Shown here piece by piece: positions 1 through 64,000 of a DNA stretch of 64,000 nt. Positions within the stretch are counted from its first letter, which is position 1. Each line of letters begins with the position of its first letter. The position numbers and the translations under genes were made by a program. Source of the stretch: Candidatus Ozemibacter sibiricus (lineage in GTDB: Bacteria > Muiribacteriota > Ozemobacteria > Ozemobacterales > Ozemobacteraceae); the NCBI GenBank assembly GCA_003327425.1, contig QOQW01000006.1, forward strand, positions 62,001-126,000, in the 5' to 3' direction. The notes below the pieces were generated by a model. That model searched no databases, was not told the DNA's origin, and saw only the letters and a program-made list of their open reading frames with translations.

Positions 1-1272
1 CAGGATGGTGAAAAACTGGGCGCCAGCCGACAGCCGAGCGTAGTCGATGGTGTTGAAGCCGGCGGTCCGGGCGGTGGCGGAGGCGAAGAAGGCGGTCAGC
101 AGGCGCTCCGGCCAGGACAGGTCGCGCATGACCGGGCCCGGCAGTTCGAGCAGAAGCAGCATCAGCGTGCCGCCTCCCAGCAGAAGGCCGGTCATGCCCA
201 GCGCCATCAAGGAGTGCACGTCGTGGGCCAGCCGACGGTCGCCGCGCAGGAAGCCGTTGATCGCGCTCAGCACCGAGAAGCCGAGGCCGCCCGTGATGAG
301 CAGGCCAAGGATGGCGGCGTTGATGACCGGGTCGCTGCGGAAGCCCATCAGGTTGTCGGAGAACAGGGCGAAGCCGGCATTGCAGAATGCCGAGATGGCA
401 TGGAAGACGCCCAGATAGAGGGCCTGCCCGGCGCTGCATTCCAGCACCATGGCGAAACGCGCGGCCAGCACCAGCGCTCCGACCCCCTCGATCACCAGGG
501 TCCATTTCAGGATGTCGCGCAGGGTCTGGCGCAACGCGGCGTGATCGGAGGCGTCGAGGACGGTCTGCAACACGGAGCGTTCGGACATGCCCAGGCGCTT
601 GCCGACGAGAAACGCGGCGCCGGTCGACAGCGTCATGATGCCCAGCCCGCCGACCTGGATCAGACCGAGAATGACCAGTTGACCGAACAGGGAAAAATAG
701 GTCGGCGTGTCGACCACGATCAGACCAGTGACGCAGGCGGCCGAGGTGGCGGTGAAGATCGCCGTCAGGAAGGAGGGCGCGTGGCCGGGGTCGACCGAGA
801 CCGGCAGGAGCAACAGGAACGTGCCGATCAGGATGAGGCCCAGGAAACTGCTGGCGATCAGGCGGGCGGGGCGCTCGGAGATGGTCTGGGCGAAGTTCGG
901 CAGGGTGCTCGCGGCCAGATACCGATGGAAATAATGGGTGAGCTGCCGCACGCAGAGAACATGGGCGGGATGGACGCCCCCAAAGGTCAGCACCAGCAGC
1001 GGCACAAAAAAGACCAGATCGATGGCGGCCCTGACCAGAAACGCCAGCAGCCCGGGGGCGATGGCCATCGCCGTGAGCAGGTGCAGGGCATAGAGCGGGT
1101 AGATGGGAATCGCGGTCAGGTCTTTGAAGCGCTGATAGACGGCATGGCCTTGGCAGGTGGGATCAAGGATCAGGAATGCCACCTCCAGCAAGGCGAACAG
1201 GTTCATCGTCCGTCGGCAGGCGGTGTGCAGGCGGTGGACGGACCAGAGAGAACCAGCGGCGTGATCGGTCAT
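1..1272 (-). CDS. TrkH/KtrB-family potassium uptake protein (partial, 3' end outside window)
   Basis: Membrane subunit of a Trk/Ktr potassium uptake system. The 424 visible residues are very hydrophobic and carry three selectivity-filter repeats typical of the family: TSAACVTGL, then SAFCNAGF, then TARTAGFNT just before the window edge. The C-terminal repeat is cut off. ATG at 1272 is preferred because GGGAAG lies just upstream; an in-frame ATG at 1206 has no clear ribosome binding site. An extra hydrophobic N-terminal region of about 100 residues precedes the segment that usually opens the family. Its partner RCK subunit (TrkA/KtrA) is not visible. A c-di-AMP riboswitch and a consensus promoter directly upstream say that it is controlled by c-di-AMP, as known for K+ transporters elsewhere. 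Confidence 0.9.
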   Translation of the reverse strand, partial: MTDHAAGSLWSVHRLHTACRRTMNLFALLEVAFLILDPTCQGHAVYQRFKDLTAIPIYPLYALHLLTAMAIAPGLLAFLVRAAIDLVFFVPLLVLTFGGVHPAHVLCVRQLTHYFHRYLAASTLPNFAQTISERPARLIASSFLGLILIGTFLLLLPVSVDPGHAPSFLTAIFTATSAACVTGLIVVDTPTYFSLFGQLVILGLIQVGGLGIMTLSTGAAFLVGKRLGMSERSVLQTVLDASDHAALRQTLRDILKWTLVIEGVGALVLAARFAMVLECSAGQALYLGVFHAISAFCNAGFALFSDNLMGFRSDPVINAAILGLLITGGLGFSVLSAINGFLRGDRRLAHDVHSLMALGMTGLLLGGGTLMLLLLELPGPVMRDLSWPERLLTAFFASATARTAGFNTIDYARLSAGAQFFTIL

Positions 1273-1406
1273 GGCGATCTTCCCGGGCGGACAGGCGCCT
1301 CCGGCGCTGGGCGGCCCATCAGAGCGCGCCTGGCTGGCCGACCAGGTCAGCCGAAAGAACCGATCGACGGGCATACCCGATCACGGGCAGTCCCATGCAG
1401 CGTGTC

Positions 1407-1430
1407 AGACCTCCGGGGAACCGGGGGTCT
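1407..1430 (-). other. hairpin after the c-di-AMP aptamer, possible expression platform
   Basis: The minus-strand sequence forms AGACC, a C/A mismatch, CCGG, a TTCC loop, CCGG and GGTCT. It begins at the 3' edge of the aptamer. No run of U follows, so it may act on translation or through Rho rather than as an intrinsic terminator. Confidence 0.45.
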
Positions 1431-1556
1431 CCTCCTTCTGTCGCCTACGAGGTTAGCTGGCGGGTTGGGCGCTGAAGGTCGCCCTTCCAGGCGGGCTGGA
1501 ATTCACCCCAGGACGTGGGTCCCCCGTTTCCGATCTGCTCGGAACTCGGCGTGGCA
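1428..1556 (-). promoter_or_regulatory. c-di-AMP riboswitch (ydaO/yuaA class) upstream of trkH/ktrB
   Basis: Read on the minus strand, the 5' leader contains the conserved blocks of the c-di-AMP aptamer in order: CGGGGGACCCA, GGGGTGAAT, AGGGCGA, then CAGCTAACCTCGTAGGCG and a final GGAGGAGA. These are the invariant blocks of the B. subtilis ydaO leader. The element starts within a few bases of the predicted transcription start. A 9-bp hairpin with one mismatch (1407-1430) follows at once and could be the expression switch, although it has no U-tract. Binding c-di-AMP is expected to lower transporter expression when the nucleotide is abundant; that direction is family knowledge, not visible here. 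Confidence 0.92.
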
Positions 1557-1564
1557 TGGCCCCA

Positions 1565-1593
1565 TATATACGCTCCCCCGCGGGATTTGTCAA
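1565..1593 (-). promoter_or_regulatory. sigma70-type promoter for the trkH/ktrB leader
   Basis: The minus strand has a perfect -35 TTGACA (1593-1588), a 17-bp spacer and TATATA as -10 (1570-1565). The predicted start near 1558 coincides with the 5' end of the riboswitch aptamer, which supports both calls. Confidence 0.85.
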
Positions 1594-1692
1594 CTACCGG
1601 ACTGCCCTCTGCCACCAGTCTGGAGGGGGCTGGATGTCTCGGGGCGGCGACGCGGCCATCTGCCCACATCTTGTCGTGACACGGCCGATCGG

Positions 1693-2184
1693 TCACGGAA
1701 TCGCCGGAAGAGGGATCGGGGCGGCCGGGTGACCGTGGCGGGTGCAGCGGATGTGCCAGGGTTGCGTGGGGGAGCGAGGGTCGGGGGGAGCGTAGAGGAG
1801 GGTGTAGGTGCCCGGCTCGCCCGGCAAGGAAGCCAGGCCTTCTCCGCAGCCGAGACGGGGCGGAAGATAGCCACCGGCCTGCAGTTCAGCGAGAGGAACG
1901 GGGCCCGTGGCGATGGCCAGTGGCGCTGTGGCGTGGTCGAGATTGTACAGCTCGATGGCGCTTTCCAGGCGTCGAAGGTCGTTGAAACAGCGCCGTTGCC
2001 AGATCGCCTGAAGGTCAGGGGGCGTGACCCAGGTGGACCAGAGAAGGGGAACACCGATCAGGAGCAGACCTCCGCCGATGAAGGCGGCCAGAGCCCGCCG
2101 GCCGCCAATGACGCCCGCCGCCAGGGCGAGCCCCAGGCCGATGGCCAGAACGGCCAACCAGGGAGCCAGGCCGGCGGGCGTCAT
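1693..2184 (-). CDS. small membrane protein with a pseudopilin-like C-terminal region
   Basis: A 163-residue protein that I cannot name. Two hydrophobic segments (about residues 6-28 and 30-50) are followed by a soluble part. That part reads CFNDLRRLESAIELYNLD and then LAELQAGGYLPP, which resembles the way type II secretion and type IV pilin-like proteins continue after their helix (a list of residues, a growing-chain phrase, then a glycine-proline turn). There is no prepilin cleavage motif at the N-terminus, so it is not a normal pilin. It starts 22 bases after the stop of the TPR gene and is probably co-transcribed with it. The trkH promoter lies just downstream, so the two are separate units. 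Confidence 0.65.
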   Translation of the reverse strand: MTPAGLAPWLAVLAIGLGLALAAGVIGGRRALAAFIGGGLLLIGVPLLWSTWVTPPDLQAIWQRRCFNDLRRLESAIELYNLDHATAPLAIATGPVPLAELQAGGYLPPRLGCGEGLASLPGEPGTYTLLYAPPDPRSPTQPWHIRCTRHGHPAAPIPLPAIP

Positions 2185-2206
2185 GGCGGTCAGGGAGTTC
2201 CCGAGG

Positions 2207-3655
2207 TCATTTCATCCGTTCCTGGGCGCGTGCGAGCAGGTCGCTGGCTCGGCGGTCGCCTGGGCGAGCCTGCAGGATGGTCTGACAGCTCTCGGCGCAG
2301 GCCGGCAGGTCGCCCGCCTGGAAATAGGCCTCGGCCAGGGCGAAGCGAGCTTCCTGGTTCTGCGGATACCGGCTGACCAGGGCGCGCAGTTTGTCGAGCC
2401 CTTTGTCGGCGTCGCCGGTGTAATAGGCGCTCTTGAAATACAGGCGGGCCGCTTCGACGTCGTCATCTTTGAGCGACAGCGCCTTGTCGAGGGCTTCCAT
2501 GGCGCGCGCGTGCTTGCCGTTGGCGGCGGCGTTCTTGCCCAGGAGCAGCCAGGCCTCGTGGTAGGCGGGAGCCTTCTCGACGGCTTTGCGCAGAAGATCG
2601 CGGGCTTCCGCTTCTTTCTGCTGGGCGAGGAACGCCTTGGCCTGCTCGACCCAGGCCTTGGCCTGCGGATCGATGGCGGAGCCGGGCGGGGGGGCGTCGG
2701 GTGTGGCGGGGGCCATGGCGGGGGCCGGGGGCTCAGCTCGGGGAGCTGGGGCAGGGGAGGAGGGAGCGGGGGCGGCAGGTGCGGCTGGCGCCGGGCCGAG
2801 GGCGGCGAGGCGCGCTTCCAGGTCTTGTCGGAAGGCGGCGGCTTCAGCGGAGACGGTGGCCGCCGGGGCGGCCCGCAACGCTTGTTCAAGCAGCTTGCGG
2901 CGGGCAGCCACGGCCGTTTCCGGCAAGGCGGCCGCTTTGGCCGCCAACTGCTGAGCAAGACCAAGGGTTCCGCCGGTCTGATCGGTTCCGGTCGGGGCGG
3001 GGCTGGCGGTGGGGGCGGCCGTCACGGCCGGCGCGGCGAGCGTGGGCGAAGCGGGCTCTCCGGCCGTGGTTGACGATGGGGCAGGCGCTGGTGATGGCTC
3101 GGCCGGCGGCGTGGCCTGAGAGGTTCCGGTGCCGGGCAGACCGACGATCTGGAAGGTGACCGAAACTTCAGTGGCGGCGCCCAGGCCGCCTTTCACTTCG
3201 TCCAGGACGAGGCGCAGCCCGATGCCCTGGCCGCGGGCTTCGCCGAGCACGGTGCCAGCCTTGCCCTTCGCGGCCGCCAGTTTGACCGGGGCCAGTTCGA
3301 TGGTCCGGGTGACCGCGCCCCCTTCGAGCAGACGCAGGCGAGCGCCGAGCTGGCGCAGATACGAATCGTTCTTCTTGTTCTCCCAGGTTTCGAGGATCTC
3401 GATTTCCCCAGCCAGGGTCTTGCCTTCGATGGTTATGGGAGCGGGCAGGGGAAACGTGGTGGGGTGCGGGTCATAGCTGATGAGCCGAGGCACGGTGGCC
3501 AGGATGTCGGCCGGCGCTGGCTCGGCAGCGGGGGCGGGCGCCGCTTTCCTGGCCGCGGCCGGAGCCGTGGCTTTCTTCTTGGCGGCGGCCTGGGCCGGCA
3601 GGGCACTGGCGACAAGGAGCAGGGCGATCAAGGTGAGGACGAGACAACGACGCAT
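2207..3655 (-). CDS. secreted TPR-repeat protein
   Basis: A 482-residue exported protein. A signal peptide (residues 1-23, ending ALPAQA) is followed by a Lys/Ala/Pro-rich stretch, a beta-rich domain (about 55-170), a long Pro/Ala/Ser-rich linker, and at least three TPR-like helical repeats in the last 150 residues (for example AWLLLGKNAAANGKHARAMEALDKALSL). TPR repeats are protein-interaction scaffolds; the partner is unknown. GAGGAGG stands just before the ATG. It follows the large receptor kinase on the same strand after a gap of 183 bases, and a small membrane protein follows, so it may belong to the same envelope-sensing unit. Enzymatic motifs are not seen. Confidence 0.75.
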   Translation of the reverse strand: MRRCLVLTLIALLLVASALPAQAAAKKKATAPAAARKAAPAPAAEPAPADILATVPRLISYDPHPTTFPLPAPITIEGKTLAGEIEILETWENKKNDSYLRQLGARLRLLEGGAVTRTIELAPVKLAAAKGKAGTVLGEARGQGIGLRLVLDEVKGGLGAATEVSVTFQIVGLPGTGTSQATPPAEPSPAPAPSSTTAGEPASPTLAAPAVTAAPTASPAPTGTDQTGGTLGLAQQLAAKAAALPETAVAARRKLLEQALRAAPAATVSAEAAAFRQDLEARLAALGPAPAAPAAPAPSSPAPAPRAEPPAPAMAPATPDAPPPGSAIDPQAKAWVEQAKAFLAQQKEAEARDLLRKAVEKAPAYHEAWLLLGKNAAANGKHARAMEALDKALSLKDDDVEAARLYFKSAYYTGDADKGLDKLRALVSRYPQNQEARFALAEAYFQAGDLPACAESCQTILQARPGDRRASDLLARAQERMK

Positions 3656-3838
3656 GGGGTCCTCCTCAGGGGGGAGTGATTGGGCCGACGCGCGCGGTGC
3701 GGCCAGAGGGGACGGGGAACAAAGCGGACCTCCGACGCGCCGGGACGGCCGTCGGGAAAAGCCTCACAGAAGGATCGGACAGGGAAGCCGGCCAAGGGCT
3801 GGGCCCGAGCGAAGAGCCCGACTGTGAGGAACGCGGAT

Positions 3839-6800
3839 TCATAAGCGGTCGATGCGTCCTCCATTGTCGGATCGTTCGGGCTGGCCTTTGTTCCCGGACA
3901 GGGTGTTGGCGCCGACCCGAGCCTGGCTGGCATTGCCCTGCACGTGAATGCCGTGCTTCTGGTTGCCGGAGATGGTGTTGCCTTCGATCCGGTCGGCTTT
4001 GCCGCCCATGTCGACCTGTACGCCATGCCAGCCGTTGCCGGTGATGGTGTTCTGCTGGATGGTGCCGGCTCCGTCGGCGTAGACGAACACCCCGTTCTCG
4101 GCGTTGTCGCGGATGGTGTTGCCCTTGATGATCGGCGCGGCTCGATTCTTGATGCCGATGCCCGACTTGCCGCTGCGGGTGATGGTATTGCCGGACAAGG
4201 TGCCGCCGGCGCCATCGCTGAACCAGACGCCGTAGATGGCGGCCCCCTCCATGGTGTTGCCCTGGATCAGGGGTTTGCCGCCGCGGACCAGCAGTCCCAT
4301 GCCGCGCGAGCCGCTCAAGGTATTGCCCTGGACGACCGGGTTGCCCCCGTAGATGCCGACGCATGCGCTCCAATCGGGGGCGGCGGCGGCGGCGGTGCTG
4401 GTCACGAGGCAGTTCTTCAGCGTGGGGGAACCGCCAGTGATCTTCACCGCGTCGGTCTGCGAGGTGCCTTTATAGGCGATCGTGAGGTTGCTGACGAGCG
4501 CTTTGCCCGCCAGCGTCAGCACCGGGCGGTCGGCGCTTTGCAGGATGATCTGACCGCGGTCGCCATCACCGACCACGGTGATCGCCTTGTCGATGACCAG
4601 GCCGCCCTGATGGGTGCCTGGCTGCAGTTTGATGGTCGTACCGGGCTGGGCCTGGGCGACGGCGTCAGCCAGGCTGGGCGACCGGCCGGGCGCCACGACG
4701 ATCTCGAGGGGGGAGCCAGGCGGCTGGACGGGGGGTTCGGGCGGGGTAGGGGGGCGATCCGGCGGCTGGATAGGCGGGGTAACCGGCGGTTCGGGGGGGC
4801 GGGCGGCGTCGGTCAGGGCCTTGGCCAGGGCGGCCAGCCCAGGATGGTCGGGGACGAAGGCGCGGGCCTGGTCGCCAAGCCGGCGGGCGGTGGCGAGATC
4901 TTTGGCCGAGACTGCCGCCTGTGCGGCCTCGAGACAGCGATCGGCGGCTCGACGCCGGCCGGCCCGGGCCGGCTCGGCACCGCCCGGCAGCTGTTCGAGG
5001 CCTTTCAGCAGACCGGCGACCGTTTCGACCTTGGTCGGGAAGTCGGGGGCCTCGAGGGTCTGGGTAACTTTGGCCTCGAGGTCGGCGCGGCGGCGCTCGC
5101 TGGCCTGCTGGGCGGCGGTGCGAGCCTCCTGGGCCAGCGCTTGGAGGCCAGGGTCATGGGCCAGCGGGGGGAAGAGGAGGGCTTCGCGCACGATGGTTTC
5201 CGCTTCGGCCGGGTCGCGGGCCAGAGCGGCGCGGGCCGCCGCGGTCAGGCGGTGGCGCAGGGCGTCGGCGAGTTCCTGGGCGACCGCCGCCTGGCCGAGG
5301 CTGTCGAGTTCCTTGAACAGGCCGGTCAGTCCTTTGGCGGGGCTGCCGGGGGCATATTTCTCGAGGGCGGTGCGGATACGGTTGACCCGCTCGCTGGCCT
5401 GCCGGGTCTTGAGCTGTTCCATGCCCTCGCGCAATTCGGCGAGGAAGGGATCGTCCGCCGGAAAGAGGCGGTTGGCCACCGCCAGCAGCGGGTCAAAGTC
5501 GTCGGTCGTCCTGGCGGCGGCGGCGCGGCTGCGCAAGGCCGCGGCCGCGCCGGCGCGGATCTCGCCCGCGGCTTCGGTGGCGCCGGCCTTATCGAGGTCG
5601 GCGAGCAGGGCCGGCAGCCCGGCCGCTTTCTTGGCCAGCGGATCGGCGGCCCACGCCAACCCCTGCACCCGCTTCTTGTTGACGGCTTCGGCCACCTGGG
5701 CCTGCGCGGCGGCCGAGGCGAGAGCGGTTTCGAGGGCGGTGATCTCGGCCTGCCAGGCGGCGGGGTCGAGGGCGGCGGGCTGGCCGACCTTCAAGATCTG
5801 GAGGGCTTTGGCGGGGTCATTGGCGACCTGGCGGGCGGCCGTGCGGTAGCGTTCGGCCAGGTCGCGCCGGCCGGCGGCGGCTTCCTCCGGCAGGGCGAAT
5901 TCGGTTTCGAGCCGGCGCAGGTCGGCGAGTTCAGCCTCGGGCGAGTGGGTCGGGGCCCAGGCGGCGCGGGCCTGGGCGATCCGCTCGCGAAGCTGGCGGA
6001 GGAGTGCCTCGCGTTCGGCGGCGGCGCGGGCCTGGGCGATCGCTTCGGCCAGCGTCTGTTCGCGAGCGGTGAACCTGGTCTGGTCTGGAAAAGCAGCAGC
6101 CGCCCGTCGGGCGAGAGCGAGGGCGGCGGCCGGGCTGGCCGCTGCTTGTCGGTCGATTTCCTCCCAGAACAGGTCGGCCACCCGTTGGCGGCCGGCATCG
6201 GCCCGGGTCCGGTCGCCGAGCGTCGCGAGCCGGGCGCAGGCCGCCAGCACATCGGTGGGATCGGTTGCGATGGTGAATCGGGTCAGGGCGAGATCGAGAG
6301 CGGCGGCGGCGCTGGCCAGGGCAGCTTCAGCGGCGGCGCGGCGGGCGGCTTCCTGGATTGCGGCCTGGCGCTCGAGCAGGCGAGGCTCGCCCGGCAGGGC
6401 GGCCAGGCCTCGCTCGAGCAGGGCGAGGGCGCCGCTGGCGTCGGCCGGGGCCAGGCGGTCGGCCTCGGTCAGCCAGAGGTCGACGAGGCGGGTGCGCAGA
6501 GCCGCGGCCCGTTCGGCCTGGCCAGCCGCCGTCAGGCGATCGGCCAGCGCCAGCACCGGGCGCGGGTCGGTGGCGGGGGTGAGGGCGGCGGCGACCCGCT
6601 CGGCTTCCTCGAGCAGCGTGCGCAGGGCCGCGGCCTGGGCGGCTTGCTGGGCTGCTTGTTGGGCGGCCGCCGCCGCGTCGGAGGCGAGGCGAGCCCGGGT
6701 GGCCTCCGCCTGGCGGATCCGGTCGTCGAGACCGGGCGTGGTCGGGAAATGGGTGCGCAGATCGCGATAGAAGGCCAGCGCCCGTTCAGGATCCGTCTGG

Positions 6801-9211
6801 ACGAGGGCGTCGGCATCCCGCTGGAAGCGGTCGATCCAGGTGGTTTGCGTCCAGGCGGCTTCGGAAGCCAGGCCGGCCTGGGCCATCTCGCCAAGCAGGT
6901 CGGCCAGCTCGGCTGACCCTGATCCCGGGGCCAGGCCGGCCAGCAAGGCCGCCGCCCGCTGCCGGAGGGCGTCCTGGCGCTGTCGCTGGGCAGCCTCTTT
7001 CTGCAGATCGGCTCGATAGGCCAGCAGGGTGAGAGCCGCCGACGCATTGGCCGGGTCGATGCGAACGGCCTCTTCGAACAGCAGCAGGGCCTGGGTGGCC
7101 TGGCCGGCTTCCCGGGCGCGCGTGGCCCGGCGCTCGAATTCGGCGCTGATGACCGGCCGGAAGGCCTGGGCGAGGGGCCCGCCGCGGGTGGCCTGTTCGA
7201 GACTGAACAGGTGGCGGGCCGCCGTTTCGAAGTCGTTGAGGGCGATGGCGCGCCGAATTTCGGCTTCTAGCGCGGGGACGGTCAAGGCGACGGCATCGGC
7301 GGGCCGCGGCAGGGGGGGCGGCGGGCTGGCCGGGCGCAGATATACCCAGGCGCCCACGCCGAGCCCGAGGGCGCCGACCAGGGCGAGGCCGATCAGCCAG
7401 GAGCGGGAGGCGGGCCGGTCGTCGAGCAGGGTGCGCAAAGGCGCGGTGCGTCGGCTTTTGGCGATCTTGCGCGGGCCGGCTTCCTCCCCCGCGGCAGCGG
7501 CCGGATGCGACAACTGGAATTCCTCGAGGGCGGCGATCAGCTCTTCCGGGGTCGGTCGCGCCTCGGGGTTCTTGTCGAGCATGCGGCGGACGAGCGGGAG
7601 CAAAGGGGCGATGACCGGATCGGGAATCAGGACCTGGGCCGGCAGGGTGGCCTCGATGTGCTTGGCGGCGACCGCCACGGCGGCGTTGGCCCCGGGTTCG
7701 GCCTGGAAGGGGGGCTGGCCGAACAGCAGTTCCCAGAAGATGACCCCCATCGAGTAGATGTCGGATTTCCCGGTCAGGGCCTTGTCGCCGAGGCATTGCT
7801 CGGGCGACATGTATTCGGGCGTGCCCAGCGTGAAGCCGGTTCTGGTCGTGCTGACCGACGAGCGGGCGATGCCGAAGTCGAGGATCTTCAGCAGGCCGTC
7901 GCGGGTGATGTAGAGGTTGGCGGGCTTGAGATCGCGATGGATGATGCCACGGGCGTGGCAGGCCGCGATGCCTTCGGCCAGCTGCAGCATCAGCGGCACG
8001 GTGTTGAGCGGGGCCTTCAGAAGGCTGGGCTTGAGCGTGGCCAGCGTGACCCCGTCGACGTATTCCATGACCAGGAAGGGGCGGCCGGTGGTCTTCTCGA
8101 TCGAGGAGGCGTAGATGCCGACGACATTGGGATGGCCGACCGTGGCGAGCAGCTGCCCCTCGCGGATGAACCGCTCGACGAGGCCGGGATCGCGGCAGGC
8201 TTCTTCATTGAGCACCTTGATGGCGACCGTCCGATTGAGGGCGCGATCGCGCACCTTGAACGCGCGGCCCATGCCGCCTTCGCCGAGCAGGGATTCGATC
8301 TCGTAGATCTCATTGACCACCCCGCCGATCTGGAACGGGTCACGGCCCGTCGCTCCCGTGCGGCCGCCGGTCTCGAGGAGACGCACTTCCGTCTTCAACT
8401 GCTCGATGATGGTCGGCAGATCGGGACGGTCTTCAGGCTTCTTGGCCAGCATGCGCCCGAGCAGATCGCGGAGATGGGCGCCGACGGGGTTGGCGTCGAG
8501 CTTGTCGAGGGGCGGCGGATCGTTGAGGTGCATCAGGGCGATGGCCAGGGCTGGATCGGCGGCACCCGAGCCGACGTCGAAGGGCAGCGAGCCGGTCAGG
8601 AATTCCCAGAGCATGATGCCGATCGAGTAGATGTCGGCCTTCGGGGTGATCTCGCCTTTGCCCAGGCATTGTTCGGGCGACATGTAATGCGGCGTGCCGA
8701 TCGCGATGCCGGTGCGGGTCTGCTTCTGGGCGGCCTTGGCGATGCCGAAGTCGACGATGCGGATCTTCCCCTCGCGGTTGACCAGGACGTTGCCGGGCTT
8801 GATGTCGCGATGGATGATGCCCTTCTGGTGGCAGGCGTGGATGCCTTCGCACAGATCGATGAAATGCCGCAGGAGGGTGATGGGATCGCGTTGGTAGTCC
8901 TCGCGGCGTTTGTCGATGCTGACGCCGTCGAAATACTCCATGACCAGGAAGGTGGCGTTCAGCTCGAGGTCGGTGTCGGAGGCGTAGACGGTGACGACGG
9001 CGGGATGATCGATGGTGGCGAGGATCCGGCCTTCGTTCAGGAAGCGCTGGGCGAGTTCCTGATTCTGGGAGACGTCTTCCAGCAGGAACTTGATGGCGAC
9101 TTCCCGGCCCAGGTTCTGGTCGAGAGCGCGGAAAACCATGCCCATGCCTCCGGCGCCGAGCTGGGCAAGGATCTTGTAGTGCCTTCCGACGATTTGTCCG
9201 ACTTTGATCAT
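3839..9211 (-). CDS. tandem Ser/Thr kinase receptor with C-terminal beta-helix domain
   Basis: A 1790-residue transmembrane kinase. Two complete Hanks-type kinase domains lie in series (about residues 12-275 and 305-570). Each has a Gly-rich loop (GAGGMGMVF; GEGGMGRAF), a VAIK lysine, an HRD loop (IIHRDIKPGN; IIHRDLKPAN), DFG and a GTPxYMSPEQ activation segment, so both look catalytically intact. One membrane helix follows (about 602-624), then some 840 residues of Ala/Arg-rich helical sequence, a Pro-rich linker (about 1470-1500) and a right-handed beta-helix (about 1500-1790) with repeated xGNTIxx turns. The kinase half is expected in the cytoplasm and the beta-helix outside it, as a sensor or polysaccharide-binding part. 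A paralogue lies at 42600-46712. The gene is divergent from the AsmA/TamB-like gene. Confidence 0.93.
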   Translation of the reverse strand: MIKVGQIVGRHYKILAQLGAGGMGMVFRALDQNLGREVAIKFLLEDVSQNQELAQRFLNEGRILATIDHPAVVTVYASDTDLELNATFLVMEYFDGVSIDKRREDYQRDPITLLRHFIDLCEGIHACHQKGIIHRDIKPGNVLVNREGKIRIVDFGIAKAAQKQTRTGIAIGTPHYMSPEQCLGKGEITPKADIYSIGIMLWEFLTGSLPFDVGSGAADPALAIALMHLNDPPPLDKLDANPVGAHLRDLLGRMLAKKPEDRPDLPTIIEQLKTEVRLLETGGRTGATGRDPFQIGGVVNEIYEIESLLGEGGMGRAFKVRDRALNRTVAIKVLNEEACRDPGLVERFIREGQLLATVGHPNVVGIYASSIEKTTGRPFLVMEYVDGVTLATLKPSLLKAPLNTVPLMLQLAEGIAACHARGIIHRDLKPANLYITRDGLLKILDFGIARSSVSTTRTGFTLGTPEYMSPEQCLGDKALTGKSDIYSMGVIFWELLFGQPPFQAEPGANAAVAVAAKHIEATLPAQVLIPDPVIAPLLPLVRRMLDKNPEARPTPEELIAALEEFQLSHPAAAAGEEAGPRKIAKSRRTAPLRTLLDDRPASRSWLIGLALVGALGLGVGAWVYLRPASPPPPLPRPADAVALTVPALEAEIRRAIALNDFETAARHLFSLEQATRGGPLAQAFRPVISAEFERRATRAREAGQATQALLLFEEAVRIDPANASAALTLLAYRADLQKEAAQRQRQDALRQRAAALLAGLAPGSGSAELADLLGEMAQAGLASEAAWTQTTWIDRFQRDADALVQTDPERALAFYRDLRTHFPTTPGLDDRIRQAEATRARLASDAAAAAQQAAQQAAQAAALRTLLEEAERVAAALTPATDPRPVLALADRLTAAGQAERAAALRTRLVDLWLTEADRLAPADASGALALLERGLAALPGEPRLLERQAAIQEAARRAAAEAALASAAAALDLALTRFTIATDPTDVLAACARLATLGDRTRADAGRQRVADLFWEEIDRQAAASPAAALALARRAAAAFPDQTRFTAREQTLAEAIAQARAAAEREALLRQLRERIAQARAAWAPTHSPEAELADLRRLETEFALPEEAAAGRRDLAERYRTAARQVANDPAKALQILKVGQPAALDPAAWQAEITALETALASAAAQAQVAEAVNKKRVQGLAWAADPLAKKAAGLPALLADLDKAGATEAAGEIRAGAAAALRSRAAAARTTDDFDPLLAVANRLFPADDPFLAELREGMEQLKTRQASERVNRIRTALEKYAPGSPAKGLTGLFKELDSLGQAAVAQELADALRHRLTAAARAALARDPAEAETIVREALLFPPLAHDPGLQALAQEARTAAQQASERRRADLEAKVTQTLEAPDFPTKVETVAGLLKGLEQLPGGAEPARAGRRRAADRCLEAAQAAVSAKDLATARRLGDQARAFVPDHPGLAALAKALTDAARPPEPPVTPPIQPPDRPPTPPEPPVQPPGSPLEIVVAPGRSPSLADAVAQAQPGTTIKLQPGTHQGGLVIDKAITVVGDGDRGQIILQSADRPVLTLAGKALVSNLTIAYKGTSQTDAVKITGGSPTLKNCLVTSTAAAAAPDWSACVGIYGGNPVVQGNTLSGSRGMGLLVRGGKPLIQGNTMEGAAIYGVWFSDGAGGTLSGNTITRSGKSGIGIKNRAAPIIKGNTIRDNAENGVFVYADGAGTIQQNTITGNGWHGVQVDMGGKADRIEGNTISGNQKHGIHVQGNASQARVGANTLSGNKGQPERSDNGGRIDRL

Positions 9212-9225
9212 GCGCGGCGGGATTG

Positions 9226-9254
9226 ACTTTACGCTACAGGCCTCTGGCCGTCAA
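9226..9254 (-). promoter_or_regulatory. promoter of the tandem-kinase beta-helix gene
   Basis: On the minus strand TTGACG (9254-9249), a 17-bp spacer and TAAAGT (9231-9226) precede the ATG at 9211. The predicted start leaves an untranslated leader of only about 8 bases. The same arrangement is found before the second tandem-kinase gene. Confidence 0.65.
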
Positions 9255-9317
9255 GATTCACGCCAAAGTGAGCCCGCAGACCAGAAACAGTTGGCTGGGG
9301 AGAGCGGAGGGTATACA

Positions 9318-12300
9318 ATGCGGGAAATGGCAAACGAGGATCCGCGACAAACCCTTGATACCCTGGCGGCCGAGCTGGCGCGCCGTCAGGCGGCGCATTC
9401 CACCGGGGCCGGGCGTCGGCGTTGGCGTCGGCGGCTGGTGCGGGGCCTGGTGGGGCTGGTGGCGCTGGTGCTGCTGGTCCTGGCCGGCATTTTCATCGTC
9501 AATTTCCTGCGCCTCAACAGCAATCTCATCGAAGGTCACATCAAAGGCGTGGTCCTGCCGGCCATCACTCGCGGGGTCTTTCCGCTCGAGGTGGGTCGCA
9601 CGTCTGGCGACCTGTTGCACGGCATCGAACTCGAATACCTGCAGGTGCGCAACCCGGCGTTTCCGACGGGCGGCGTGCTGGCCGCCATCCCACGCATCTC
9701 CCTGAAATACTCCCTGTGGGATGTGTTCTTCGGCGACCTCGTGCTCGAGAAAGTGATCGTTCACAACCCGGTCATCACGTTGTCGCGCGCGGCCGACGGA
9801 CGGGCGATCTGGGACTTCCCGACCGCCTGCTGGATAGGCGATCTGACGGCTGTCGCATCCGGAACGGGTTTGCCGGCGAGCGGGGCCCCAGGAACGGCTG
9901 GGACCTGGACCACGGAGGCGGGGGCGCCAGGCGGAGCCGAGACGGGGCAGAGCCGGTTCGCCCTGGCGCGGGCGCAGGCGATCGCCGATCGGTTCCTGTC
10001 CCATGTCGAGATCAGGAATCTCAGCGTGATGATCCCGCGGCCGCGCGCTCTGCTGGCCGACCAGACGCTGGCCCGGCTGCTGCGCCTGTCGACGGGCAAC
10101 TTCTACCGCACCGGGGTCGATCTGCTGGTGCGGAAATTCCCTGAGCGCGATTTCACGACCCACCTGCTCAAACTCACGCTGCCAGACGACCCCGCTTTCC
10201 TCACCTTCCAGGTCACCCGGCTCCGGACGACGGGCGATCTCACGCTATCGGCCCAGGTGCTCGGCCAGAACCTGGAGGTCGCGGTGCAGAACCTCGGAGA
10301 GCCCGGGCGCCGCATCATCGTCTACGATGGTCGCGACAAGGAACGTTTGAACCTGCGGTGGATCCTGGGGCGGCCGGGCAAGCCCTGGCCCGAGCGTATC
10401 ACCGGCCTGACCGGAGTGTTGCGGCTCGCCGCGCTGGCTCCGCTCGAAGCCTGGCTGCCCGAAGGTTGCCGGCTGGCGGGCCGGGTGGAGGTCGCGCTGG
10501 CGGCTTCAGAGAGCGTCCCCTTGCGCGAGACGGTCGTCCACTGCCAGGCGACGGGGTTGCGGGCCGAGCTGCCCGGGTTGCCGCCGCTCGAGCAGCTCGA
10601 TCTGCGGCTGTCGGCCCGAGGCGGCATCGCCAGCATCGAACAGGCCGTCTTCACCGTGGCCGGGATTCCCTCGAGCCATACCGGCACCCTCGACCTGCGC
10701 GATCCCGAGGCCATCACCGGCGAGTTCGCCTCCGAGCTGGCCGGCGATCCGCTGCACCTGCGGACCGGCTGGCGGAAGCAGGGGCCCGGCCGCGCCCGCC
10801 TGACGCTGGTGGCGGGCCGACCGGGCGGCGAGCTGTCGCTCGAGGCCGAGCGCCAGGAGGCGCCCGGGCGGGTCGACTACCGCGATCTCGCCATCCGCCT
10901 CGAGCTCGAAGCCAAGCGGTCGCTCTACGAACTCGTGCCGGTGCGCCTGCTGCCAGACGACCTGCGGGCGCGGTTCGCCGCCTTTTTCGACAAAGTGACG
11001 ATCCTGGGGCCATTGCGGGCCGAGGCGGCGCTGCCCTCGCCGGTCGATTGGCCGCAGGGCATGGCCGAACTTCTGCTCGACGGGGCCCGGTTGCAGAACC
11101 GAGCGCAGCCGGCGCTGGGGGTCGACCTCGGCGGCCGCCTGCGGTTGCGGGCCGGCCGTCTCGATCTGCTCGACACCACCGCCACCCTGGCCGGACTGCG
11201 CGCCCTGGCCAGCGGATCGCTCGCCTTCGCCTCGGACAGCCGGCAGGTGGAACGCTACGATCTGGCTGTCCGTGGCGCCTTGCTCGCCAGCCGCGCGCTC
11301 ACCCTGACCGGCGCTCAGGTGGCCGATTCGTGCGGCCTGGCCAGTCCGCCGTTCGCGACTCTCGAACTCGAGGGCGGCACCTTCCTCGAAGCCGCCCTGC
11401 AGCGGCCCGGCCCGCCGCCCACCGCGCGCCTGTCCTTCGATCGGCTGCGGCTGCGCACCGGCCACGGCAAGCCCTGGCTGATCGATACCTTGCAAGCCGA
11501 GGTCCGGGCCGACGAGGCTCCGATCTTGACGGCCAGCGCACCCTGGCAGCCGCGCCTCGTCGAGGCCACTGCCGCGCTGCGCTTGTTTGGCGTCGACCTG
11601 GCGGTGGCCGCCACCGCCGATCTGGCCTCTCGCACCTTCGGCCAGTTCCGCCTCGAGGGGAAGGGCACCGACCTGCAGACGGTGCTGGCGGGGGTATCCG
11701 AGATTCCAGCCGTCGGGGCCGCCCTCAAGAAGTGGGGGCTGTCGGCGGGCGGCGCCTTCACGGTCCGCCTGGCCGGAGCCGGCCCCTTCGCCCGCCCCGC
11801 CGTGGCTGGCGGACTCGACGTGCCGCGCCTGACCCTCAAAGCCCGCGAGGCCAGCGCCGACCTGCCGTTCGTCGCCTCCTTCTCGTCGCCGGCGGAAGGT
11901 CGCTACCAGGGCCAGGTGCGAACGCGGCAGGCCGGGCTCATCGTGCGCGGCGTGGCCTTTCCGCTGGCCGCCGCTCAGGCCAGCCTCACCTACGACCGTT
12001 CCCAAGGGGGGCCGCAGCAGGTCATCGGCCTCGACGCCCAGGTGCAGAGCTTCGGCGCCACCGTCGCCGTGCGCGGGGAATATCTGCCCCACCGCGGTCA
12101 GATCAAGCAGGCCGTCGGGCGATTGTCCAGCCCGCGCATCGAGGAGCTGGCCCGCGAGATCGCCCGCATCGGCCGGTTCAACCTCCCCTTCACGCTGGTC
12201 GGGAAAGCGGCCGGTGAATGGAAGGCGGCCGGGCCGGTGACCGATCCCCAGGGCGAGGGGTTCCTCGAGGTCGACAGCCTGGGTCTGACCTTCCCGCTGC

Positions 12301-13892
12301 GGCAGCGCGGCAACCAGACGATCGCCCTCCAGATCGAGGATCTGGCCGGCCGACTCGAGCTGAGCTACGGGGGCCAGGCCGGCGATGCCGCGGTGGCCCT
12401 GAAAGGGGCTCGCGGGAAGGTGCTGGGCGCCGATCTCGTCCTCGAGGGGGCGGGCCGCCTGCGCCGGCAGGGCGAAGGCCGGGTGCCGGAATTCGACCGG
12501 CTGGTGGCCAGCTTCACCAATCTGGCCGCCGACCGGGTGTTCGCCCTGTTGAAGGCCGGGTTCTTCCCCGCCGAGACGGTGGCCCTCATTCCCGAGATGG
12601 CCGGCACTCTGCACGGCAGCCTGGTGGTCGGCGGGGCCCGCAACCGGTTCTCCGCCGAAGGCGAGGCCCGTCTCGAGAATGGCCGGTTGGCCCATCGCCT
12701 GCTGCTGGCCCCGCTCGAGGGCATGAACGGCCGGTTCCTGTTCTCGCGCAAGGCCGAGCGACCCTGGCCGGTCGTCGAGATCCGCGATTTCACCGCTTCC
12801 TTCGGCCGGACCCGGTTCGGCATTCCCTTCGGGCGGTTCACCGACCCGCAGGGAGCGGGCGGGCTCGACCTCGAAGGGCGCCTCGAACGGGCCTTCCCCG
12901 CTGATATCCTGAAGCTGCTGTCGGGCTGGAATCTGCCGACGGTGTCGTTTCCCAAGGAAGGCGCGCTGTCGGGGCGGGTGAAGGTCGACGGCACCCTGGC
13001 CCGGCCCCGCCTCGATCTCGACCTGCGCACCGAGGCGATGCTCGTCGATTACCGCACCGACCAGCAGAGCTACCTGGTGCCGCTGGGCAGCAGCGCGGCT
13101 GCTCTCTCCTTCGACCTGGGCACCGGCGAAGCCCGGCTCGCCTCGGCCTCGCTCGGGCTGCTGCTCGGGTGCATCGAGATCGGGAAGGGGTGGGCGATCT
13201 TCAACAAGGGGCGTCCGCAGCGGTTCGAGCTGGCCGGCCGCCTGCGGGGGATCGACCTCGGGGCCCTGCAGGCCGGCGGCGAGGCGGCCGTCCGCGGGCG
13301 CCTCGAGGGGACCTTCCAAGCCGAGCAGACGGCGACGGGCAGCCGGGAAGCCCTCTTCCAGCTCGTGTTCCATGACCTCGTGGTGCCGAACATTCCCGTC
13401 GATCCCGAAGCGATGAACAAGATCGGTCTGGAGTTCCTCGAGTCGCCCGAATTCCGAGAGGGGCGGCTGAACCTCTACCTGTCGAGCGACGAAGAGGCCG
13501 GCCAGGCCGGGCGGGTGCGCGTCGCCGACGGCCTGTTCGCCGGGCCCGACATGCGCCTGGAGATCGGCAACAGCGCCTTCGACCCGCTCAACCTGCAGCT
13601 CGATGCCAAGATCTTCTTCAACCCGCAACCGTTGCGCCGGACGAAGCTGGGCCGCCGGCTGGGCAGTCTGACCAAGCATCTGCAGGACAGCAAGACCGGC
13701 CTCCCCTACGTCGACCTCACGGTCAGCGGCCGCTGGGACAACCCCGCCCTGCTCGGCCGCACCATCGCGCGCCGGGCCGAGAGCCGGGGCAAGCGCAACT
13801 TCATCAAGAGCATCTTCGGCGGCCGCCGCACTCACAAAGCCAGCGTCGAAGAGCTGATGGAGTGGTTCCCCGGCTGGAAGCCTGGGGAATGA
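9318..13892 (+). CDS. AsmA/TamB-like envelope protein
   Basis: A 1524-residue protein with one N-terminal membrane helix (about residues 32-52, after a cluster of arginines) and an otherwise extracytoplasmic, beta-rich body. Short phrases such as GxLxLxxxxG and a closing region reading DLTVSGRWDNPALL are typical of the AsmA/TamB/YhdP superfamily, whose long hydrophobic grooves are now thought to carry phospholipids between inner and outer membranes. This fits a two-membrane cell. ATG at 9318 is chosen because GGAGGG lies 6 bases before it; longer upstream reading frame has no ribosome binding site. No BamA/TamA-type partner is adjacent. Exact subfamily (TamB or YhdP-like) cannot be fixed by eye. 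Confidence 0.75.
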   Translation: MREMANEDPRQTLDTLAAELARRQAAHSTGAGRRRWRRRLVRGLVGLVALVLLVLAGIFIVNFLRLNSNLIEGHIKGVVLPAITRGVFPLEVGRTSGDLLHGIELEYLQVRNPAFPTGGVLAAIPRISLKYSLWDVFFGDLVLEKVIVHNPVITLSRAADGRAIWDFPTACWIGDLTAVASGTGLPASGAPGTAGTWTTEAGAPGGAETGQSRFALARAQAIADRFLSHVEIRNLSVMIPRPRALLADQTLARLLRLSTGNFYRTGVDLLVRKFPERDFTTHLLKLTLPDDPAFLTFQVTRLRTTGDLTLSAQVLGQNLEVAVQNLGEPGRRIIVYDGRDKERLNLRWILGRPGKPWPERITGLTGVLRLAALAPLEAWLPEGCRLAGRVEVALAASESVPLRETVVHCQATGLRAELPGLPPLEQLDLRLSARGGIASIEQAVFTVAGIPSSHTGTLDLRDPEAITGEFASELAGDPLHLRTGWRKQGPGRARLTLVAGRPGGELSLEAERQEAPGRVDYRDLAIRLELEAKRSLYELVPVRLLPDDLRARFAAFFDKVTILGPLRAEAALPSPVDWPQGMAELLLDGARLQNRAQPALGVDLGGRLRLRAGRLDLLDTTATLAGLRALASGSLAFASDSRQVERYDLAVRGALLASRALTLTGAQVADSCGLASPPFATLELEGGTFLEAALQRPGPPPTARLSFDRLRLRTGHGKPWLIDTLQAEVRADEAPILTASAPWQPRLVEATAALRLFGVDLAVAATADLASRTFGQFRLEGKGTDLQTVLAGVSEIPAVGAALKKWGLSAGGAFTVRLAGAGPFARPAVAGGLDVPRLTLKAREASADLPFVASFSSPAEGRYQGQVRTRQAGLIVRGVAFPLAAAQASLTYDRSQGGPQQVIGLDAQVQSFGATVAVRGEYLPHRGQIKQAVGRLSSPRIEELAREIARIGRFNLPFTLVGKAAGEWKAAGPVTDPQGEGFLEVDSLGLTFPLRQRGNQTIALQIEDLAGRLELSYGGQAGDAAVALKGARGKVLGADLVLEGAGRLRRQGEGRVPEFDRLVASFTNLAADRVFALLKAGFFPAETVALIPEMAGTLHGSLVVGGARNRFSAEGEARLENGRLAHRLLLAPLEGMNGRFLFSRKAERPWPVVEIRDFTASFGRTRFGIPFGRFTDPQGAGGLDLEGRLERAFPADILKLLSGWNLPTVSFPKEGALSGRVKVDGTLARPRLDLDLRTEAMLVDYRTDQQSYLVPLGSSAAALSFDLGTGEARLASASLGLLLGCIEIGKGWAIFNKGRPQRFELAGRLRGIDLGALQAGGEAAVRGRLEGTFQAEQTATGSREALFQLVFHDLVVPNIPVDPEAMNKIGLEFLESPEFREGRLNLYLSSDEEAGQAGRVRVADGLFAGPDMRLEIGNSAFDPLNLQLDAKIFFNPQPLRRTKLGRRLGSLTKHLQDSKTGLPYVDLTVSGRWDNPALLGRTIARRAESRGKRNFIKSIFGGRRTHKASVEELMEWFPGWKPGE

Positions 13893-14062
13893 CGGAAAAG
13901 CCAGGCCCGGACCGGTCCTCCTCGAAGGGTGGCGCATCGCAAGCCATGACGGAAAATTCGCGGAGGGCGTGGCAGAAATGACTCGCTTCGCGGTTGGCGT
14001 CGAGCCCCCTGGCGCCTTGGCTCGCCAGCCCATGAAGACGATGCAAGAACGTTGGAAGCGGG

Positions 14063-14887
14063 TCAGTCGCCGTGGTTGTAGTCGAGGATGATATAGCCGC
14101 CCGACTTCTCATCGAAGCGTAGCCGCAGCAACCCGCGTTTCTGGGCCTCCTCGAGGAGGGCGCCGAACGAGCGGAACCCGTAGTAGGACTCGTTGAAGCC
14201 GGGCTTGATGCGTTTGAGAGCCTGCTTGACCATCGAGCCCCAGATGATGCCTTCGTCCCCCCGTTCCCGGGCCAGGGCATCGATCGTTTCCATGACGAGG
14301 TTCATGGCTTCGAGCACGCGTTCATCTTCGGGTTTGCCACTGGCGGGACGGCCGGTCTTCCCCTTGTTGGTGGGGGCGGCCGAACGAACCGAGGTTTCCC
14401 GCTTCTTCCCCTCACGGAGAATATCATCGTAGAAGATGAACTGGTCGCAGTTGGCGGTGAGCAGGTCGGACGTCGAGTTCTTGACGCCGACCCCGATCAC
14501 CATTTTGTTGTTTTCGCGGAGTTTGCTGACGAGAGGCGAGAAATCGGAATCGCCGCTGAGGATGACGAAGGTGTCGACGTGCGACTTGGTGTAGCAGAGG
14601 TCGAGGGCGTCGACGACCATCCGGATGTCGGCCGAGTTCTTGCCCGACTGCCGCACGTGCGGGATCTCGATCAGTTCGAACGAGGCCTCGTGCATGGCGG
14701 CCTTGAATTCTTTGTACCGCTCCCAGTCGCAGTAGGCTTTCTTGACGATGATGTTGCCGCGCAGCAGGAGGCGGTCGAGCACTTTGTGGATGTCGAATCT
14801 GGCGTAGCCCGAATCGCGGACCCCGAGGGCGATGTTCTCGAAGTCGCAGAACAGAGCCATGTTGTGAACGGGCAGTTCGTGAGTCAT
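14063..14887 (-). CDS. NYN (LabA-like) domain protein with C-terminal OST-HTH/LOTUS domain
   Basis: A 274-residue protein. Its N-terminal half is a NYN/LabA PIN-like domain, with ALFCDFENIALG at the start, NSADIRMVVDAL in the middle and VILSGDSDFSPLV later; these provide the acidic residues of a predicted metal-dependent RNase site. After a Lys/Ser-rich linker, the last 75 residues (SMVKQALKRIKPGFNESYYG onward) look like an OST-HTH/LOTUS domain, a winged-helix fold that binds RNA or G-quadruplexes. A role in RNA cleavage or decay is a family inference. ATG at 14887 is chosen; a GTG at 14950 lies near the likely promoter. It converges with the AsmA/TamB-like gene and is divergent from the HD-domain gene. 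Confidence 0.85.
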   Translation of the reverse strand: MTHELPVHNMALFCDFENIALGVRDSGYARFDIHKVLDRLLLRGNIIVKKAYCDWERYKEFKAAMHEASFELIEIPHVRQSGKNSADIRMVVDALDLCYTKSHVDTFVILSGDSDFSPLVSKLRENNKMVIGVGVKNSTSDLLTANCDQFIFYDDILREGKKRETSVRSAAPTNKGKTGRPASGKPEDERVLEAMNLVMETIDALARERGDEGIIWGSMVKQALKRIKPGFNESYYGFRSFGALLEEAQKRGLLRLRFDEKSGGYIILDYNHGD

Positions 14888-15027
14888 GCAGTGTACACCT
14901 GAGGAAGGATGGGTCCGGGGATGAGGGGAAACCCCGGATGCATTGTCCACGGTATGGTAGCACGAACTGGCGGGGTCCGGAATGTGGTATCCTGAGCCCC
15001 ATCTTCAGCGGGAAGGAAGGGCGATCC

Positions 15028-15675
15028 ATGGTCGAGGAAGCGGTGTTCGCACGGATCGAGGCGGAGGCGCGGGCCTTCTGCGAACAGGCCCGGGGCAGCC
15101 ACGGCTGGGATCACACCGAGCGGGTGCTGGCGCTGTGTCTGCACATCGGCCGCATCGAAGGAGCGGACCTCGAGGTGCTGCGCCTGGCCGCGCTGCTGCA
15201 CGACATCGGTCGCCCGCTGGAGGACGAAAGCCAGGGCCGTGACTGTCATGCCGAGATCGGGGCCCGGCTGGCCCGCCAGATGCTCGAGGCGCACGGGCTG
15301 CCGGAAGATCTGGTGGCCCGGGTCGAAGAGTGCGTGGCCACGCATCGGTTCCGGGGGCGTCGGTGCCCGGAGACCCTCGAGGCGAAGATCCTGTTCGATG
15401 CCGACAAGCTCGATTCGATCGGGGCGGTGGGCATCGGCCGGGCCTTCCTGTTCGCCGGCGAGGTCGGGGCCCGTCTGCACGATCCCAAGGCCGACCACGC
15501 GCATACCCGTCCCTACACCGCCGACGATACGGCCCACCGCGAGTTCGTCGTCAAGCTCTGTCGGGTCAAAGACCGGATGCTGACCGCCGAAGGCCGTCGT
15601 CTGGCTTGCGATCGGCACGACTTCATGGTCGCCTTCTTCGACCGCCTCGACCGCGAGGTGGCGGGCGAGGTCTGA
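15028..15675 (+). CDS. HD-domain phosphohydrolase
   Basis: A 215-residue cytoplasmic hydrolase. The HD signature is clear: SHGWDHTERVL (first His), LLHDIGRP (His-Asp pair), later ATHRFRG and FDADKLDSIG, the usual metal-binding series of the YedJ/YpgQ-type HD family. Substrates in this family are commonly nucleotides or small phosphates, but nothing here fixes the substrate. ATG at 15028 has GGAAGG in good position. TATCCT with an upstream TGG (14988-14993) could be an extended -10 element. Confidence 0.85.
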   Translation: MVEEAVFARIEAEARAFCEQARGSHGWDHTERVLALCLHIGRIEGADLEVLRLAALLHDIGRPLEDESQGRDCHAEIGARLARQMLEAHGLPEDLVARVEECVATHRFRGRRCPETLEAKILFDADKLDSIGAVGIGRAFLFAGEVGARLHDPKADHAHTRPYTADDTAHREFVVKLCRVKDRMLTAEGRRLACDRHDFMVAFFDRLDREVAGEV

Positions 15676-15787
15676 CCGGTTGGGGGTGGAGCCGGCTCGC
15701 GGTTCCCTTGCTCCGCCGGGTGCCGTCGAGGCCCCTGGGCAGACGGCGAGGTTTGCCGCCTGGCGTCCAGGGTGAGTTCGATCCAGG

Positions 15788-15817
15788 GTGACGGGGCGAG
15801 GGAGGGCGGTGTATAGT
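15788..15817 (+). promoter_or_regulatory. probable promoter of the FHA gene
   Basis: GTGACG (15788-15793), an 18-bp spacer and TATAGT (15812-15817). The predicted start near 15824 excludes the ATG at 15823 and agrees with translation from 15853. Confidence 0.4.
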
Positions 15818-15852
15818 GGGGCATGTCATTATCGATGTTGAGAGGTCGAGGG

Positions 15853-17526
15853 ATGCCCCTGGTGTGCATGAATGAATGGGCCGGGCGGTGGGCCCGGTGG
15901 CTGAGCCTGGTCGGTGCCTTGTGGCTGACGGGAGGAAGCCTGGCGTGGGCCGCCGGCTTGACCGTGCCCCCGACTTCGGAACCCGAAGCCCTGCTGGTGG
16001 TCGAGGTGACGTTGCCGCCGTCCATGGCAGGGGCGGCCCGGCTCACTTTTCCCCCCAAAGCGGTGCAATTCGTCGGCCCCGTGGTCTCGACGCCGGAAGT
16101 GCAGTTCGTGCCCGACGAGATGGTCGAGATTCATCCTGAGGGGGGCCGACCAGGCACCTTCGGCCTGAAATTCCTGGCTTTGCCTGGCGCCACCGCCGCG
16201 ACCTTCACGTTGACCATCGGAACCGAGCAGCAGGAAGGTGGAGTGACGTTCGTGGTCCGGCAGGGTCAGGGCGGGTATTCTCTGATCTTCCTGGGCGTGG
16301 GGCTCGTCTTCCTGGTACTTGGGTGGAAAATGTGGCAGGTGCAGAAGAAGCATCCGGCCCTGATGTCGACCCGCTCTCTGTTCATGAACTACGAAGCCCT
16401 CGAGAAGATGCGCCAGGAATTCTTTCCAGGCTCTCAACCCGAACCGCCGGTGAGCGCTGGAAAAGAGAGCGCCCCGGCGGCCGGATCAGGGATGCCATCG
16501 CCGACGGATCGCCCCTCGGCCAGCGGGAGCCATCCTTCGGTCCCTGGTTCGGTTGCGGTTCCCCCGCCAGCTTCGAGTGACCAACCCGCCCTCCAGCCAC
16601 CGGCCACCCTGGTCGATCAGCCCGCTCCGGCGGCCCTGGCCACCCTGGTCGATCAACCAGCGCTCCAGTCGTCGCCAGACCTTGTCGCGCCAGATGCCAA
16701 CAAGGCCAGACCGACCCTGGTCGATCGACCCTCGCCCCAGCCCGCGCCGACCCTGATCGATCAACCGGCGCCTTCCCCTTCTTCGACCTTGATTGACCAG
16801 CCCGTCTCCGAAGTGATTCCGCCGATCGCTGATCAGCCAACGCCTGCCGCGGGGCCCACGACGGCAGCCCAGCCCGGCCCCGGCCCGATACCAACCCTGG
16901 TCGACCAGCCCGCTCTGAACTCCCCGCCCACGTTGGTCGATCGGCCAGGTGTCCAGCCGGTAGCGACGCTCGTCGATCAGCCGGCCGTCCAGCCCGCGCC
17001 GACCCAGGTCGACCAACCGGCGCCGGCCCATCCCCCTTCTGCGGTCGACCAGCCCGCCTCCCCGTCGCTGGCGCGGGCCACGGTGCAACGGCCTTCGGCT
17101 CGACAGCCTGCGGTGGGGGCCCCCGAACCCCCGCCTGTCGCCTCCGGCGGAAAAACGGTGGCCCGCCACACCCCTGTCACCCCGGCCGGCGGCACTATCG
17201 CCGGCCCGAAGTCGACCGCCGTCGCACCTGGAGCCATTGTCATCCGATTGCAGGATGACCGTGGCCGGGAATTCTCCGGCACCGCCCGGGAGATTACGAT
17301 CGGGCGCAAGAAAGATAACGTCATCTGCCTCAGCGCCGCCGAGGTCAGCCGATACCACGCTACGATCCGGGCCGATGGCGAGGGCTTCCTGCTGGTGCCC
17401 CTCTCGACCAGCAACCTCACCACCCTGAACGGGGAACGCATCACCAAGCCGGTTCCCATCAAGGCCGGCGACGAACTCGGCCTGGGAGGCACCCCATTCC
17501 GGGTGCTCGACCTCCGCCGCGGCTGA
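15853..17526 (+). CDS. membrane-anchored FHA-domain protein with TLVDQP repeats
   Basis: A 557-residue protein. A signal peptide (to about residue 33, AWAA) leads to a beta-rich extracytoplasmic domain (about 35-135) and one membrane helix (about 141-162). The long cytoplasmic part is Pro-rich (about 195-460) and contains nine T-x-[VI]-D motifs, mostly in the phrase TLVDQPA. The last 90 residues form an FHA domain, with GRKKDN, the SRYH motif and TLNGE, so the phosphothreonine pocket looks intact. FHA domains bind phosphothreonine; T-x-x-D is a known preferred site in some of them. Two membrane Ser/Thr kinases are encoded in the window. ATG at 15853 is chosen for its GAGG and because the predicted promoter overlaps the upstream alternative. 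Confidence 0.85.
   Translation: MPLVCMNEWAGRWARWLSLVGALWLTGGSLAWAAGLTVPPTSEPEALLVVEVTLPPSMAGAARLTFPPKAVQFVGPVVSTPEVQFVPDEMVEIHPEGGRPGTFGLKFLALPGATAATFTLTIGTEQQEGGVTFVVRQGQGGYSLIFLGVGLVFLVLGWKMWQVQKKHPALMSTRSLFMNYEALEKMRQEFFPGSQPEPPVSAGKESAPAAGSGMPSPTDRPSASGSHPSVPGSVAVPPPASSDQPALQPPATLVDQPAPAALATLVDQPALQSSPDLVAPDANKARPTLVDRPSPQPAPTLIDQPAPSPSSTLIDQPVSEVIPPIADQPTPAAGPTTAAQPGPGPIPTLVDQPALNSPPTLVDRPGVQPVATLVDQPAVQPAPTQVDQPAPAHPPSAVDQPASPSLARATVQRPSARQPAVGAPEPPPVASGGKTVARHTPVTPAGGTIAGPKSTAVAPGAIVIRLQDDRGREFSGTAREITIGRKKDNVICLSAAEVSRYHATIRADGEGFLLVPLSTSNLTTLNGERITKPVPIKAGDELGLGGTPFRVLDLRRG
16606..17020 (+). repeat. degenerate TLVDQPA-coding repeat
   Basis: About a dozen imperfect copies of a short unit coding for T-L-V-D-Q-P-A, spaced 12-30 codons apart, all inside the FHA gene. 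Third-base differences and changes to TLID, TLVDR and TQVD show that the units have diverged while T and D are mostly kept. Confidence 0.85.
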
Positions 17527-17660
17527 TTTCGCCCCCCGCGACGCGCTGGTCGAGCGAGCCTGGTCCGCGCTGATCCCGTTCGGTAGGCAACCCATCGCCT
17601 CTTCACTCCAACCGGTCCGCCGACCCTGGGCCTTTCGTCAGGGGAATGCCCAAGCGGAGT

Positions 17661-18842
17661 TCAGCGATTGCGCACCTCGAACTCGAGGGCGGCCGAAGCC
17701 ACGTTTCCGGCGAGGTCGGCCGCTTCGATCTCATAGCGATAGCGGCCATCCCGGAGGGCTCGGGTGGGAAGGGCGTAGCGGGCGGCGTAGCCGCGCTGGC
17801 GGTCGCCGTTGGTGAGGGTCAGCAGGAAGGAGCGTGGCCCCATTTCACCGTTCGAGGCGATCACTTGTTCCCCGGCCCGCACCCGTTCTTTGTAAATGAC
17901 GGTGGCGAGCTGCGTGCGGTCACCGATCACGGGCAGGCGGTCGAACCGCACCACCTCGAGCCAGGGCAGCAGTTCGCGCGGCTCGCTGGCGGGGGGGATG
18001 GCCAGCAGCCGGGTCCGCACGCGGAACGGCGAGTGCTGATACCGGCTGCCGGGCATCTCGTCGGTGATGGCCGCGACCAGATCGATGTCGCCGTCGACCA
18101 CCGGCCGACCCTCGGAGCCGGGCGGGAAGGCCCGCTCCTCCTCGTTGCGGACGAGCCATGCGCCATGCACCTGTGGCGGGAGGTTATCGAAAAGCGGGGC
18201 CAGGAACAGGGCCGGATTCAAGTAGGTGCCATCGGAGGCCACCACTTCCAGGTGGCAATGATGGTAGGTGGCTGGTTCGGGCAGGACGGGCTGATGCCAG
18301 GCGACGATGGTGCCGAGCGGAGTGCCGGTGGCCACTGCTTCGCCCGTTCGACTGCGGCGCAGCACCTCGCTGGGGATGGACGCGGCATCGAGGTGGCGGA
18401 ACATCCAGGTGTGGCCCCAGGCATCGGTCACGGCCACTTCGACGTAGCGGGTGTCGCTGCCCGATCGTGGGTCGAAGGGCCAGCGCCGATACTGGAAGCG
18501 CAGCGGCGACCGTCCGGCGTCGATCTGATACGACGACACGGTCACCGGGCCGGCGACCGGGGTGACAATGACCGTCCCCACGGGGGCGCGCAGGTCGATG
18601 CCGCCATGCAGGTACGGCACATTCGAGTAATTCTGGAAATCATGGAATTGAGCCCCGATCAGGAACGGCCCTCGCACCGGCCATTCCAGGCGCGGCGTGG
18701 GTAGGACGAAGGATTCTTCGGCGGTGGCGGCCCGGAGGTCGGGGTCCATCACCAGCGACAGGATCAGAAGGGCGAACAGGCAGAGCCCTGTCCAACGCCC
18801 ACGAGGTCTACAGAAGGGCCGAAACCACGGCAAGGAGGGCAT
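17661..18842 (-). CDS. M23-family (LytM-type) metallopeptidase, exported
   Basis: A 393-residue protein with a signal peptide or anchor (about residues 15-38). The peptidase region holds HGGIDLRAPVG (His and Asp ligands) and YHHCHLEVV (HxH ligands), the zinc-binding set of M23 endopeptidases, which usually cut peptidoglycan cross-bridges. The domain includes typical phrases such as GTPLGTIVAWH. The C-terminal 130 residues are beta-rich and end in YEIEAADLAGNVASA, an Ig-like or fibronectin-like tail found in surface enzymes. ATG at 18842 is preceded by AAAGGAAG. The gene follows a lipoprotein gene by 112 bases on the same strand; whether they are co-transcribed is unclear. Confidence 0.85.
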   Translation of the reverse strand: MPSLPWFRPFCRPRGRWTGLCLFALLILSLVMDPDLRAATAEESFVLPTPRLEWPVRGPFLIGAQFHDFQNYSNVPYLHGGIDLRAPVGTVIVTPVAGPVTVSSYQIDAGRSPLRFQYRRWPFDPRSGSDTRYVEVAVTDAWGHTWMFRHLDAASIPSEVLRRSRTGEAVATGTPLGTIVAWHQPVLPEPATYHHCHLEVVASDGTYLNPALFLAPLFDNLPPQVHGAWLVRNEEERAFPPGSEGRPVVDGDIDLVAAITDEMPGSRYQHSPFRVRTRLLAIPPASEPRELLPWLEVVRFDRLPVIGDRTQLATVIYKERVRAGEQVIASNGEMGPRSFLLTLTNGDRQRGYAARYALPTRALRDGRYRYEIEAADLAGNVASAALEFEVRNR

Positions 18843-18954
18843 CAGTCTAGGCTTCCTTTGGCGGGTATAGGCTGGGGAAGGCGGCGGGTGAGGGAAATTC
18901 ATCGCTGACCGTCTCGCCGCTGGCCCAGCACCGACGTTGCACCACACAGGGGGC

Positions 18955-20175
18955 TCATCGCAACCTGGGGTCGCCGGGCCGGCGATTGTACTTGTAGCGG
19001 AAGGTGATGCTGGTAGTCGGGGCGATCTGGGTGATCTGGAGGGCGCCGTAGGTGTCGCCGACATGGAAGGCGTAGACCTGGCCTTCGGCGAGAGCGGTGG
19101 GGAAGGGATAGCGGTCGAGGGCCTGGGGATAGAACGTCGCAGGGGCCGAGGCGACGTCGTCGAGGGACGTGGCCTCAGGCAGGTAGGCGATGACGGGGGT
19201 CTGGTCGGCGGTGGTTTGCGGTCGTGGGTGATAGCGGAACCAATTGCCGAGCGTCGGCAGGTTGTTGGGTGGCAGTTTGAAGAAGGTGATCCCCACGACG
19301 CTGCCCGGCACCGAAGGGACCGAATCGGGCGGGGAGGTGACCAGCCACTCCCGGTCATAGAACAGTTCAAGGGCCCCTTCGGCCAGATCGAGGACTCCGG
19401 TCTCGCCAGTGCCGGGCATCGGCGCCAGATCGGCGACCCGCGACGCTTCGCGGATGATCGCTTCCCCCCAGGTGAAATCGGCGCCCGGAATGATATTGGT
19501 CGTCATGCGCGTGTTGAGCCAGGCCTGCACCAGACCGCTGAGGGCCGATACATCGCCGGTGAACTGGCTGATGTTGCGCAGGGTCGGGCCCGGGCGCTGG
19601 CGCCAGGCTTCATAGGCCAGGGCTTTGGCGGTGGTGCCGGCATTGAGGGTGACAGTGGCGACGGTGATGCCGGCATCGTTGACGTTCACGCGATAGTATC
19701 CCTTGAGCAGAGGGCTGGTAGCGGCGGTATGGCTGGCCGGCAGGAGTTCGAGGGCGAACTCGGTCGGCCCGGGGATGAGGGGAACGGTGGCGCTGAAGGT
19801 CACGCGGTCCTGGAGGGCGCTGATGCCGAGGGTGGAAACCCGCGCCAGGACGGTGCCGTTGATGACCAGCCGCCCTTCGTAGCGCTGGGTGGTGGTGCCA
19901 TCGCTTCCTTCTCCTTCGGCGGCACGCAGAGCCAGGGCGAAGCCGGCGCCACCGCCGACCGGGCCGGCGACCGCCTCGGCGCTGATCGAGAGGGTGCCTT
20001 CACGGGAGGAGATGCCCGAACTCGAGCCGGCGCAGCCGACAAGCAGGAGGCAGCCCAGCAGAGCGATGGCGCTTCCCAGGCGAGGCGAAAGAAAGGGGAC
20101 GCCCCGATTGGCTGGGGGCCACCCATGGCGTCTCTCGGCGGGCGCGACCGGCGAGCGAGTCTGGGAAAACCGCAT
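18955..20175 (-). CDS. lipoprotein, paralogue of the next gene upstream
   Basis: A 406-residue predicted lipoprotein of unknown function. The lipobox is LLVGCAGSSS (about residues 35-45), after a basic N-terminus. Downstream it is beta-rich, with phrases such as YRVNVNDAG, ALAYEAW and a C-terminal GALQITQIAPTTSITFRYKYN. The neighbouring lipoprotein at 20452-21633 has the same phrases in the same order (ALAYEEW; GALQIHAVSAEMVTIRYKYN), so the two arose by tandem duplication followed by strong divergence. GGGAG precedes the ATG. No catalytic motif is seen; I do not assign a function. Confidence 0.75.
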   Translation of the reverse strand: MRFSQTRSPVAPAERRHGWPPANRGVPFLSPRLGSAIALLGCLLLVGCAGSSSGISSREGTLSISAEAVAGPVGGGAGFALALRAAEGEGSDGTTTQRYEGRLVINGTVLARVSTLGISALQDRVTFSATVPLIPGPTEFALELLPASHTAATSPLLKGYYRVNVNDAGITVATVTLNAGTTAKALAYEAWRQRPGPTLRNISQFTGDVSALSGLVQAWLNTRMTTNIIPGADFTWGEAIIREASRVADLAPMPGTGETGVLDLAEGALELFYDREWLVTSPPDSVPSVPGSVVGITFFKLPPNNLPTLGNWFRYHPRPQTTADQTPVIAYLPEATSLDDVASAPATFYPQALDRYPFPTALAEGQVYAFHVGDTYGALQITQIAPTTSITFRYKYNRRPGDPRLR

Positions 20176-20219
20176 GACGACACTCCCGAAGGTGGAATCG
20201 AAGGCACGGTGGTGGCGCG

Positions 20220-20249
20220 AGTATAGCATGTTCAAAGGATTTGTGCCAG
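20220..20249 (-). promoter_or_regulatory. probable promoter of the 18955-20175 lipoprotein gene
   Basis: Minus strand CTGGCA (20249-20244), 18-bp spacer, TATACT (20225-20220). The predicted start gives a leader of about 38 bases. Confidence 0.45.
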
Positions 20250-20391
20250 GGAGGTCGAAGCCGTCTTCAGCGGCTTCGACGAACCAATGGCTCCCCCTGG
20301 TCCGGCGAGCCCAGGGCGGCTGAGCCTTTCGGGCAGCGGCGGGCGAATCCGCAGTACATGGAAGGCAAACGCAAATCAAGTTCGCACACGA

Positions 20392-20428
20392 GAAAACCAC
20401 CCCCGACCTGGATGTGGTCGGGGGTGGT
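20392..20428 (-). terminator. rho-independent terminator of the 20452-21633 lipoprotein gene
   Basis: A perfect 13-bp stem (20396-20408 with 20416-20428) and a 7-base loop, followed on the minus strand by TTTT. It lies 23 bases after the stop codon of the lipoprotein gene. Confidence 0.85.
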
Positions 20429-20451
20429 CGAAGGTCAGAATGGGGCGCCGA

Positions 20452-21633
20452 TCAGTAGGCGATCTTCGCGGCAAACGCCTGAGGATTCAGATTCTTGTTG
20501 CCCTTGGTGGTGTTGTATTTGTAGCGGATGGTCACCATTTCAGCCGACACCGCATGAATCTGGAGGGCGCCGTAGTAGCCGTCAACCAAGAAGTCATACA
20601 CTTGATTTTCGGCCAATTGGGTCGCCTGGGAATCACCGCCGAAGGCGTGGTGGTTGTAGGTGTCACCGGCCTGTGTCACGGCATCGAGCGAGGTCACGTT
20701 GGGCAGGTAGCGGATCACCGTGGTTTGGTTGGCAAAAGGAGTGAACGGGCCGAAGAAATTCCCGAGGGTTAAACGATTGTCGGGGGCCGGGAGGGGGAAG
20801 AAGGCGATTCCGATCTTCTCGGGAACGGTCTGCATCTGGCTGACCTGCTGCGGTTCGGTCTGGCCAGGCAGCCACTGGAACCCAGGCTGAATGTAGGCCT
20901 CCCCGGTGGCGATGTTGCCGGTAGTGGTAGGAGTGGGCGCTGGAGTGTCGGAAGCGACTTTCTTGGCGTCGTCCGTGACGGTAGCTGGCCACTTGAAAGT
21001 GGCATCAGGGAGGACCGTAGCGGTCATGTTGGTGTCGAGATGATTCTGGATCTTCAGGGCCAGAGCGTCGATATCGGCCTGATTGGGGCTGAAATCATTG
21101 ATGGTGGCATTCGCCGTTTGCGTTGGATATTTTTTCTTCCACTCTTCATAGGCCAACGCCCGAGCGGTGGCGGTGGCATTGAGTTGCGGGTTGTCGGTGG
21201 TGCGCCCGCCATTGTCCACCGTGGCGACCCGGTAGGTTTTGAACAAGGGGTCCGTGGTGGTATTGGCCGTGGCCGGATACAATTCGATGGAATATTCGTT
21301 TGTCCCTGGGTTCACCGAGATCTCAGCGTTGATGTACAATTCCTTGTTGTCATCTTTTTTGGTGAGATCGGTGGTTTCGGTGGCGGTCACCCCATTGACT
21401 TTGATCACCGCTTTGTACCCGGTGGTGGCGACCACAGCCGCACGTGGCGAATGCCGAACGGAAGCGGCGAACGCGGCAGCGCCAGCGCCTCCTGACGAAG
21501 CGATGGCCGCGATGGCGATGATTCCCAGCGCCGCACCCAGGATGCCGCCACCATCTCCGCCGCACCCAGTGGACATGATGGCCAGGCCGCCTACGACGGC
21601 GAGAATCAAGACCAGGCTGATGGTTTTATACAT
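20452..21633 (-). CDS. lipoprotein, paralogue of the 18955-20175 product
   Basis: A 393-residue predicted lipoprotein. The signal peptide ends in MSTGCGGDGGG, giving a lipobox cysteine at about residue 24, and is followed by a Gly/Ala-rich hydrophobic stretch (about 29-58) that could insert in a membrane. The rest is beta-rich and shares several blocks with the downstream lipoprotein: an NPGTNEYSIELYPA-like block, ALAYEEW, PNVTSLDAV and the closing GALQI...TIRYKYN. A strong ribosome binding site (GGGGAGG) precedes the ATG and a strong terminator follows, which suggests substantial expression as its own unit. Function unknown. Confidence 0.8.
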   Translation of the reverse strand: MYKTISLVLILAVVGGLAIMSTGCGGDGGGILGAALGIIAIAAIASSGGAGAAAFAASVRHSPRAAVVATTGYKAVIKVNGVTATETTDLTKKDDNKELYINAEISVNPGTNEYSIELYPATANTTTDPLFKTYRVATVDNGGRTTDNPQLNATATARALAYEEWKKKYPTQTANATINDFSPNQADIDALALKIQNHLDTNMTATVLPDATFKWPATVTDDAKKVASDTPAPTPTTTGNIATGEAYIQPGFQWLPGQTEPQQVSQMQTVPEKIGIAFFPLPAPDNRLTLGNFFGPFTPFANQTTVIRYLPNVTSLDAVTQAGDTYNHHAFGGDSQATQLAENQVYDFLVDGYYGALQIHAVSAEMVTIRYKYNTTKGNKNLNPQAFAAKIAY

Positions 21634-22030
21634 GGTTCCTCCCCTGAAGTTTTGGAATGGCGCTTCATGGTATCACAATCTAGCTCAAAATGCGAAATTG
21701 TGGGGAAGGCGGGCGAAGAGAACCCGGTATCCTCTCTGGGAGGCAAGTTGCCTCGGTCTCATTCCCAGGGAAGCGGTCGAATCACCTCTTACGCCCTCAG
21801 ACAACAGGCAGGTCAGGGGGCAGGGGCTTGAGACCTTACCATTAGCCGCCAAGGATTTTATCCCCTGCCTGGGATGGCCCCCGAAGGGTAGGTAATTACC
21901 TTGCCCATGACAGTGTAGTGTTGAAGTTATAGTGGTGTGAGTGGTTGCCTTCTGATCTGAGAAGGGTATAATGCCCGGTCATGCCTGTTCGAAGGAACTC
22001 CGTCGCAACCTCTCCCGAGAGGTGGCCCTG
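21634..22030. other. divergent intergenic region with a structured block
   Basis: Lies between the leftward lipoprotein gene and the rightward DUF401 permease gene. It holds the permease promoter (21945-21972), a nested inverted repeat at 21819-21869, a GAGGCAA/TTGCCTC inverted repeat near 21740, and a GGTAATTACC palindrome near 21892. No reading frame with a ribosome binding site is seen. The nested repeat would be in the 5' leader only of a leftward transcript. Confidence 0.5.
21945..21972 (+). promoter_or_regulatory. promoter of the DUF401 permease gene
   Basis: TTGCCT (21945-21950), 16-bp spacer, perfect TATAAT (21967-21972). An ATG at 21971 overlaps the -10 box and so cannot be the translation start, which supports the start at 22031. 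Confidence 0.7.
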
Positions 22031-23365
22031 ATGCCGACCGCCTGGGCGTTGGGGCTGTTCGCCTTCTGGCTGGCGCTCATCCCGCTGCTGGTGCGGCGCG
22101 GCTGGCCGCTGGGGACGGTCATTCTGGGGGCGGCGGTCGGTCTGGCCCTCGGGCTGGGGCGAGGCCTCGGCGGCCTGTGGCAGGACGCCGCCTCCGTCAG
22201 CACCGACCCCAACCTGCTCGAACTGATCGCCGTCGTCGTGCTGATCTACCACTTTTCCTTCCTGCTCAAGTCGACCCGTCGCATGGAGGTCGTGGCCGAA
22301 GTCCTGCAGCGCACGATGCGCGATCCGCGGCTGGTGCTGGCCGCGGTGCCGGCGTTGGTCGGCTTGATCCCGATGCCCGGCGGCGCCATGTTCACCGCCC
22401 CCATCACCGACGAAGTGGGCAATCGCGTTAATCTGCGACCCGAAGACAAAGTCTTCTCCAACTACTGGTTCCGCCATTGCTGGGAACTGGCCTTTCCGCT
22501 CTATCCCGGCATCATCCTGTGCGCGGGAGTGGTGCGGTTGCCTCCGCTGACCCTGGCCGGCCACCTGATGCCCCTGGCCGTCACCGCCTTCCTCGCCGGG
22601 GGTCTGGTGTTCTGGTGGCGTTCACCCCGTCCGGCGCGAAAGGCCCCTTTGTCGGACACCCCGATGGCTGGCCCGTCGGAAGATGCGAGCGAGCCGGTGA
22701 TGCCAGTCGATCCCCCGTCGAGGTCGGGACCTACCGACCACGACCAGAGGGCGTCAGCTCTTCCGGCCCCCGACGTCACCGGTCGGCCCGGGCTGCTCGT
22801 CTTGTGGCCGATCCTGTTGGTCATCGGCGTCGCCCTGGCGAAGCTTCCCCTCGTGCCGGGCCTGATCGCGGTCATCGCTGTCTACAGCCTGGCCGAGCGG
22901 GTGGGCTGGCGGCAGAGCCTCCGCCATTTTCGCGACTCGTTCAACGGCCCGATCCTCGTGCTGGTCTGGGCGGTCTTCCTGTTCGGGCAGGTGCTGGTCT
23001 CGACCGGGCTGCTCCGCTTGCTGGCCGATCATCTGCTGGCCCTGGGCCTGCCGGTGGCGGTGCTGTCCTGCGTGCTGCCCTTTCTGATGGGCCTGTTGAC
23101 CGGTGTCACGCCCGGCTTCGTCGGCACCGTGTTCCCGTTCCTGATCCCTTTCTGGGAAGGCGACTCCGTGGGGTGGCTGCAGTTCGCCTACGCCAGCGGC
23201 CTGGCCGGCATCTTCCTGTCGCCGGCCCACCTCTGCCTGTCGATGACCCAGGAATACTTCCGTGCCTCGTTGCGCCGTGTGCTGTGGCTGGTGGCCATCC
23301 CGGCCGGAGCGGTGGTCGGCCATGCCACCCTTCGGTTGCTGCTGGCGGTGGGAACTCATGGATGA
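22031..23365 (+). CDS. DUF401-family integral membrane protein
   Basis: A 444-residue polytopic membrane protein with about ten hydrophobic helices in two halves, joined by a charged central loop (residues about 200-245). Phrases such as PALVGLIPMPGGAMFTAPI and GVTPGFVGTVFPFLIPFW are characteristic of the DUF401 family, distant relatives of anion and gluconate-type transporters. Its substrate is not known. ATG at 22031 follows GAGAGGTGG; the in-frame ATG at 21971 lies within the -10 element and is rejected. Confidence 0.85.
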   Translation: MPTAWALGLFAFWLALIPLLVRRGWPLGTVILGAAVGLALGLGRGLGGLWQDAASVSTDPNLLELIAVVVLIYHFSFLLKSTRRMEVVAEVLQRTMRDPRLVLAAVPALVGLIPMPGGAMFTAPITDEVGNRVNLRPEDKVFSNYWFRHCWELAFPLYPGIILCAGVVRLPPLTLAGHLMPLAVTAFLAGGLVFWWRSPRPARKAPLSDTPMAGPSEDASEPVMPVDPPSRSGPTDHDQRASALPAPDVTGRPGLLVLWPILLVIGVALAKLPLVPGLIAVIAVYSLAERVGWRQSLRHFRDSFNGPILVLVWAVFLFGQVLVSTGLLRLLADHLLALGLPVAVLSCVLPFLMGLLTGVTPGFVGTVFPFLIPFWEGDSVGWLQFAYASGLAGIFLSPAHLCLSMTQEYFRASLRRVLWLVAIPAGAVVGHATLRLLLAVGTHG

Positions 23366-23519
23366 CGATTGTGGCCAAACCTTGCCAGACTCGAAGGGCA
23401 GGAGAGCTTGATTGCCGGCCAGCCGCTCGCGCCGTGTTCCTGAACCGGGTGGATCGTCGCTCCCACCCCTTGTGGCAAAGATCGTTTCTTGCCATACTTC
23501 CGGCTAGGCACTCAACCGT

Positions 23520-24494
23520 ATGACCTCCAGCCCGAAACCATCAGCCTCCGTCCCGAAATGGTGCGATCGCACCGCTCGCCTGTTCGGAGCCGAAGGGGTG
23601 GCCCGCCTGGCGGCGGCGCACGTCATGGTCATCGGGCTGGGCGGCGTGGGCAGCTACACCGTCGAGGGACTGGCCCGGACCGGCGTGGGGCGGCTGACCC
23701 TGGTCGATTGCGATGCGGTCTGCATCACCAACATCAACCGGCAGTGCCACGCGCTGGCCTCGACGATCGGGCGCTCCAAGGCCGAGCTGATGGCCGAGCG
23801 CGTGCTGGCCATCAACCCATCGGCCCACGTCGAAGCGGTGAAGGACTTTTACGAAGCCAGAACCGCCCCGAGTTTTCTCGCTCGCCGGCCCGATGTCATC
23901 GTCGATGCCATCGACAACATCACGGCCAAGCTGCACCTGCTGGCCACTTGCATCTACCGGGCCATGCCCGTCGTCACTGCCCTGGGTGCCTCGGCCAAGG
24001 TCGATCCCACGCGGGTACGGGTGGCCGATCTGCGCAAGACGCATGATGATCCGCTGGCCAAGACCATTCGCAAGAACCTGTGGCGGGTCTATGCGATCAA
24101 TCTCAAGCGGGTCTCCCGCCTGCATGCCATCTACTCCGACGAGGAGGTCATCCTGCCCGACCCCGCCTATCGATCGTCGCTGTGCGGCCTGGAATGCGCC
24201 TGCCCCAACCAGGCCAACCAGCATCACACCTGCGCGCGGCGCCGCCTCCTCTACGGCTCGGCCGTCTTCGTCACCTCGGTCTTCGGCATGATCGCGGCCG
24301 GGCTGGTCACCCGTTTCCTGGCTGGCGATTCCCGCGTTGATCTACGCCCGACCTTCAAGGTGCTCGACGGCGACGAACCGCTGCGCGATCCCGACGAGCG
24401 CTGGCGCGACGGAACTCTGGTCGACCCGATCGACACCGAACCGCTGGATGAATCTGCTTCCGCGCTGCCCGACAAGAGCGATTCTTCAGCCTGA
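23520..24494 (+). CDS. tcdA: tRNA threonylcarbamoyladenosine dehydratase
   Basis: A 324-residue E1-like enzyme that cyclises the t6A base at position 37 of tRNAs in an ATP-dependent step. It shows the ThiF/E1 fold: FGAEGVARLAAAHVMVIGLGGVGSY (nucleotide loop GLGGVGS), LVDCDAVCITNINRQ, and DVIVDAIDNITAK. A cysteine-containing segment (GLECACPNQANQHHTC) sits in the region where TcdA carries its catalytic or structural cysteines. Length is slightly above the usual 260-270 because of a polar C-terminal tail. A weak promoter (TTGTGG, 17 bp, CATACT) ends near 23500. No strong ribosome binding site precedes the ATG, so a short leader is likely. Confidence 0.88.
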   Translation: MTSSPKPSASVPKWCDRTARLFGAEGVARLAAAHVMVIGLGGVGSYTVEGLARTGVGRLTLVDCDAVCITNINRQCHALASTIGRSKAELMAERVLAINPSAHVEAVKDFYEARTAPSFLARRPDVIVDAIDNITAKLHLLATCIYRAMPVVTALGASAKVDPTRVRVADLRKTHDDPLAKTIRKNLWRVYAINLKRVSRLHAIYSDEEVILPDPAYRSSLCGLECACPNQANQHHTCARRRLLYGSAVFVTSVFGMIAAGLVTRFLAGDSRVDLRPTFKVLDGDEPLRDPDERWRDGTLVDPIDTEPLDESASALPDKSDSSA

Positions 24495-24539
24495 CCGAGG
24501 AGGCGGCGAGATCGACCAGGGAAGGGGAGGGTCGCTCGG

Positions 24540-26069
24540 TTACCGACGCCGAGGAACCAGGATCAGACGCGGGCGTACCGGCATGCCGACCCGCGGATAG
24601 AACGCTCGCTCGTCAGGAATCGCCCATTCGCCCTCGAGGCGATAGGATGGCTCTGTCACCTCAGGGAACCATGGCTCATCGACGATGATGGTGTCATAGC
24701 GGTGACCGGCCAACGTGGCCCGGAAATCGGCCAGCAGGCCGTCACGCAGGTCGGGGCGGGCGACCCGCAGGACATCGCACAGGGCCATGTGGTGGGCGCC
24801 GGCCGGCTTGCCGGCCAGCGTCAGATACCAGCCGTGGTAGGGCAGCAGCACCGACCCGGGCCGCTGGCGCAGGAACTCGACGAAACGGGCAGCTTCGGCC
24901 CGATCAACCGCATCGGGGATCAGCGGACCAGGAGAAAACCCCAAACGCCAGGCCTGCACGATCAGGGCGATGCACAATGCCATTTCCAAGGTGGTTGCCC
25001 AGGGCGGATGATGAACCGGCGGGGGGCTGCCCTCGGCGTTCCTTGACGGTCGGTCGGAGGGATGGGTCGTTTCCTGAAGGAGGCGTTCGAGGGCGCTCCC
25101 GCCGAGGGCGGCCAGCAGGGCGATGGACGCGGCCGCGGGCAGCAGGACGTTGCGATAGCTTCCCTCATGTTGATAGGCCAACCAGGCGGAACCGACGAGA
25201 CCGACCAGCATCAGCGCATGGAAGGATCTGTTGTTTGGGGTGGCATTCGGTGGTCGGTACCAGAAGAACGACGAGCCGACCATCAGCGCGATCACCCAGG
25301 GGGCGAGGTCGTCGAGCAGAAAATCGACCGGCGGAATGGGCTCGAACGGATGCAGTCGCGGGAGAATCAGCACGAAGGTCGTGTACCAACCCTGGGTGGC
25401 CAGATGGCCCCAGAGGGCGGGCAGCCCGACCATCGCCGTCCAACCGACGACCAGCTTCAGCCAGACGTCGGCCGCGAGAGAAATCCAGCCCAGGGCCAGC
25501 ATGGGAAGCGCCGCCAGAGCGGCGGTCTGCTTGGCATGGAAGGCGGCCCCCAGCAGGATGCCGCCGAGCCACCCAGACCCGCGGGGAGTCGACCGGCGAA
25601 GGGCGACGAACCCTGCCGCCGTCAAAAACAGAGCCACCGCATCGACCCGGGCCAGGTCCATCCAGAAGCCGGTCGCGCCGAACGATCCCAGGAAGAGGCA
25701 GGCGGCAACGACGGCCCAGAAGCGACTGCCGGTCTCGCGACGAGCGCACCACGCCAGCAGAGCGGTCGTCCCCAGGGCGGCGGCGATCGAGATGCATCGC
25801 AGTGGGGGAAGCCCCGGGCCGGTGATGGTCCAGAGGCCGGCTCCCAGCCAGAAGTAGAGTGGCGGATAGATGAACGGCACGAAGGCGAGAGACGGTTCGA
25901 TGTAGAGCGAGGCCCCTTGCTGCACGCGAGCCACGAGGTCGGCCATCGCCCCTTCCATCCATTCGAGTTCGTACGGCCAGGCGGCGCGGGCGAGCATCAC
26001 CCAGAGGGCGGTGCCGGCGGGAACCGCTAGAGCGACCAAGCTCAACCAGCGAAGCAAGGGGCGCAGCAT
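24540..26069 (-). CDS. multi-spanning membrane glycosyltransferase-like protein
   Basis: A 509-residue membrane protein with about ten helices. The first loop (PYELEWMEGAMADLVARVQQG followed by YPPLYFWLGA) has the acidic residues and the Tyr-Pro-Pro phrase seen in GT-C enzymes of the PMT/ArnT (GT39/GT83) kind, which transfer sugars from polyprenyl phosphate donors outside the membrane. The C-terminal 150 residues are soluble. It is the last of three closely spaced leftward genes after the nucleotidase and rlmE. Substrate unknown. Family call is from pattern recognition only. Confidence 0.7.
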   Translation of the reverse strand: MLRPLLRWLSLVALAVPAGTALWVMLARAAWPYELEWMEGAMADLVARVQQGASLYIEPSLAFVPFIYPPLYFWLGAGLWTITGPGLPPLRCISIAAALGTTALLAWCARRETGSRFWAVVAACLFLGSFGATGFWMDLARVDAVALFLTAAGFVALRRSTPRGSGWLGGILLGAAFHAKQTAALAALPMLALGWISLAADVWLKLVVGWTAMVGLPALWGHLATQGWYTTFVLILPRLHPFEPIPPVDFLLDDLAPWVIALMVGSSFFWYRPPNATPNNRSFHALMLVGLVGSAWLAYQHEGSYRNVLLPAAASIALLAALGGSALERLLQETTHPSDRPSRNAEGSPPPVHHPPWATTLEMALCIALIVQAWRLGFSPGPLIPDAVDRAEAARFVEFLRQRPGSVLLPYHGWYLTLAGKPAGAHHMALCDVLRVARPDLRDGLLADFRATLAGHRYDTIIVDEPWFPEVTEPSYRLEGEWAIPDERAFYPRVGMPVRPRLILVPRRR

Positions 26070-26102
26070 CTCAGCCGGTCGCAGCCAGCCCTGAACGCGG
26101 GA

Positions 26103-26942
26103 TCAGGCTTTCTTTCGTTTCCCCATCCGGAGGGGAGCGATGGGGGAGGGGCGCGGGGGGGCCGGCGGTGGGGGCGGGCCATCGTCTGGCCCGGTCGCGC
26201 TCCGCGAGGAAAGCCTACCATCGGGGTTGGCGCGGGTTCCGGCGGCTGGCTCAGCTTCGGGGGGAGCCGCCCCGGGGGAAGCCGGTCGGGGGCTTCCTGG
26301 CTGGGGGTGGGCCTGGGAAGCGGTCGCCCGGCTGGTCGGGCCATGATACCCCTGCCCGAGCAGGTAGACTTCCCGGCTGCGGGCCAGGGACGCCTCGGGC
26401 GTGACCGTCTTGGCGAAGCGGAAGAGCGTGCGGGCGCGCTGCCGCAGGGCAGGATACTCGGCGCCTTCGAAGACCTTGGCGAGCATCGCCCCGCCCGGCT
26501 TCAACCAGCGGGCGCACAGATCGAGCACGAGCCCCACCAGTTCGGCCGAGCGTTCGGTATCGGCATGATGGATACCGGTGGTGTGGGGGGCCATGTCGCT
26601 GAGGATGACGTCGAACCCGCCTGGACAGAGGCTGGTGATGCGGTCTTGCACCGCCGGGTCGGTCAGATCGCCCTGCAGGAGGGTGACCCCGTCGATCGGC
26701 TCGACGGGCAGGAGATCGACCCCGATCACCAGGCCCTTGGGGCCGAGGCAGCGCCGGACGACCTGGCACCAGCTGCCCGGGGCGCATCCTAAGTCCAGTA
26801 CTTTTGAGTGCGACTGTATCAATTTGTACTTCTCGGCAATTTCTTGCAACTTGTAGGCGGCGCGCGAGCGGAAGTCCTCGCGGTGGGCCTTCTTCAGGAA
26901 GGGATCATGGAGCCGGCGACGGATCCAGTGGCGATCGGGCAT
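26103..26942 (-). CDS. rlmE: 23S rRNA 2'-O-methyltransferase RlmE (FtsJ)
   Basis: Transfers methyl from SAM to the 2'-OH of U2552 (E. coli numbering) in 23S rRNA. The catalytic K-D-K-E set is visible: FLKKAHREDFRSRAAYKL, ILSDMAPHTTG, AKVFEG and SREVYLLG. The SAM loop is VLDLGCAPGSW. The first 200 residues match the whole RlmE family; the last 75-80 residues are an added Pro/Ala/Arg/Gly-rich tail ending in KRKKA, which could bind RNA. It starts 16 bases after the nucleotidase gene stop, so it is translated from the same message. Confidence 0.92.
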   Translation of the reverse strand: MPDRHWIRRRLHDPFLKKAHREDFRSRAAYKLQEIAEKYKLIQSHSKVLDLGCAPGSWCQVVRRCLGPKGLVIGVDLLPVEPIDGVTLLQGDLTDPAVQDRITSLCPGGFDVILSDMAPHTTGIHHADTERSAELVGLVLDLCARWLKPGGAMLAKVFEGAEYPALRQRARTLFRFAKTVTPEASLARSREVYLLGQGYHGPTSRATASQAHPQPGSPRPASPGAAPPEAEPAAGTRANPDGRLSSRSATGPDDGPPPPPAPPRPSPIAPLRMGKRKKA

Positions 26943-26958
26943 GATGCGAAATCGCGTC

Positions 26959-28770
26959 TCAGCGGCGCGGGGCGGCGGCGGCGGCCATGGTCGGCAAGGC
27001 GGGTCGATGGCCGGCGGGGGTGGCGGGGGCGGCGTGCAGATCGGGGGCGTAGGCGTGGATGGTCACGGCTCCAGGCAGTGGGCGGATGGCCTGGCGCAAA
27101 TTGAACATCCGTTGTTCGGGCAGGGTGTGGATTCCCTTCTCGGCCCGGATTTTCAAGATGACCATGTCGCGCACCAGGATCCCGGTGTCGCGGCGATCAG
27201 GAAGGTCCTTCAGCCAGCCGAATCCGTCGCCGCCGCCCGCGATGTAGCTATTGAAGGCGACGCGATATGTTCGTTCGGTCTCCACCGGGGTGCCGTCGGA
27301 GGCCACCAGACTGATCACCCGATCCATCGGGGGACGGTGCGGGTCGAAGGTCACCTGCAACCCGGAGGGGATGAGATAGCCGTACGTCGCGATGAACTCG
27401 CGTTTGAGGCCGGCGGCCTCGACCCGGAAATTCTGGACGGCATACTCGTTGTCGGCCGGCCCGATGGGGGACCAGTCCACCGACAGCGTTTCCTCGAGCA
27501 GCCGCCGGATCTGCGCCCCGGTCATGGTCACCACCACGGCGGTATTGGGGAACGGTTGCAGGGTGAAGATCTGTTCGACCGTCACATCGCCCCTGAACAC
27601 GGGGAACCGCACCCCGCCGATGTTCATGAACGCGAAATCGGCTTCGCTGAACTGGCGCATGGCGTCGGCCAGGTAGGAGCCTTCGGGGGAGTCGCCGCCG
27701 ATGACGCCGCGCACCAGGTCGACCTGGGACGGCCCCAGGACTTCCTTCATCAGGTGATCGATGGGCGCCATGTAGGACGCCACCAGGCGCTGGGTATCCG
27801 GGTCCTCCGGGTAGTCGGACAGGTAGAGGGCATGGGCCTGGAACTCGGTGGCTTGCGCGTTTCCGGCGCCTAGAGCGATCTCGGAGCGGGTCACGAACCG
27901 GTTGTCATAACCGGCATGGAAGACAGGAGTGGGGCGGGGGCCGCACCATTCGGGGGCGGTCATTGGCGTGTGGCTGTGCGAACCGAGGATCAGGTCGATG
28001 TCGGGCAAAGCCGTGGCCAGCCGGCGATCGTCTTCGATCCCGAGATGGGAGAGCACGACGATGAAATCGGCGCCGCGCCGCCGCAGGGCAGGAACCAGTT
28101 CGCGCAGAATCGGCAAGGGGTCACGGAATTCGAGGCCGGCCGTATTCTCGGGCATCGAGATCCGGGGGGTCTCGGGCGTCAGCACGGCGGTTACACCCAG
28201 CAGGCGCCCCTTCCAGGGGATCAGAACATAGGGCCGGACTCCGGCCAGCAGTCGGCCGGTCGCCTGTTCGAACACATTGCAGTTGACCACCGGGAAGCGG
28301 GCGAGCCGGATGGCTTCCTTCAGGCGGGCCGGGCCGTAGTCGAAATCGTGGTTGCCGATGCCCGCCGCAGCGACCCGCAGGTGGTTCATGAGGGCGATCA
28401 TGCACTCGCCTTTGGTATGGTCGACGACCGGTGTGCCCTGGAAATAGTCGCCGGCGTCGAAGAAGAGGGGCAGGGCGCCCCGCTGGTAGGCCTCGAGCCG
28501 AGCCCGCTGCAGGAAGGTCGCCAGGGCGGCGTGGCCGCCGATCAGCGGTTTGTCGGTGGCGGTGCTGATCGGATCGGGTTGGGCCGTCAGGTGCCCGTGC
28601 GTATCGCTGGTGTGGAACAGCACGAAAGAGGGGGCCAGGGCCGGTGCCGGAGGAATGCCGGCACCCGGGCCAGCCCACCAAGGAATCAGCAGAAGAATGG
28701 CCAGGGCCAACGGCCACCGGATGAGACTGAGGCAGGCTCGAGCGGTGAGGGGACAAGAGGAGCGGCGCAT
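26959..28770 (-). CDS. exported 5'-nucleotidase/UshA-family metallophosphatase
   Basis: A 603-residue periplasmic or surface phosphatase. A signal peptide or anchor (about residues 13-40) precedes the calcineurin-like domain with the metal-binding series HTSDTHGH, FDAGDYFQG, GIGNHDFDYG, VVLSHLG and LGSHSHT. The C-terminal 5'-nucleotidase domain (about 360-550) has FMNIGGVRF and FNSYIAGGGDGF, residues of the family's nucleotide-binding pocket. It would salvage extracellular nucleotides. ATG at 28770 is chosen because TGGAGG lies 5 bases before it; the longer frame upstream has no such site. First of three leftward genes with rlmE and a GT-C-like gene. Confidence 0.9.
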   Translation of the reverse strand: MRRSSCPLTARACLSLIRWPLALAILLLIPWWAGPGAGIPPAPALAPSFVLFHTSDTHGHLTAQPDPISTATDKPLIGGHAALATFLQRARLEAYQRGALPLFFDAGDYFQGTPVVDHTKGECMIALMNHLRVAAAGIGNHDFDYGPARLKEAIRLARFPVVNCNVFEQATGRLLAGVRPYVLIPWKGRLLGVTAVLTPETPRISMPENTAGLEFRDPLPILRELVPALRRRGADFIVVLSHLGIEDDRRLATALPDIDLILGSHSHTPMTAPEWCGPRPTPVFHAGYDNRFVTRSEIALGAGNAQATEFQAHALYLSDYPEDPDTQRLVASYMAPIDHLMKEVLGPSQVDLVRGVIGGDSPEGSYLADAMRQFSEADFAFMNIGGVRFPVFRGDVTVEQIFTLQPFPNTAVVVTMTGAQIRRLLEETLSVDWSPIGPADNEYAVQNFRVEAAGLKREFIATYGYLIPSGLQVTFDPHRPPMDRVISLVASDGTPVETERTYRVAFNSYIAGGGDGFGWLKDLPDRRDTGILVRDMVILKIRAEKGIHTLPEQRMFNLRQAIRPLPGAVTIHAYAPDLHAAPATPAGHRPALPTMAAAAAPRR

Positions 28771-28898
28771 GGAAGCCTCCAGGTAAGGGGTGGAAAAGGG
28801 CATCAGGAGAACGCTGGGGCAGGGGGCCATACCACGCCCGACCGGCCGATCGCCAGCCGGTGGCATGGTTCCCGCCTGCGACGTGGCCGTCGGGGCGG

Positions 28899-29390
28899 TC
28901 AGCTGCCGAGCGTGTGCAGGGCTTCTTCGGCCTGGTGGGCGATGGCGGGCTCGGGACGCAGCTTCAGGCACTTCTCGAACGCGGCGCGGGCGCCCTTCAG
29001 GTCGTTGGTCTTGGCCAGGCAGAAGCCGTAGTAGTAATGGGCCTCGGCGTTGCTGGGCGAGGCCTTGACCGCCCGCGTGGCGAACTGCAGCGCTTCGGTG
29101 AATTTGCGTTTGGCGATCATCTCCTTGGCTTTGTCGAGGGCGATGGCTTCATCGTCTTCGAGCACCAGCTCGATGAACTTCCGGTTGATCGACAGGAACC
29201 CCACTTCCGAGGTCGACTGGTCGCGCAGGTCGGTCACGCTGACATTGGTCACGGGCAGGAAATCCTTCGTCGCGGTGTCGGCGTTCAGGATGTCGGTCAG
29301 TCGACTGTTCTCATAGAGATGCACTTCGCCTTTGATGCGGTGATGGGGGGTGTAGATGATGACCCGAAGCTTTTCCTTGTGCGCTTTCAT
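28899..29390 (-). CDS. TPR protein with an N-terminal small beta domain
   Basis: A 163-residue cytoplasmic protein. The first 75 residues look beta-rich (RVIIYTPHHRIKGEVHLYEN) and resemble small DUF6812-like domains; the remaining 85 form two TPR repeats (ALQFATRAVKASPSNAEAHY and following). ATG at 29390 is preceded by GGAGG at an ideal distance. It lies 28 bases after the stop of the radical-SAM/thioesterase gene on the same strand and is likely co-transcribed. It could be an adapter for a partner; function unknown. Confidence 0.8.
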   Translation of the reverse strand: MKAHKEKLRVIIYTPHHRIKGEVHLYENSRLTDILNADTATKDFLPVTNVSVTDLRDQSTSEVGFLSINRKFIELVLEDDEAIALDKAKEMIAKRKFTEALQFATRAVKASPSNAEAHYYYGFCLAKTNDLKGARAAFEKCLKLRPEPAIAHQAEEALHTLGS

Positions 29391-29418
29391 CGTGTCCTCC
29401 AGAGGGGTGGTTGGTCGT

Positions 29419-30801
29419 TCAGCATTCGGCGAACCGTCCTTCGGCCTCGGCCAGCAGGGTGCCATCGGGGCCGGTGACGGTGCCGCGCGCGAAATGGATC
29501 CGTTGGCGGTGGCCGGTGCGGGTGCCGGTCACGGTGAGGGGAAGCCCGACCGGAACCGGGCGCAGGAAGCGGACTCGCAGGTCGGCGGTGACGACTTGCC
29601 GGCCGGCTCCGTTCAAGCAATGAGCCATGGCTTCGTCGAGCAGGGTCGAGAGCAGCCCGCCGTGCACGATTCCGGCATAGCCCTGGAAGGCGGCCCCGGG
29701 GACCCAGGTGGCGGTGCAGGTATCGGCATCGTGCCGACGGAAGGCGATCTGCAGGCCATCGGGATTATGGTCGCCACAGACGAAGCATTTGCGGTTGTCG
29801 AGCAGGGCGAGCCCGCTGCCGGCCCGGGCTTGCAGACGATCGCGGGCTCGGCTCAAGGCTTCCGCCAGCCCGGGGCGGTTCACGGCGACGGGGGTGGTCA
29901 GAGGCAGACGTTCGTACAGCGCGCCGGCGGCTTCTACCAGCCGGCTCTTCACCAGCTCGAGCCCAGGCACCGGGAAGGTGGGCATGATCGGATCGCCAGT
30001 GACGATCGGCGTCGATCCCAGATCGTTGAGACCCGCGCCGATCAGTTCGGGGTAGCGGGCGAACAGATGGATGGGCACCGACAGGGCATGCACGGGAAAA
30101 GCCCGCGCCAGCTCGATGATCATCGCCCGGACCTCGTCGAAGGGCAGGGGCGGGCGGGCGCGGAATGGCGTGCCGGGCACCGGCTGGAAAGGGACCGCTC
30201 GCACGTCCTGCAGCCAGGGGTCGGCGGCGCAGAACGCCCCGATCTCCTGCACGGTTCGCCGACGTTCTTCCGCGCTCTCCCCGAGGCCGATCAGGAAATC
30301 GAGGTGGTAGGGCAGGCCGGCCTGATGGGCTTTCTCGATCGCTTCGCGGGCGGTGGCGGGGCGGCGGCCCCGCGCGGCCGCGTGGGCCTGGCCCTCGCCA
30401 TCGAGCGGCGCGGCGAGGACCGGGATGCGCACCGAGGCCGCCACGGGCGCCAGGGTCTTCAACTCGAGCGGGGTCAGCCAGCCGACCTGGAGCACGGGCA
30501 GCAGACCGTGCTCGAGCGCCATGCGGCAGGCCTGATGCAGGTATTCCCCGAAGGACGTGCATTTGTCGCGGGCCAGGGCCATCAGCACGTGCGGCCGTTC
30601 GGCCGGCGACTGCCCGGCGGCCAGCACCACTTCGGTCGCCCGCCCTTTCGCCAGAGGAGCGAACTGGTCGCCCAGGCGACTGAGCGGCACCAGGGGATCA
30701 TCATCTCGACGGAATCCGCAATAGGCACAGGCTTCGCGGCAGGAACGGGTCAGCACCACGGTTCCGCTGACCACCACCGAAACCGATCGGGTCGTCTGCA
30801 T
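29419..30801 (-). CDS. fusion of a CofG-like radical SAM domain and a PaaI-like hotdog thioesterase
   Basis: A single unbroken 460-residue protein. The N-terminal 310 residues form a radical SAM barrel with the cluster motif CREACAYCGF (C-x3-C-x2-C) and a stretch TEVVLAAGQSPAERPHVL that recalls CofG, the deazaflavin (F420/F0) synthase subunit, and biotin-synthase-like enzymes. The C-terminal 140 residues are a hotdog thioesterase, opening with KCFVCGDHNPDGL and containing GIVHGGLLSTLLDEAM, the PaaI-type active-site helix. Such a combination is not one I recognise. No CofH partner is adjacent. There is no ribosome binding site before the ATG; TACACT 7 bases upstream suggests a leaderless message. 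The reaction is unknown. Confidence 0.82.
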   Translation of the reverse strand: MQTTRSVSVVVSGTVVLTRSCREACAYCGFRRDDDPLVPLSRLGDQFAPLAKGRATEVVLAAGQSPAERPHVLMALARDKCTSFGEYLHQACRMALEHGLLPVLQVGWLTPLELKTLAPVAASVRIPVLAAPLDGEGQAHAAARGRRPATAREAIEKAHQAGLPYHLDFLIGLGESAEERRRTVQEIGAFCAADPWLQDVRAVPFQPVPGTPFRARPPLPFDEVRAMIIELARAFPVHALSVPIHLFARYPELIGAGLNDLGSTPIVTGDPIMPTFPVPGLELVKSRLVEAAGALYERLPLTTPVAVNRPGLAEALSRARDRLQARAGSGLALLDNRKCFVCGDHNPDGLQIAFRRHDADTCTATWVPGAAFQGYAGIVHGGLLSTLLDEAMAHCLNGAGRQVVTADLRVRFLRPVPVGLPLTVTGTRTGHRQRIHFARGTVTGPDGTLLAEAEGRFAEC

Positions 30802-30918
30802 GGTGGAAAGTGTACCACAAAATCGGCGGGGCGACACCTCGCAGAATTTGGGAACCTTTTCGCCGATCCGTGGTCAATGCATGCAAATCCTGGGGAAAAT
30901 GTGAGGAGCAAGCGTCTC

Positions 30919-32160
30919 ATGATCGTCCCTTCCTCTGGAAGGCTCCGGTCCCTCCTGGCGGTCCTGATCCTGTTGGTGCTGGGGCTGGCCGCTGGCCAGC
31001 CGGGAGCGGCCCAGTCGGCGGGCTTCTCGATCGACGCCACGGTCGATCGCACCAAGGTCAGGTTCGGCGAATCCTTTCAATTGCTGATCACGGTCACGCA
31101 GCGCCTTTCCGGCGGAGGCACCGAACGGATCGGGGCCCCGCAGGTCAGTCAGATTCCCGGCTTCGACATCGTCGGCCAGCGCACCTCCCACAACACGATG
31201 ATCATCAACGGCATCGGGCAGATCCAGTTGCAGACGGCCGTCGAGCTGGTTCCTCAGAAGGCCGGCGAGTTCACCATTCCCGCGTTGAGCATGCAAGGCC
31301 CTGACGGGAAGATCTACTCGACCCGACCGATCCCGATCACCGTCCTGCCGCCGGCCCCCGATGATGAAGCCCCCGGGCTTGGCGAGGCAGAACCGGCGGC
31401 CGGCCCCGGCGATCAGGGCGAAGAGAGTCGGTCGGGCTCGCGCCTGGCCAATATTCTGGTCGTCGCTCTGGTCATTCTCGGGTCGGTGATCGGTGCCCCC
31501 ATTCTGCTGACCTGGCTCCTCAACCGGAACGTCAAGCCGTCCACCCGCTGGCAGGACGAAGAGCCGGCCACCATCACCGCCACCACCACCGGCGGGCCGC
31601 GGCGCGGGGCTGCCGAGACGAGAGCCGCTCGCCCTGTCCCGCCCATCGAAGACGCCCAGATCACCCGGCGCGAATCGCCCCCCGCGGCCCCCGCGAGTGG
31701 GGCGGCGAGCGCTGGGTCTACCGGCGTCGCCGCCGCGGTCAGCGGGAGCACCCCTTCCAGGGCGACCGGCGGCGGGCCCCGTCCGTCCACGCCCGCTCCC
31801 CAGGCCGGGCCTCGCGTCGCCGCGCCGCCGCCCCTGCGCGATCAGGTCGATTTCGAGCGCGAGGTCACGGCATTGCAGCGCCTCCATCCCGAGGCCGATC
31901 TCGAATTCTACCGCTCGTTCTTCGATCTGTTCCGCCGGGCCGCTCTCGGGCGGTCGGCCCGACTCGACCCGCACATGACCCCCGATGAGATGGTCCAGAG
32001 CCTCCTGCGCACGCTTCCTGAGCCGGTCGGAGTCCGGTTGCGCCGGCTGGCCGACGATTGGGAAGGGGTCGCGTTCGCCCATTGCCGCCCCGCCCGTACC
32101 TGGTCCACCATCCTCGAGGACGCGCTCGCCGTCCTTGCCGCCATCCCATCCCAGGAGTGA
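30919..32160 (+). CDS. BatD-like membrane protein
   Basis: A 413-residue protein and first gene of the Bat/MoxR cluster. A signal peptide (about 8-33, ending AAQSAG) is followed by an Ig-like N-terminal region with the BatD phrase ATVDRTKVRFGESFQL and later QLQTAVELVPQKAGEFTIPALSM. One membrane helix lies at about 177-200. The remaining cytoplasmic half is Pro/Ala-rich and then helical, ending with a small domain (about 300-413). BatD proteins help the VWA proteins of the operon at the envelope. Only four bases separate its stop from the MoxR ATG. GAGGAG upstream of ATG 30919 supports the start; longer upstream frame is antisense. Confidence 0.82.
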   Translation: MIVPSSGRLRSLLAVLILLVLGLAAGQPGAAQSAGFSIDATVDRTKVRFGESFQLLITVTQRLSGGGTERIGAPQVSQIPGFDIVGQRTSHNTMIINGIGQIQLQTAVELVPQKAGEFTIPALSMQGPDGKIYSTRPIPITVLPPAPDDEAPGLGEAEPAAGPGDQGEESRSGSRLANILVVALVILGSVIGAPILLTWLLNRNVKPSTRWQDEEPATITATTTGGPRRGAAETRAARPVPPIEDAQITRRESPPAAPASGAASAGSTGVAAAVSGSTPSRATGGGPRPSTPAPQAGPRVAAPPPLRDQVDFEREVTALQRLHPEADLEFYRSFFDLFRRAALGRSARLDPHMTPDEMVQSLLRTLPEPVGVRLRRLADDWEGVAFAHCRPARTWSTILEDALAVLAAIPSQE

Positions 32161-32164
32161 GTCC

Positions 32165-33166
32165 ATGAGCCCCGCTGTCGATCCCGCCCTCCGTTCCCGC
32201 CTCGAGGAGGCCGGCAGTCGCCTCGCCGCGGTTCGCGCCGAAGTCGGCCGCGTCCTCGTCGGTCAGGGGCACCTCGTCGATCGCCTGATTGTCGCCCTCA
32301 TCACCAATGGCCATATTCTGCTCGAAGGCGTGCCTGGCCTGGCCAAGACGCTCGCCATCAAGGCTCTGGCCCGCACGGTCGATACCACTTTCTCGCGCAT
32401 CCAGTTCACGCCTGATCTGCTGCCGGCCGACCTCATCGGCACGCGGGTCTATGATCCGCAGAAGACCGCGTTCTTCACCCATAAAGGGCCGATCTTCGCC
32501 AACTTCGTTCTGGCCGATGAGATCAACCGCGCCCCGGCCAAGGTGCAGAGCGCCCTCCTGGAGGCCATGGAAGAACGGCAGGTCACCATCGAGCACGAAA
32601 CCTTCAAACTGGCCGAGCCCTTCCTGGTCTTGGCCACCCAGAACCCCATCGAGACGGAGGGAACCTACCAACTTTCCGAGGCCCAGGTCGACCGGTTTCT
32701 GTTCAAGGTCATCGTCGATTATCCCAGCTTCGAAGAAGAACGCCAGATCGTCGAGCGTATGGGGCTGGCCGAAGAGAAGCACACCCTCGATACCATCTCG
32801 CGCGTCCTCGATGGGCCGCAGGTCATGGCCCTGCGCGACCTGTCGCGCCAGGTCTACGTCGATGGGAAGATCGTCGAGTACATTCTGCGTCTGATCGATG
32901 CCACCCGTCGCCCCGAAGTCTATGGCCTCGATCTCAAGGAATACATCCGGTTCGGCGCCTCGCCGCGCGCCTCGATCTACCTGACCCGGGCCGCCCGCAG
33001 CCTGGCGCTGGTCCATGGGCGGCCCTACGTCAAGCCCGACGATGTCAAAGCCCTGCTGCCCGACGTGCTCCGGCACCGCTTGATCGTCTCCTACGAAGCC
33101 GAGGCCGATGCCATCACCAGCGCCGAGGTGATCCGCCGCATCGCCGAGACCGTCCCGGTCCCGTGA
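32165..33166 (+). CDS. MoxR-family AAA+ ATPase
   Basis: A 333-residue ATPase that acts as a chaperone-like regulator for VWA proteins. Walker A is GVPGLAKT (about residues 54-61), Walker B is VLADEINR (about 115-122), and sensor phrases ATQNPIETEGTY and the EAQVDRFLFK segment follow. The C-terminal AAA lid is complete. Its gene sits at the usual place, right before DUF58. GGAG before the ATG overlaps the end of the BatD-like gene region. The neighbouring VWA proteins have intact MIDAS motifs, as expected for MoxR substrates. Confidence 0.95.
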   Translation: MSPAVDPALRSRLEEAGSRLAAVRAEVGRVLVGQGHLVDRLIVALITNGHILLEGVPGLAKTLAIKALARTVDTTFSRIQFTPDLLPADLIGTRVYDPQKTAFFTHKGPIFANFVLADEINRAPAKVQSALLEAMEERQVTIEHETFKLAEPFLVLATQNPIETEGTYQLSEAQVDRFLFKVIVDYPSFEEERQIVERMGLAEEKHTLDTISRVLDGPQVMALRDLSRQVYVDGKIVEYILRLIDATRRPEVYGLDLKEYIRFGASPRASIYLTRAARSLALVHGRPYVKPDDVKALLPDVLRHRLIVSYEAEADAITSAEVIRRIAETVPVP

Positions 33167-33250
33167 GAAGGCCGGGAAGACGGCCCTGGATCCTGGCCGG
33201 CGGGTGGGTGGCCCGAGGCGCCTGCCCGGCGGCCAGGCGAGAGGATTGAC

Positions 33251-34219
33251 ATGCTGCCCAAGGAACTGCTCGCCGAGGTCCGGAAGATCGAGATCAAGAC
33301 CAGGCATCTGGTCGACTCGGTTTATGCCGGCGGCTATCGTTCGGTCTTCAAGGGCCGCGGCATCGAGTTCGCCGGCATCCGCGAATACTACCGCGGCGAC
33401 GAGTTCCGCGCCATCGACTGGAAGGTCACCGCCCGCACCGGCGACCTGCACGTCCGCGAGCATATCGAAGAGCGCGAGCTGCAGGTGGTGGTCGCCCTCG
33501 ACCTGTCGGCCTCGATGGCCTTCGGCAGCGGCTTGCGGGAGAAACGCGAGACCGCCGTCGAGTTCGGCGCCGCCATGACCCTGGCCGCCGCCCGCAACAA
33601 CGATCGGGTGGGCATCTGCCTCTTCACCGACCAGGTCGAGAAGTTCATTCCCCCTGCCAAAGGGCCGACCCACAATCTGCGCCTGATCAGGGAATTGCTC
33701 TACTTCCTGCCTGCTCACCAGCAGTCCGACGTGCGGCCGGCTCTCTCCTTCCTCAATCGCTCGCTGGGCCGCCGCTCGGTCGTGTTCCTGGTCACCGACG
33801 CCATCGATCTGCCGCCCATGGAGCGCGAACTCCGCATCTCGGCGGCCCGGCATGATCTGATTCTGGTCACGGTGCGGGATCGCCGGGAAGAAGAAATCCC
33901 TGATATCGGTCTGGTCGAGATCGAAGACCCCGAGACCGGCGAGGAGTTCTTGTGGGACACCGCGGTGCCGGCCGTGCGAGAAGGCTTCCAGCGCACCGAG
34001 CAGGAAGCCCGGGCGCGGCTGATGGCTCTGTGTCGCCGGCTCGGCATCGACGTCATCGCCCTGACGGCCGGGGAATCGGTGATCGATCCCATCTGCCGCC
34101 TGTTCGCTGCCCGCGAGCGCCGCCAGGCCGGGATCGCCGGCGGCGGCGGCGGCCTGGGCGCCAGAAGCGCCGCCGCGGCCTCGCCGTCCGGCCGCCCGGG
34201 TGGCCGAGATTCTCCGTGA
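33251..34219 (+). CDS. DUF58-family VWA-like protein
   Basis: A 322-residue cytoplasmic protein that usually travels with MoxR. The family signature is clear: REYYRGDEFRAIDWKVTART (about residues 37-57), then a VWA-like core with VVALDLSASM, a DxSxS-type MIDAS, and VFLVTDAID. The C-terminus is Gly/Ala/Ser-rich. It starts 84 bases after the moxR stop, with GAGAGG before the ATG; the following SurA-like gene begins 8 bases after its stop. Function is inferred only from context: an intracellular partner of the Bat complex. Confidence 0.9.
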   Translation: MLPKELLAEVRKIEIKTRHLVDSVYAGGYRSVFKGRGIEFAGIREYYRGDEFRAIDWKVTARTGDLHVREHIEERELQVVVALDLSASMAFGSGLREKRETAVEFGAAMTLAAARNNDRVGICLFTDQVEKFIPPAKGPTHNLRLIRELLYFLPAHQQSDVRPALSFLNRSLGRRSVVFLVTDAIDLPPMERELRISAARHDLILVTVRDRREEEIPDIGLVEIEDPETGEEFLWDTAVPAVREGFQRTEQEARARLMALCRRLGIDVIALTAGESVIDPICRLFAARERRQAGIAGGGGGLGARSAAAASPSGRPGGRDSP

Positions 34220-34227
34220 GGTGATCC

Positions 34228-35469
34228 ATGAACGCCCTGCGCACGCTACTCACCCGTGTCAACACCCTGCTCGTCATGATGCTGGCAGGCCTGGCCCTGG
34301 GTCTCACCCTGGCCTGGGACTACTACACCCAGCGGCGGGTGCCGGTGCGGGCCGGCGAGGACTATGCCGCCGAACTGCTCGCCTACGGCCTGACCCATGA
34401 GGCCTTGCAGGTGCTGCAGGAAGCGGCGGCCGCCGAGCCACGCTCGGCGCGGGGCCTGCGCCTGCGACGCACCATGGCCGAGCTGTACATGGATCGCCTC
34501 GGCGATTATGAGAAGGCGCTGGCCGAACTCGTCTATGTGCGATCGGTCGATCCTGGGCTGGCCAGCGCGACGGAAGAGAGGGTGCGCCGCTGCCTCGACC
34601 GCCTTGGCCGGACCTATGATGTCCAGCGCCGGCTGATGCTCGAGGAAGGCAGGAATCCTCTCGTCTCGACGGTGACCGCGAGCACGGCGGTGCGCCTGGG
34701 CAACCAGGAGGCGATCACGGTGGCCGAGGTGGAGCGCCGCCTGGCCCAGATGGGTCTGCCGGTCAAAGATCCGCCCCGCGAAGCGCTTGACAAGCTGGTA
34801 CAGGCCATGGCGGGGGAAGTGCTGCTGCGTCGGGCGGCCGAGCGGGCCGGCGTGCGCCGGCACCCGGCCTTCCTCGAACAGGTGCGGCTCTTCGAAGAGA
34901 ACCTGGCCCTGCAACGCTACCTCGAAGAGCATGTGCTCAAGGATGTCCAGGTCGACGACCAGGCCCTCGACCTCTACCTGCAACAGCACCGCGCCGAATT
35001 CGAATCGCCTTTGCGCGTGATCTATTCGACCCTGGCCTTCGCTGACCAGGGCGCCGCCCAGGATTTCGTCGCCGGGCGTTCCCCCGCCAGCGCTCCCGAC
35101 ATCCTGGCCGACCGGGTCAACGCCCTGCCGCAGGACCTGCCGACCATCCTCAAGGGCATCAAGTGGGAGACCGAACCACCGCCGAGCCTCCTCGGCCCCG
35201 TCGAGCAGGATGGCAAATGGGTGGTCTACCAGATCCACGAGGTGGTGCCCCCGCGTCGGGTGCCGCCCGAACTGGCCCGCCAGCAGGCTCGGCTCCGGCT
35301 CCTCGAGCAGAAACAGAGTGGCAGGCTCGCCGAAGCGATCGCCGAACTGGCCCGGCGAGAGGAACTCAAGATCCTGGATGATGTGCTGACCCGCGCCTTC
35401 TACACGACACCCCCCGCGACGGGGACCGCCCCGGCGGCTCCCGGAAAACCCGCTCCTTCCAGCCGCTGA
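34228..35469 (+). CDS. membrane-anchored SurA/PpiC-like protein with N-terminal TPR-like region
   Basis: A 413-residue protein. One membrane anchor (about residues 12-32) is followed by TPR-like helices (about 44-125), a SurA-type chaperone region (about 140-250, LGNQEAITVAEVERRLAQMG opens it) and a degenerate parvulin-like segment (about 255-345). The parvulin catalytic residues are not clear, so it may be a chaperone rather than an active isomerase. A Pro/Ala tail ends it. GAGGTGATCC gives an excellent ribosome binding site. Such a gene inside a Bat cluster is uncommon; it may fold the outside parts of the VWA and BatD-like proteins. Confidence 0.7.
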   Translation: MNALRTLLTRVNTLLVMMLAGLALGLTLAWDYYTQRRVPVRAGEDYAAELLAYGLTHEALQVLQEAAAAEPRSARGLRLRRTMAELYMDRLGDYEKALAELVYVRSVDPGLASATEERVRRCLDRLGRTYDVQRRLMLEEGRNPLVSTVTASTAVRLGNQEAITVAEVERRLAQMGLPVKDPPREALDKLVQAMAGEVLLRRAAERAGVRRHPAFLEQVRLFEENLALQRYLEEHVLKDVQVDDQALDLYLQQHRAEFESPLRVIYSTLAFADQGAAQDFVAGRSPASAPDILADRVNALPQDLPTILKGIKWETEPPPSLLGPVEQDGKWVVYQIHEVVPPRRVPPELARQQARLRLLEQKQSGRLAEAIAELARREELKILDDVLTRAFYTTPPATGTAPAAPGKPAPSSR

Positions 35470-35490
35470 GGCGCGACGGGGCCGATCGCT

Positions 35491-36288
35491 ATGGCCGAGA
35501 CCCTCTCCACTCTCCGCCATCGGAGCAGCCTTGCGGCTGTCCGGGTGGGGAGGCGTGTCTGCCAGTCAACCGTGCCCCTCTGCGGGCAAACTGCCTGGCG
35601 TGCTGTCAGACGGTGGGGGGGAGTAGGCTTTTTCTTGGCTGTGGTCTTGGTGGGCCTCTCTGCTCCGATCCTGGGGGGGTCGGGCCCTGCTGAGGTCGCC
35701 ACCGCCCCAGCCTCCCAGGAAGCGGCTGCCTCTCGGTGGCCGAACGCGACCAGCAGCTCCGATCTGCCGCCGTTGCCGCCGGGCGAGGAGATCTACGATC
35801 TGCGTCCGCTGCATCCGGTGCCGTTCCCCTGGTTGGCCACCATCGCGCGCTGGACGGCCATGCTGATTCTGGCCTGGGCGGGTTGGCGGTTCCTGCACTG
35901 GTGGCTGGCGCCGGTGCCACGGGTGCCCCGGCCGGCGCGGCCAGTCGATCCCCTCCAGGAGGCCCTGCGCGCGCTCGATCGGTTGCGGGCCTCCCCGCTA
36001 TGGGATCCTTCCCGCGTCAAAGATGTCTGCGAGCGGGTGGCCTTGATTTTGAAGGTTTTCTTGAAGGCCCGGTTCGGTCTGGGCCTGGGAGGAGCCGCGA
36101 CCACCGACGAGCTGCTGGAGGATCTGCGCCGGCAGCGGGTTCCCATCTCGCTCGTCAACCGCTCGGCCGAGCTGCTGGGCCTCTGTGACGAGGTCCGCTA
36201 TGCTCGCGGGTCGCTGGGCGATCGGCCACTCGATCATCTCTACACGCAGGTGCGCGAACTGCTGCTGCGGGGGGATTGGCGGCCATGA
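35491..36288 (+). CDS. DUF4381-like membrane protein of the Bat cluster
   Basis: A 265-residue protein with two hydrophobic segments (about residues 45-65 and 118-136). Between and after them come PPGEEIYDLRPLHPVPFPWL and a helical cytoplasmic domain (about 150-265). The arrangement matches the small membrane protein, often annotated DUF4381, that stands before batA in many Bat operons. Its stop overlaps the start of the next gene by 4 bases (ATGA), so the two are translationally coupled. No enzymatic motif is visible. Confidence 0.7.
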   Translation: MAETLSTLRHRSSLAAVRVGRRVCQSTVPLCGQTAWRAVRRWGGVGFFLAVVLVGLSAPILGGSGPAEVATAPASQEAAASRWPNATSSSDLPPLPPGEEIYDLRPLHPVPFPWLATIARWTAMLILAWAGWRFLHWWLAPVPRVPRPARPVDPLQEALRALDRLRASPLWDPSRVKDVCERVALILKVFLKARFGLGLGGAATTDELLEDLRRQRVPISLVNRSAELLGLCDEVRYARGSLGDRPLDHLYTQVRELLLRGDWRP

Positions 36289-37304
36289 GTCTGCGCTGGT
36301 ACGATCCCGAATTCCTGCTGCTGTTCGCCCTCATTCCCCTCGTGCTGGCCTACAAATTCGTTGTGGTAGGCGGCTTGAAACGTGGCGGCATCCGCTACCC
36401 CCTGGCCAAGCGGGCGATCGAGACCGGCCTCTCCTGGCGGGCGCGGCTCGCCTTCCTGCCCGATCTCGTGCGGGCGCTGGTGCTCAGCCTGGTCGTCCTG
36501 GCCCTGATGCGCCCGCAGTGGGGCATCCAGCGCGAGGAGATCCATCGCCAGGGGATCGACATCATGATCGTGCTGGATGTCTCGGGCAGCATGGCCGCCG
36601 AAGACTTCAAGCCCACCCGGCTGGCCGCCGCCAAAGCCATCACCGAGCGGTTCATCACCGGGTTGCGCGATCACCGGGTCGGTCTGGTCGTCTTCGCCGG
36701 CCTGTCGATGACCCAATGCCCGCTGACCATGGATTATGGCGTCGTCACCGAACTGCTGCGGCGGGCCGACATGCGCATGATCAAGGCCGACGGCACCGCC
36801 ATCGGCGACGGGCTGATCAACGCCGTCTACAAGTTCAAGAAGCCGCGCGGGGAAAAACGGGATCAGATCGTCATTCTGCTTACCGACGGCGAGAACAATG
36901 CCGGGGTCGTCGACCCCCTCGAAGCGGCCAAGATTGCCGCCGATCGCGGGATCCGGGTCTATACGATCGGGGTCGGCAGCCTCGAGGGCGCCCCCATACC
37001 CATCGACACCCCCCACGGGCGGCAGTTCGCCCGCAACCCCGATGGCAGCCTCTACATTCCCCGCATCGATGAGCAATTGTTGAAGGACATGGCCTACATC
37101 ACCAAGGGGCAGTATTTCCGGGCGACCGACAACCAGGCCCTGGAGAAGATCTACGAGACCATCGCCCGGCTCGAAAAAGGCAAGATCGACGTCAGCCGCA
37201 CGGTCCAGTATGCCGAGCGGTTCGGCTGGTTCCTGTGGCCGGCCTTCGGCCTGTTCGTGATCGAGCTCTGGCTGCGCGGCCGCGTCTTCGCGAGGGTGTT
37301 CTGA
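36285..37304 (+). CDS. BatA-like VWA membrane protein
   Basis: A 339-residue membrane protein. Two helices at the N-terminus (about residues 10-28 and 55-78) and one at the C-terminus (about 310-330) frame a VWA domain with a full MIDAS: IVLDVSGSM (DxSxS), later the threonine and aspartate phrase LLTDGENN. Between them comes VGLVVFAGLSMTQCPLT, typical of Bat proteins. The VWA domain would bind metal and partner proteins. It overlaps the previous gene by 4 bases and shares one base with the following gene, so it is coupled on both sides. Confidence 0.9.
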   Translation: MSLRWYDPEFLLLFALIPLVLAYKFVVVGGLKRGGIRYPLAKRAIETGLSWRARLAFLPDLVRALVLSLVVLALMRPQWGIQREEIHRQGIDIMIVLDVSGSMAAEDFKPTRLAAAKAITERFITGLRDHRVGLVVFAGLSMTQCPLTMDYGVVTELLRRADMRMIKADGTAIGDGLINAVYKFKKPRGEKRDQIVILLTDGENNAGVVDPLEAAKIAADRGIRVYTIGVGSLEGAPIPIDTPHGRQFARNPDGSLYIPRIDEQLLKDMAYITKGQYFRATDNQALEKIYETIARLEKGKIDVSRTVQYAERFGWFLWPAFGLFVIELWLRGRVFARVF

Positions 37305-38338
37305 TGTTCCGGGAACCGTGGGTGCTGGGGCTGCTGGCCTTCACGCTGGTGTGGGCCATCCTGCTGGTCCGGGTCATGATGCTCGACCTGCGCCGGCGGC
37401 GGGCGGCCTTTGCGGCCGCCCCCATGCTGCATCGCATCACCGGGCACCAACCGACGCGGCGGCCCGTCGTGAAATGGGGGCTGATGCTGCTCGCCCTGGC
37501 GTGCTTCGGGCTGGCCCTGGCCCGCCCCCAGGGGGGCTTCGTCGAGGAGACGGTCATCGGTCAGGCCCTCGATCTGGTGGTCGCCCTCGATGTGTCGCAA
37601 TCGATGCTGGCCCCCGACGTCAGCGGCAACACCCGTCTCGACGTGGCCAAGGCGCTGGTGGCCCACCTGGTCAACTACCTCAAGCAGGACCGCCTCGGCC
37701 TGGTCGTCTTCGCCGGCGACACCATGGTGCAGAGCCCCTTGTCGCTCGACAAGAACGCCTTCTTGACCTTCCTCGAACGCACCGACCCCTCTTTGCTCAC
37801 CAAGCAGGGGACCAATCTCGCCGCGGCCATCGAGACCAGCCTCGACCGGTTCGACTTCACGGCGTCGCAGGCCCGCGTCATCCTGCTCATCTCCGATGGC
37901 GAAGACCACGATAAAGAACGGCTCGATCGAGCCATCGCCGAGGCGAAGCGCAAGCGGGTGCCGGTCCATACGATCGGCATCGGCAGCAAGGAAGGGTCGT
38001 ATCTGCCGGTCGGGCGCGACGTCTGGGGGCGGGTCATCTACAAGACCTGGCAGGGGGAGCGCGTCGTCACCAGGCTGGATGATCGCATGCTGCGCCGCAT
38101 CGCGCAGGAGACCGGCGGCCGGTTCTTCCGGGCCTCCGACATGGCGACGGCGCGCGAGGTCGCGGCCGGCCTCGAGGCCCTGCCGCGGGCCGCCATCGCG
38201 GGCGGCAGCCAGCTGACGACGCGGGAGCTCTTCTCCTGGCCGCTCCTGGCCGGGTTCCTGCTGTTGTTGCTGGAATGGATGATTTCCGAGCGGATTCCCT
38301 ACGAACGGGAGAAAGACCATTGGTTGAAACGGATCTGA
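37304..38338 (+). CDS. BatB-like VWA membrane protein
   Basis: A 344-residue paralogue of the previous product. Helices at about 8-24, 50-68 and 312-330 flank the VWA domain with VVALDVSQSM (DxSxS), LGLVVFAGDTM and LISDGEDH. Two adjacent VWA proteins with MIDAS sites are the hallmark of Bat (aerotolerance-related) clusters. The A of its ATG is the last base of the preceding TGA stop; no separate ribosome binding site is needed. Function: envelope complex with BatA, BatC and BatD, role in stress tolerance is family knowledge only. Confidence 0.9.
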   Translation: MFREPWVLGLLAFTLVWAILLVRVMMLDLRRRRAAFAAAPMLHRITGHQPTRRPVVKWGLMLLALACFGLALARPQGGFVEETVIGQALDLVVALDVSQSMLAPDVSGNTRLDVAKALVAHLVNYLKQDRLGLVVFAGDTMVQSPLSLDKNAFLTFLERTDPSLLTKQGTNLAAAIETSLDRFDFTASQARVILLISDGEDHDKERLDRAIAEAKRKRVPVHTIGIGSKEGSYLPVGRDVWGRVIYKTWQGERVVTRLDDRMLRRIAQETGGRFFRASDMATAREVAAGLEALPRAAIAGGSQLTTRELFSWPLLAGFLLLLLEWMISERIPYEREKDHWLKRI

Positions 38339-39555
38339 ACCGGAGAAACCCGGCGTGGCTGGCTGATTGGCCGGGCCCTCGCTCGGCGTGGCCAGAACGT
38401 GGGGCTTCCCGACGGCGGCGCGCGCTGTTCCTGGCCGGGCTGGTGCTGGGTGGCCTGCTCTGGTGCGCCGGCGGGCCGGCCGCGGGAGCGCATCCGGCCG
38501 ATGACGTGGCGTGGGCCCAGGCCGCGCTGGCGAAGGGAGATCTCGAGGCGGCCGAAGCCGCCCTGCATCGGGCGCGGTTCGCCGATCCCGATGATCCGCG
38601 CCTGCTATACAACCTTGGCGTCGTCCAATATCGCAAACGGAACTATCTCGACGCCGCCCGCTCCTTCGCCGAGGCGGCGCGCGCCGCCCCAGATCCGGCG
38701 GCACGGGCCGACGCCCTGCATAACCTGGGCAATGCCGCCTATCGCGCCGCCCGCTTCCAGGAAGCGATCGGGGCCTACCAGGCCTCGCTCGATCTGCGGG
38801 AAGACGCCATGACCCGCTACAATCTCGAGCAAGCCCGGAAACGCCTCCAGGAAGAGATGGAACGCCGCGCTCAGACCCAGCCCGACCAACCATCGCCCAC
38901 GGGGGGTCAGCCAGGGCAGGACCAGCCGCAGGGCGGACAAGCCAACTCGTCACCAGGGGGAGAGGGCTCCTCGCAAGGTGGGCAAGACCGGCAACCGAGT
39001 GGGCAGGGCGAGTCGAAACAGGACGGCCAGTCAGCGGAACAGCGAGCCGATCAATCGGGGCAGCAGGGCCCCGATGGCCAGGCCGGGCAGCCTCAGACGG
39101 GGCCGTCGGGCCAGGATCAGGCATCCCGCCCCGACGGGGCCTCGCCGAAGCCGGGAGACCAGGCCCGGACCCCCGATTCCCGGGTCGGTACCGATACCCC
39201 CGAGATGGGGTTGGGCTCGGACACAGCCGAAGTCGGCCCCGAGGGAGAGAAAGAACGCCAGGATCTCGCCATGGCCCAGCCCGATCGCGAGAAACCGCCG
39301 CCGGCCGATATCTCGCAGCGGGCGCGGGCCATGAAGAACATCAAGCTGAATGCCTATGCCGTGGAGAAGCTCCTGCGCGATCTGGAGGAGCGGGAGAAGG
39401 AAGTGCAGCGCCGGTATCGTCGCGACCCGCAACGTGATGATTCCCTCGATGAAGAGTTCGATCCCTTCTTCATGACGCCCGACCAGCTTCGCGATTTCAT
39501 CGATCGCCGCTCGGGCCGTCGGGCTCAGCCGAAATCCGATTCCCCGGACTGGTAA
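38320..39555 (+). CDS. BatC-like TPR membrane protein with a Gln/Gly-rich linker
   Basis: A 411-residue protein. An anchor (about residues 33-56) is followed by TPR repeats (about 60-185; LLYNLGVVQYRKRNYLDAA and HNLGNAAYRAARFQEAIGAY). A long hydrophilic linker rich in Gln, Gly, Pro and Asp (about 190-320) leads to a charged C-terminal helix (about 330-411). BatC proteins have this layout. TTG at 38320 is proposed as the start because GGGAG lies 8-9 bases before it; the alternative ATG at 38275 lacks a ribosome binding site. It overlaps the previous gene by 19 bases. Last gene of the cluster. Confidence 0.82.
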   Translation: MVETDLNRRNPAWLADWPGPRSAWPERGASRRRRALFLAGLVLGGLLWCAGGPAAGAHPADDVAWAQAALAKGDLEAAEAALHRARFADPDDPRLLYNLGVVQYRKRNYLDAARSFAEAARAAPDPAARADALHNLGNAAYRAARFQEAIGAYQASLDLREDAMTRYNLEQARKRLQEEMERRAQTQPDQPSPTGGQPGQDQPQGGQANSSPGGEGSSQGGQDRQPSGQGESKQDGQSAEQRADQSGQQGPDGQAGQPQTGPSGQDQASRPDGASPKPGDQARTPDSRVGTDTPEMGLGSDTAEVGPEGEKERQDLAMAQPDREKPPPADISQRARAMKNIKLNAYAVEKLLRDLEEREKEVQRRYRRDPQRDDSLDEEFDPFFMTPDQLRDFIDRRSGRRAQPKSDSPDW

Positions 39556-39754
39556 AGCGCGAACTGTGTAGCGACCCCGATCGGTAGCCGACCGGCGCGG
39601 CGGAACACCCCCAGGCTTGTCGGAAGGCGCTGGCCGCGTCGGCGGCATCTGATGGGCCAAGGAGCTGTCTGCTGCGAAAAGGAGCGGGAGTGGTCTTTTG
39701 TCGGCCGCAGATTTGAGGTACCATCGGCCCAATGACATCCCGGAGGTGATCTGC

Positions 39755-40249
39755 ATGGCCCAGGCTCCGATCAACAATCCCATTCTGGCCCTGTCGAAGG
39801 AACATCGGTTCATCCTCGAGCAGATGGCTGGCGTCGAAGCCGTCCTCAAACAGCCGGATGCGGAGGCCATGGCGGCCCATCTCCGGTCGATCGAATCAGC
39901 GTTCATGCCCTTTGTCGAGAAGCATTTCCGGTTCGAGGAAGAGGTACTGTTCCCGGCCGCTCTCGAAGCGATGCCGGTGGGGCCCACCATCCGGGTGATC
40001 CTGCAACTGACCCGGGAGCATGGCGAATTCCTGCGGTGGGCCCGCGACCTGTTCGCCTGGGCCCGCTCTTCGCGCCGTTTCGAAGGGCTCGAGGGGGCGG
40101 TCCGTCGACAGGACATCAAGGCGGGAATCGACCTCATCCGACAGCATTCCCACCTCGAGGTCACCGATCTGTTCCCCCGAATCAGCGGCAATCCTCGCTG
40201 CTGCCAGATGATCGAAGCGGTGCTGGCCCGCGGCGTGACGGGCTTCTGA
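39755..40249 (+). CDS. hemerythrin HHE-domain protein
   Basis: A 164-residue four-helix protein. The HHE motifs are complete: KEHRFILEQM, VEKHFRFEEEVLFP, LTREHGEFLRW and IRQHSHLEVTDLFPR, giving the histidines and acidic residues of a di-iron site. Such proteins bind or sense oxygen or nitric oxide, or store iron. Near-perfect ribosome binding site GGAGGTGA stands 6 bases before the ATG, so it may be well expressed. It lies 199 bases after the Bat cluster; a small MTH938-like gene follows. Confidence 0.9.
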   Translation: MAQAPINNPILALSKEHRFILEQMAGVEAVLKQPDAEAMAAHLRSIESAFMPFVEKHFRFEEEVLFPAALEAMPVGPTIRVILQLTREHGEFLRWARDLFAWARSSRRFEGLEGAVRRQDIKAGIDLIRQHSHLEVTDLFPRISGNPRCCQMIEAVLARGVTGF

Positions 40250-40334
40250 ACGCGGCTCGCCGCCGATGTCACTCACCACGTGGCTTCGCCAGGCGCTGGG
40301 GTTTCTGCGTTCTTTCCATTGGGAGCGAACGCTG

Positions 40335-40730
40335 ATGTTCGCTGATCCCGCCGGTCCGATCGAAGCGTTCACCTGGGGACGGTTCGTCATCGCCGGACAG
40401 GAGCACGGGCGGGGCGACCCGGGGGCCGGGCAGGGCAAGGACCTGCGCATTCTGTTCCCGCCCCTGACCGTGACGCGGTGGGCCGAACGCACCGGCCACC
40501 ACCTCCGTATCGACATGATCACCGGGATCTTCGACCAGGGTCTCGAGGTGCTGCTGCTGGGTCTGGGCGCCAATCGGGCCATCGCCTGCCCGCCCGAGCT
40601 GGTCGAGGAGATCCGCCGGCGGGGCATTCCCGCGGTCGAGCTTCATGATACGGCCGCGGCCTGCCGGCGATTCAACGAACTGGTCCGGCAGGGCCGGAAG
40701 GTGGGCCTGCTGGCGCACGGCACCTGCTGA
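40335..40730 (+). CDS. Mth938-like domain (DUF498) protein
   Basis: A 131-residue protein that matches the Mth938 family over its whole length: IEAFTWGRFVIAGQE, LLLGLGANRAI, and ending in TAAACRRFNELVRQGRKVGLLAHGTC. The family includes the human complex I assembly factor NDUFAF3, but bacterial members have no firm role. ATG at 40335 has GGGAG about 9 bases upstream; an in-frame ATG at 40266 would add 23 residues and has no ribosome binding site. It starts 85 bases after the hemerythrin stop. Confidence 0.82.
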   Translation: MFADPAGPIEAFTWGRFVIAGQEHGRGDPGAGQGKDLRILFPPLTVTRWAERTGHHLRIDMITGIFDQGLEVLLLGLGANRAIACPPELVEEIRRRGIPAVELHDTAAACRRFNELVRQGRKVGLLAHGTC

Positions 40731-40994
40731 TCCACCCACCGTCTGTCTTTTGGGGCCGCCTTGGATCCGACGGCCGCAAACCCAGGTCGGCCCGGGGCTC
40801 ATCTTGCCGTTGTTGGCTGGGGCCGAGCTGCCGGTTGGCGGGGGGGCCTGAACGAAACCTCTGCCGGAAAGCGAGAAAAGGGCGACCACCCCAAGGTCCC
40901 TAGGCATCTGGTTGCGAAGGTGGGAGGCATGACGGCCCGTGGGCTGAGTGAGAATTCCTGGGGCATCCATCTGTTGCAAGACCGCGAATCGCAG

Positions 40995-41000
40995 TATGAT
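40995..41000 (+). promoter_or_regulatory. possible -10 element for the zinc-ribbon gene
   Basis: TATGAT 20 bases before the ATG at 41021. A convincing -35 is not seen; TGTTGC lies 17 bp upstream and TTGCAA 15 bp. Confidence 0.35.
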
Positions 41001-41020
41001 GAAAAGTGAGAGCTGCTGAC

Positions 41021-42082
41021 ATGAAGAAGTGTCCGAAATGCGGGAAGTCCTTCCCGGTCGGAGTGGTGATGTGCCCCTTCGATCGGGTTCCGCTTCCCGC
41101 CAGTCCGGGGACGCCGGCGCCGGGGTCCGGGCCAACGGCAAGTCGCCCTGGGTCCAGCGCTTCTCCCGGTATGGCAGCTCCCGCTTCGCCGGGCAGCGGC
41201 CCCCCGGCCCGCGCTCCCGGCATGCCCGGGCTGCCGCCCCGTCCCCCCGGCCCCACAGTGCGTCCCCCCGGCCCGCCGACCTCGACCGATGTGCGTGGTA
41301 CCGGTTTCTATGCTCGCAATGGCTGCTTTACCTTCCTGCTGGCGTTCGTCGGAGTGACGGCCACCCAGATCATCGCTCCCGATCTCAAGGCGCTTACGTG
41401 GATTTTCTGGATCATCGCTCTAACGGTTTCGGGGCAGATCATCGGGCGTTCGCAGGGCCTCGACAAGCAGGAAATCTCCCGCGTCACCAATTGGGGCGCC
41501 GGATTCTTCTTCCTGATGCTCCTCTGCGGAGTGGTCCTGCTCAGCATTGGGGCCTTCCTGGCCAAACCGCCAAGGATGTCCAGCATGTTTCCTCCGCCGT
41601 CTTCTTCCCGCTCGTCATCCCCCTCAGGTGCCAAAGGAACCGGAAAAGATGGCGGGTCGGCCATTCGTGGCTCCCGTGATCTCCCCGAAGACATCGGGGC
41701 CTACCTGCGTTTGGTGGCCGATCTGGGCAAACTGGAGAAAGAAGGGGCGCGGGCTTTCAGTGATAATCCGACCGACGACAAGGTGATCCGCTACCTCGAA
41801 TCGTCTCGATCGGATTGGGTCCGCATGCAGGACCGGTTCGAGGCGCATTCCCCCGGCACCCCCGAGGTGCAGAAGATCCATCGCGAGGTCAAGCGTCATC
41901 TGGCGCGGCGCATCGAGATCCATCGCGACATGGCGATCGCCTTCCGGAACAAGGATGGCCCGCGGCTGGAGCGGCTGGTCCAAGATTTCCAGAACTGCCA
42001 GAACGGCATGGCCCAGGCCGGGAAAGAACTGGGCCAGCTCGCCGTTCAGTACCGGGTCGACGTCAAACGCTACGGTTTCTGA
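41021..42082 (+). CDS. zinc-ribbon membrane protein, function unknown
   Basis: A 353-residue protein that I do not recognise as a known family. It opens with a short zinc-ribbon-like motif (KKCPKCGKSF then MCPFDRVPLP), followed by a Pro/Gly-rich linker (about 30-95) and three hydrophobic segments (about 104-122, 126-143 and 160-185). The C-terminal half (about 215-353) is soluble and largely helical, with KVIRYLESSRSDWVRMQDRF. The first 25 residues are of the kind often found on proteins near bacterial Ser/Thr kinases. It converges with a small zinc-ribbon gene. Confidence 0.7.
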   Translation: MKKCPKCGKSFPVGVVMCPFDRVPLPASPGTPAPGSGPTASRPGSSASPGMAAPASPGSGPPARAPGMPGLPPRPPGPTVRPPGPPTSTDVRGTGFYARNGCFTFLLAFVGVTATQIIAPDLKALTWIFWIIALTVSGQIIGRSQGLDKQEISRVTNWGAGFFFLMLLCGVVLLSIGAFLAKPPRMSSMFPPPSSSRSSSPSGAKGTGKDGGSAIRGSRDLPEDIGAYLRLVADLGKLEKEGARAFSDNPTDDKVIRYLESSRSDWVRMQDRFEAHSPGTPEVQKIHREVKRHLARRIEIHRDMAIAFRNKDGPRLERLVQDFQNCQNGMAQAGKELGQLAVQYRVDVKRYGF

Positions 42083-42130
42083 GCCGAACACGGCTCGGGG
42101 GCGGGTTGGATCGGCCCGGCGGCGCGGCGA

Positions 42131-42529
42131 TCAACCTGGCCGGCGATGGCGGCGGTCGAGTTCCTCGCGGGCATAGCGCAGGCCGATCGGCGTCAGGGCG
42201 GCGGGCTTCTCCTCCAGGATGCGGCGCAGGTGGGCCTCGTCGAGCTGCGCGAAATGCCAGCGCAGGAAATACTCCTCCGATAAAGTGGCTTCCTCTACCT
42301 GGGTCGATCCGCAGGCGGCACAGACGCGCGGGGGCGGGCGTCCGCCCCCGGCCAGCAGGCCGGTCACCAACGAGACGAAGCTGCGGGCCGGCGGCGCCAG
42401 GCGACCGTGGTATCCGCAGTGACGGCAGCGCACGTCGATGGGGATCAACCAGGTGTGGGCGAGGTGGAACGCGGCCAGGTAGATGAACACGGCCACTCCA
42501 CCGAGCAGGACCAGGAGCAGCAGGGGCAT
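42131..42529 (-). CDS. small membrane protein with two CxxC zinc-ribbon pairs
   Basis: A 132-residue protein with an N-terminal helix (about residues 2-25) and two CxxC pairs (CRHCGYHG; VCAACGST) that could form one zinc ribbon. The last 50 residues are charged and helical (EEYFLRWHFAQLDEAHLRRIL). The start at 42529 is preceded by GGAGGTGCCTC. It lies 70 bases after the tandem-kinase gene on the same strand and may be transcribed with it. Function unknown. Confidence 0.7.
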   Translation of the reverse strand: MPLLLLVLLGGVAVFIYLAAFHLAHTWLIPIDVRCRHCGYHGRLAPPARSFVSLVTGLLAGGGRPPPRVCAACGSTQVEEATLSEEYFLRWHFAQLDEAHLRRILEEKPAALTPIGLRYAREELDRRHRRPG

Positions 42530-42599
42530 GAGGCACCTCCATGGTCAACGGGGTTGACAATTCAGACAAGGGTGGCGGGCAGAACGGGCTGACGGTCGG

Positions 42600-45500
42600 T
42601 CATTGCTTCCCTTTCAGGACCTCGAGCCCTTGCAGGGCCTCGGGGTGATTGGGAATGATCTGCAAGACTTTCTGATAGGTGGCGGCAGCGGCCTTGTAAT
42701 CCTGGTAGGAGCCGTGCTCTTCGGCGATGTCGATCAGCGACCGGACGGCCTTCTGTCGCAGTTCTTTGGCTTTGCCGCCGGCCCCCAGCTTTTCGAGGCG
42801 CCGGGCCAGCTCGATGATCGCTCCGACGTTGGTGGCGGCCGAATCGGGCTGCACCAGTTCTTCGAGCCGGGCGATGATGGCGGCCTTATCTTTGGGAAGG
42901 TCGGCATCGGCGGGCGGCGGCGGAGGCGCGGGGACAGCCGGGGGCGCAGCCGGCGTCTTCGGTGGCGTACCGGGCGGGGAGCCAGGTGTGCCCGGTTCGG
43001 GGCGGTCGGCCGGGGCGGTCGGCGGGGCCGACGAGGAATCGGGAGGGGTGGCCGGAGCTTCGCTGACGGTGCCCCCGCCGGCCAGAATCAGCTGCTGGAC
43101 CCGTTTGATCTGGGGATGATTGGGGGACAGCCGGCGAGCCTGGGCGAGGGTCTGGTTGGCGAGATCCCAGGACCGGTAGGAGGTATGTTCTTCGGCGATG
43201 TCGATGAGTGCTTTGACGGCCCGTTCGCGGTAATCAGCCGCCTGGGCCTTGGCCTTTTTCTTGTCGAGAGCCTGTAGCAGGCTGGCGATGGTCTCGACCT
43301 GTCCCAGAACATTCTCGGTGGAGGTCAGCGCATCGAGCTGGGTGACGATCTCCTCGACGGTCAGCTTGGGATCGGCTGTCGGGGTGGAGGAGACGGCCGG
43401 TTCGGCGGTGGAGGGTGGGGCGGAAGAGACGGGTTCTGGAGCCGGCTGCTCGGAGGAGGAAACCGCCTTGACCTTCTCGGCGAGCTGGTCATGGAGCTTC
43501 CTGGCCTCGCCGTCCGGGTCGGGGAGCTTCAAGAACTGCAGCCCCTTCAGGATGCCGAGGGCCTGGCTAGGGTTTCCTTTTGCGAGGCGTCGGGCTTCCG
43601 ATAAATACCGGGCGCGCACGATCGGTTCGAGTTTGGCCACCACCTCTTTCCCTTCATCCTCGAGGAGGGTCTTGAGTTTCGCCGCCAGGCTCTTGGGGGT
43701 GGGCTCGGGGTTGTGTTTGGCGATGATGCCCTGCCAACGGGCGAGCAGCGCGGCTTGTCGGGCCGCTCGGCGTTCGGCGAAGGCTTGCTCCAGGGCAGGC
43801 CGGGCGGGGTCGGTCGCGGACAGCAGCGACAGACCGCGTTTCTGCAGGGCGGCGAACTCGGCGGCGGTGCCGGCCTGGAGGGCCCGCTCGAGCAGGCCAT
43901 CACGGGCCTGCGTCAGCAGGCGGTCGGCCAGGGCGGTCTGCCCGTTGGCCCGCAGGCGAGCGAGGCGCTCGGCCAGTTCGGGAGCATCGCGGGTGAGGAT
44001 CTCGCGGGCCAGGCGTTCAGCTTCCTGGACGGTAGCTTCGGCCTGGGCCCGTTCGGTGGCCAGCCGGCTCAGCAGAGCCTGCTTCTCTTTGGCCATGATG
44101 GGGTGGTCGGGCGCCAGCACCAGGGCTTCTTCGACGATGGCCAGCGCCCGGACGGGGTCGGCCTCGCGGGCGGCCAGCAGGGCTGCCGCATATCGGTCGA
44201 GGAGAGCCTGGCGCCGCTGGGCCGCCTCGGCGGGGCGTTCGAACTCGGTGGCCAGCCGCTGCAGATCAGCGGCGATGTGGGCGGTCGAGGCGGGCGGGGT
44301 GAGGACGGCTAGCCGGGCATCGAGATCGGCTTGGAAGGCGGCAGCGCGGGCCGCCAGGTCGGTCGAAGGGGCGGTGGGGGCGGTCGCCGTCGCCTGGCTT
44401 TCGCCGGCCGGGGAAGAAGCCAGGGATGGAGAGACCGTCGGTGGTTCGGTCACCACCGCCGAAGCGATGGCTGGGGGTGGCGTGGGGGCCACGGCGAGAG
44501 GTGCGGAAGCGACGGGCGCCCCCGTTGCCGTGGCTGCCGCCGTCAGAGCGGTTGCTTCCGGCTTGTCAGGAGAAGCCAGGCTGGTGATGCCGGTCGGAGG
44601 AAGAAGAGCGCTGGGGCCAGAGCCCGTGGCCACGGCTGGAGTGGTGGGGGGCACGGCGGCCACCGACGCCCCCGCCGGAACGGCAGGCGCGACCTCCGCT
44701 CCAGGAGGGGAGATCGGCGGGTGGAGGTCAGACCCTGGGGCGGGAGGCGATGCCCCCGGTTGAGGGGTGGTGGCAAGCCCGGCGACCGACGTCGGCTCGG
44801 GGCCCGGCGTCGACGCGGGCGTCGGAGGCCAGCCGGGCCGGCCCAGGCCGAGCCAGACCCCGAGCCCGACCGCCGCCAAAGCCAGGAAGCCGCCGGCCCA
44901 GATCTTCCAACCGCCGCCCTGCTGCTCGCGCTGAGCGGAATCGAACAGGCTCTTGACGCTCGACCGTTGCTGGCTGAGCCGTTTGCGCCGCGTGAGCGCT
45001 GATTCGGCGCCGCTGGCGGCCGGATTCTGCTCGATGAACTGCTCGAGGGTGGCGATGATCTCGTCGATCTCTGGCCGGTTGGCGGGATCCTTGTCGAGCA
45101 TTCGCCGGACCATGGGCAGAAAGGGCAGGAAGACGCTGCCTTCGGGCAGGGCGGCCATCGGGAGCGTGGCCTGGATATGCTGCAGGGCGATCGAGAGTTC
45201 GGGGTTGCTCGCCTCTTCGGCCTTGAAGGGCGGTTCGCCGAAGATGAGTTCCCAGAAGATGATGCCGACCGAGTAGATGTCAGATTTGGCGGTGATCTCG
45301 CGTTTGCCGGTGCATTGCTCGGGCGACATGTACTGGGGGGTGCCGACCGTCGTGCCGGTGCGGGTGAGGTTGGCGTGGGCCTTGGCGATGCCGAAGTCGA
45401 AGATCTTGAGCAGGCCCTCGCGAGTCACCATGATGTTGCTCGGCTTCAGGTCGCGGTGGATGATGCCCTTGGCGTGGCAGGCCCGCAGGCCTTCCAACAG

Positions 45501-46712
45501 CTGCAGCATGAGCGGGGCGAGGCGCGCGCCATTCTGGCGCAGGGCGGGTTTCAGATCGGACAGCAGGGCCCCGTCGATGAACTCCATGACCAGGAAGGGG
45601 CGCTGCGTGGCGCGGTCGGTGCCCGAGGCGTAGATGTTGAGCACGTTGGGATGGCCGACCGTGGCCAGCAGTTGCCCTTCTTGCAGGAATCGCTCGACGA
45701 CGCCCGGCACCTTCATGGTCTCTTCGCTCATGACCTTGATGGCCACGGTGCGGTTCAAGGTGGTATCGAGCGCTTTGTAGACCTTGCCCATGCCTCCTGC
45801 GCCGATCTCGGCGATGATGCGGTAGATCTCGCCGATCATCTGGGTGTCTCCGCCCGTCGCGGTGTCGGCCGGGCGCAGGCGGTGCAGCTCCCGTTTCAAG
45901 GCTTCGATGATGTCGGGAATGGCCGGGCGCTGTTCGGGCTTCTTGGCCAGGATGCGCCGGAACAACCCGGACAGGTTCTTCCCGACCGGGAGGGCTTCGA
46001 ACTCGGGCCAGGGCGGCTCCTGATTGAGGTGCTGGAGGGCGACCGACAGGCCGGGGTCGGTGGCGTCCTTCTCGGCTTCGAAGGGCAGCTTGCCGACGAG
46101 GAGTTCCCAGAACATGATGCCAAGGGAATAGATGTCGGAGGCGGCGGTGATCTCCGCCTTGCCCAGGCACTGCTCGGGCGACATGTAGTGCGGGGTGCCG
46201 ATGGCCACGCCGGTGCGGGTCATCTTGGCCGAGGTCTTGGCGATGCCGAAATCGACGAGCTTGAGCTGGCCGGTCTTGTCGATGAGCACGTTGGCCGGTT
46301 TGAGATCGCGATGGATGACCCCTTTCTGGTGGCAGGCATGGATGCCGCCCAGCAGGGTGATCATATTCTGCAGCAAATGGGCCGGATCTTTGTGCAGCTC
46401 GTCGCGATGATCTTCGAGGGTCTGCCCTTCGACGAATTCCATGACCAGGAAGGGAATGCCGGTCGGCTCGTCGACGCCGGCGGCATAGACCTCGATGATG
46501 ACCGGGTGCCGCACCATGGCCAGGATGCGTCCCTCGTTGAGGAACCGCTGGACCACCGACTGGTCTTTGGCCGCGTCGGGATGCATGATCTTGACCGCCA
46601 CTTCGCGTTGCAGGTTGATGTCGGTGGCGCGGAAGACCATTCCCATGCCGCCCGCGCCGAGGCGGGCGATGATCCGATAGTTCTTCCCCAGGATCTGATC
46701 TTTCTGGAGCAT
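42600..46712 (-). CDS. tandem Ser/Thr kinase receptor with helical repeats
   Basis: A 1370-residue paralogue of the kinase at 3839-9211. Two kinase domains (about residues 12-275 and 298-560) are each complete: GAGGMGMVF and GAGGMGKVY loops, VAVK and VAIK, HRDLKPAN and HRDLKPSN, DFG, GTPxYMSPEQC. A membrane helix lies at about 602-625, then a Pro/Ala/Thr-rich linker, then helical repeats. Near the C-terminus a unit of about 95 residues is duplicated: one copy has ALIDIAEEHTSYRSWDLANQ and the other SLIDIAEEHGSYQDYKAAAA, each followed by a PNHP turn typical of TPR. There is no beta-helix here. The promoter gives an almost leaderless message. Confidence 0.93.
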   Translation of the reverse strand: MLQKDQILGKNYRIIARLGAGGMGMVFRATDINLQREVAVKIMHPDAAKDQSVVQRFLNEGRILAMVRHPVIIEVYAAGVDEPTGIPFLVMEFVEGQTLEDHRDELHKDPAHLLQNMITLLGGIHACHQKGVIHRDLKPANVLIDKTGQLKLVDFGIAKTSAKMTRTGVAIGTPHYMSPEQCLGKAEITAASDIYSLGIMFWELLVGKLPFEAEKDATDPGLSVALQHLNQEPPWPEFEALPVGKNLSGLFRRILAKKPEQRPAIPDIIEALKRELHRLRPADTATGGDTQMIGEIYRIIAEIGAGGMGKVYKALDTTLNRTVAIKVMSEETMKVPGVVERFLQEGQLLATVGHPNVLNIYASGTDRATQRPFLVMEFIDGALLSDLKPALRQNGARLAPLMLQLLEGLRACHAKGIIHRDLKPSNIMVTREGLLKIFDFGIAKAHANLTRTGTTVGTPQYMSPEQCTGKREITAKSDIYSVGIIFWELIFGEPPFKAEEASNPELSIALQHIQATLPMAALPEGSVFLPFLPMVRRMLDKDPANRPEIDEIIATLEQFIEQNPAASGAESALTRRKRLSQQRSSVKSLFDSAQREQQGGGWKIWAGGFLALAAVGLGVWLGLGRPGWPPTPASTPGPEPTSVAGLATTPQPGASPPAPGSDLHPPISPPGAEVAPAVPAGASVAAVPPTTPAVATGSGPSALLPPTGITSLASPDKPEATALTAAATATGAPVASAPLAVAPTPPPAIASAVVTEPPTVSPSLASSPAGESQATATAPTAPSTDLAARAAAFQADLDARLAVLTPPASTAHIAADLQRLATEFERPAEAAQRRQALLDRYAAALLAAREADPVRALAIVEEALVLAPDHPIMAKEKQALLSRLATERAQAEATVQEAERLAREILTRDAPELAERLARLRANGQTALADRLLTQARDGLLERALQAGTAAEFAALQKRGLSLLSATDPARPALEQAFAERRAARQAALLARWQGIIAKHNPEPTPKSLAAKLKTLLEDEGKEVVAKLEPIVRARYLSEARRLAKGNPSQALGILKGLQFLKLPDPDGEARKLHDQLAEKVKAVSSSEQPAPEPVSSAPPSTAEPAVSSTPTADPKLTVEEIVTQLDALTSTENVLGQVETIASLLQALDKKKAKAQAADYRERAVKALIDIAEEHTSYRSWDLANQTLAQARRLSPNHPQIKRVQQLILAGGGTVSEAPATPPDSSSAPPTAPADRPEPGTPGSPPGTPPKTPAAPPAVPAPPPPPADADLPKDKAAIIARLEELVQPDSAATNVGAIIELARRLEKLGAGGKAKELRQKAVRSLIDIAEEHGSYQDYKAAAATYQKVLQIIPNHPEALQGLEVLKGKQ

Positions 46713-46718
46713 GGACCC

Positions 46719-46747
46719 ACTGTACTTGTATTGCCAGACCCCGTCAA
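46719..46747 (-). promoter_or_regulatory. promoter of the second tandem-kinase gene
   Basis: Minus strand TTGACG (46747-46742), 17-bp spacer, TACAGT (46724-46719). The predicted transcription start falls at the A of the ATG (46712), so the message is probably leaderless. Same -35 and spacer as the first tandem-kinase gene. Confidence 0.68.
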
Positions 46748-46797
46748 GAAATCCCGCGCCGGCAGGAGGAGGAACGAAGACCAGGGAATTCAGGATT

Positions 46798-46827
46798 TTG
46801 TCAGGTCCGAGGGTCGCGTGGTAAAGT
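46798..46827 (+). promoter_or_regulatory. promoter of the M30-like peptidase gene
   Basis: TTGTCA (46798-46803), 18-bp spacer, TAAAGT (46822-46827). It gives a leader of about 46 bases to the ATG at 46880. Confidence 0.5.
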
Positions 46828-46879
46828 GGGATGCCCTCACCGGCAGGTGATCAGGGCGACTTCAAGAAAGGAACTCTCT

Positions 46880-48466
46880 ATGGCGAAAACCATTCGTCCC
46901 GTTCTGCCCCTGGCCCTGCTGGGCCTGGTGGCCTTCATCCTGCTTGGCTGCGGTGGCGGCGGTGGTGGCGGAAGCAGCGGCGTGGGGGCGACCGTGCCCG
47001 AGACTCCTCCCACCCTCGACGGTCTGGCCCGCCCGGCGGGGTACCAGAGCTCTGGCTTTCCGGTGACCGAGCCCACCATCACCCTGCCCGGCTTCGGCGC
47101 GGACAATAAAGCACTGGCGATTTTCGCCAATACCTACGCGAGTGAGAAAAGCGGTCAGTTGACCGCCTCGCTGGGAACTCCCGCCAGTCTGCGCCTGGCT
47201 CAGCGCCCCGCCGACGCCGGCCAGACCATGACGGGGTCCGTTCCTGGCGCCGCCTTTCTGCAGCGCTTGCGGCAGTGGCAGGCCGCGCTGCCCGTGGGGA
47301 CGGGCGGGCGAGCCTCTCTGCGGGCGACGCCGCGGGCGGCCACGCTCAACGAACAGGTGACCTTCCAGATGCCCAAAGACCAGGTGGCGATTCCGGTCAC
47401 CGCGATCTGCCGCAAGATCGTCGATCTGCCCGGCGTCACCACCGGGGGCAAAGTCTGCTTCTTCGTCGATAAAGATGACGGCTATTCCACCGATACCACC
47501 GGCAAATTCATCGATACCCTGGCCGATCACTGGGTCGGCGTCAACGGCCAGACCAGCATTTACACGACGGTACGGCAGATCTTCGGCGAAGAGCCGCCGG
47601 CCACCTTCAACAACCTGGCCCTGGGCAACGACATCATCATTCTGATCACCTCGAAGGTGAGCACCATCGATCGCTACCTGGCCGGGTTTTTCTGGTCGGG
47701 CGACCTCATCGCGGGATCATCACCTTCCTCCAATCAGCGCAAGATGTTCTACCTGACCAACATCACGGCGCCTGAGGTGCCGGATCTGACCGAGACCACC
47801 ATGGCCAGCACCATGGCCCATGAGTTCCAGCACATGGTCAATTTCTACCAGCGGCATCTCAAAGGGTTGCAGGAGGATACTTGGCTCAATGAAGCCATGT
47901 CGGGCTATGCCGAGCATGTGTGCGGGTTCTCGGCAGCCACCAACAACCAGTCCAAGGCTTTGCAGATCAACCGCTATTTCGAGGCAGGCAAGATGCCGAC
48001 GGTTTCCCTGACCAACTGGAAGGATGACCATGAGAACTATGGCCTGGTCTACCTCTTCGGCACCTGGCTGGGGCAGAAATTCTCGCCCAATAAAGACGGG
48101 ACGGTCAAGAACCTGCTGGCTTCAGCCTTCAAAGGCGAGCAAGCGGTCGCCCAGTTCGCCGGCGAGAGTTTCGACAAGGTTTTCTCCAAGTTCATGGTCA
48201 TGCTGGCCGTCAACAACCCCGATGATCCGATCTATGGCATCACCGGCCTCGACCTGAAGGGAACGTTCACCTACGGTGGCGGACTGGCCCCTGTCACCCT
48301 GACGGGCCCGCAACCTCCGGTGGCTTTCAACGGCTATCCCTACAATACTGGCTCGATCACCATCGCGCCGCGCGCCGGCTTCGCCGTGGCCTTGGGCAAC
48401 GGGAACGGTTCGACCTTGACGTTGCGATTCACGACCTCGGCTTCCGCCTTCCAGCTTCACAAGTAG
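46880..48466 (+). CDS. lipoprotein metallopeptidase, M30 (hyicolysin)-like
   Basis: A 528-residue secreted lipoprotein. The signal peptide ends in FILLGCGGGG, a clear lipobox with cysteine at about residue 23. The zinc site is visible: MAHEFQHM (His314, Glu315, His318) and, 20 residues on, WLNEAMSGYAEH, where Glu338 is the likely third ligand. This layout fits the M30/hyicolysin group. The N-terminal 290 residues have a prodomain-like linker and a beta-rich part; the last 120 residues form a beta-sandwich-like tail. AAAGGA precedes the ATG. Confidence 0.85.
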   Translation: MAKTIRPVLPLALLGLVAFILLGCGGGGGGGSSGVGATVPETPPTLDGLARPAGYQSSGFPVTEPTITLPGFGADNKALAIFANTYASEKSGQLTASLGTPASLRLAQRPADAGQTMTGSVPGAAFLQRLRQWQAALPVGTGGRASLRATPRAATLNEQVTFQMPKDQVAIPVTAICRKIVDLPGVTTGGKVCFFVDKDDGYSTDTTGKFIDTLADHWVGVNGQTSIYTTVRQIFGEEPPATFNNLALGNDIIILITSKVSTIDRYLAGFFWSGDLIAGSSPSSNQRKMFYLTNITAPEVPDLTETTMASTMAHEFQHMVNFYQRHLKGLQEDTWLNEAMSGYAEHVCGFSAATNNQSKALQINRYFEAGKMPTVSLTNWKDDHENYGLVYLFGTWLGQKFSPNKDGTVKNLLASAFKGEQAVAQFAGESFDKVFSKFMVMLAVNNPDDPIYGITGLDLKGTFTYGGGLAPVTLTGPQPPVAFNGYPYNTGSITIAPRAGFAVALGNGNGSTLTLRFTTSASAFQLHK

Positions 48467-48487
48467 TCTCGAACCCCCGGGTGCTGG

Positions 48488-48522
48488 CTTCCCTGGGCGG
48501 CCTTCGCCGCTGCCCGGGGAAG
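48488..48522 (+). terminator. possible terminator of the M30-like gene
   Basis: A large inverted repeat: CTTCCC and GGGC and GGC pair with GCC, GCCC and GGGAAG around a CTTC loop, followed by CCTTTCT. The T-run is weak. It lies between two convergent genes. Confidence 0.45.
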
Positions 48523-48548
48523 ATCCTTTCTGGGAGGGTTCAGGACGG

Positions 48549-49535
48549 CTAAGGCAGAGTGACGATCATGCCGGGCCCCTTCTTACGAGCCGCGAACAGA
48601 GCCGATTGGACACGCCAGACCAGATCGTCGAGGGTCTCGTTCGGACGCAGCCCGGTGATGCCGATCGAACTCGAGGTGACGATCCGGCGGTCGGTGAAAT
48701 CGCGGGCGGCCAGGTTCTGGCGGAACCGCTTCATCACGGCCTCGGCCTGCTCGGGGGGCGTGTTGGGCATGAAGGCGATGAACTCGTCGGTGCCGGCCAC
48801 GCCGACCACATCGACCCCGCGCAGGCAGGCCTTCAGCTCGTCGGCCACGCCGACCAGGACGGCTTGCCCTCGTTCGAGGCCATGCAGGTTGAGGATCTGC
48901 TTGAAGTTGTCGAGGTCGAGCAGGATGACCGACAGCGGCCAGCCGAAGCGCCCGCTTTTGTTGACTTCTTCGCCCAGCTTGTGCATGAAGAACGAATTGC
49001 ACAGCAGCCCGGTCACCGGGTCGAACCGCCGCAGCTCGGCCAGGGCCTTGAAGGTTTCCTCTCGTTCTAACACGATAGAGACGGCGCCACCCACGGCGAG
49101 GAAGAAATTCTTGACGTGCGTATCGACCGGAAAGGGCTCGGCGAAATAGCTGGCCAGGAAGCCCAGGGTACGTCCGCCGTAGCTGATGCGGGTGGCCACG
49201 GCCAGGGCGTAGTCCTTCTCGAGGAAGAGTTCTCGGTAATCTTCCTGGGGAGAATCTTTGGTGACCACCACCAGCGGTTCGGCATAGAACAAGCGGCCGA
49301 TCAGATTGTTGCCGACGCACCGCCGGAACTCGCAACTGGCGCTGCGAAAGACATCCTTGCAATGGACAGCTTCGATGTAATCGGTCTTGGGATTCTTCAG
49401 CGCGATGATCGACTGCTCGGCATGCAGATGCACTTTCAGGCAGTCGAAGATCTTCTGCAGGATCCGGGTGGCGGAGGTTTCGGTGGTGATGCCTTGCAAG
49501 GCATGGCAGAGGGCGGTCAACAGACGGTCTTTCAT
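48549..49535 (-). CDS. GAF-GGDEF protein with a degenerate GGDEF motif
   Basis: A 328-residue cytoplasmic protein. The N-terminal half (about residues 15-160) resembles a GAF-like sensor domain, with cysteines at AVHCKDVF and SASCEFRRC. The C-terminal GGDEF domain begins at RRFDPVTGLLCNSFF and has ILLDLDNFKQ, but its active-site motif reads AGTDEF instead of GGDEF (about residues 244-249). It may still make c-di-GMP, or act as a GTP or c-di-GMP sensor. ATG at 49535 has GGGAGG in ideal position. A divergent DUF457 gene starts 396 bases away. Confidence 0.85.
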   Translation of the reverse strand: MKDRLLTALCHALQGITTETSATRILQKIFDCLKVHLHAEQSIIALKNPKTDYIEAVHCKDVFRSASCEFRRCVGNNLIGRLFYAEPLVVVTKDSPQEDYRELFLEKDYALAVATRISYGGRTLGFLASYFAEPFPVDTHVKNFFLAVGGAVSIVLEREETFKALAELRRFDPVTGLLCNSFFMHKLGEEVNKSGRFGWPLSVILLDLDNFKQILNLHGLERGQAVLVGVADELKACLRGVDVVGVAGTDEFIAFMPNTPPEQAEAVMKRFRQNLAARDFTDRRIVTSSSIGITGLRPNETLDDLVWRVQSALFAARKKGPGMIVTLP

Positions 49536-49931
49536 GGGGCCTCCCGTGGCGGTGCCTGGTTCCGCCCAGGACACCGATCATTTCGTTCTTTCCTTGAATA
49601 TAGTTGATGTCGCAAGGCAAACGCAAACTGGCACCTTGGTGCTGGCAAAATGACGCCTCGCCTTGAATCTGAGGTCACGGTCTGACCAACTCCAGAAGTC
49701 GAGGCAACCGGCTGGCCGCCGCAAGGGGGAGAGGGGCGGTTGCCCCGGGCGTTGTGGTCGGGAGGGAAGAGGCGCCTCGACTTCGAGGGCCCTCGAGGGG
49801 GGCCTGTCTGGTGGCAAGCCCAGGGCGCAGGCCCATCGGCGAACGGCCGTGCCGGCCCTCTTGCCGCGCGGTCCGCGAGATGGTACTCTGCTTGCTGACG
49901 GCCAGGCATGGCCGTCGAAGAGGAGGTTGAC
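49536..49931. other. divergent intergenic region with nested palindromes
   Basis: Separates the GAF-GGDEF gene from the DUF457 gene. It has a CCTCGA/TCGAGG hairpin (49775-49788) that overlaps a 14-base perfect palindrome TCGAGGGCCCTCGA (49783-49796), and a rightward promoter (49861-49889). No reading frame with a ribosome binding site is seen. The palindromes could be a regulator site. Confidence 0.45.
49861..49889 (+). promoter_or_regulatory. possible promoter of the DUF457 gene
   Basis: TTGCCG (49861-49866), 17-bp spacer, TACTCT (49884-49889) with an upstream TGG. Start of transcription near 49896 would leave about 36 bases of leader. Confidence 0.4.
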
Positions 49932-50921
49932 ATGGATCCGGTGTCGCACAGCCTGGCGGCCATGGGCGCCGCCCACCTCGTCGGCGGGCAGACCCTCGGC
50001 CGGCGGGTGTTGTGGGTCGGGCTGCTTGCCGGGTTTCTGCCCGATATCGATGTGCTGTTCCGGTGGGGCGGCGACGGTCTGTCCCATCTCTACCTCCATC
50101 GCCATTTCACCCATTCCCTGCTCCTCATGCCGGTGGGAGCCACTCTGGCCGCCGCGCCGTTCCTGCGGGGGGCGGCCTGGCAGGAGCACCGGGGCGTTCT
50201 CTGGCTGAGCGCCCTCGCCGCCTATGCCAGCCACCTGTTCCTCGACCTGTTGACCAGTTACGGCACCCTCGTCTATTGGCCTTTTTCCTCGCAACGCGTG
50301 GCCTGGGACATTTTGGCCATCGTCGATCTGCCCTTCACGCTGCTGCTCCTCGGCCTGCTGTTGACCTCGGTGTTCAGCCCGTCGCGACCGGCGGTCGGGG
50401 TGGCACTGCTGCTCGTGGCCCTCTGGATCGGCTTCGGCATCGTCCAGCGGGAGCGCGGGCTCGCCCTCCAGGCGGCGCTGGCGGCCCGACGAGGGCATGG
50501 CGAGCGCTATGGGCGGGTGATTCCGACGCTGGGCAATCCGTTCGTCTGGCGGTCGATCTACCGCGCCGGCGACCGGCTGTATGCAGATGCCATCCGACTT
50601 CCCCTCTGGGGAACCGGACAAATCGAGCCCGGCGAAAGTCTGCCCTTGGTGGTGCCGCCGACCCTGGCGGCCGACCTGCCGGCCCCCGAACGCGCGCAGG
50701 TCGAGCGGTTCGCCTGGTTCGCCGACGGCTTCCTCGCCTGGGCCCCGCATGATCCGCAGATCCTCTGCGACATGCGGTATTCGCGAACGCCGGGCGCCTT
50801 TCAGCCTCTCTGGGGCATCCGGTTGGCCAAGGGGGAATCCCCTCGCCTGGTTCGGTTCGGGCTGCGGTCATCGCCGGCGGCGGGGTCGGCCCCTGGCACC
50901 ACCGATCCGGGGCCAGGGTAG
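49932..50921 (+). CDS. YdjM/DUF457-type membrane hydrolase-like protein
   Basis: A 329-residue membrane protein. The start MDPVSHSLAAMGAAHLVGG, then PDIDVLF, HRHFTHSLLL and ASHLFLDLLTSYG form the usual histidine and aspartate series of the DUF457/YdjM family of metal-dependent membrane hydrolases. About five helices fill the first 190 residues; the last 140 are soluble. AGGAGG sits 6 bases before ATG 49932. No function beyond the family can be given. Confidence 0.85.
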   Translation: MDPVSHSLAAMGAAHLVGGQTLGRRVLWVGLLAGFLPDIDVLFRWGGDGLSHLYLHRHFTHSLLLMPVGATLAAAPFLRGAAWQEHRGVLWLSALAAYASHLFLDLLTSYGTLVYWPFSSQRVAWDILAIVDLPFTLLLLGLLLTSVFSPSRPAVGVALLLVALWIGFGIVQRERGLALQAALAARRGHGERYGRVIPTLGNPFVWRSIYRAGDRLYADAIRLPLWGTGQIEPGESLPLVVPPTLAADLPAPERAQVERFAWFADGFLAWAPHDPQILCDMRYSRTPGAFQPLWGIRLAKGESPRLVRFGLRSSPAAGSAPGTTDPGPG

Positions 50922-50967
50922 ACCTCCCCGCTTCTTTCCGTTCCCGATCCCGGGCCGGCCGGTCGTA

Positions 50968-51009
50968 AGCTCGCGAGGACCCACCCAGCGTCCGCTGAGG
51001 TGGGCGAGC
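50968..51009. terminator. hairpin between convergent genes, possible bidirectional terminator
   Basis: CCCACC and CAGCG pair with CGCTG and GGTGGG around a two-base loop with one bulged A; outer GCTCG pairs with CGAGC. No T-run on either side. It sits 46 bases after the DUF457 stop and 18 bases past the end of the opposing gene. Confidence 0.45.
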
Positions 51010-51026
51010 TGCCTGGTGAATCGGGC

Positions 51027-51941
51027 CTAGCGGCCGTCGCGCGCCGGGCGGACCACTCCGCGCCGAAGGGCGGCCGCGACCTTGTGCAGATCGATGCTGG
51101 TGGCGAGTCTGACCAGCTCAGGATCGGACAGGAGGGCCCGGATCTTGGGGTGCTGCAGCAGTTGGGCCGGATTCTCGCCACGTTCGACCAGCCCGCGCAG
51201 CTCCTGATCTTGAGCCAGTTCCTGCAGGCGCGGATGCTGCGCCAGCGGTTCGAACTGGCGAAACAGGGCTTCCCGATCGATCTGCTGCGGATCGAAGCCT
51301 TGACGCAGCTCGGTGGCCACTTTCAACAATTCGATGGTGCCTGACGCGCTCTCCGGTACCAGGGGAGCGACGGCCTGCTCGACCAGGGAGGTGGCCAGGG
51401 GATGGCCGGTGGTCGGGACCTCAGTCGCCCCGGAGAGGGGGCTGAGGGTCAGGGCGAATCCCACCACGCCGACCAGCAGCACGGCTTCTACCCCCCCGAG
51501 CAGGAACCCGGCGCAGCGGTCGAGGGGCCCCGGCAGTTGGCTCTGATCTTTGATGAAATAGAGCAGAACCGCTACCCCCAGATAGGTGAACAGGAAGCCG
51601 GTGTAGAACCCGAGGATCGTGCCGAGAACGCCCTGAGCGCCGAAAAGGCCCGCGAAGAATTCCTTCCCGAAGAAGCCGACGGCCAGCCCTCCGCCCAATT
51701 GGGCCAGCGAGAGGAATTCCCACAAACCGCCGACCAGCGAGGCTTTCCAGCCGAAGTAAAGGGCGGTGGCCGCGGTGGCCAGATTGATGGGGACATCGAT
51801 GGAGGGGAACCGCTGCCAGTGCGCGCCGATCACGCCGAGGGCGATGAGCCAGGTGGCGAGCACCAGCGGTTCGGGGGTGCGCCACCGGGCTCGATCAGGT
51901 GGTGGCGGTGGCGAAGGGGGCGGGGAGTGGACCAGCGCCAT
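51027..51941 (-). CDS. CvpA-family membrane protein
   Basis: A 304-residue membrane protein with four helices (about residues 28-160) and a soluble C-terminal part. The helical part has VPINLATAATALYFGWKASL and GFYTGFLFTYLGVAVLLYFI, resembling CvpA/colicin V production proteins, which also affect envelope integrity. The N-terminus is Pro-rich. It is the last gene of the pyrH-to-cvpA operon, beginning 31 bases after the rseP stop. The C-terminal half (about 180-304) is longer than typical CvpA and predicted helical. Confidence 0.72.
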   Translation of the reverse strand: MALVHSPPPSPPPPPDRARWRTPEPLVLATWLIALGVIGAHWQRFPSIDVPINLATAATALYFGWKASLVGGLWEFLSLAQLGGGLAVGFFGKEFFAGLFGAQGVLGTILGFYTGFLFTYLGVAVLLYFIKDQSQLPGPLDRCAGFLLGGVEAVLLVGVVGFALTLSPLSGATEVPTTGHPLATSLVEQAVAPLVPESASGTIELLKVATELRQGFDPQQIDREALFRQFEPLAQHPRLQELAQDQELRGLVERGENPAQLLQHPKIRALLSDPELVRLATSIDLHKVAAALRRGVVRPARDGR

Positions 51942-51972
51942 GGTCTATCTTCGTCGCGCGCATCAGGCGATG

Positions 51973-53238
51973 CTAGAAGAGATTGCGGATGTCCTGGTAG
52001 GTGACCAGCAGGAGCAGGACGAGCAGGAACATCATGCCCACGAAATGAATGCGCTCTTCCCATTTGGGGGTGATGGCGAGCTGCCAGCCCGTCAGGAAGT
52101 TGAGAAAGGCGAAGACCGTCTCGAGCAGCACGAACACGATCCGGCCACCATCAAGCACGGGAAGGGGCAGCAGATTGATCAGACCGATGTTCACTGAGAG
52201 CAGGGCCGTCAGGTAGAGCAGCTCGAAAATGCCTTTGCTCGATTGCTCCTTGATCATCTGCATGATCTTGACGGGGCCCGCGACATCGGCCTGGGTTTCC
52301 CGGGTGATGATCTTGGCCAGGCCGGCCATGGTCTGCAGGATGATGCCCAGGGCGGATTCCCAGCCTTTCTTGATGGCGCGGCCGAGTGGGAGCACCCGGT
52401 AATCGTAGTTGTTGGGCGCCAGACCGATGCCGATCCGGCCAGAACCTGGGGCGCCGGCCGGCACGACGGTGATCTTCAGCACCTCGCGGTTGTGGATGGC
52501 GAACGTACCGTGGTCGTAGCTGTAGTCGTCTTGCAGGAGGCCGCCGCCGAAGCCGGCTTTCGGCACGGGGTTGTCGCGCGCCACATCGAGCACGATGGCC
52601 TGTCCGCCGTGCTTCTGGATGGTGCGGATGGCTTCGCTCCAGTCTTCGATCGGTTCGCCGTTGATGGCCGTGATCAGGTCGCCGGCGCGGATCCCGGCGA
52701 GGCTGGCCGGCTGGCCCGGCATCGCGTCGAGGACCTGGATATTGCTGAGGGGGCCGCCCGCCACGCCGTAGATGATGACGAACAGGACGACGGCCCAGGC
52801 CAGATTCATGATCGATCCCGCGCTGAGGACCAGCGTCCGGACCCAGCGCGATTTGCTGGGGAAGCCCCGGGGATCGTCGGGGTCGACTTTGATCAGATCG
52901 TCCGGATCGACGGCTTCCTCTTCGGCGGGCGAATCGATCTGGGAGTTGTCGGGGGCGCCTTCCGAACCGGTCGCCGGCGGAGGTTCCTCTTCCTCGGGGG
53001 CATCCATGCCGGCCAGGCGGACGAACCCGCCCAGCGGCAGGGGCCGCAGTGAATAGATGGTGTCGCCGAATTTGAGCTTGATCAGGCGGTTGCCGAAGCC
53101 GATGGCGAACTCGATGACCCAGATGCCGGTGAGTTTGGCGGTGGCGTAATGACCCAGCTCGTGGACCAGGGCGATGCTGCCGAGCACGAAGCAGATGGAG
53201 AGGAGGGTCTGGATGACGGTCAGCAGGATATCCAGCAT
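51973..53238 (-). CDS. rseP: site-2 (intramembrane) zinc metalloprotease RseP
   Basis: A 421-residue intramembrane protease that cuts anti-sigma factors and leftover signal peptides. Zinc site HELGH at residues 26-30, a loop with PLPLGGFVRLAGMD, a PDZ domain (about 165-235, with GIRAGDLITAINGEPIEDW), and the third-ligand region LLPLPVLDGGRI near residue 365. Four helices are expected. An unusual acidic insertion of about 40 residues (PEEEEPPPATGSEG onward) lies between the first helices and the PDZ domain. It begins 21 bases after the cdsA stop. Confidence 0.93.
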   Translation of the reverse strand: MLDILLTVIQTLLSICFVLGSIALVHELGHYATAKLTGIWVIEFAIGFGNRLIKLKFGDTIYSLRPLPLGGFVRLAGMDAPEEEEPPPATGSEGAPDNSQIDSPAEEEAVDPDDLIKVDPDDPRGFPSKSRWVRTLVLSAGSIMNLAWAVVLFVIIYGVAGGPLSNIQVLDAMPGQPASLAGIRAGDLITAINGEPIEDWSEAIRTIQKHGGQAIVLDVARDNPVPKAGFGGGLLQDDYSYDHGTFAIHNREVLKITVVPAGAPGSGRIGIGLAPNNYDYRVLPLGRAIKKGWESALGIILQTMAGLAKIITRETQADVAGPVKIMQMIKEQSSKGIFELLYLTALLSVNIGLINLLPLPVLDGGRIVFVLLETVFAFLNFLTGWQLAITPKWEERIHFVGMMFLLVLLLLVTYQDIRNLF

Positions 53239-53259
53239 GGAAGGCCTTTCAACGCAAAA

Positions 53260-54033
53260 TCAGGAGGAGAGCAGCAGGAAGACGACCGGGCCCAGCAGCA
53301 GCAGGCTGTCGATGCGGTCGAGGATGCCGCCGTGCGCCCCGAGCAGCGCCCCGGAGTCCTTCTGTCGGGCTTCTCGCTTGAGGACCGATTCGAACAGGTC
53401 GGCCACCTGGCCGAGTACCCCGATGGCCAGGGCGAGACCGACCTGCTGCCCGGGGGAAAGGTCAAACACCCTGGTCTGGCCGAAGGCCCAGACCACGAGG
53501 GCGGTCGCGGTCAGCCCGCCCACCGCGCCGGCGATGGTTTTCTTGGGGCTGATGCGAGGGGCGAGGGGCGGGCCGCGCAAGGTCATGCCGACGGCGTAGG
53601 CTCCGATGTCCAGGGCCCAGATGGTGGCTAGCAGCGCGAACAGGACCAGGCCGCCATGTCCCCGCCCGACCAGCAGGAAGAACCCGAGGGAGAGCGGAAT
53701 GTAGGCCAGGCTGGCGGTGCCGATGGCGAAACGCTGCGAGCCTTTGCCATCGAGGCCCCGCAGGACGATCAGGCAGGCGAGCGCCACCACGGTCAGCGCG
53801 AAGGCCAGCAGCAGCCCCCGCTCGCCGCCGCGCGCCGCCCCGAACAGGATCACCAGCCCGCCGACCGCCTCGAGCAGCGGAGGCCCGGCCTCCGGGGCCA
53901 GCAGGCGGAACAATTCGGCCTGGGCCAGGACATTGACCAGCCCGAACAGCACGAATCGAGGCAGTTCGCCCGCGGTGAGGGCGACATAGACGAGCGGCAC
54001 CCCGATGACGATGACCAGCAGACGAGACCACAT
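53260..54033 (-). CDS. cdsA: phosphatidate cytidylyltransferase
   Basis: Makes CDP-diacylglycerol from CTP and phosphatidate in the membrane. A 257-residue protein with seven to eight helices. The family signature near the C-terminus is SVLKREARQKDSG followed by LGAHGGILDRIDSLLL, and ISPKKTIAGAVGG precedes it. ATG at 54033 shares its A with the uppS stop TGA, so it is coupled to uppS. In many genomes dxr stands between cdsA and rseP; here it is absent. Confidence 0.93.
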   Translation of the reverse strand: MWSRLLVIVIGVPLVYVALTAGELPRFVLFGLVNVLAQAELFRLLAPEAGPPLLEAVGGLVILFGAARGGERGLLLAFALTVVALACLIVLRGLDGKGSQRFAIGTASLAYIPLSLGFFLLVGRGHGGLVLFALLATIWALDIGAYAVGMTLRGPPLAPRISPKKTIAGAVGGLTATALVVWAFGQTRVFDLSPGQQVGLALAIGVLGQVADLFESVLKREARQKDSGALLGAHGGILDRIDSLLLLGPVVFLLLSS

Positions 54034-54809
54034 CAACGGCGATTTCCCAGTTGCTCGCTGATCTTGCCGAATCGGCGTTCCCGGTTCTGGTAGCTCTGGA
54101 TGGCCCGCAGCAGCTCGACTTCGTCGAAATCGGGCCACATCACGTCGGTCACGTAGAGCTCGGAATAGGCGCACTCCCAGAGGAGGAAGTTGCTGATCCG
54201 CATCTCGCCGCTGGTGCGGATGATCAGGTCGGGATCGGGGAGGTCAGGGGCGTAGAGTCGGCGGGCGATCGCCTCTTCGGTGACGTCTTCCGGGCGCAGC
54301 CCATCGGCCACGATCTTTTTGACAGCATCGACGATCTCGGCGCGGCCGCCGTAGTTGATGCAGAGGTTGAGGGTGAGCCCCGTGTTGTTCTTCATCAGCT
54401 CGGTCGACTGGCGCGCCTCTTCGAGAATTTCGGGGGCCAGACCTTCCCGGCGGCCGAGCAGCCGGAAGCGGGCATTCTCGGCGTGCAGGGCCGCCCGTTT
54501 GCGTACGATATAGGTGCGGAACAGGCGCATCAAGGCCGAGACTTCGAAGCTGGGGCGGGCCCAGTTCTCGACCGAGAACGCGTACAAGGTGAGATACCGC
54601 ACCCCCAGCCGGTCAGCGGCCCGGACGATGCTATCGACCCGCCGGGCGCCCATCTGGTGGCCCCGAATGCGAGACCAGCCGCGTTGCTTGGCCCACCGGC
54701 CATTGCCGTCCATGATGATGCCGATATGGGCGGGCACGGGGTGGGCCCGGACGGCGGCTGTCAGTTCTTCGCGCAGCCGCTCGCGTTCAGGAAATAGGGT
54801 GTCAGTCAT
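54033..54809 (-). CDS. uppS: undecaprenyl diphosphate synthase
   Basis: A 258-residue cis-prenyltransferase that makes the C55 lipid carrier for cell-wall sugars. Signatures: IGIIMDGNGRWAKQRG (catalytic Asp at about residue 34), LTLYAFSVENW, NLCINYGGRAEI and DLIIRTSGEMRISNFLLW. Length is normal. It begins 17 bases after the ferredoxin stop and couples to cdsA. Confidence 0.95.
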   Translation of the reverse strand: MTDTLFPERERLREELTAAVRAHPVPAHIGIIMDGNGRWAKQRGWSRIRGHQMGARRVDSIVRAADRLGVRYLTLYAFSVENWARPSFEVSALMRLFRTYIVRKRAALHAENARFRLLGRREGLAPEILEEARQSTELMKNNTGLTLNLCINYGGRAEIVDAVKKIVADGLRPEDVTEEAIARRLYAPDLPDPDLIIRTSGEMRISNFLLWECAYSELYVTDVMWPDFDEVELLRAIQSYQNRERRFGKISEQLGNRR

Positions 54810-54826
54810 CGGCCGTCAGGCTCCGC

Positions 54827-55003
54827 TCACCGGCGGCCGGGCGTTCCGGGCGAGATGGCCTCGACCGGACAGATCTCGGCGCATTTCCCGCAATCGGTGC
54901 ATTTGGTGGTGATGACGTAGGGCTCGCCTTCCTTGATCGCTTTCACCGGACAGACCGGCAGGCAGGACCCGCAGGCGACACATTCTTCGCTGATGTGGTA
55001 CAT
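54827..55003 (-). CDS. 2[4Fe-4S] ferredoxin
   Basis: A 58-residue bacterial-type ferredoxin that carries electrons at low potential. It has two complete cluster motifs, CVACGSCLPVCP (Cys8, 11, 14, 18) and CTDCGKCAEICP (Cys35, 38, 41, 45). The gene starts 2 bases after the frr stop and ends 17 bases before uppS, so it is surely expressed with them. A ferredoxin at this place in the frr-uppS-cdsA string is unusual. It could reduce the iron-sulfur enzymes of isoprenoid synthesis (IspG/IspH), which supply UppS; that is inference. Confidence 0.95.
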   Translation of the reverse strand: MYHISEECVACGSCLPVCPVKAIKEGEPYVITTKCTDCGKCAEICPVEAISPGTPGRR

Positions 55004-55005
55004 GG

Positions 55006-55566
55006 CTACTTGCCCAGGATCTCCTTTTCCTTGGCGGCGAAGACCTGATTGATCTTCTCGATGTATTCATCGGTCAGCTTCTGGATGCGTTCGGTGGTCT
55101 TCTTGCTCTGATCCTGGGTGATCTCGCTCTTCTTCTCGAGCGCTTTGATGGCCTCGTTGGCATCGCGTCGGACGTTGCGGATGGCGATGCGGAAGTCTTC
55201 GGCCTTCTTCTTGGCGGCCTTGACCAGCTCATTGCGCCGTTCTTCGGTCAACGGCGGGATGGGCAGCCGGATGAAATTGCCGTCATTCTGGGGGTTGAGA
55301 CCCAGATCGGATTTCTGGATGGCCTTCTCGATCTCGCTCAGCAACGATTTTTCATGGGGTTTGATGAGGATCGTCTTGGGATCGGGGGCGGAAATGGAGG
55401 CCACGTGGTGCAGCGAGGTCTCAGAGCCGTAGTAGTTGACGGTGATGCGGTCGAGGATCGAGGGCGTGGCGCGGGAGGTGCGCATGGTCGCATATTCTTT
55501 CTTCAGCACCTCGACCGACTGGGCCATTTTTTCGGTGGATTCCTTGATGATGGACTCGAGCGACAT
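55006..55566 (-). CDS. frr: ribosome recycling factor
   Basis: A 186-residue factor that, with EF-G, splits terminated ribosomes. The family's core phrases are present: YATMRTSRATPSILDRITVNYYGSETSL, PIPPLTEERRNELVKAAKKKAEDFRIAIRNVRRDANEAIKAL (described by key residues only). Length is normal. A strong GGAGGAACC lies before the ATG. It begins 19 bases after the pyrH stop. Confidence 0.97.
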   Translation of the reverse strand: MSLESIIKESTEKMAQSVEVLKKEYATMRTSRATPSILDRITVNYYGSETSLHHVASISAPDPKTILIKPHEKSLLSEIEKAIQKSDLGLNPQNDGNFIRLPIPPLTEERRNELVKAAKKKAEDFRIAIRNVRRDANEAIKALEKKSEITQDQSKKTTERIQKLTDEYIEKINQVFAAKEKEILGK

Positions 55567-55585
55567 GGGTTCCTCCTGATCTGGT

Positions 55586-56335
55586 TCAGTTTGATTCGTC
55601 TTCGATGACGCGGGTGCCGATGGGCTGTCCCTGGCAGGCTCGCAGGATGCTGCCGGGTTCGGCCATGGACAGGACGATGAGCGGCATGCGGTTCTCGCGG
55701 CAGAGGGTGATGGCGACGAGATCCATGACGCCCAGGCCGCGGCGCAGGACTTCGGAATAGGTGATGCGGTCGAACTTCTTGGCGCGGGGGTTCTTCACCG
55801 GATCGGCATCGTAGACCCCGTCGACTTTGGTCGCCTTGATCAACACATCGCAGCCGACCTCGATGGCCCGCAGGGCCGCGGCCGAGTCGGTGCTGAAGTA
55901 GGGGGCGCCGGTGCCGGCGGCAAACAGGCAGACAGTGCCGGCCGCGAGGGCGTCGCGGGCCCGATCGATCTGGTAGAAGGTGCAGAGGGAGTCCATCCGG
56001 CTGGCGGAGAACACCTCGGCGGGAATCCCCAGATCATGCAGGTGTTCCGCGAAACAGAGGGCGTTCATGACGGTGGCCAGCATGCCGATGAAATCGGCCC
56101 GATGGCGGCGCACCGCCGGCAGGTGGCCGCGCGCCCCCCGGAAGAAATTGCCGCCGCCCAGCACCAGGGAGGGCGTGATCCCGGCTTTGACGAGGTCGGC
56201 GATCTCGCGGGCGGAAGTCTCGAGAGCGGTTCGATCGAAGCCGAAGCCGGTGGGGCCGCCGAGGACCTCCCCGCTCAGTTTGAGCAGGGGCCGGCAGAAC
56301 GTGGGGCGGGCAGCGGAGCGACGTGCGGCACACAT
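55586..56335 (-). CDS. pyrH: UMP kinase
   Basis: A 249-residue bacterial UMP kinase that makes UDP from UMP. Phosphate-binding phrase RPLLKLSGEVLGG at the N-terminus, LVLGGGNFFRGAR, TKVDGVYDADPVKNPRAKKF and MDLVAITLCRENRMPLIV. The N-terminus is about 10 residues longer than usual (CAARRSAARPTFC). No clear ribosome binding site precedes the ATG at 56335. A terminator separates it from tsf, so it has its own promoter, which I cannot locate with confidence. Confidence 0.95.
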   Translation of the reverse strand: MCAARRSAARPTFCRPLLKLSGEVLGGPTGFGFDRTALETSAREIADLVKAGITPSLVLGGGNFFRGARGHLPAVRRHRADFIGMLATVMNALCFAEHLHDLGIPAEVFSASRMDSLCTFYQIDRARDALAAGTVCLFAAGTGAPYFSTDSAAALRAIEVGCDVLIKATKVDGVYDADPVKNPRAKKFDRITYSEVLRRGLGVMDLVAITLCRENRMPLIVLSMAEPGSILRACQGQPIGTRVIEDESN

Positions 56336-56581
56336 AGGCGAGGTATCCGTTCTTCCTTTTCCTGGGCGGGGTTTCTCGAAGGAACTCCATCATTACCATA
56401 ATCTAGTTCCCCTCGCAAGGGAATTGCCTGGTTCTTCGCTCTTCGGCCAGGCTTCGGGACAACCGTTCTTCGCATCTTGGCCAGTCCAAGTTCCCCTGCC
56501 AACAGAAAGGCCATTCGATGGGCTGCATTTCGTTTTCGGGGATCAAGACTGAGCCGACCAGCAGGAAAGTCTGTGGGATAG

Positions 56582-56612
56582 GAAAAGGGGCGGCGAGGTG
56601 ATCGCCGCCCCT
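56582..56612 (-). terminator. rho-independent terminator after tsf
   Basis: A perfect 11-bp stem (56586-56596 with 56602-56612) and a GGTGA-type loop, followed on the minus strand by TTTTCC. It lies about 20 bases past the tsf stop and splits rpsB-tsf from pyrH-frr. Confidence 0.88.
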
Positions 56613-56630
56613 CCAGGGTCCGGGGTCAGG

Positions 56631-57572
56631 TCAGCTGCAGCATCCGGTGGCGCCGCCGCAGCAGGAAGATGGGGCGGTCTCGGCCGGGCGTTCGCCCACG
56701 GCCCACCGCCAGAAGGCGGTCACGGTGACGGTGGCGTCGTGCGCTTTGCCGTATTCGGTGAGCAGATCCTGGATGGTCTTGGTGTCGTCTTTGACGTAGA
56801 CCTGCTCGACGAGACAGCGCTCTTTGTAGAATTTGTCGAGGCGGCCTTCCACGATCTTCTCGAGGATGTTCTGGGGCTTTTTGGCATTCTTGGGGTCGTT
56901 CTGGAGCTGGCCGAGGATGATCTCCTTCTCTTTGGCCAGGACATTGGCGGGGACCTGCTGGCGCGTGGGGTAGAAGGGATTCATCGCCGCCACCTGCAGG
57001 GCGATCTCGTGGGCCAGAGCGATGGTGGCAGGCTGGTTGGCCAGGTCGGGTTTGGAGCAATCGAGCTGGATCACCACCCCGAGCTTGCCCTCGCCGTGGA
57101 TGTAGGTGTCGAAGACGCCGGTGGCCGGGGCGGTCAGCCGCTGGACGCGGCCGAGCTGGATGTTCTCGCCGATCTTGGCGACCAGGCCTTTGCGGATCTC
57201 GTCGACGGTTCGGCCTTCGAGTTGATGATTGGCCAGGGCCGTGAGATCGCCGAGGGTGGGGGTGGCCAGGACAGCGTCGGCCAGCTTGCCGGTGAAGGAG
57301 ACGAATTCGGCGTTGCGGGCGACGAAGTCGGTCTCGCAGTTGGTTTCCAGGAGGACGGCGGTGCGACGATCGGGCGAGGTCTTCGCGACGATGAGCCCTT
57401 GCGAGGCGGCGCGGCCGGCTTTGTTGTCGGCCGAGGCGAGGCCCTTCTTGCGCAGGTAGTCGATGGCTTCTTCGAAGTTGCCCTTGCACTCGATCAGGGC
57501 TTCCTTGCATTTCATCATGCCGGCGCCGGTTTTCTCCCGGAGCTCGCTGACCATTTTGGCTGTGATTTCCAT
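56631..57572 (-). CDS. tsf: translation elongation factor Ts
   Basis: A 313-residue guanine-nucleotide exchange factor for EF-Tu. Conserved N-terminal KMVSELREKTGAGMMKCKEAL and NCETDFVARNAEF regions are complete. The C-terminus carries an unusual tail, PSSCCGGATGCCS, with four cysteines in two CC pairs, absent from ordinary EF-Ts. ATG at 57572 follows AAGGTGA at 6 bases; the in-frame ATG three codons upstream is less well placed. It begins 51 bases after rpsB. Confidence 0.95.
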   Translation of the reverse strand: MEITAKMVSELREKTGAGMMKCKEALIECKGNFEEAIDYLRKKGLASADNKAGRAASQGLIVAKTSPDRRTAVLLETNCETDFVARNAEFVSFTGKLADAVLATPTLGDLTALANHQLEGRTVDEIRKGLVAKIGENIQLGRVQRLTAPATGVFDTYIHGEGKLGVVIQLDCSKPDLANQPATIALAHEIALQVAAMNPFYPTRQQVPANVLAKEKEIILGQLQNDPKNAKKPQNILEKIVEGRLDKFYKERCLVEQVYVKDDTKTIQDLLTEYGKAHDATVTVTAFWRWAVGERPAETAPSSCCGGATGCCS

Positions 57573-57623
57573 TGATGTCACCTTCTTTGTGCGGAATCTG
57601 AGCGCGTCTTCTGCCTCAGGGGT

Positions 57624-58448
57624 TCAGTGATCGGTGGCGATGACCAGTTTGTCGGAATCGGCCAGGGCGGCTTCGGCCGCAGCGGCCGCGGCGGGCGCGG
57701 TGGCCCCGACGGCGGCGGCCATGGTGGCCTGGTCGGCGGCGGCGCTGGCCACTTCCTCGAAGGGTTTGCCTTCGAGGGCTTCGAGGACGGCGTCAGCGAT
57801 CAGGCTGGTGACCAGCTTGACGGCGCGGATGGCGTCATCGTTGCCAGGAATGACGTAGTCGATCTGGTCGGGGTCGCAGTTGGTATCGACGACGGCGACC
57901 AGGGGAATGCCCACCTTGCGGGCTTCGGCCACGGCGATGGCTTCCTTGTGCGGGTCGATGATGAAGATGGCGCCGGGCACGCCCTTCATGTTCTTGATGC
58001 CGCCGAGGGCGCGCTGCAGCTTCTCGCGCTCCTTGCGCATGCTGGCGGCTTCTTTCTTCGGGTAGGACTCGATCTTGTTGGTATCGATCAGTTCATCGAG
58101 TTCCTTCAGCCGCTGGATCCGGCGTTGGATGGTGACATGGTTGGTGAGCATCCCGCCGAGCCACCGGTAGTTGACGTAGAACATGCCGCAGCGTTCGGCT
58201 TCCTGTTTGATGATATCCTGGGCCTGCCGCTTGGTGGAGACCATCAGGATCGGCTTGCCTTCGCGCACCACGCTCTTGATGAACTCGCAGGCCTCATCGA
58301 GCAGCTTTGTCGTCTTCTGCAGATCGATGATGTAGATGCCGTTGCGGCTGGTGAAGATGTATTTCGCCATCTTCGGGTTCCAACGTCGGGTCTGGTGGCC
58401 GAAGTGGACCCCCGCCTCGAGCAACGCCTTCATGGAAACCAGGGCCAT
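57624..58448 (-). CDS. rpsB: ribosomal protein S2
   Basis: A 274-residue small-subunit protein. The family phrases [37 protein letters not shown] and [15 protein letters not shown] are present. The last 55 residues are an Ala-rich extension. ATG at 58448 has CGGAGG at ideal spacing. The first gene of the rpsB-tsf unit; promoter and leader hairpin lie upstream. Confidence 0.97.
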
Positions 58449-58470
58449 GGTGTACCTCCGATGAAATTCC

Positions 58471-58488
58471 CTCCCCGGACACGGGGAG
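58471..58488 (-). other. leader hairpin of rpsB
   Basis: CTCCCC and GGGGAG pair around a six-base loop, located between the predicted transcription start (about 58494) and the ribosome binding site. It may be a target for S2 autoregulation, as in other rpsB leaders; this is inference. Confidence 0.4.
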
Positions 58489-58500
58489 TGTAGTCTTGCC

Positions 58501-58529
58501 ATGGTAACGCAGGACAGCTCTTTCGTCAA
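58501..58529 (-). promoter_or_regulatory. promoter of rpsB-tsf
   Basis: Minus strand TTGACG (58529-58524), 17-bp spacer, TACCAT (58506-58501). The -35 and spacer match those of both tandem-kinase genes. Confidence 0.7.
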
Positions 58530-58571
58530 GGCTTAAAGGTTCCTTCGCTCCCGCCGATGAGCAAAAGTGGG

Positions 58572-58597
58572 AATTTTCTCATTTCCCTGGTATACTC
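58572..58597 (+). promoter_or_regulatory. extended -10 promoter of the HEAT/PilT gene
   Basis: TGGTATACT (extended -10, TATACT at 58592-58597) with a weak TGGGAA at -35. It lies inside the upstream extension of the reading frame, so translation must begin at 58632 or later. Confidence 0.45.
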
Positions 58598-58631
58598 AGG
58601 GAACCTGATCCGGGAGGGGCGCCCCCGTCAC

Positions 58632-61448
58632 ATGATCGAAGAAATCCTCATCAGCCTTCAGGACAAGCTGCGCAGCTCCGACTTCCTCGACAACGAAACC
58701 GCCATCGACAAGTTCGGGGCGCTGTTGCAATCCCAGAACACGGAGAAGCAGCGCAAGATCATCGGGACGATCCTGCCCCTGGCGTTGAGCAGCAAGTTCG
58801 AGACCATCCAGAAGAAGGTCGTCCAGGTCGTCAGCAACTACCCGACCATCCTGAAGGATGTCCTGCCGGCCCTCAAGCTGTCTTCCGACCCCACGGTTCG
58901 CTTCTGGGCCCACTACATCATGATCCAGCTCGATTTCTTCGCTCGCGACGAATTGCTGGAGATCGCCAAGAGCAAAGAGAGCGACGAGATCCGCATGCTG
59001 GCCATGGAGCAGCTGGCCCGCAAGCCCGACAAGCAAGTCATCCTCTGTTTCCTGGAACGCATCTCCGACCCCAGCTGGATCATCCGCCGTCTGGCCAAGA
59101 AACTTCTGATCGAACAGGGCGATGGCATCTACCAGATCATCCAGGAATACTTCATGAACTGCCCCAGTCGGCAGAAGTACGACTGCATCAAGATCATCCC
59201 CCTGATTCTGAAAGACAAGGCCTTCGCCCTCTTCCAGCGCATGCTGGAGTCCGACACCAAGGGCGTGGTCCGGCCCTACATCTGCGCCGGCCTGGGCGAG
59301 ATCAAGACCGAAAACTCCCTGCAGACCCTGTTCGGCATGCTGCAGGACGGCAGCATGCTGGTCCGCGAGGAGGCGATCAAAGCCCTCACCAACTGGGGCC
59401 GGGAAGTGGTCCACCCCCTGCTGGCCATCTTCCCCAGCGCGTCGCCCGAGACGCGCCATTGCATCATGATCCTGCTCGGGCGCATCCTGGGCCTCGATGT
59501 CACCAAGGAACTGAACGACTTCTTCGGCCCCCCCACCTCGGAGACCAAATACTACATCATGACCGCTCTGTCCCAGGTGCGTGATCCGGCTGTCGTCCAG
59601 GATCTCCTGCCCTACCTGCGCGATGACTCGGTGTTCATCCAGGAGCACGCCAGTCGCATCCTGGCCAGCATGGGCGTGCACGCCCTCGATCCCCTGCTGG
59701 CCTGTCTCGACAGCGAAGACGACAAGTTGCTGCTGCCGGTGCTGCGGGTCATCGGCGAGATCGGTTCTAAAGACGCCCTGCGTCCCCTCCTGTTCCTGAT
59801 CGACAATTCCCGCAACACGCTGGTCCGCACCTGCGCCATCGAGGCGATCGCCAAGCTCCAGAAGTTCGAGACGGTCGCTGGCCTGTTGCTGCTCAAACTC
59901 GACGACAAAGATCACGCCATCCGGCATACCATCGTCGAGAACCTGTCCAAGCATCCGCGCTCGGCGTTCTTGAAGGATCTGGTCCTGGCCTGCCTCGATC
60001 GCAATGCCGACGTGGCCAGGGGCGCCCGTGAGATCCTGTCGCGACGCGATTACCCGGGGGTCCCCTCGTTCTTCACCCTGTTCGAGACGGCCACCGATTT
60101 CGAGAAAGACAAAATCATCTCGCTCGCCTCCAAGCTCAGCACCGAACAATTCGATTCGGTGCTGAAGAAAGAGAAGATCACCATCGAAGCCTTGCAGCCC
60201 GAGAACGTGGAGACCCGCGTCCATCGCCGGCGCTACACCAAGGAGAACATCACCGACATCAAGGAGCTCCTCTACTTCCTGCATGAGGAGCGCGGTTCCG
60301 ACCTGCATCTGAACATCGGTCTGCCGCCGAGCATCCGGATCCATGGCGATCTGGTGCGCACCACCTTCGAGACCATCACCCCCGAGAAGAGCCGCTACCT
60401 GCTCTACTCGTTGATGAACGATGCGCAGAAAAAGACCTTCGCCGAGCGCATGGAGATCGATTTCTCGTTCGAGATTCCCGATTGCGCTCGCTTCCGAGCC
60501 AACGTCTTCATGCAGAAGAACGGCATGTCGGCCGTCTTCCGGATCATTCCCAATGTCATTCCCACCTTCGAAGAGCTGTCCCTCGACAAGGAGACCATGA
60601 TCCGGGTCTGCAACCACAAGACTGGCCTGATTCTGGTCACCGGCGCCACCGGCTCGGGCAAATCGACGACGCTGGCCGCCATGATCGATTACATCAATCG
60701 CACCCGCTACGATCACATCATCACCATCGAAGACCCCATCGAGTTCGTCCATCCGCACAAACGCTGCGTCATCACCCAGCGCGAACTCGGCACCAACACC
60801 CTCAGCTTCAGCAACGCCCTGCGCAGTGCGCTGCGCGAAGACCCCGATGTCATCCTGGTCGGCGAAATGCGCGACTACGAAACCATGCATCTCGCCATCA
60901 CCGCGGCCGAAACCGGCCACCTCGTCTTCTCGACCCTGCATACCATCAACGCCTACGAGTCGATCCACCGCATCATCGGGTCCTTCCCCGGCGACCAGCA
61001 GCACACCATCCGCATGCAGCTGGCCGGCAGCTTACGCGGCATCGTTTCGCAACGCCTCATTCCCGCGTATCTGTCCTCCGGGCGGGTGCTGGCTTATGAA
61101 GTGCTGGTGGCCACCCAGCCCATCCGCCGGTGCATCAAGGAAGACAAGATCGACCAGATCATCTCCACCATGCAGACCAGTCGCAGCGACGGCATGATCA
61201 CCATGGACATGTGCCTGGAGGACCTCGTCATCCGCAAGAAGATCACCTACGAGGACGGCCTGAAGAATGCGGAAGACAAGAAGGAGTTCGAAAAGCGTCT
61301 GACCGAGCGGCTCGGCGGCAAAGCCACCGGCGCTGTGCCGGCCGCGGGGGCCGCCTCTGGAGCCGGAACCCCGCCCGGCGCCCAGCCGCCGGGTGTCGGC
61401 AAGCCGGTCATCTCCACCACCCCCCAGGTCAAAGGCCCGGCGCGATGA
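58632..61448 (+). CDS. HEAT-repeat protein fused to a PilT-type ATPase
   Basis: A 938-residue protein. Residues about 1-540 consist of HEAT/armadillo-like helical repeats (for example SDEIRMLAMEQLARKPDK and KDALRPLLFLIDNSRNTLVRTCAIEAIAKL). Residues about 550-885 are a complete PilT-type secretion ATPase: HEERGSDLHLNIGLPP, Walker A GATGSGKST, Asp box IEDPIEFVH, Walker B ILVGEMRDYET and His box TGHLVFSTLHT. A Gly/Ala/Pro tail ends it. PilT normally has about 350 residues and no HEAT part. It would power pilus retraction or a related motor. The start is fixed by GGGAGGGG and the promoter inside the longer frame. Confidence 0.93.
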   Translation: MIEEILISLQDKLRSSDFLDNETAIDKFGALLQSQNTEKQRKIIGTILPLALSSKFETIQKKVVQVVSNYPTILKDVLPALKLSSDPTVRFWAHYIMIQLDFFARDELLEIAKSKESDEIRMLAMEQLARKPDKQVILCFLERISDPSWIIRRLAKKLLIEQGDGIYQIIQEYFMNCPSRQKYDCIKIIPLILKDKAFALFQRMLESDTKGVVRPYICAGLGEIKTENSLQTLFGMLQDGSMLVREEAIKALTNWGREVVHPLLAIFPSASPETRHCIMILLGRILGLDVTKELNDFFGPPTSETKYYIMTALSQVRDPAVVQDLLPYLRDDSVFIQEHASRILASMGVHALDPLLACLDSEDDKLLLPVLRVIGEIGSKDALRPLLFLIDNSRNTLVRTCAIEAIAKLQKFETVAGLLLLKLDDKDHAIRHTIVENLSKHPRSAFLKDLVLACLDRNADVARGAREILSRRDYPGVPSFFTLFETATDFEKDKIISLASKLSTEQFDSVLKKEKITIEALQPENVETRVHRRRYTKENITDIKELLYFLHEERGSDLHLNIGLPPSIRIHGDLVRTTFETITPEKSRYLLYSLMNDAQKKTFAERMEIDFSFEIPDCARFRANVFMQKNGMSAVFRIIPNVIPTFEELSLDKETMIRVCNHKTGLILVTGATGSGKSTTLAAMIDYINRTRYDHIITIEDPIEFVHPHKRCVITQRELGTNTLSFSNALRSALREDPDVILVGEMRDYETMHLAITAAETGHLVFSTLHTINAYESIHRIIGSFPGDQQHTIRMQLAGSLRGIVSQRLIPAYLSSGRVLAYEVLVATQPIRRCIKEDKIDQIISTMQTSRSDGMITMDMCLEDLVIRKKITYEDGLKNAEDKKEFEKRLTERLGGKATGAVPAAGAASGAGTPPGAQPPGVGKPVISTTPQVKGPAR

Positions 61449-61567
61449 GGCACCCGTCGCCAGGAATCGGGCGGTTCCGAGTCGGGGGTGCCGATCACGC
61501 CACGCGGGAACGGTCCTGAATCATCGCCCAGGGCGAGTGGCGGTCGCTCGCCAAGGAGGGGAGAGCC

Positions 61568-61876
61568 ATGGTCCATCTCAACCAGTTGGTGATCAAGTTC
61601 CAGATGTACTGGGACATCCCAGGTTTCCGGGTCGGGCTGGGACTGGCCCTCCTGACGATCGGGATCGTCACCATTCTCCTGCCGGAGGGTCGCCAAGGCC
61701 TCGGGATTCTGCTGACCATCGTCGGGTTGTTCGCCCTGCTCCATGGGGCGTCCGAAATCGCCGGGCTGTCGCGGCGGCGGCCTCCTCCGGCCCCGCCGCC
61801 CGCGGCGCCAGCTCCTCCCAAATCCCATAGCTTCATGCACATCCAGGTCGATCCCCCGCCGGCAGGTGGGAAGTAA
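61568..61876 (+). CDS. small two-helix membrane protein
   Basis: A 102-residue protein with two hydrophobic segments (about residues 20-38 and 43-63) and a Pro-rich tail ending in HIQVDPPPAGGK. AGGAGGGGAGAG precedes the ATG. It lies 119 bases after the HEAT/PilT gene and 23 bases before the cation efflux gene, with which it is likely co-transcribed. Not recognised. Confidence 0.65.
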   Translation: MVHLNQLVIKFQMYWDIPGFRVGLGLALLTIGIVTILLPEGRQGLGILLTIVGLFALLHGASEIAGLSRRRPPPAPPPAAPAPPKSHSFMHIQVDPPPAGGK

Positions 61877-61899
61877 GAAGCAAACCAGGAGGGGCAGAA

Positions 61900-62820
61900 A
61901 TGGGTAATCCTTTGTCAGAGGCCAATCTGCAAGAGGTGCAGCGAGTCACCGTCCTGGGATTGTTGATCAATCTCGTTCTGACGCTGGCTAAACTCGTGGC
62001 TGGCATCACCGGGCACAGCCAGGCGGTGGTGGCTGATGCCGTCCATAGTCTGTCCGATTCGGCCACCGACATCGTAGTGCTGGTGGGAGCCCGGTTCTGG
62101 GGCAAACCCGCCGATGCCGATCATCCCTACGGGCACCGGAAGGTGGAAAGTTTCGCCACCGCCTTCATCGGCTTGGCTCTGGGTCTGGTCGGCCTCGGGC
62201 TCGGCTACAACGCCCTCGTCACCATGCACGAACAGCACGAGGCTCCGCCGGGCCTGGAGGCGCTGCTCGCCGCCCTCGCCTCGATCGTGGTTAAAGAGTG
62301 GCTTTACCAATGGACCATCCGGGTCGGCAAACGGGTCAAATCCTCGGCGGTCATCGCCAATGCCTGGCACCACCGTTCCGATGCCCTGTCCTCCATTCCG
62401 GTCGCGGTGGCGGTCGGCACGTCCTTCATCCTGCCGGGGTGGGCGTTCCTCGACCACGTGGCCACCGTGGCGGTGGCGCTGTTCATCCTCCAAGCCACCT
62501 GGATGATCATGTCCCAGCCGATCCATGATCTGCTCGAACGTGGGGTGGAGGCAGAGGTCCTGCAGGCCATCGAACGACACGTGCGCGGGATTCCGGGCGT
62601 GCGCGATTTCCACAAGATCCGCACGCGGTCGGTCTCGTCGGCCATCTTCGTCGACCTGCATGTCCATGTCGATGCCCACCTCGATATCGCGCAAGGGCAC
62701 AATATCGCCCGCCAGGTGAAGAAAGCCCTCCTGGAATCCGAGCTGGGCATCGTCGATGTCCTCGTCCATATCGAACCCTACGATCCCGCCCGCGGCCTGG
62801 TGGAATGCAACGGGACGTGA
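61900..62820 (+). CDS. cation diffusion facilitator (CDF) family transporter
   Basis: A 306-residue metal/proton antiporter (Zn, Fe, Mn, Co or Cd) in the inner membrane. The zinc-site motifs of the family are present: ADAVHSLSDSATD, HPYGHRKVE and ANAWHHRSDALSS, with six helices in the first 210 residues and a soluble C-terminal domain (about 215-306) holding the His-rich DLHVHVDAHLDI. AGGAGGGG stands before the ATG. Metal is not fixed by sequence. Confidence 0.93.
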   Translation: MGNPLSEANLQEVQRVTVLGLLINLVLTLAKLVAGITGHSQAVVADAVHSLSDSATDIVVLVGARFWGKPADADHPYGHRKVESFATAFIGLALGLVGLGLGYNALVTMHEQHEAPPGLEALLAALASIVVKEWLYQWTIRVGKRVKSSAVIANAWHHRSDALSSIPVAVAVGTSFILPGWAFLDHVATVAVALFILQATWMIMSQPIHDLLERGVEAEVLQAIERHVRGIPGVRDFHKIRTRSVSSAIFVDLHVHVDAHLDIAQGHNIARQVKKALLESELGIVDVLVHIEPYDPARGLVECNGT

Positions 62821-62845
62821 CCGGGCCCCGGCGAGGGGCGAGACT

Positions 62846-63670
62846 ATGACCGACGGACACGACCGACGTCGCGAAGCCCGGGTCAGGTTCGACTCCCTGG
62901 GGATGCCCTTCCAGGGCATCCGCCAGGCGGACGCTCTCGGGTTTCAATATGTGCTGATGGATTTCAGCTCACAGGGGCTGCAGATCGCCATTCCCGGCTG
63001 GGTGGCCGCCTGGGAGAAACTCCTGGTCGGCGACGTGATCGATTTCGGCCTCCCCCTCCGGGTCGGATCGCAGATCGGACATCTCGGCACCATCCGGTGG
63101 CTGCGCTGGCAGGAAGAAGCGCGCGAACAGTATTGCGGGGCTCTCCTTTTGCCGCCAGGGCCGTATGCCGAGCCGGGAGCAATCGCGGTCGACATCGAGG
63201 ACGGCGGGGCCCGCGTCGTTCTCGATGGCTCGCGTTCCCTCGCCGAGCTGGCCCATACCACCCTGCGGGATGCCGAGCTGCTGAAGAAGAGTCTGCTGAT
63301 CCATCTCGACCATCTCTTGCCTTTTTTCCAGCGCCTCGCTAGCGACCGCGACACCTATGCGCAGATTCGTGAGCTCGTCCTGGATGACGTCCGGGCCCGG
63401 GTGGCGGCGAACCACGCTCGCCTGCAGGAATGGGCCCGAGCCACGGTCGGCGGGGCTCCCGACCGGTTCCCGCTGCCGGCCGGGTTCGATCTCGAGGAGT
63501 TCAGGCAGTGCATGGAATCGGAGATTCCAACCGTGCTGTTCCGGATGACCTTCGAGGGCGAAGTGATCCTGCGTTATCTCGAGGAGATCAAGCGGGTCGA
63601 GCAGCGGCTCTGTCGCGATTTCAATACCCTCGTACTGATCAACGTCCTCCGGTTGGAAGGAGGCGCCTGA
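62846..63670 (+). CDS. PilZ-domain protein with a helical C-terminal domain
   Basis: A 274-residue cytoplasmic protein. The first 110 residues are a PilZ domain, with the c-di-GMP-binding RxxxR (DRRREARVRF) and the later DFSSQG (D-x-S-x-x-G). The remaining 160 residues are helical and not recognised. ATG at 62846 follows GAGGGG; it lies 25 bases after the CDF gene and is probably co-transcribed. It could be the output of c-di-GMP signalling; the pilus-type ATPase upstream is a possible target, which is inference. Confidence 0.85.
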   Translation: MTDGHDRRREARVRFDSLGMPFQGIRQADALGFQYVLMDFSSQGLQIAIPGWVAAWEKLLVGDVIDFGLPLRVGSQIGHLGTIRWLRWQEEAREQYCGALLLPPGPYAEPGAIAVDIEDGGARVVLDGSRSLAELAHTTLRDAELLKKSLLIHLDHLLPFFQRLASDRDTYAQIRELVLDDVRARVAANHARLQEWARATVGGAPDRFPLPAGFDLEEFRQCMESEIPTVLFRMTFEGEVILRYLEEIKRVEQRLCRDFNTLVLINVLRLEGGA

Positions 63671-63680
63671 GCGGTCAGGG

Positions 63681-64000
63681 TCAAGGCCCCGGTCGGCGAA
63701 GCCATGGTCGCCAGTCGGGGCGATCCGGCGGGGGGAGCAGATGGGCCAGGGCGGCCGTCTCGGTGGCGGTGAGGGGCCAGGCTTGTTCCTTGTCGACCTG
63801 GAACCAGAGGATGCTGTCGATCCCAAGGCGGGGGGCGACGGTCAGGGCTTCGGCCAGCCAGGCGACCCGGTCGCCGCCCTGCGGCGAACAGGCGGTTTCC
63901 CAGATCACCAGCGGATGATCGGGGGCCAGCCGCTGTAGATCATCGACAGGTCGAGCGAACAGGTCGGCGAAGGAAATCCAGGTGCTGTCCCAGCCATGCT
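63681..64000 (-). CDS. GH26-like glycoside hydrolase (partial, 5' end outside window)
   Basis: The last 105 codons or so of a leftward gene that runs beyond the window edge. The visible part reads STWISFADLF, PLVIWETACSPQGGDRVAWL (the Glu is the likely nucleophile) and SILWFQVDKEQAWPL, which resembles the C-terminal part of GH26 beta-mannanase-like domains. It converges with the PilZ gene, 10 bases apart. Substrate cannot be fixed from this fragment. Confidence 0.6.
   Translation of the reverse strand, partial: HGWDSTWISFADLFARPVDDLQRLAPDHPLVIWETACSPQGGDRVAWLAEALTVAPRLGIDSILWFQVDKEQAWPLTATETAALAHLLPPPDRPDWRPWLRRPGP

Follow-up and report, generated by a model that had tools for sequence, protein, structure and literature searches.

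Does the threonine-rich linker of an FHA-domain membrane protein of Candidatus Ozemibacter sibiricus serve as a kinase substrate, and, if so, which FHA domain reads the phosphorylated sites? The question is raised by a gene within the analysed window (a stretch of 64,000 nucleotides of contig QOQW01000006.1), the product of which carries repeated T-x-[VI]-D motifs between its transmembrane helix and its FHA domain. The features of the locus are collected in Table 1.

Table 1. Features of the FHA protein gene and of the associated kinase and TamB-like genes (positions are those of the window).
Feature	Position	Strand	Basis and remarks
kin1, tandem Hanks-type kinase with membrane helix and C-terminal beta-helix	3839–9211	-	Divergent neighbour of the TamB-like gene
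kin1 juxtamembrane RRTAPLRTLLDDRP, T-L-x-D core shared with the array	7412–7453	-	Sequence
TamB-like gene, conserved partner lying upstream of the FHA gene	9204–13892	+	Synteny; true start probably at about 9318
FHA membrane protein gene	15853–17526	+	557 aa from ATG 15853; open reading frame confirmed
N-terminal hydrophobic helix, probable signal sequence	15871–15951	+	Sequence; helix 7–33 predicted by AlphaFold
Extracytoplasmic small beta domain, about residues 34–140	15952–16272	+	AlphaFold
Transmembrane helix, residues 144–166, KK at end (positive inside)	16282–16350	+	AlphaFold; sequence
Conserved juxtamembrane motif MST[RK]SL(F/Y)MNYEELEK	16363–16407	+	Alignment of 16 orthologues
Repeat array, 13 in-register units of 12 residues, consensus TLVDQPA-x4-P	16606–17073	+	Reading in register
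Linker piece ATVQRPSAR	17077–17103	+	Present in all three genus members
FHA domain	17293–17487	+	Pfam PF00498, residues 481–545, E 2.6e-15
Glu497, position of Rad53 Arg83 (+3 selectivity)	17341–17343	+	Alignment; invariant, 16/16
kin2, second tandem kinase	42600–46712	-	Juxtamembrane SLFD, without TLxD

Architecture of the FHA protein and its repeat array

AlphaFold models, obtained for three sequences of the genus, suggest a single-pass membrane protein comprising a signal sequence, a beta domain, a membrane helix, a disordered linker and a C-terminal FHA domain. An alternative in-frame ATG at 15823 would lengthen the protein by 10 residues. The beta domain (modelled on residues 31–136) contains nine predicted strands with pLDDT 82 and pTM 0.76; though this model is confident, no PDB match was found for the domain at E<=0.001. 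A juxtamembrane helix is predicted at residues 173–190, and the juxtamembrane residues M171, S172, T173, S175 and L176 are invariant across the 16 orthologues. The Pro-rich linker that follows (residues ~197–456) is structureless and of low confidence, due to which the mean pLDDT of the whole protein is only 51.

The original prediction counted nine T-x-[VI]-D motifs in this linker. All of them are present (TLVD six times, TLID twice and TQVD once), and they lie within a strict 13-unit repeat. The first position of the unit is occupied by Thr in 10 of the 13 units and by Ser in one, Asp is found in 11, and Gln in 10, with Arg in two more. Proline at +5, which the original prediction did not include, occurs in 12 units, its conservation thus matching that of T and D. 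In 1000 shuffles of the linker, the expected number of motifs was 0.12 for T-x-[VI]-D and 0.99 for T-x-x-D, versus nine observed in each case, with p about 0.001 being the floor of that number of shuffles. No T-x-x-D was found in the Pro/Ala-rich linkers of two other FHA proteins of the same genome and of one in a genus mate. A scan of six-frame ORFs amounting to 198,000 aa found no second comparable TxxD cluster, and a genome-wide DNA pattern scan returned the array and background only. The array DNA is not flagged by TRF, which fits the diverged synonymous sites and spacers.

Between units, pN/pS, calculated as raw proportions from few short units, was 0.38 for the six residues of the core (bootstrap interval 0.20–0.55) and 0.82 for the spacers (0.69–0.96), the two intervals having no overlap. 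For the ten units starting with T, it was 0.06 at T and D alone and 0.00 at proline +5, but since these are raw proportions and restricting the set to units with T favours the value at that position, they show the direction and not the exact strength. This direction indicates purifying selection on the TLVDQP core and much less of it on the spacers.

Distribution of the array and organization of the locus

Orthologues of the FHA protein are encoded by 16 of the 24 genomes of the family. The array is present in all three genomes of one genus and in that genus only; the family relatives have the FHA protein with other linkers, which in other genera are as short as about 70 residues. The two genus mates have arrays that differ from that of the window in length and period: seven TLADRP copies and TxxDQP variants in G001, and eight copies of T[LGAE][VI]DQ in G002. 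Across the genus arrays T, D and Pro are constant and positions +1 and +2 variable, but the unit lists of G001 and G002 were chosen by a T-requiring pattern, so the only unbiased counts are those of the window. Outside the genus no TxxD array was found, all 13 other linkers together containing 8 T-x-x-D versus 7.7 expected. The expectation that T and D would be the best kept positions in homologues is borne out within the genus, by three members and with Pro +5 kept equally. The array appears to be a genus-level add-on to the FHA protein. Different short threonine repeats occur elsewhere in the family: T-x-[ED]-M-P is found four times in the linker of L056 from a sister genus (G004; g3), and STLP/STVP three times in the linkers of L065, L057 and L062 (g4). 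In the g4 linkers the number of T-[VIL]-P motifs is well above expectation (14 versus 1.5).

The free variation of linker length and sequence across the family would be consistent with a Pro-rich spacer that is not phosphorylated and has spread through turnover of the repeats, T and D serving only solubility or extension. Repeats expand readily in such genes, and the G001 array holds near-identical TLADRPAVTP copies. Such a spacer is, however, an unlikely explanation of the core codons, on which purifying selection acts much more strongly than on the spacers of the same units. The lack of the motif in the other Pro/Ala linkers of the window genome, and the retention of T, D and P in three genus members despite differing period and middle residues, argue against it as well.

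The gene of the FHA protein is part of a conserved locus that also encodes kin1, a tandem Ser/Thr kinase, and a TamB-like envelope protein. Comparison of the window proteins with the contigs of relatives by tblastn revealed that kin1 is divergent to the TamB-like gene in 11 of the 12 genomes with sufficiently long contigs, across five genera (g1, g4, g5, g6 and g8), and that 14 of 15 genomes have the FHA gene after the TamB-like gene; the exceptions are G003 and G008, respectively. In the array-bearing genus an HD-domain gene is located between the TamB-like and FHA genes, and in the window an NYN gene is found there too. The designation TamB-like derives from Pfam TamB (PF04357), which matched the C-termini of two of ten orthologues, weakly (best E 3.9e-4), and did not match the window copy; PDB sequence and profile searches with the TamB-like gene gave nothing. 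No literature was found on FHA and TamB together, or on Riflebacteria kinases.

Several other genes of the window may be mentioned. Downstream of the FHA gene, an ORF at 17661–18850 (-), present in genus mates, is LytM/M23-like by eye and has no Pfam match. The adjacent related genes at 18955–20400 (-) and 20452–21633 (-) have overlapping matches in relatives and no Pfam match, the product of the latter having a lipoprotein-like N-terminus. A large protein with a BatD domain is encoded at 29356–32160 (+), and a type II/IV secretion ATPase (T2SSE) domain fused to HEAT repeats at 58557–61448 (+).

Both tandem kinases that the original prediction placed in the window exist, and the nearer one, kin1, is the conserved neighbour. 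Its juxtamembrane region contains RTL[LF]D within the array-bearing genus, T-L-[LF]-D being present in all three members (RRTAPLRTLFDERP in G002 and RRTAPLRTLFDDE in G001). The corresponding region of a g2 kinase reads AQTLFDT; T-L-[LF]-D was not found in the kinase juxtamembrane regions of the other genera read, which carry SGLV or unrelated sequence. The array would thus seem to repeat the core of a juxtamembrane site on its likely kinase, kin1, although this match, being short and spotted after the fact, is suggestive only. The genome also encodes three PP2C-type phosphatases.

The combination of a selected threonine repeat and a conserved locus with a tandem kinase indicates that the array is probably a multi-site target of kin1. 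In the preferred reading, to which a probability of about 0.5 may be given, the FHA protein is a membrane adaptor whose array is a multi-site kinase substrate and pThr docking platform. Kin1 (or a relative) would autophosphorylate its own juxtamembrane threonine and, in the array-bearing genus, would also phosphorylate the motif copies in the FHA linker. The phosphorylated array could then form a graded, multivalent docking platform beside the membrane for an FHA reader, and the main ligand of the protein's own FHA domain would be a different pThr, such as one on kin1. The core job in the family would be the coupling of kinase signalling to a TamB-like envelope function.

FHA specificity and the candidate reader

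The hallmarks of an FHA domain (GR, SxxH and N) are present in the protein, the pThr-pocket residues R485, S499, H502 and N521 are invariant in 16 family members, and Foldseek matches include EmbR, GarA and FhaA. The preference of Rad53 FHA1 for Asp at +3 is conferred by Arg83 (PMC4037201, PMC5041073), located two residues before the pocket Ser85. The FHA protein has Glu497 two residues before S499, whether or not the genome carries the array, and hence lacks the basic residue of FHA1-like pTxxD selectivity. Accordingly, pTxxD is a poorer predicted ligand here than for other FHA domains; the +3 rule is not absolute (PMC4037201), so binding of the array by the protein's own FHA domain is made less likely rather than impossible.

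Since Glu497 would suit a basic residue at +3, an ancient T-[VIL]-x-[RK] linker motif was considered as the true ligand and rejected: it occurs 4 times outside the genus versus 2.8 expected in shuffles, and a Gibbs search of 11 linkers gave 119.0 (shuffled mean 113.0, maximum 118.8) and an incoherent motif. Co-evolution of the FHA domain and the array was likewise rejected, as the alignment, examined by eye, reveals no genus-specific change in the specificity loops that tracks the array.

These observations bear on the proposal, made in the original prediction, that the phosphorylated threonines are bound in trans by the protein's own FHA domain to give a self-crosslinked cluster. The FHA domains of GarA and OdhI bind their own phosphopeptides. 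Such a domain is also known from DgcB (entry 6hc1), found among the Foldseek matches, and in the present protein the array shares one chain with an FHA domain having an intact pThr pocket. Many weak sites could work jointly, the AKAR reporter pairs a TLVD substrate motif with FHA1, and G002 has almost no further FHA proteins. Self-crosslinking is nevertheless disfavoured, and its probability appears low: Glu replaces the Asp(+3)-selecting Arg invariantly, the specificity loops show no visible change with the linker, and the FHA domain persists in other genera, where the array is absent and linkers can be short.

Arg at the +3-selectivity position is found in other FHA proteins of the genus (L001, L073 and L099); C55 and L001 represent the Arg type in the window genome, and L073 in G001. 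A C55-type FHA protein is a candidate, possible pTxxD reader. The C55-type proteins L001 and L073, with Arg at the +3 position, also have a long Pro/Ala linker and a domain with the motif WWQISPHTG, and L002 carries a similar motif domain. In the G002 genome (91% complete, fragmented) the array FHA protein and a single further FHA protein were detected, and the Arg type was not seen.

Overall, the adaptor reading is favoured by the kin1/TamB-like/FHA synteny, the conserved FHA pThr residues, the selection on the array, the preference for Thr over Ser, T-L-[LF]-D in kin1, the Arg-type FHA proteins and the PP2C-type phosphatases. Against it stand the limitation of the array to one genus, the conservation of Pro +5, a residue not required of a plain pTxxD ligand, the array-bearing G002 with no Arg-type FHA seen in its fragmented genome, and the departures from synteny in G003 (kin1 not adjacent) and G008 (FHA gene not beside TamB). 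A bolder version of this reading, in which the adaptor copied the kin1 juxtamembrane T-L-x-D site into the 13-unit array and, once phosphorylated, clusters kinase, adaptor and TamB-like machine as a switchable hub, is quite doubtful. Least probable is that T-x-x-D-[QR]-P is a non-phospho short linear motif docking a kinase or another partner and concentrating it at the membrane, as might be thought from the conservation, beyond pTxxD needs, of Gln/Arg +4 and Pro +5 with T and D, but the preference for Thr over Ser hints, weakly, at phospho-reading.

Known systems and significance

Human TIFA is an FHA protein that self-assembles through phosphothreonine; unlike the FHA protein described here, it is eukaryotic, with one pThr near the N terminus and no membrane helix. 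In the engineered AKAR/SPARK reporters, comprising Rad53 FHA1 and LRRATLVD, the TLVD threonine was designed as an FHA1 ligand once phosphorylated, and SPARK versions form clusters; FHA1 has Arg83, whereas the present protein has Glu at that position. Mycobacterium tuberculosis Rv1747 forms phosphorylation-enhanced condensates via its FHA domains and disordered linker (PMC9312465). Like Rv1747, with its kinase PknF, the protein under study is a membrane protein in which FHA is combined with a disordered linker containing several candidate acceptor threonines (nine TxxD sites); the Rv1747 condensates are promoted by Hanks kinase phosphorylation. Rv1747 differs in being an ABC transporter with two N-terminal FHA domains (FHA-linker-FHA), and the text of PMC9312465 consulted describes no TxxD repeat array for it. 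In type VI secretion systems condensates are formed by both Fha and the kinase PpkA, of which Fha is a substrate (PMC12607579): in Acidovorax citrulli and Agrobacterium the membrane kinase phosphorylates the FHA protein, FHA reads the pThr, and the condensates recruit clients. Fha is linked to T6SS genes, while the protein of the window sits with kinase and TamB-like genes. Its identification as T6SS TagH/Fha was rejected (32.2 bits versus a cut-off of 120.25, in the FHA region only).

In view of Rv1747, T6SS Fha/PpkA and AKAR, a pThr-driven FHA scaffold is not new in kind, and the description of the protein as a new kind of signalling hub has to be given up, phosphorylation-enhanced FHA assemblies having been published. 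If phosphorylated, the array would offer a naturally occurring platform of multiple, countable pThr sites from a lineage that has received little study (Ca. Ozemobacteraceae), built on a motif close to that used by engineers in kinase reporters. It would then allow testing how the number of repeats determines the strength of assembly through FHA domains. Separately, the kinase/TamB-like/FHA locus suggests that an envelope pathway is under the control of Ser/Thr phosphorylation in this family.

Follow-up and report, generated by a model that had tools for sequence, protein, structure and literature searches.

The window analysed here, a stretch of 64,000 nucleotides from Candidatus Ozemibacter sibiricus, carries on its minus strand a block of four genes running in one direction and headed by a radical SAM-hotdog fusion gene (Table 1). 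The fusion is an intact single frame of 460 residues, from the ATG at 30801 to the stop codon at 29419-29421, followed by DUF6812 (with or without TPR in different genomes), a secreted-looking 5'-nucleotidase and an RlmE-like methyltransferase.

Table 1. Features of the fusion gene and of the genes downstream of it (positions in the window)
Feature	Position	Strand	Evidence or remark
Radical SAM-hotdog fusion gene	29419..30801	(-)	Frame, Pfam, NCBIfam, phylum profile search
CofG-like radical SAM barrel, about residues 1-305	29887..30801	(-)	Pfam, NCBIfam, AlphaFold/PDB
CX3CX2C motif (C21, C25, C28)	30718..30741	(-)	Invariant in 19/19 fusions and 10/10 CofGs
PaaI/THEM-type hotdog domain, about residues 335-460, opening with C-F-x-C-G	29422..29799	(-)	Pfam 4HBT, PDB matches
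HGG-x6-D motif (H380 to D389), predicted thioesterase active site	29635..29664	(-)	Invariant in 19/19 fusions
DUF6812 + TPR gene, with its own ribosome-binding site (GGAGG) before the ATG	28899..29390	(-)	Pfam; 28 bp downstream of the fusion stop
5'-nucleotidase-family gene (Metallophos + 5_nucleotid_C), apparent signal peptide by eye	26959..28770	(-)	
RlmE/FtsJ-like rRNA methyltransferase, 16 bp downstream of the nucleotidase	26103..26942	(-)	

Domain architecture of the fusion

Residues 15-186 of the fusion match Pfam Radical_SAM (32.3 bits, gathering cut-off 29.5) and residues 377-447 match Pfam 4HBT (44.8 bits, gathering cut-off 20.6). The best NCBIfam matches are CofG models; they span residues 6-302 and score 125-130 bits, where the cut-offs are 209-213. 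The model TIGR00369, 'hotdog fold thioesterase', is matched at 38.3 bits, above its cut-off of 36.6. AlphaFold2, run on the family alignment, predicts both domains with a mean pLDDT of 90.7; the sole segment below 50 is the joint (residues 330-334), and this weak joint, together with a pTM of 0.71, makes the predicted arrangement of barrel and hotdog uncertain. The barrel matches MqnE, BioB, HydE and ThiH in the PDB (Z 22-24, rmsd 2.6-3.5, 261-278 aligned residues), and the hotdog matches 2ov9 (Z 19.5, rmsd 2.0, 130 aligned residues) as well as THEM2, SP_1851 and PaaI (Z 16-18). The first-pass annotation had read a single frame uniting a CofG-like barrel with a PaaI-like hotdog; Pfam, NCBIfam, AlphaFold2 and the PDB comparison all bear this out, and the frame lies on the minus strand. 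Both families are known, and what is new is the domain architecture that combines them. A plus-strand frame of 934 residues (window 29356-32160) runs antisense to the fusion and then enters the real BatD gene, with PF13584 at its residues 561-663, and is a trap for gene callers.

By its Pfam score, its TIM-like barrel fold and the presence of CX3CX2C in 19/19 aligned fusions, the barrel falls within the radical SAM superfamily, and from what is generally known of that superfamily we presume that the three cysteines bind a [4Fe-4S] cluster. The alignment comprises 19 fusions; the copy from genome G008 was dropped for its in-frame stop, and that from G036, identified at a later stage, is not included. 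Besides the cysteine motif, Y87, P102, G172/G174/E175, D260 and E297-R298 are invariant in the barrel. For comparison with CofG we used 10 CofG/FbiC sequences out of 58 matching plasmid records, 7 of which are annotated as CofG, CofGH or CofH, the other three (L084, L087 and L088) having no annotation in the record. The barrel is about 25-32% identical to CofG and the N-terminal half of FbiC, and shares with them both CX3CX2C and the C-terminal barrel pattern. MqnE, HydE, BioB and ThiH share the barrel fold, but at 12-16% identity, and none of them has a hotdog. All ten CofGs agree at 78 alignment columns. At least 17 of the 19 fusions keep the CofG residue at 24 of these, including the three cysteines, E57, G63, Y87, P102, G172, E175, Q198, D260, E297 and R298.

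The fusion nevertheless differs from CofG/FbiC in several respects. The window's protein scores 129.5 and 124.9 bits against CofG equivalog cut-offs of 209 and 213.35, and four other fusions that were scanned score 132.6-154.1 and 120.6-152.2, respectively. As many as 21 of the 78 CofG-invariant columns, including H103, G125, M127, R151, G159, N204, Q241, G263 and W278 (window numbering), are matched by none of the 19 fusions, and at 7 of the 21 one other residue is fixed in at least 17 of them; the changes from CofG to fusion include H103 to V, G159 to H, N204 to P, Q241 to S, G263 to S and W278 to V, among others. Conversely, C191, D194, P195, L197, P218 and L219 are invariant among the fusions and found in 0/10 CofGs. 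The N-terminal extension of CofG is missing, and a hotdog stands where CofG/FbiC has either CofH or nothing. The alignment shows a barrel that, by its conserved residues, is CofG-derived, having kept the cluster motif and fold residues and acquired a fixed set of its own. Judging from conservation, the altered residues may be those of the substrate pocket.

The rest of the pathway is likewise lacking. The first-pass annotation had proposed looking for CofH or another CofG in the window's genome, and neither is present at cut-off level; CofH exceeds its cut-off in 0/36 phylum genomes (46.5 bits is the best in the window's genome), CofG in 0/36 and CofD in 0/39, with not even a sub-threshold match to CofD in the window's genome. 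Passages of two papers on FO synthesis state that it requires both CofH and CofG, CofG acting on the product of CofH (PMC8498797, PMC8210684). Since CofG, CofH and CofD are not found over cut-off and CofG residues have been replaced, the fusion has most likely lost the FO-synthase role. Elsewhere, a Natrinema plasmid gene annotated cofG (L086 1333-2478) has no cofH among the features of its 3.8-kb stretch, and may encode another CofG-like enzyme.

In the hotdog, H380-G-G, D389, T405, C339 and C342 are invariant in 19/19 fusions. Its Pfam score, its fold and an HGG with an acidic residue nine positions after the histidine place it in the 4HBT superfamily. The PaaI motif is given in part of a 2004 hotdog survey as HGG-x-IF-x-LAD, with Asp61 as the proposed active residue (PMC516016), and the HGG-x6-D of the fusion has the same spacing. 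Furthermore, residues 350-460 pair without gaps with residues 13-123 of 4xy5, the CoA-binding thioesterase SP_1851, in the structural match; D389 falls on Asp52 and, by the same offset, T405 on Thr68, the two residues that PDB titles name as mutated in deposited SP_1851 structures. With its motif intact, the fused hotdog looks catalytic. Caution comes from a putative second catalytic residue, the invariant Q373, which lies 16 residues from D389, one more than the 15 that separate Gln32 and Glu47, both described as required in part of a report on SaPaaI (PMC13114782).

The fusion shares the fold and HGG-x6-D with PaaI/THEM-type (4HBT) thioesterases, stand-alone plasmid PaaI-family proteins being up to 40% identical to its hotdog. 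Unlike these, it is joined to a barrel and has a fixed C339-F-x-C342 lead (19/19), and it scores 35.7 bits against the cut-off of 118.9 of the NCBIfam PaaD equivalog, which places it outside PaaI (hydroxyphenylacetyl-CoA thioesterase). The same genomes also hold free-standing hotdogs of similar sequence, 31-37% identical within the family over most of the domain.

Distribution and gene neighbourhood

In a profile search of 39 phylum genomes, the full-length fusion was found in 21/24 genomes of Candidatus Ozemobacteraceae (Riflebacteria) and in 0/15 genomes from other families. Each carrier genome has one full-length copy, never split, whose identity to the window protein is 40-90%, or 33% in the case of G011. 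The three genomes of the family in which it was not found are 69% (G020), 75% (G021) and 82% (G037) complete. Since the contigs of G021 and G037 end within the same gene block, inside the nucleotidase and inside RlmE, respectively, these two absences are best read as assembly gaps; G020 also lacks RlmE. The G011 copy (L051 6887-8812) encodes 642 residues, with two tandem hotdogs on one barrel. Its second hotdog, which falls inside the fused group of the hotdog tree with weak support (0.37), likely arose by duplication. Over six pairs the barrel shows dN/dS ratios of 0.08-0.19. The hotdog gives 0.03-0.16 in five of the six, silent sites being saturated in the remaining pair; by these estimates both domains are under purifying selection. 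The first-pass annotation had named as its refuting case a frameshift or an assembly error joining two genes, which is ruled out by the same full-length fusion in 21 separate assemblies, one of them (G008, L043 1493-2923) interrupted by an in-frame TAG, and by the low dN/dS of both parts.

Beyond the phylum, plasmids, phages and viral contigs were covered. A contig scan with a single-protein query returned three loci, all close relatives. Phages gave 0 matches, the 36 pattern matches among viral contigs contained no relative, and none of the 279 matched plasmid records had a single place that covered 80% of the query; no sign of transfer on phages or plasmids was found in these collections.

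The gene that follows the fusion had been described as a small TPR gene. It is indeed next and in the same direction, although it is DUF6812 plus TPR instead of a plain TPR gene. DUF6812 is accompanied by TPR in genera g1, g2, g3, g6, g7 and g9, stands without it in g4, g8 and g11, and is absent altogether in G006, G013 and G011; the TPR half is dispensable. In other phylum families the genes adjoining DUF6812-TPR are unrelated; two loci of a single genus (L105, L111) have a distant nucleotidase less than 4 kb away. DUF6812 was rejected as a functional clue, the listed PDB matches being led by the TPR half, and it is unmentioned in the literature searched.

Among loci with room, the nucleotidase is present in 18/19, the exception being G008, and RlmE in 17/17; a Bat operon adjoins the fusion divergently in 12/16 loci with upstream room. 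By eye, the gene after DUF6812 in G008 (L043 1-980) reads as a metallo-beta-lactamase-fold nuclease that replaces the nucleotidase, and in G014 and G007 the nucleotidase is tandemly duplicated (L045 1865-5248, L048 2836-6222). RlmE-type FtsJ, a 23S rRNA methyltransferase (about 157-195 bits, full-length matches), is restricted within the phylum to the window's family (19/24 genomes); FtsJ matches in the other families reach 151 bits in frames of about 265-310 residues, which we take to be TlyA. Orthologues of the operon nucleotidase (37-85% identity) also occur in this family only, with paralogues of at most 33% elsewhere. Since RlmE and the nucleotidase are so confined, most of the four-gene block is a clade-specific unit, and its genes name no substrate. 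A search of the block gave 0 RNA elements at gathering score, and a simple scan gave 0 promoter-like sites and four minus-strand terminator-like sites, all within the nucleotidase gene. Elsewhere in the window, at 23520-24494 on the plus strand, lies a gene for a ThiF/TcdA-like protein (201.9 bits, TcdA cut-off 304), possibly a diverged t6A37 cyclase.

Possible functions of the fusion

We tentatively favour, at somewhat less than an even chance, an anaerobic, bifunctional enzyme, evolved a single time in the Ozemobacteraceae ancestor, that combines a radical step with thioester hydrolysis in one pathway. The barrel would make a 5'-deoxyadenosyl radical and abstract hydrogen from a small substrate other than the CofH product, and the hotdog would dimerise and hydrolyse the thioester of an acyl-CoA (or acyl-carrier). 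One polypeptide would in this way either free the radical product from a thioester or load it as one. Because the catalytic motif of the hotdog is intact and the domains are fused, we infer that the radical step may act on, or release, a CoA- or carrier-bound intermediate. The distribution (21/24 against 0/15), the invariant residues, the low dN/dS, the SP_1851 positions and the lack of CofG, CofH and CofD at cut-off level all count for the bifunctional enzyme. Against it stand the absence of a CoA ligase, acyl carrier protein or lipid enzyme among the block neighbours, the spacing of Q373, and the pTM and weak joint of the model. Furthermore, the two FbiC domains appear, from part of one report, to work by diffusion (PMC8498797), so that fusion does not entail channelling, and hotdogs can be non-catalytic, as the survey notes for FapR (PMC516016).

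Known hotdog structures are oligomeric. The fused hotdog could accordingly serve as a dimerisation or ligand-sensing module that binds acyl-CoA or a similar ligand and regulates or assembles the barrel without catalysis, a role that would fit the two tandem hotdogs on the single barrel of G011 as well as the SaPaaI tetramer (PMC13114782) and non-catalytic FapR, as far as the consulted parts of these papers go; we consider it doubtful given that HGG and D389 are invariant in 19/19 fusions and that the hotdog retains the SP_1851 catalytic positions. The two halves might instead have unrelated housekeeping jobs, for example with the hotdog as a stand-alone CoA-salvage thioesterase, and be fused for co-expression only. 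The similar free-standing hotdogs in the same genomes and the functionally mixed operon partners speak for such an arrangement, which is nonetheless rendered unlikely by a fusion that stays unsplit and one-copy in 21 genomes and by the similar constraint on its two parts.

The fixed neighbours, above all the nucleotidase and RlmE with their confinement to the same family, and the apparent nuclease next to DUF6812 in G008, could be taken to point to RNA or nucleotide modification by the barrel, with the hotdog providing or taking away an acyl group. A secreted-looking nucleotidase would not meet an RNA enzyme, however, and Pfam finds no RNA-binding domain in the fusion, so that we regard an RNA or nucleotide substrate as quite improbable. 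That the fusion is a CofG making FO for F420 or a photolyase is scarcely credible: CofG is its best NCBIfam match, but at scores below cut-off, with CofG-invariant residues replaced and with CofH and CofD nowhere over cut-off, and we rejected this identity.

Relation to known systems and implications

The fusion resembles the hotdog 'Rosetta' fusions, in which, according to part of the 2004 survey, a hotdog is joined to a second enzyme that presumably serves the same pathway (PMC516016). The fusions described there involve dehalogenase and 3-hydroxyacyl-CoA dehydrogenase domains, whereas the partner here is a radical SAM domain. The first-pass annotation knew of no characterised enzyme with this pair; we likewise found no described enzyme pairing radical SAM with a hotdog or thioesterase in the literature searched, whose scope excluded most subscription journals and unpublished domain databases, and the main text of the survey does not contain the term 'radical SAM' (PMC516016).

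CofG appears only as an FO synthase in the literature found, as far as the available parts of those papers extend. Because a remade CofG-derived barrel persists without CofH or CofD at cut-off level, our comparison suggests that the CofG family has been recruited for another radical reaction. Automatic annotation could well label the fusion CofG, wrongly implying F420 in Ozemobacteraceae. The fused thioesterase, for its part, is a rare handle on the reaction of the barrel, with acyl-CoAs as starting candidates. It is conceivable, if rather unlikely, that the barrel carries out a rearrangement, cyclisation or desaturation of an acyl group which the built-in hotdog then releases, and that the product is a so far undescribed metabolite or lipid peculiar to Ozemobacteraceae; if true, this would make the fusion a radical enzyme of a new kind, acting on acyl-CoA (or acyl-carrier) substrates. 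A conserved fusion in an uncultured anaerobic family that lacks the rest of the cofactor pathway points to an undescribed enzyme.
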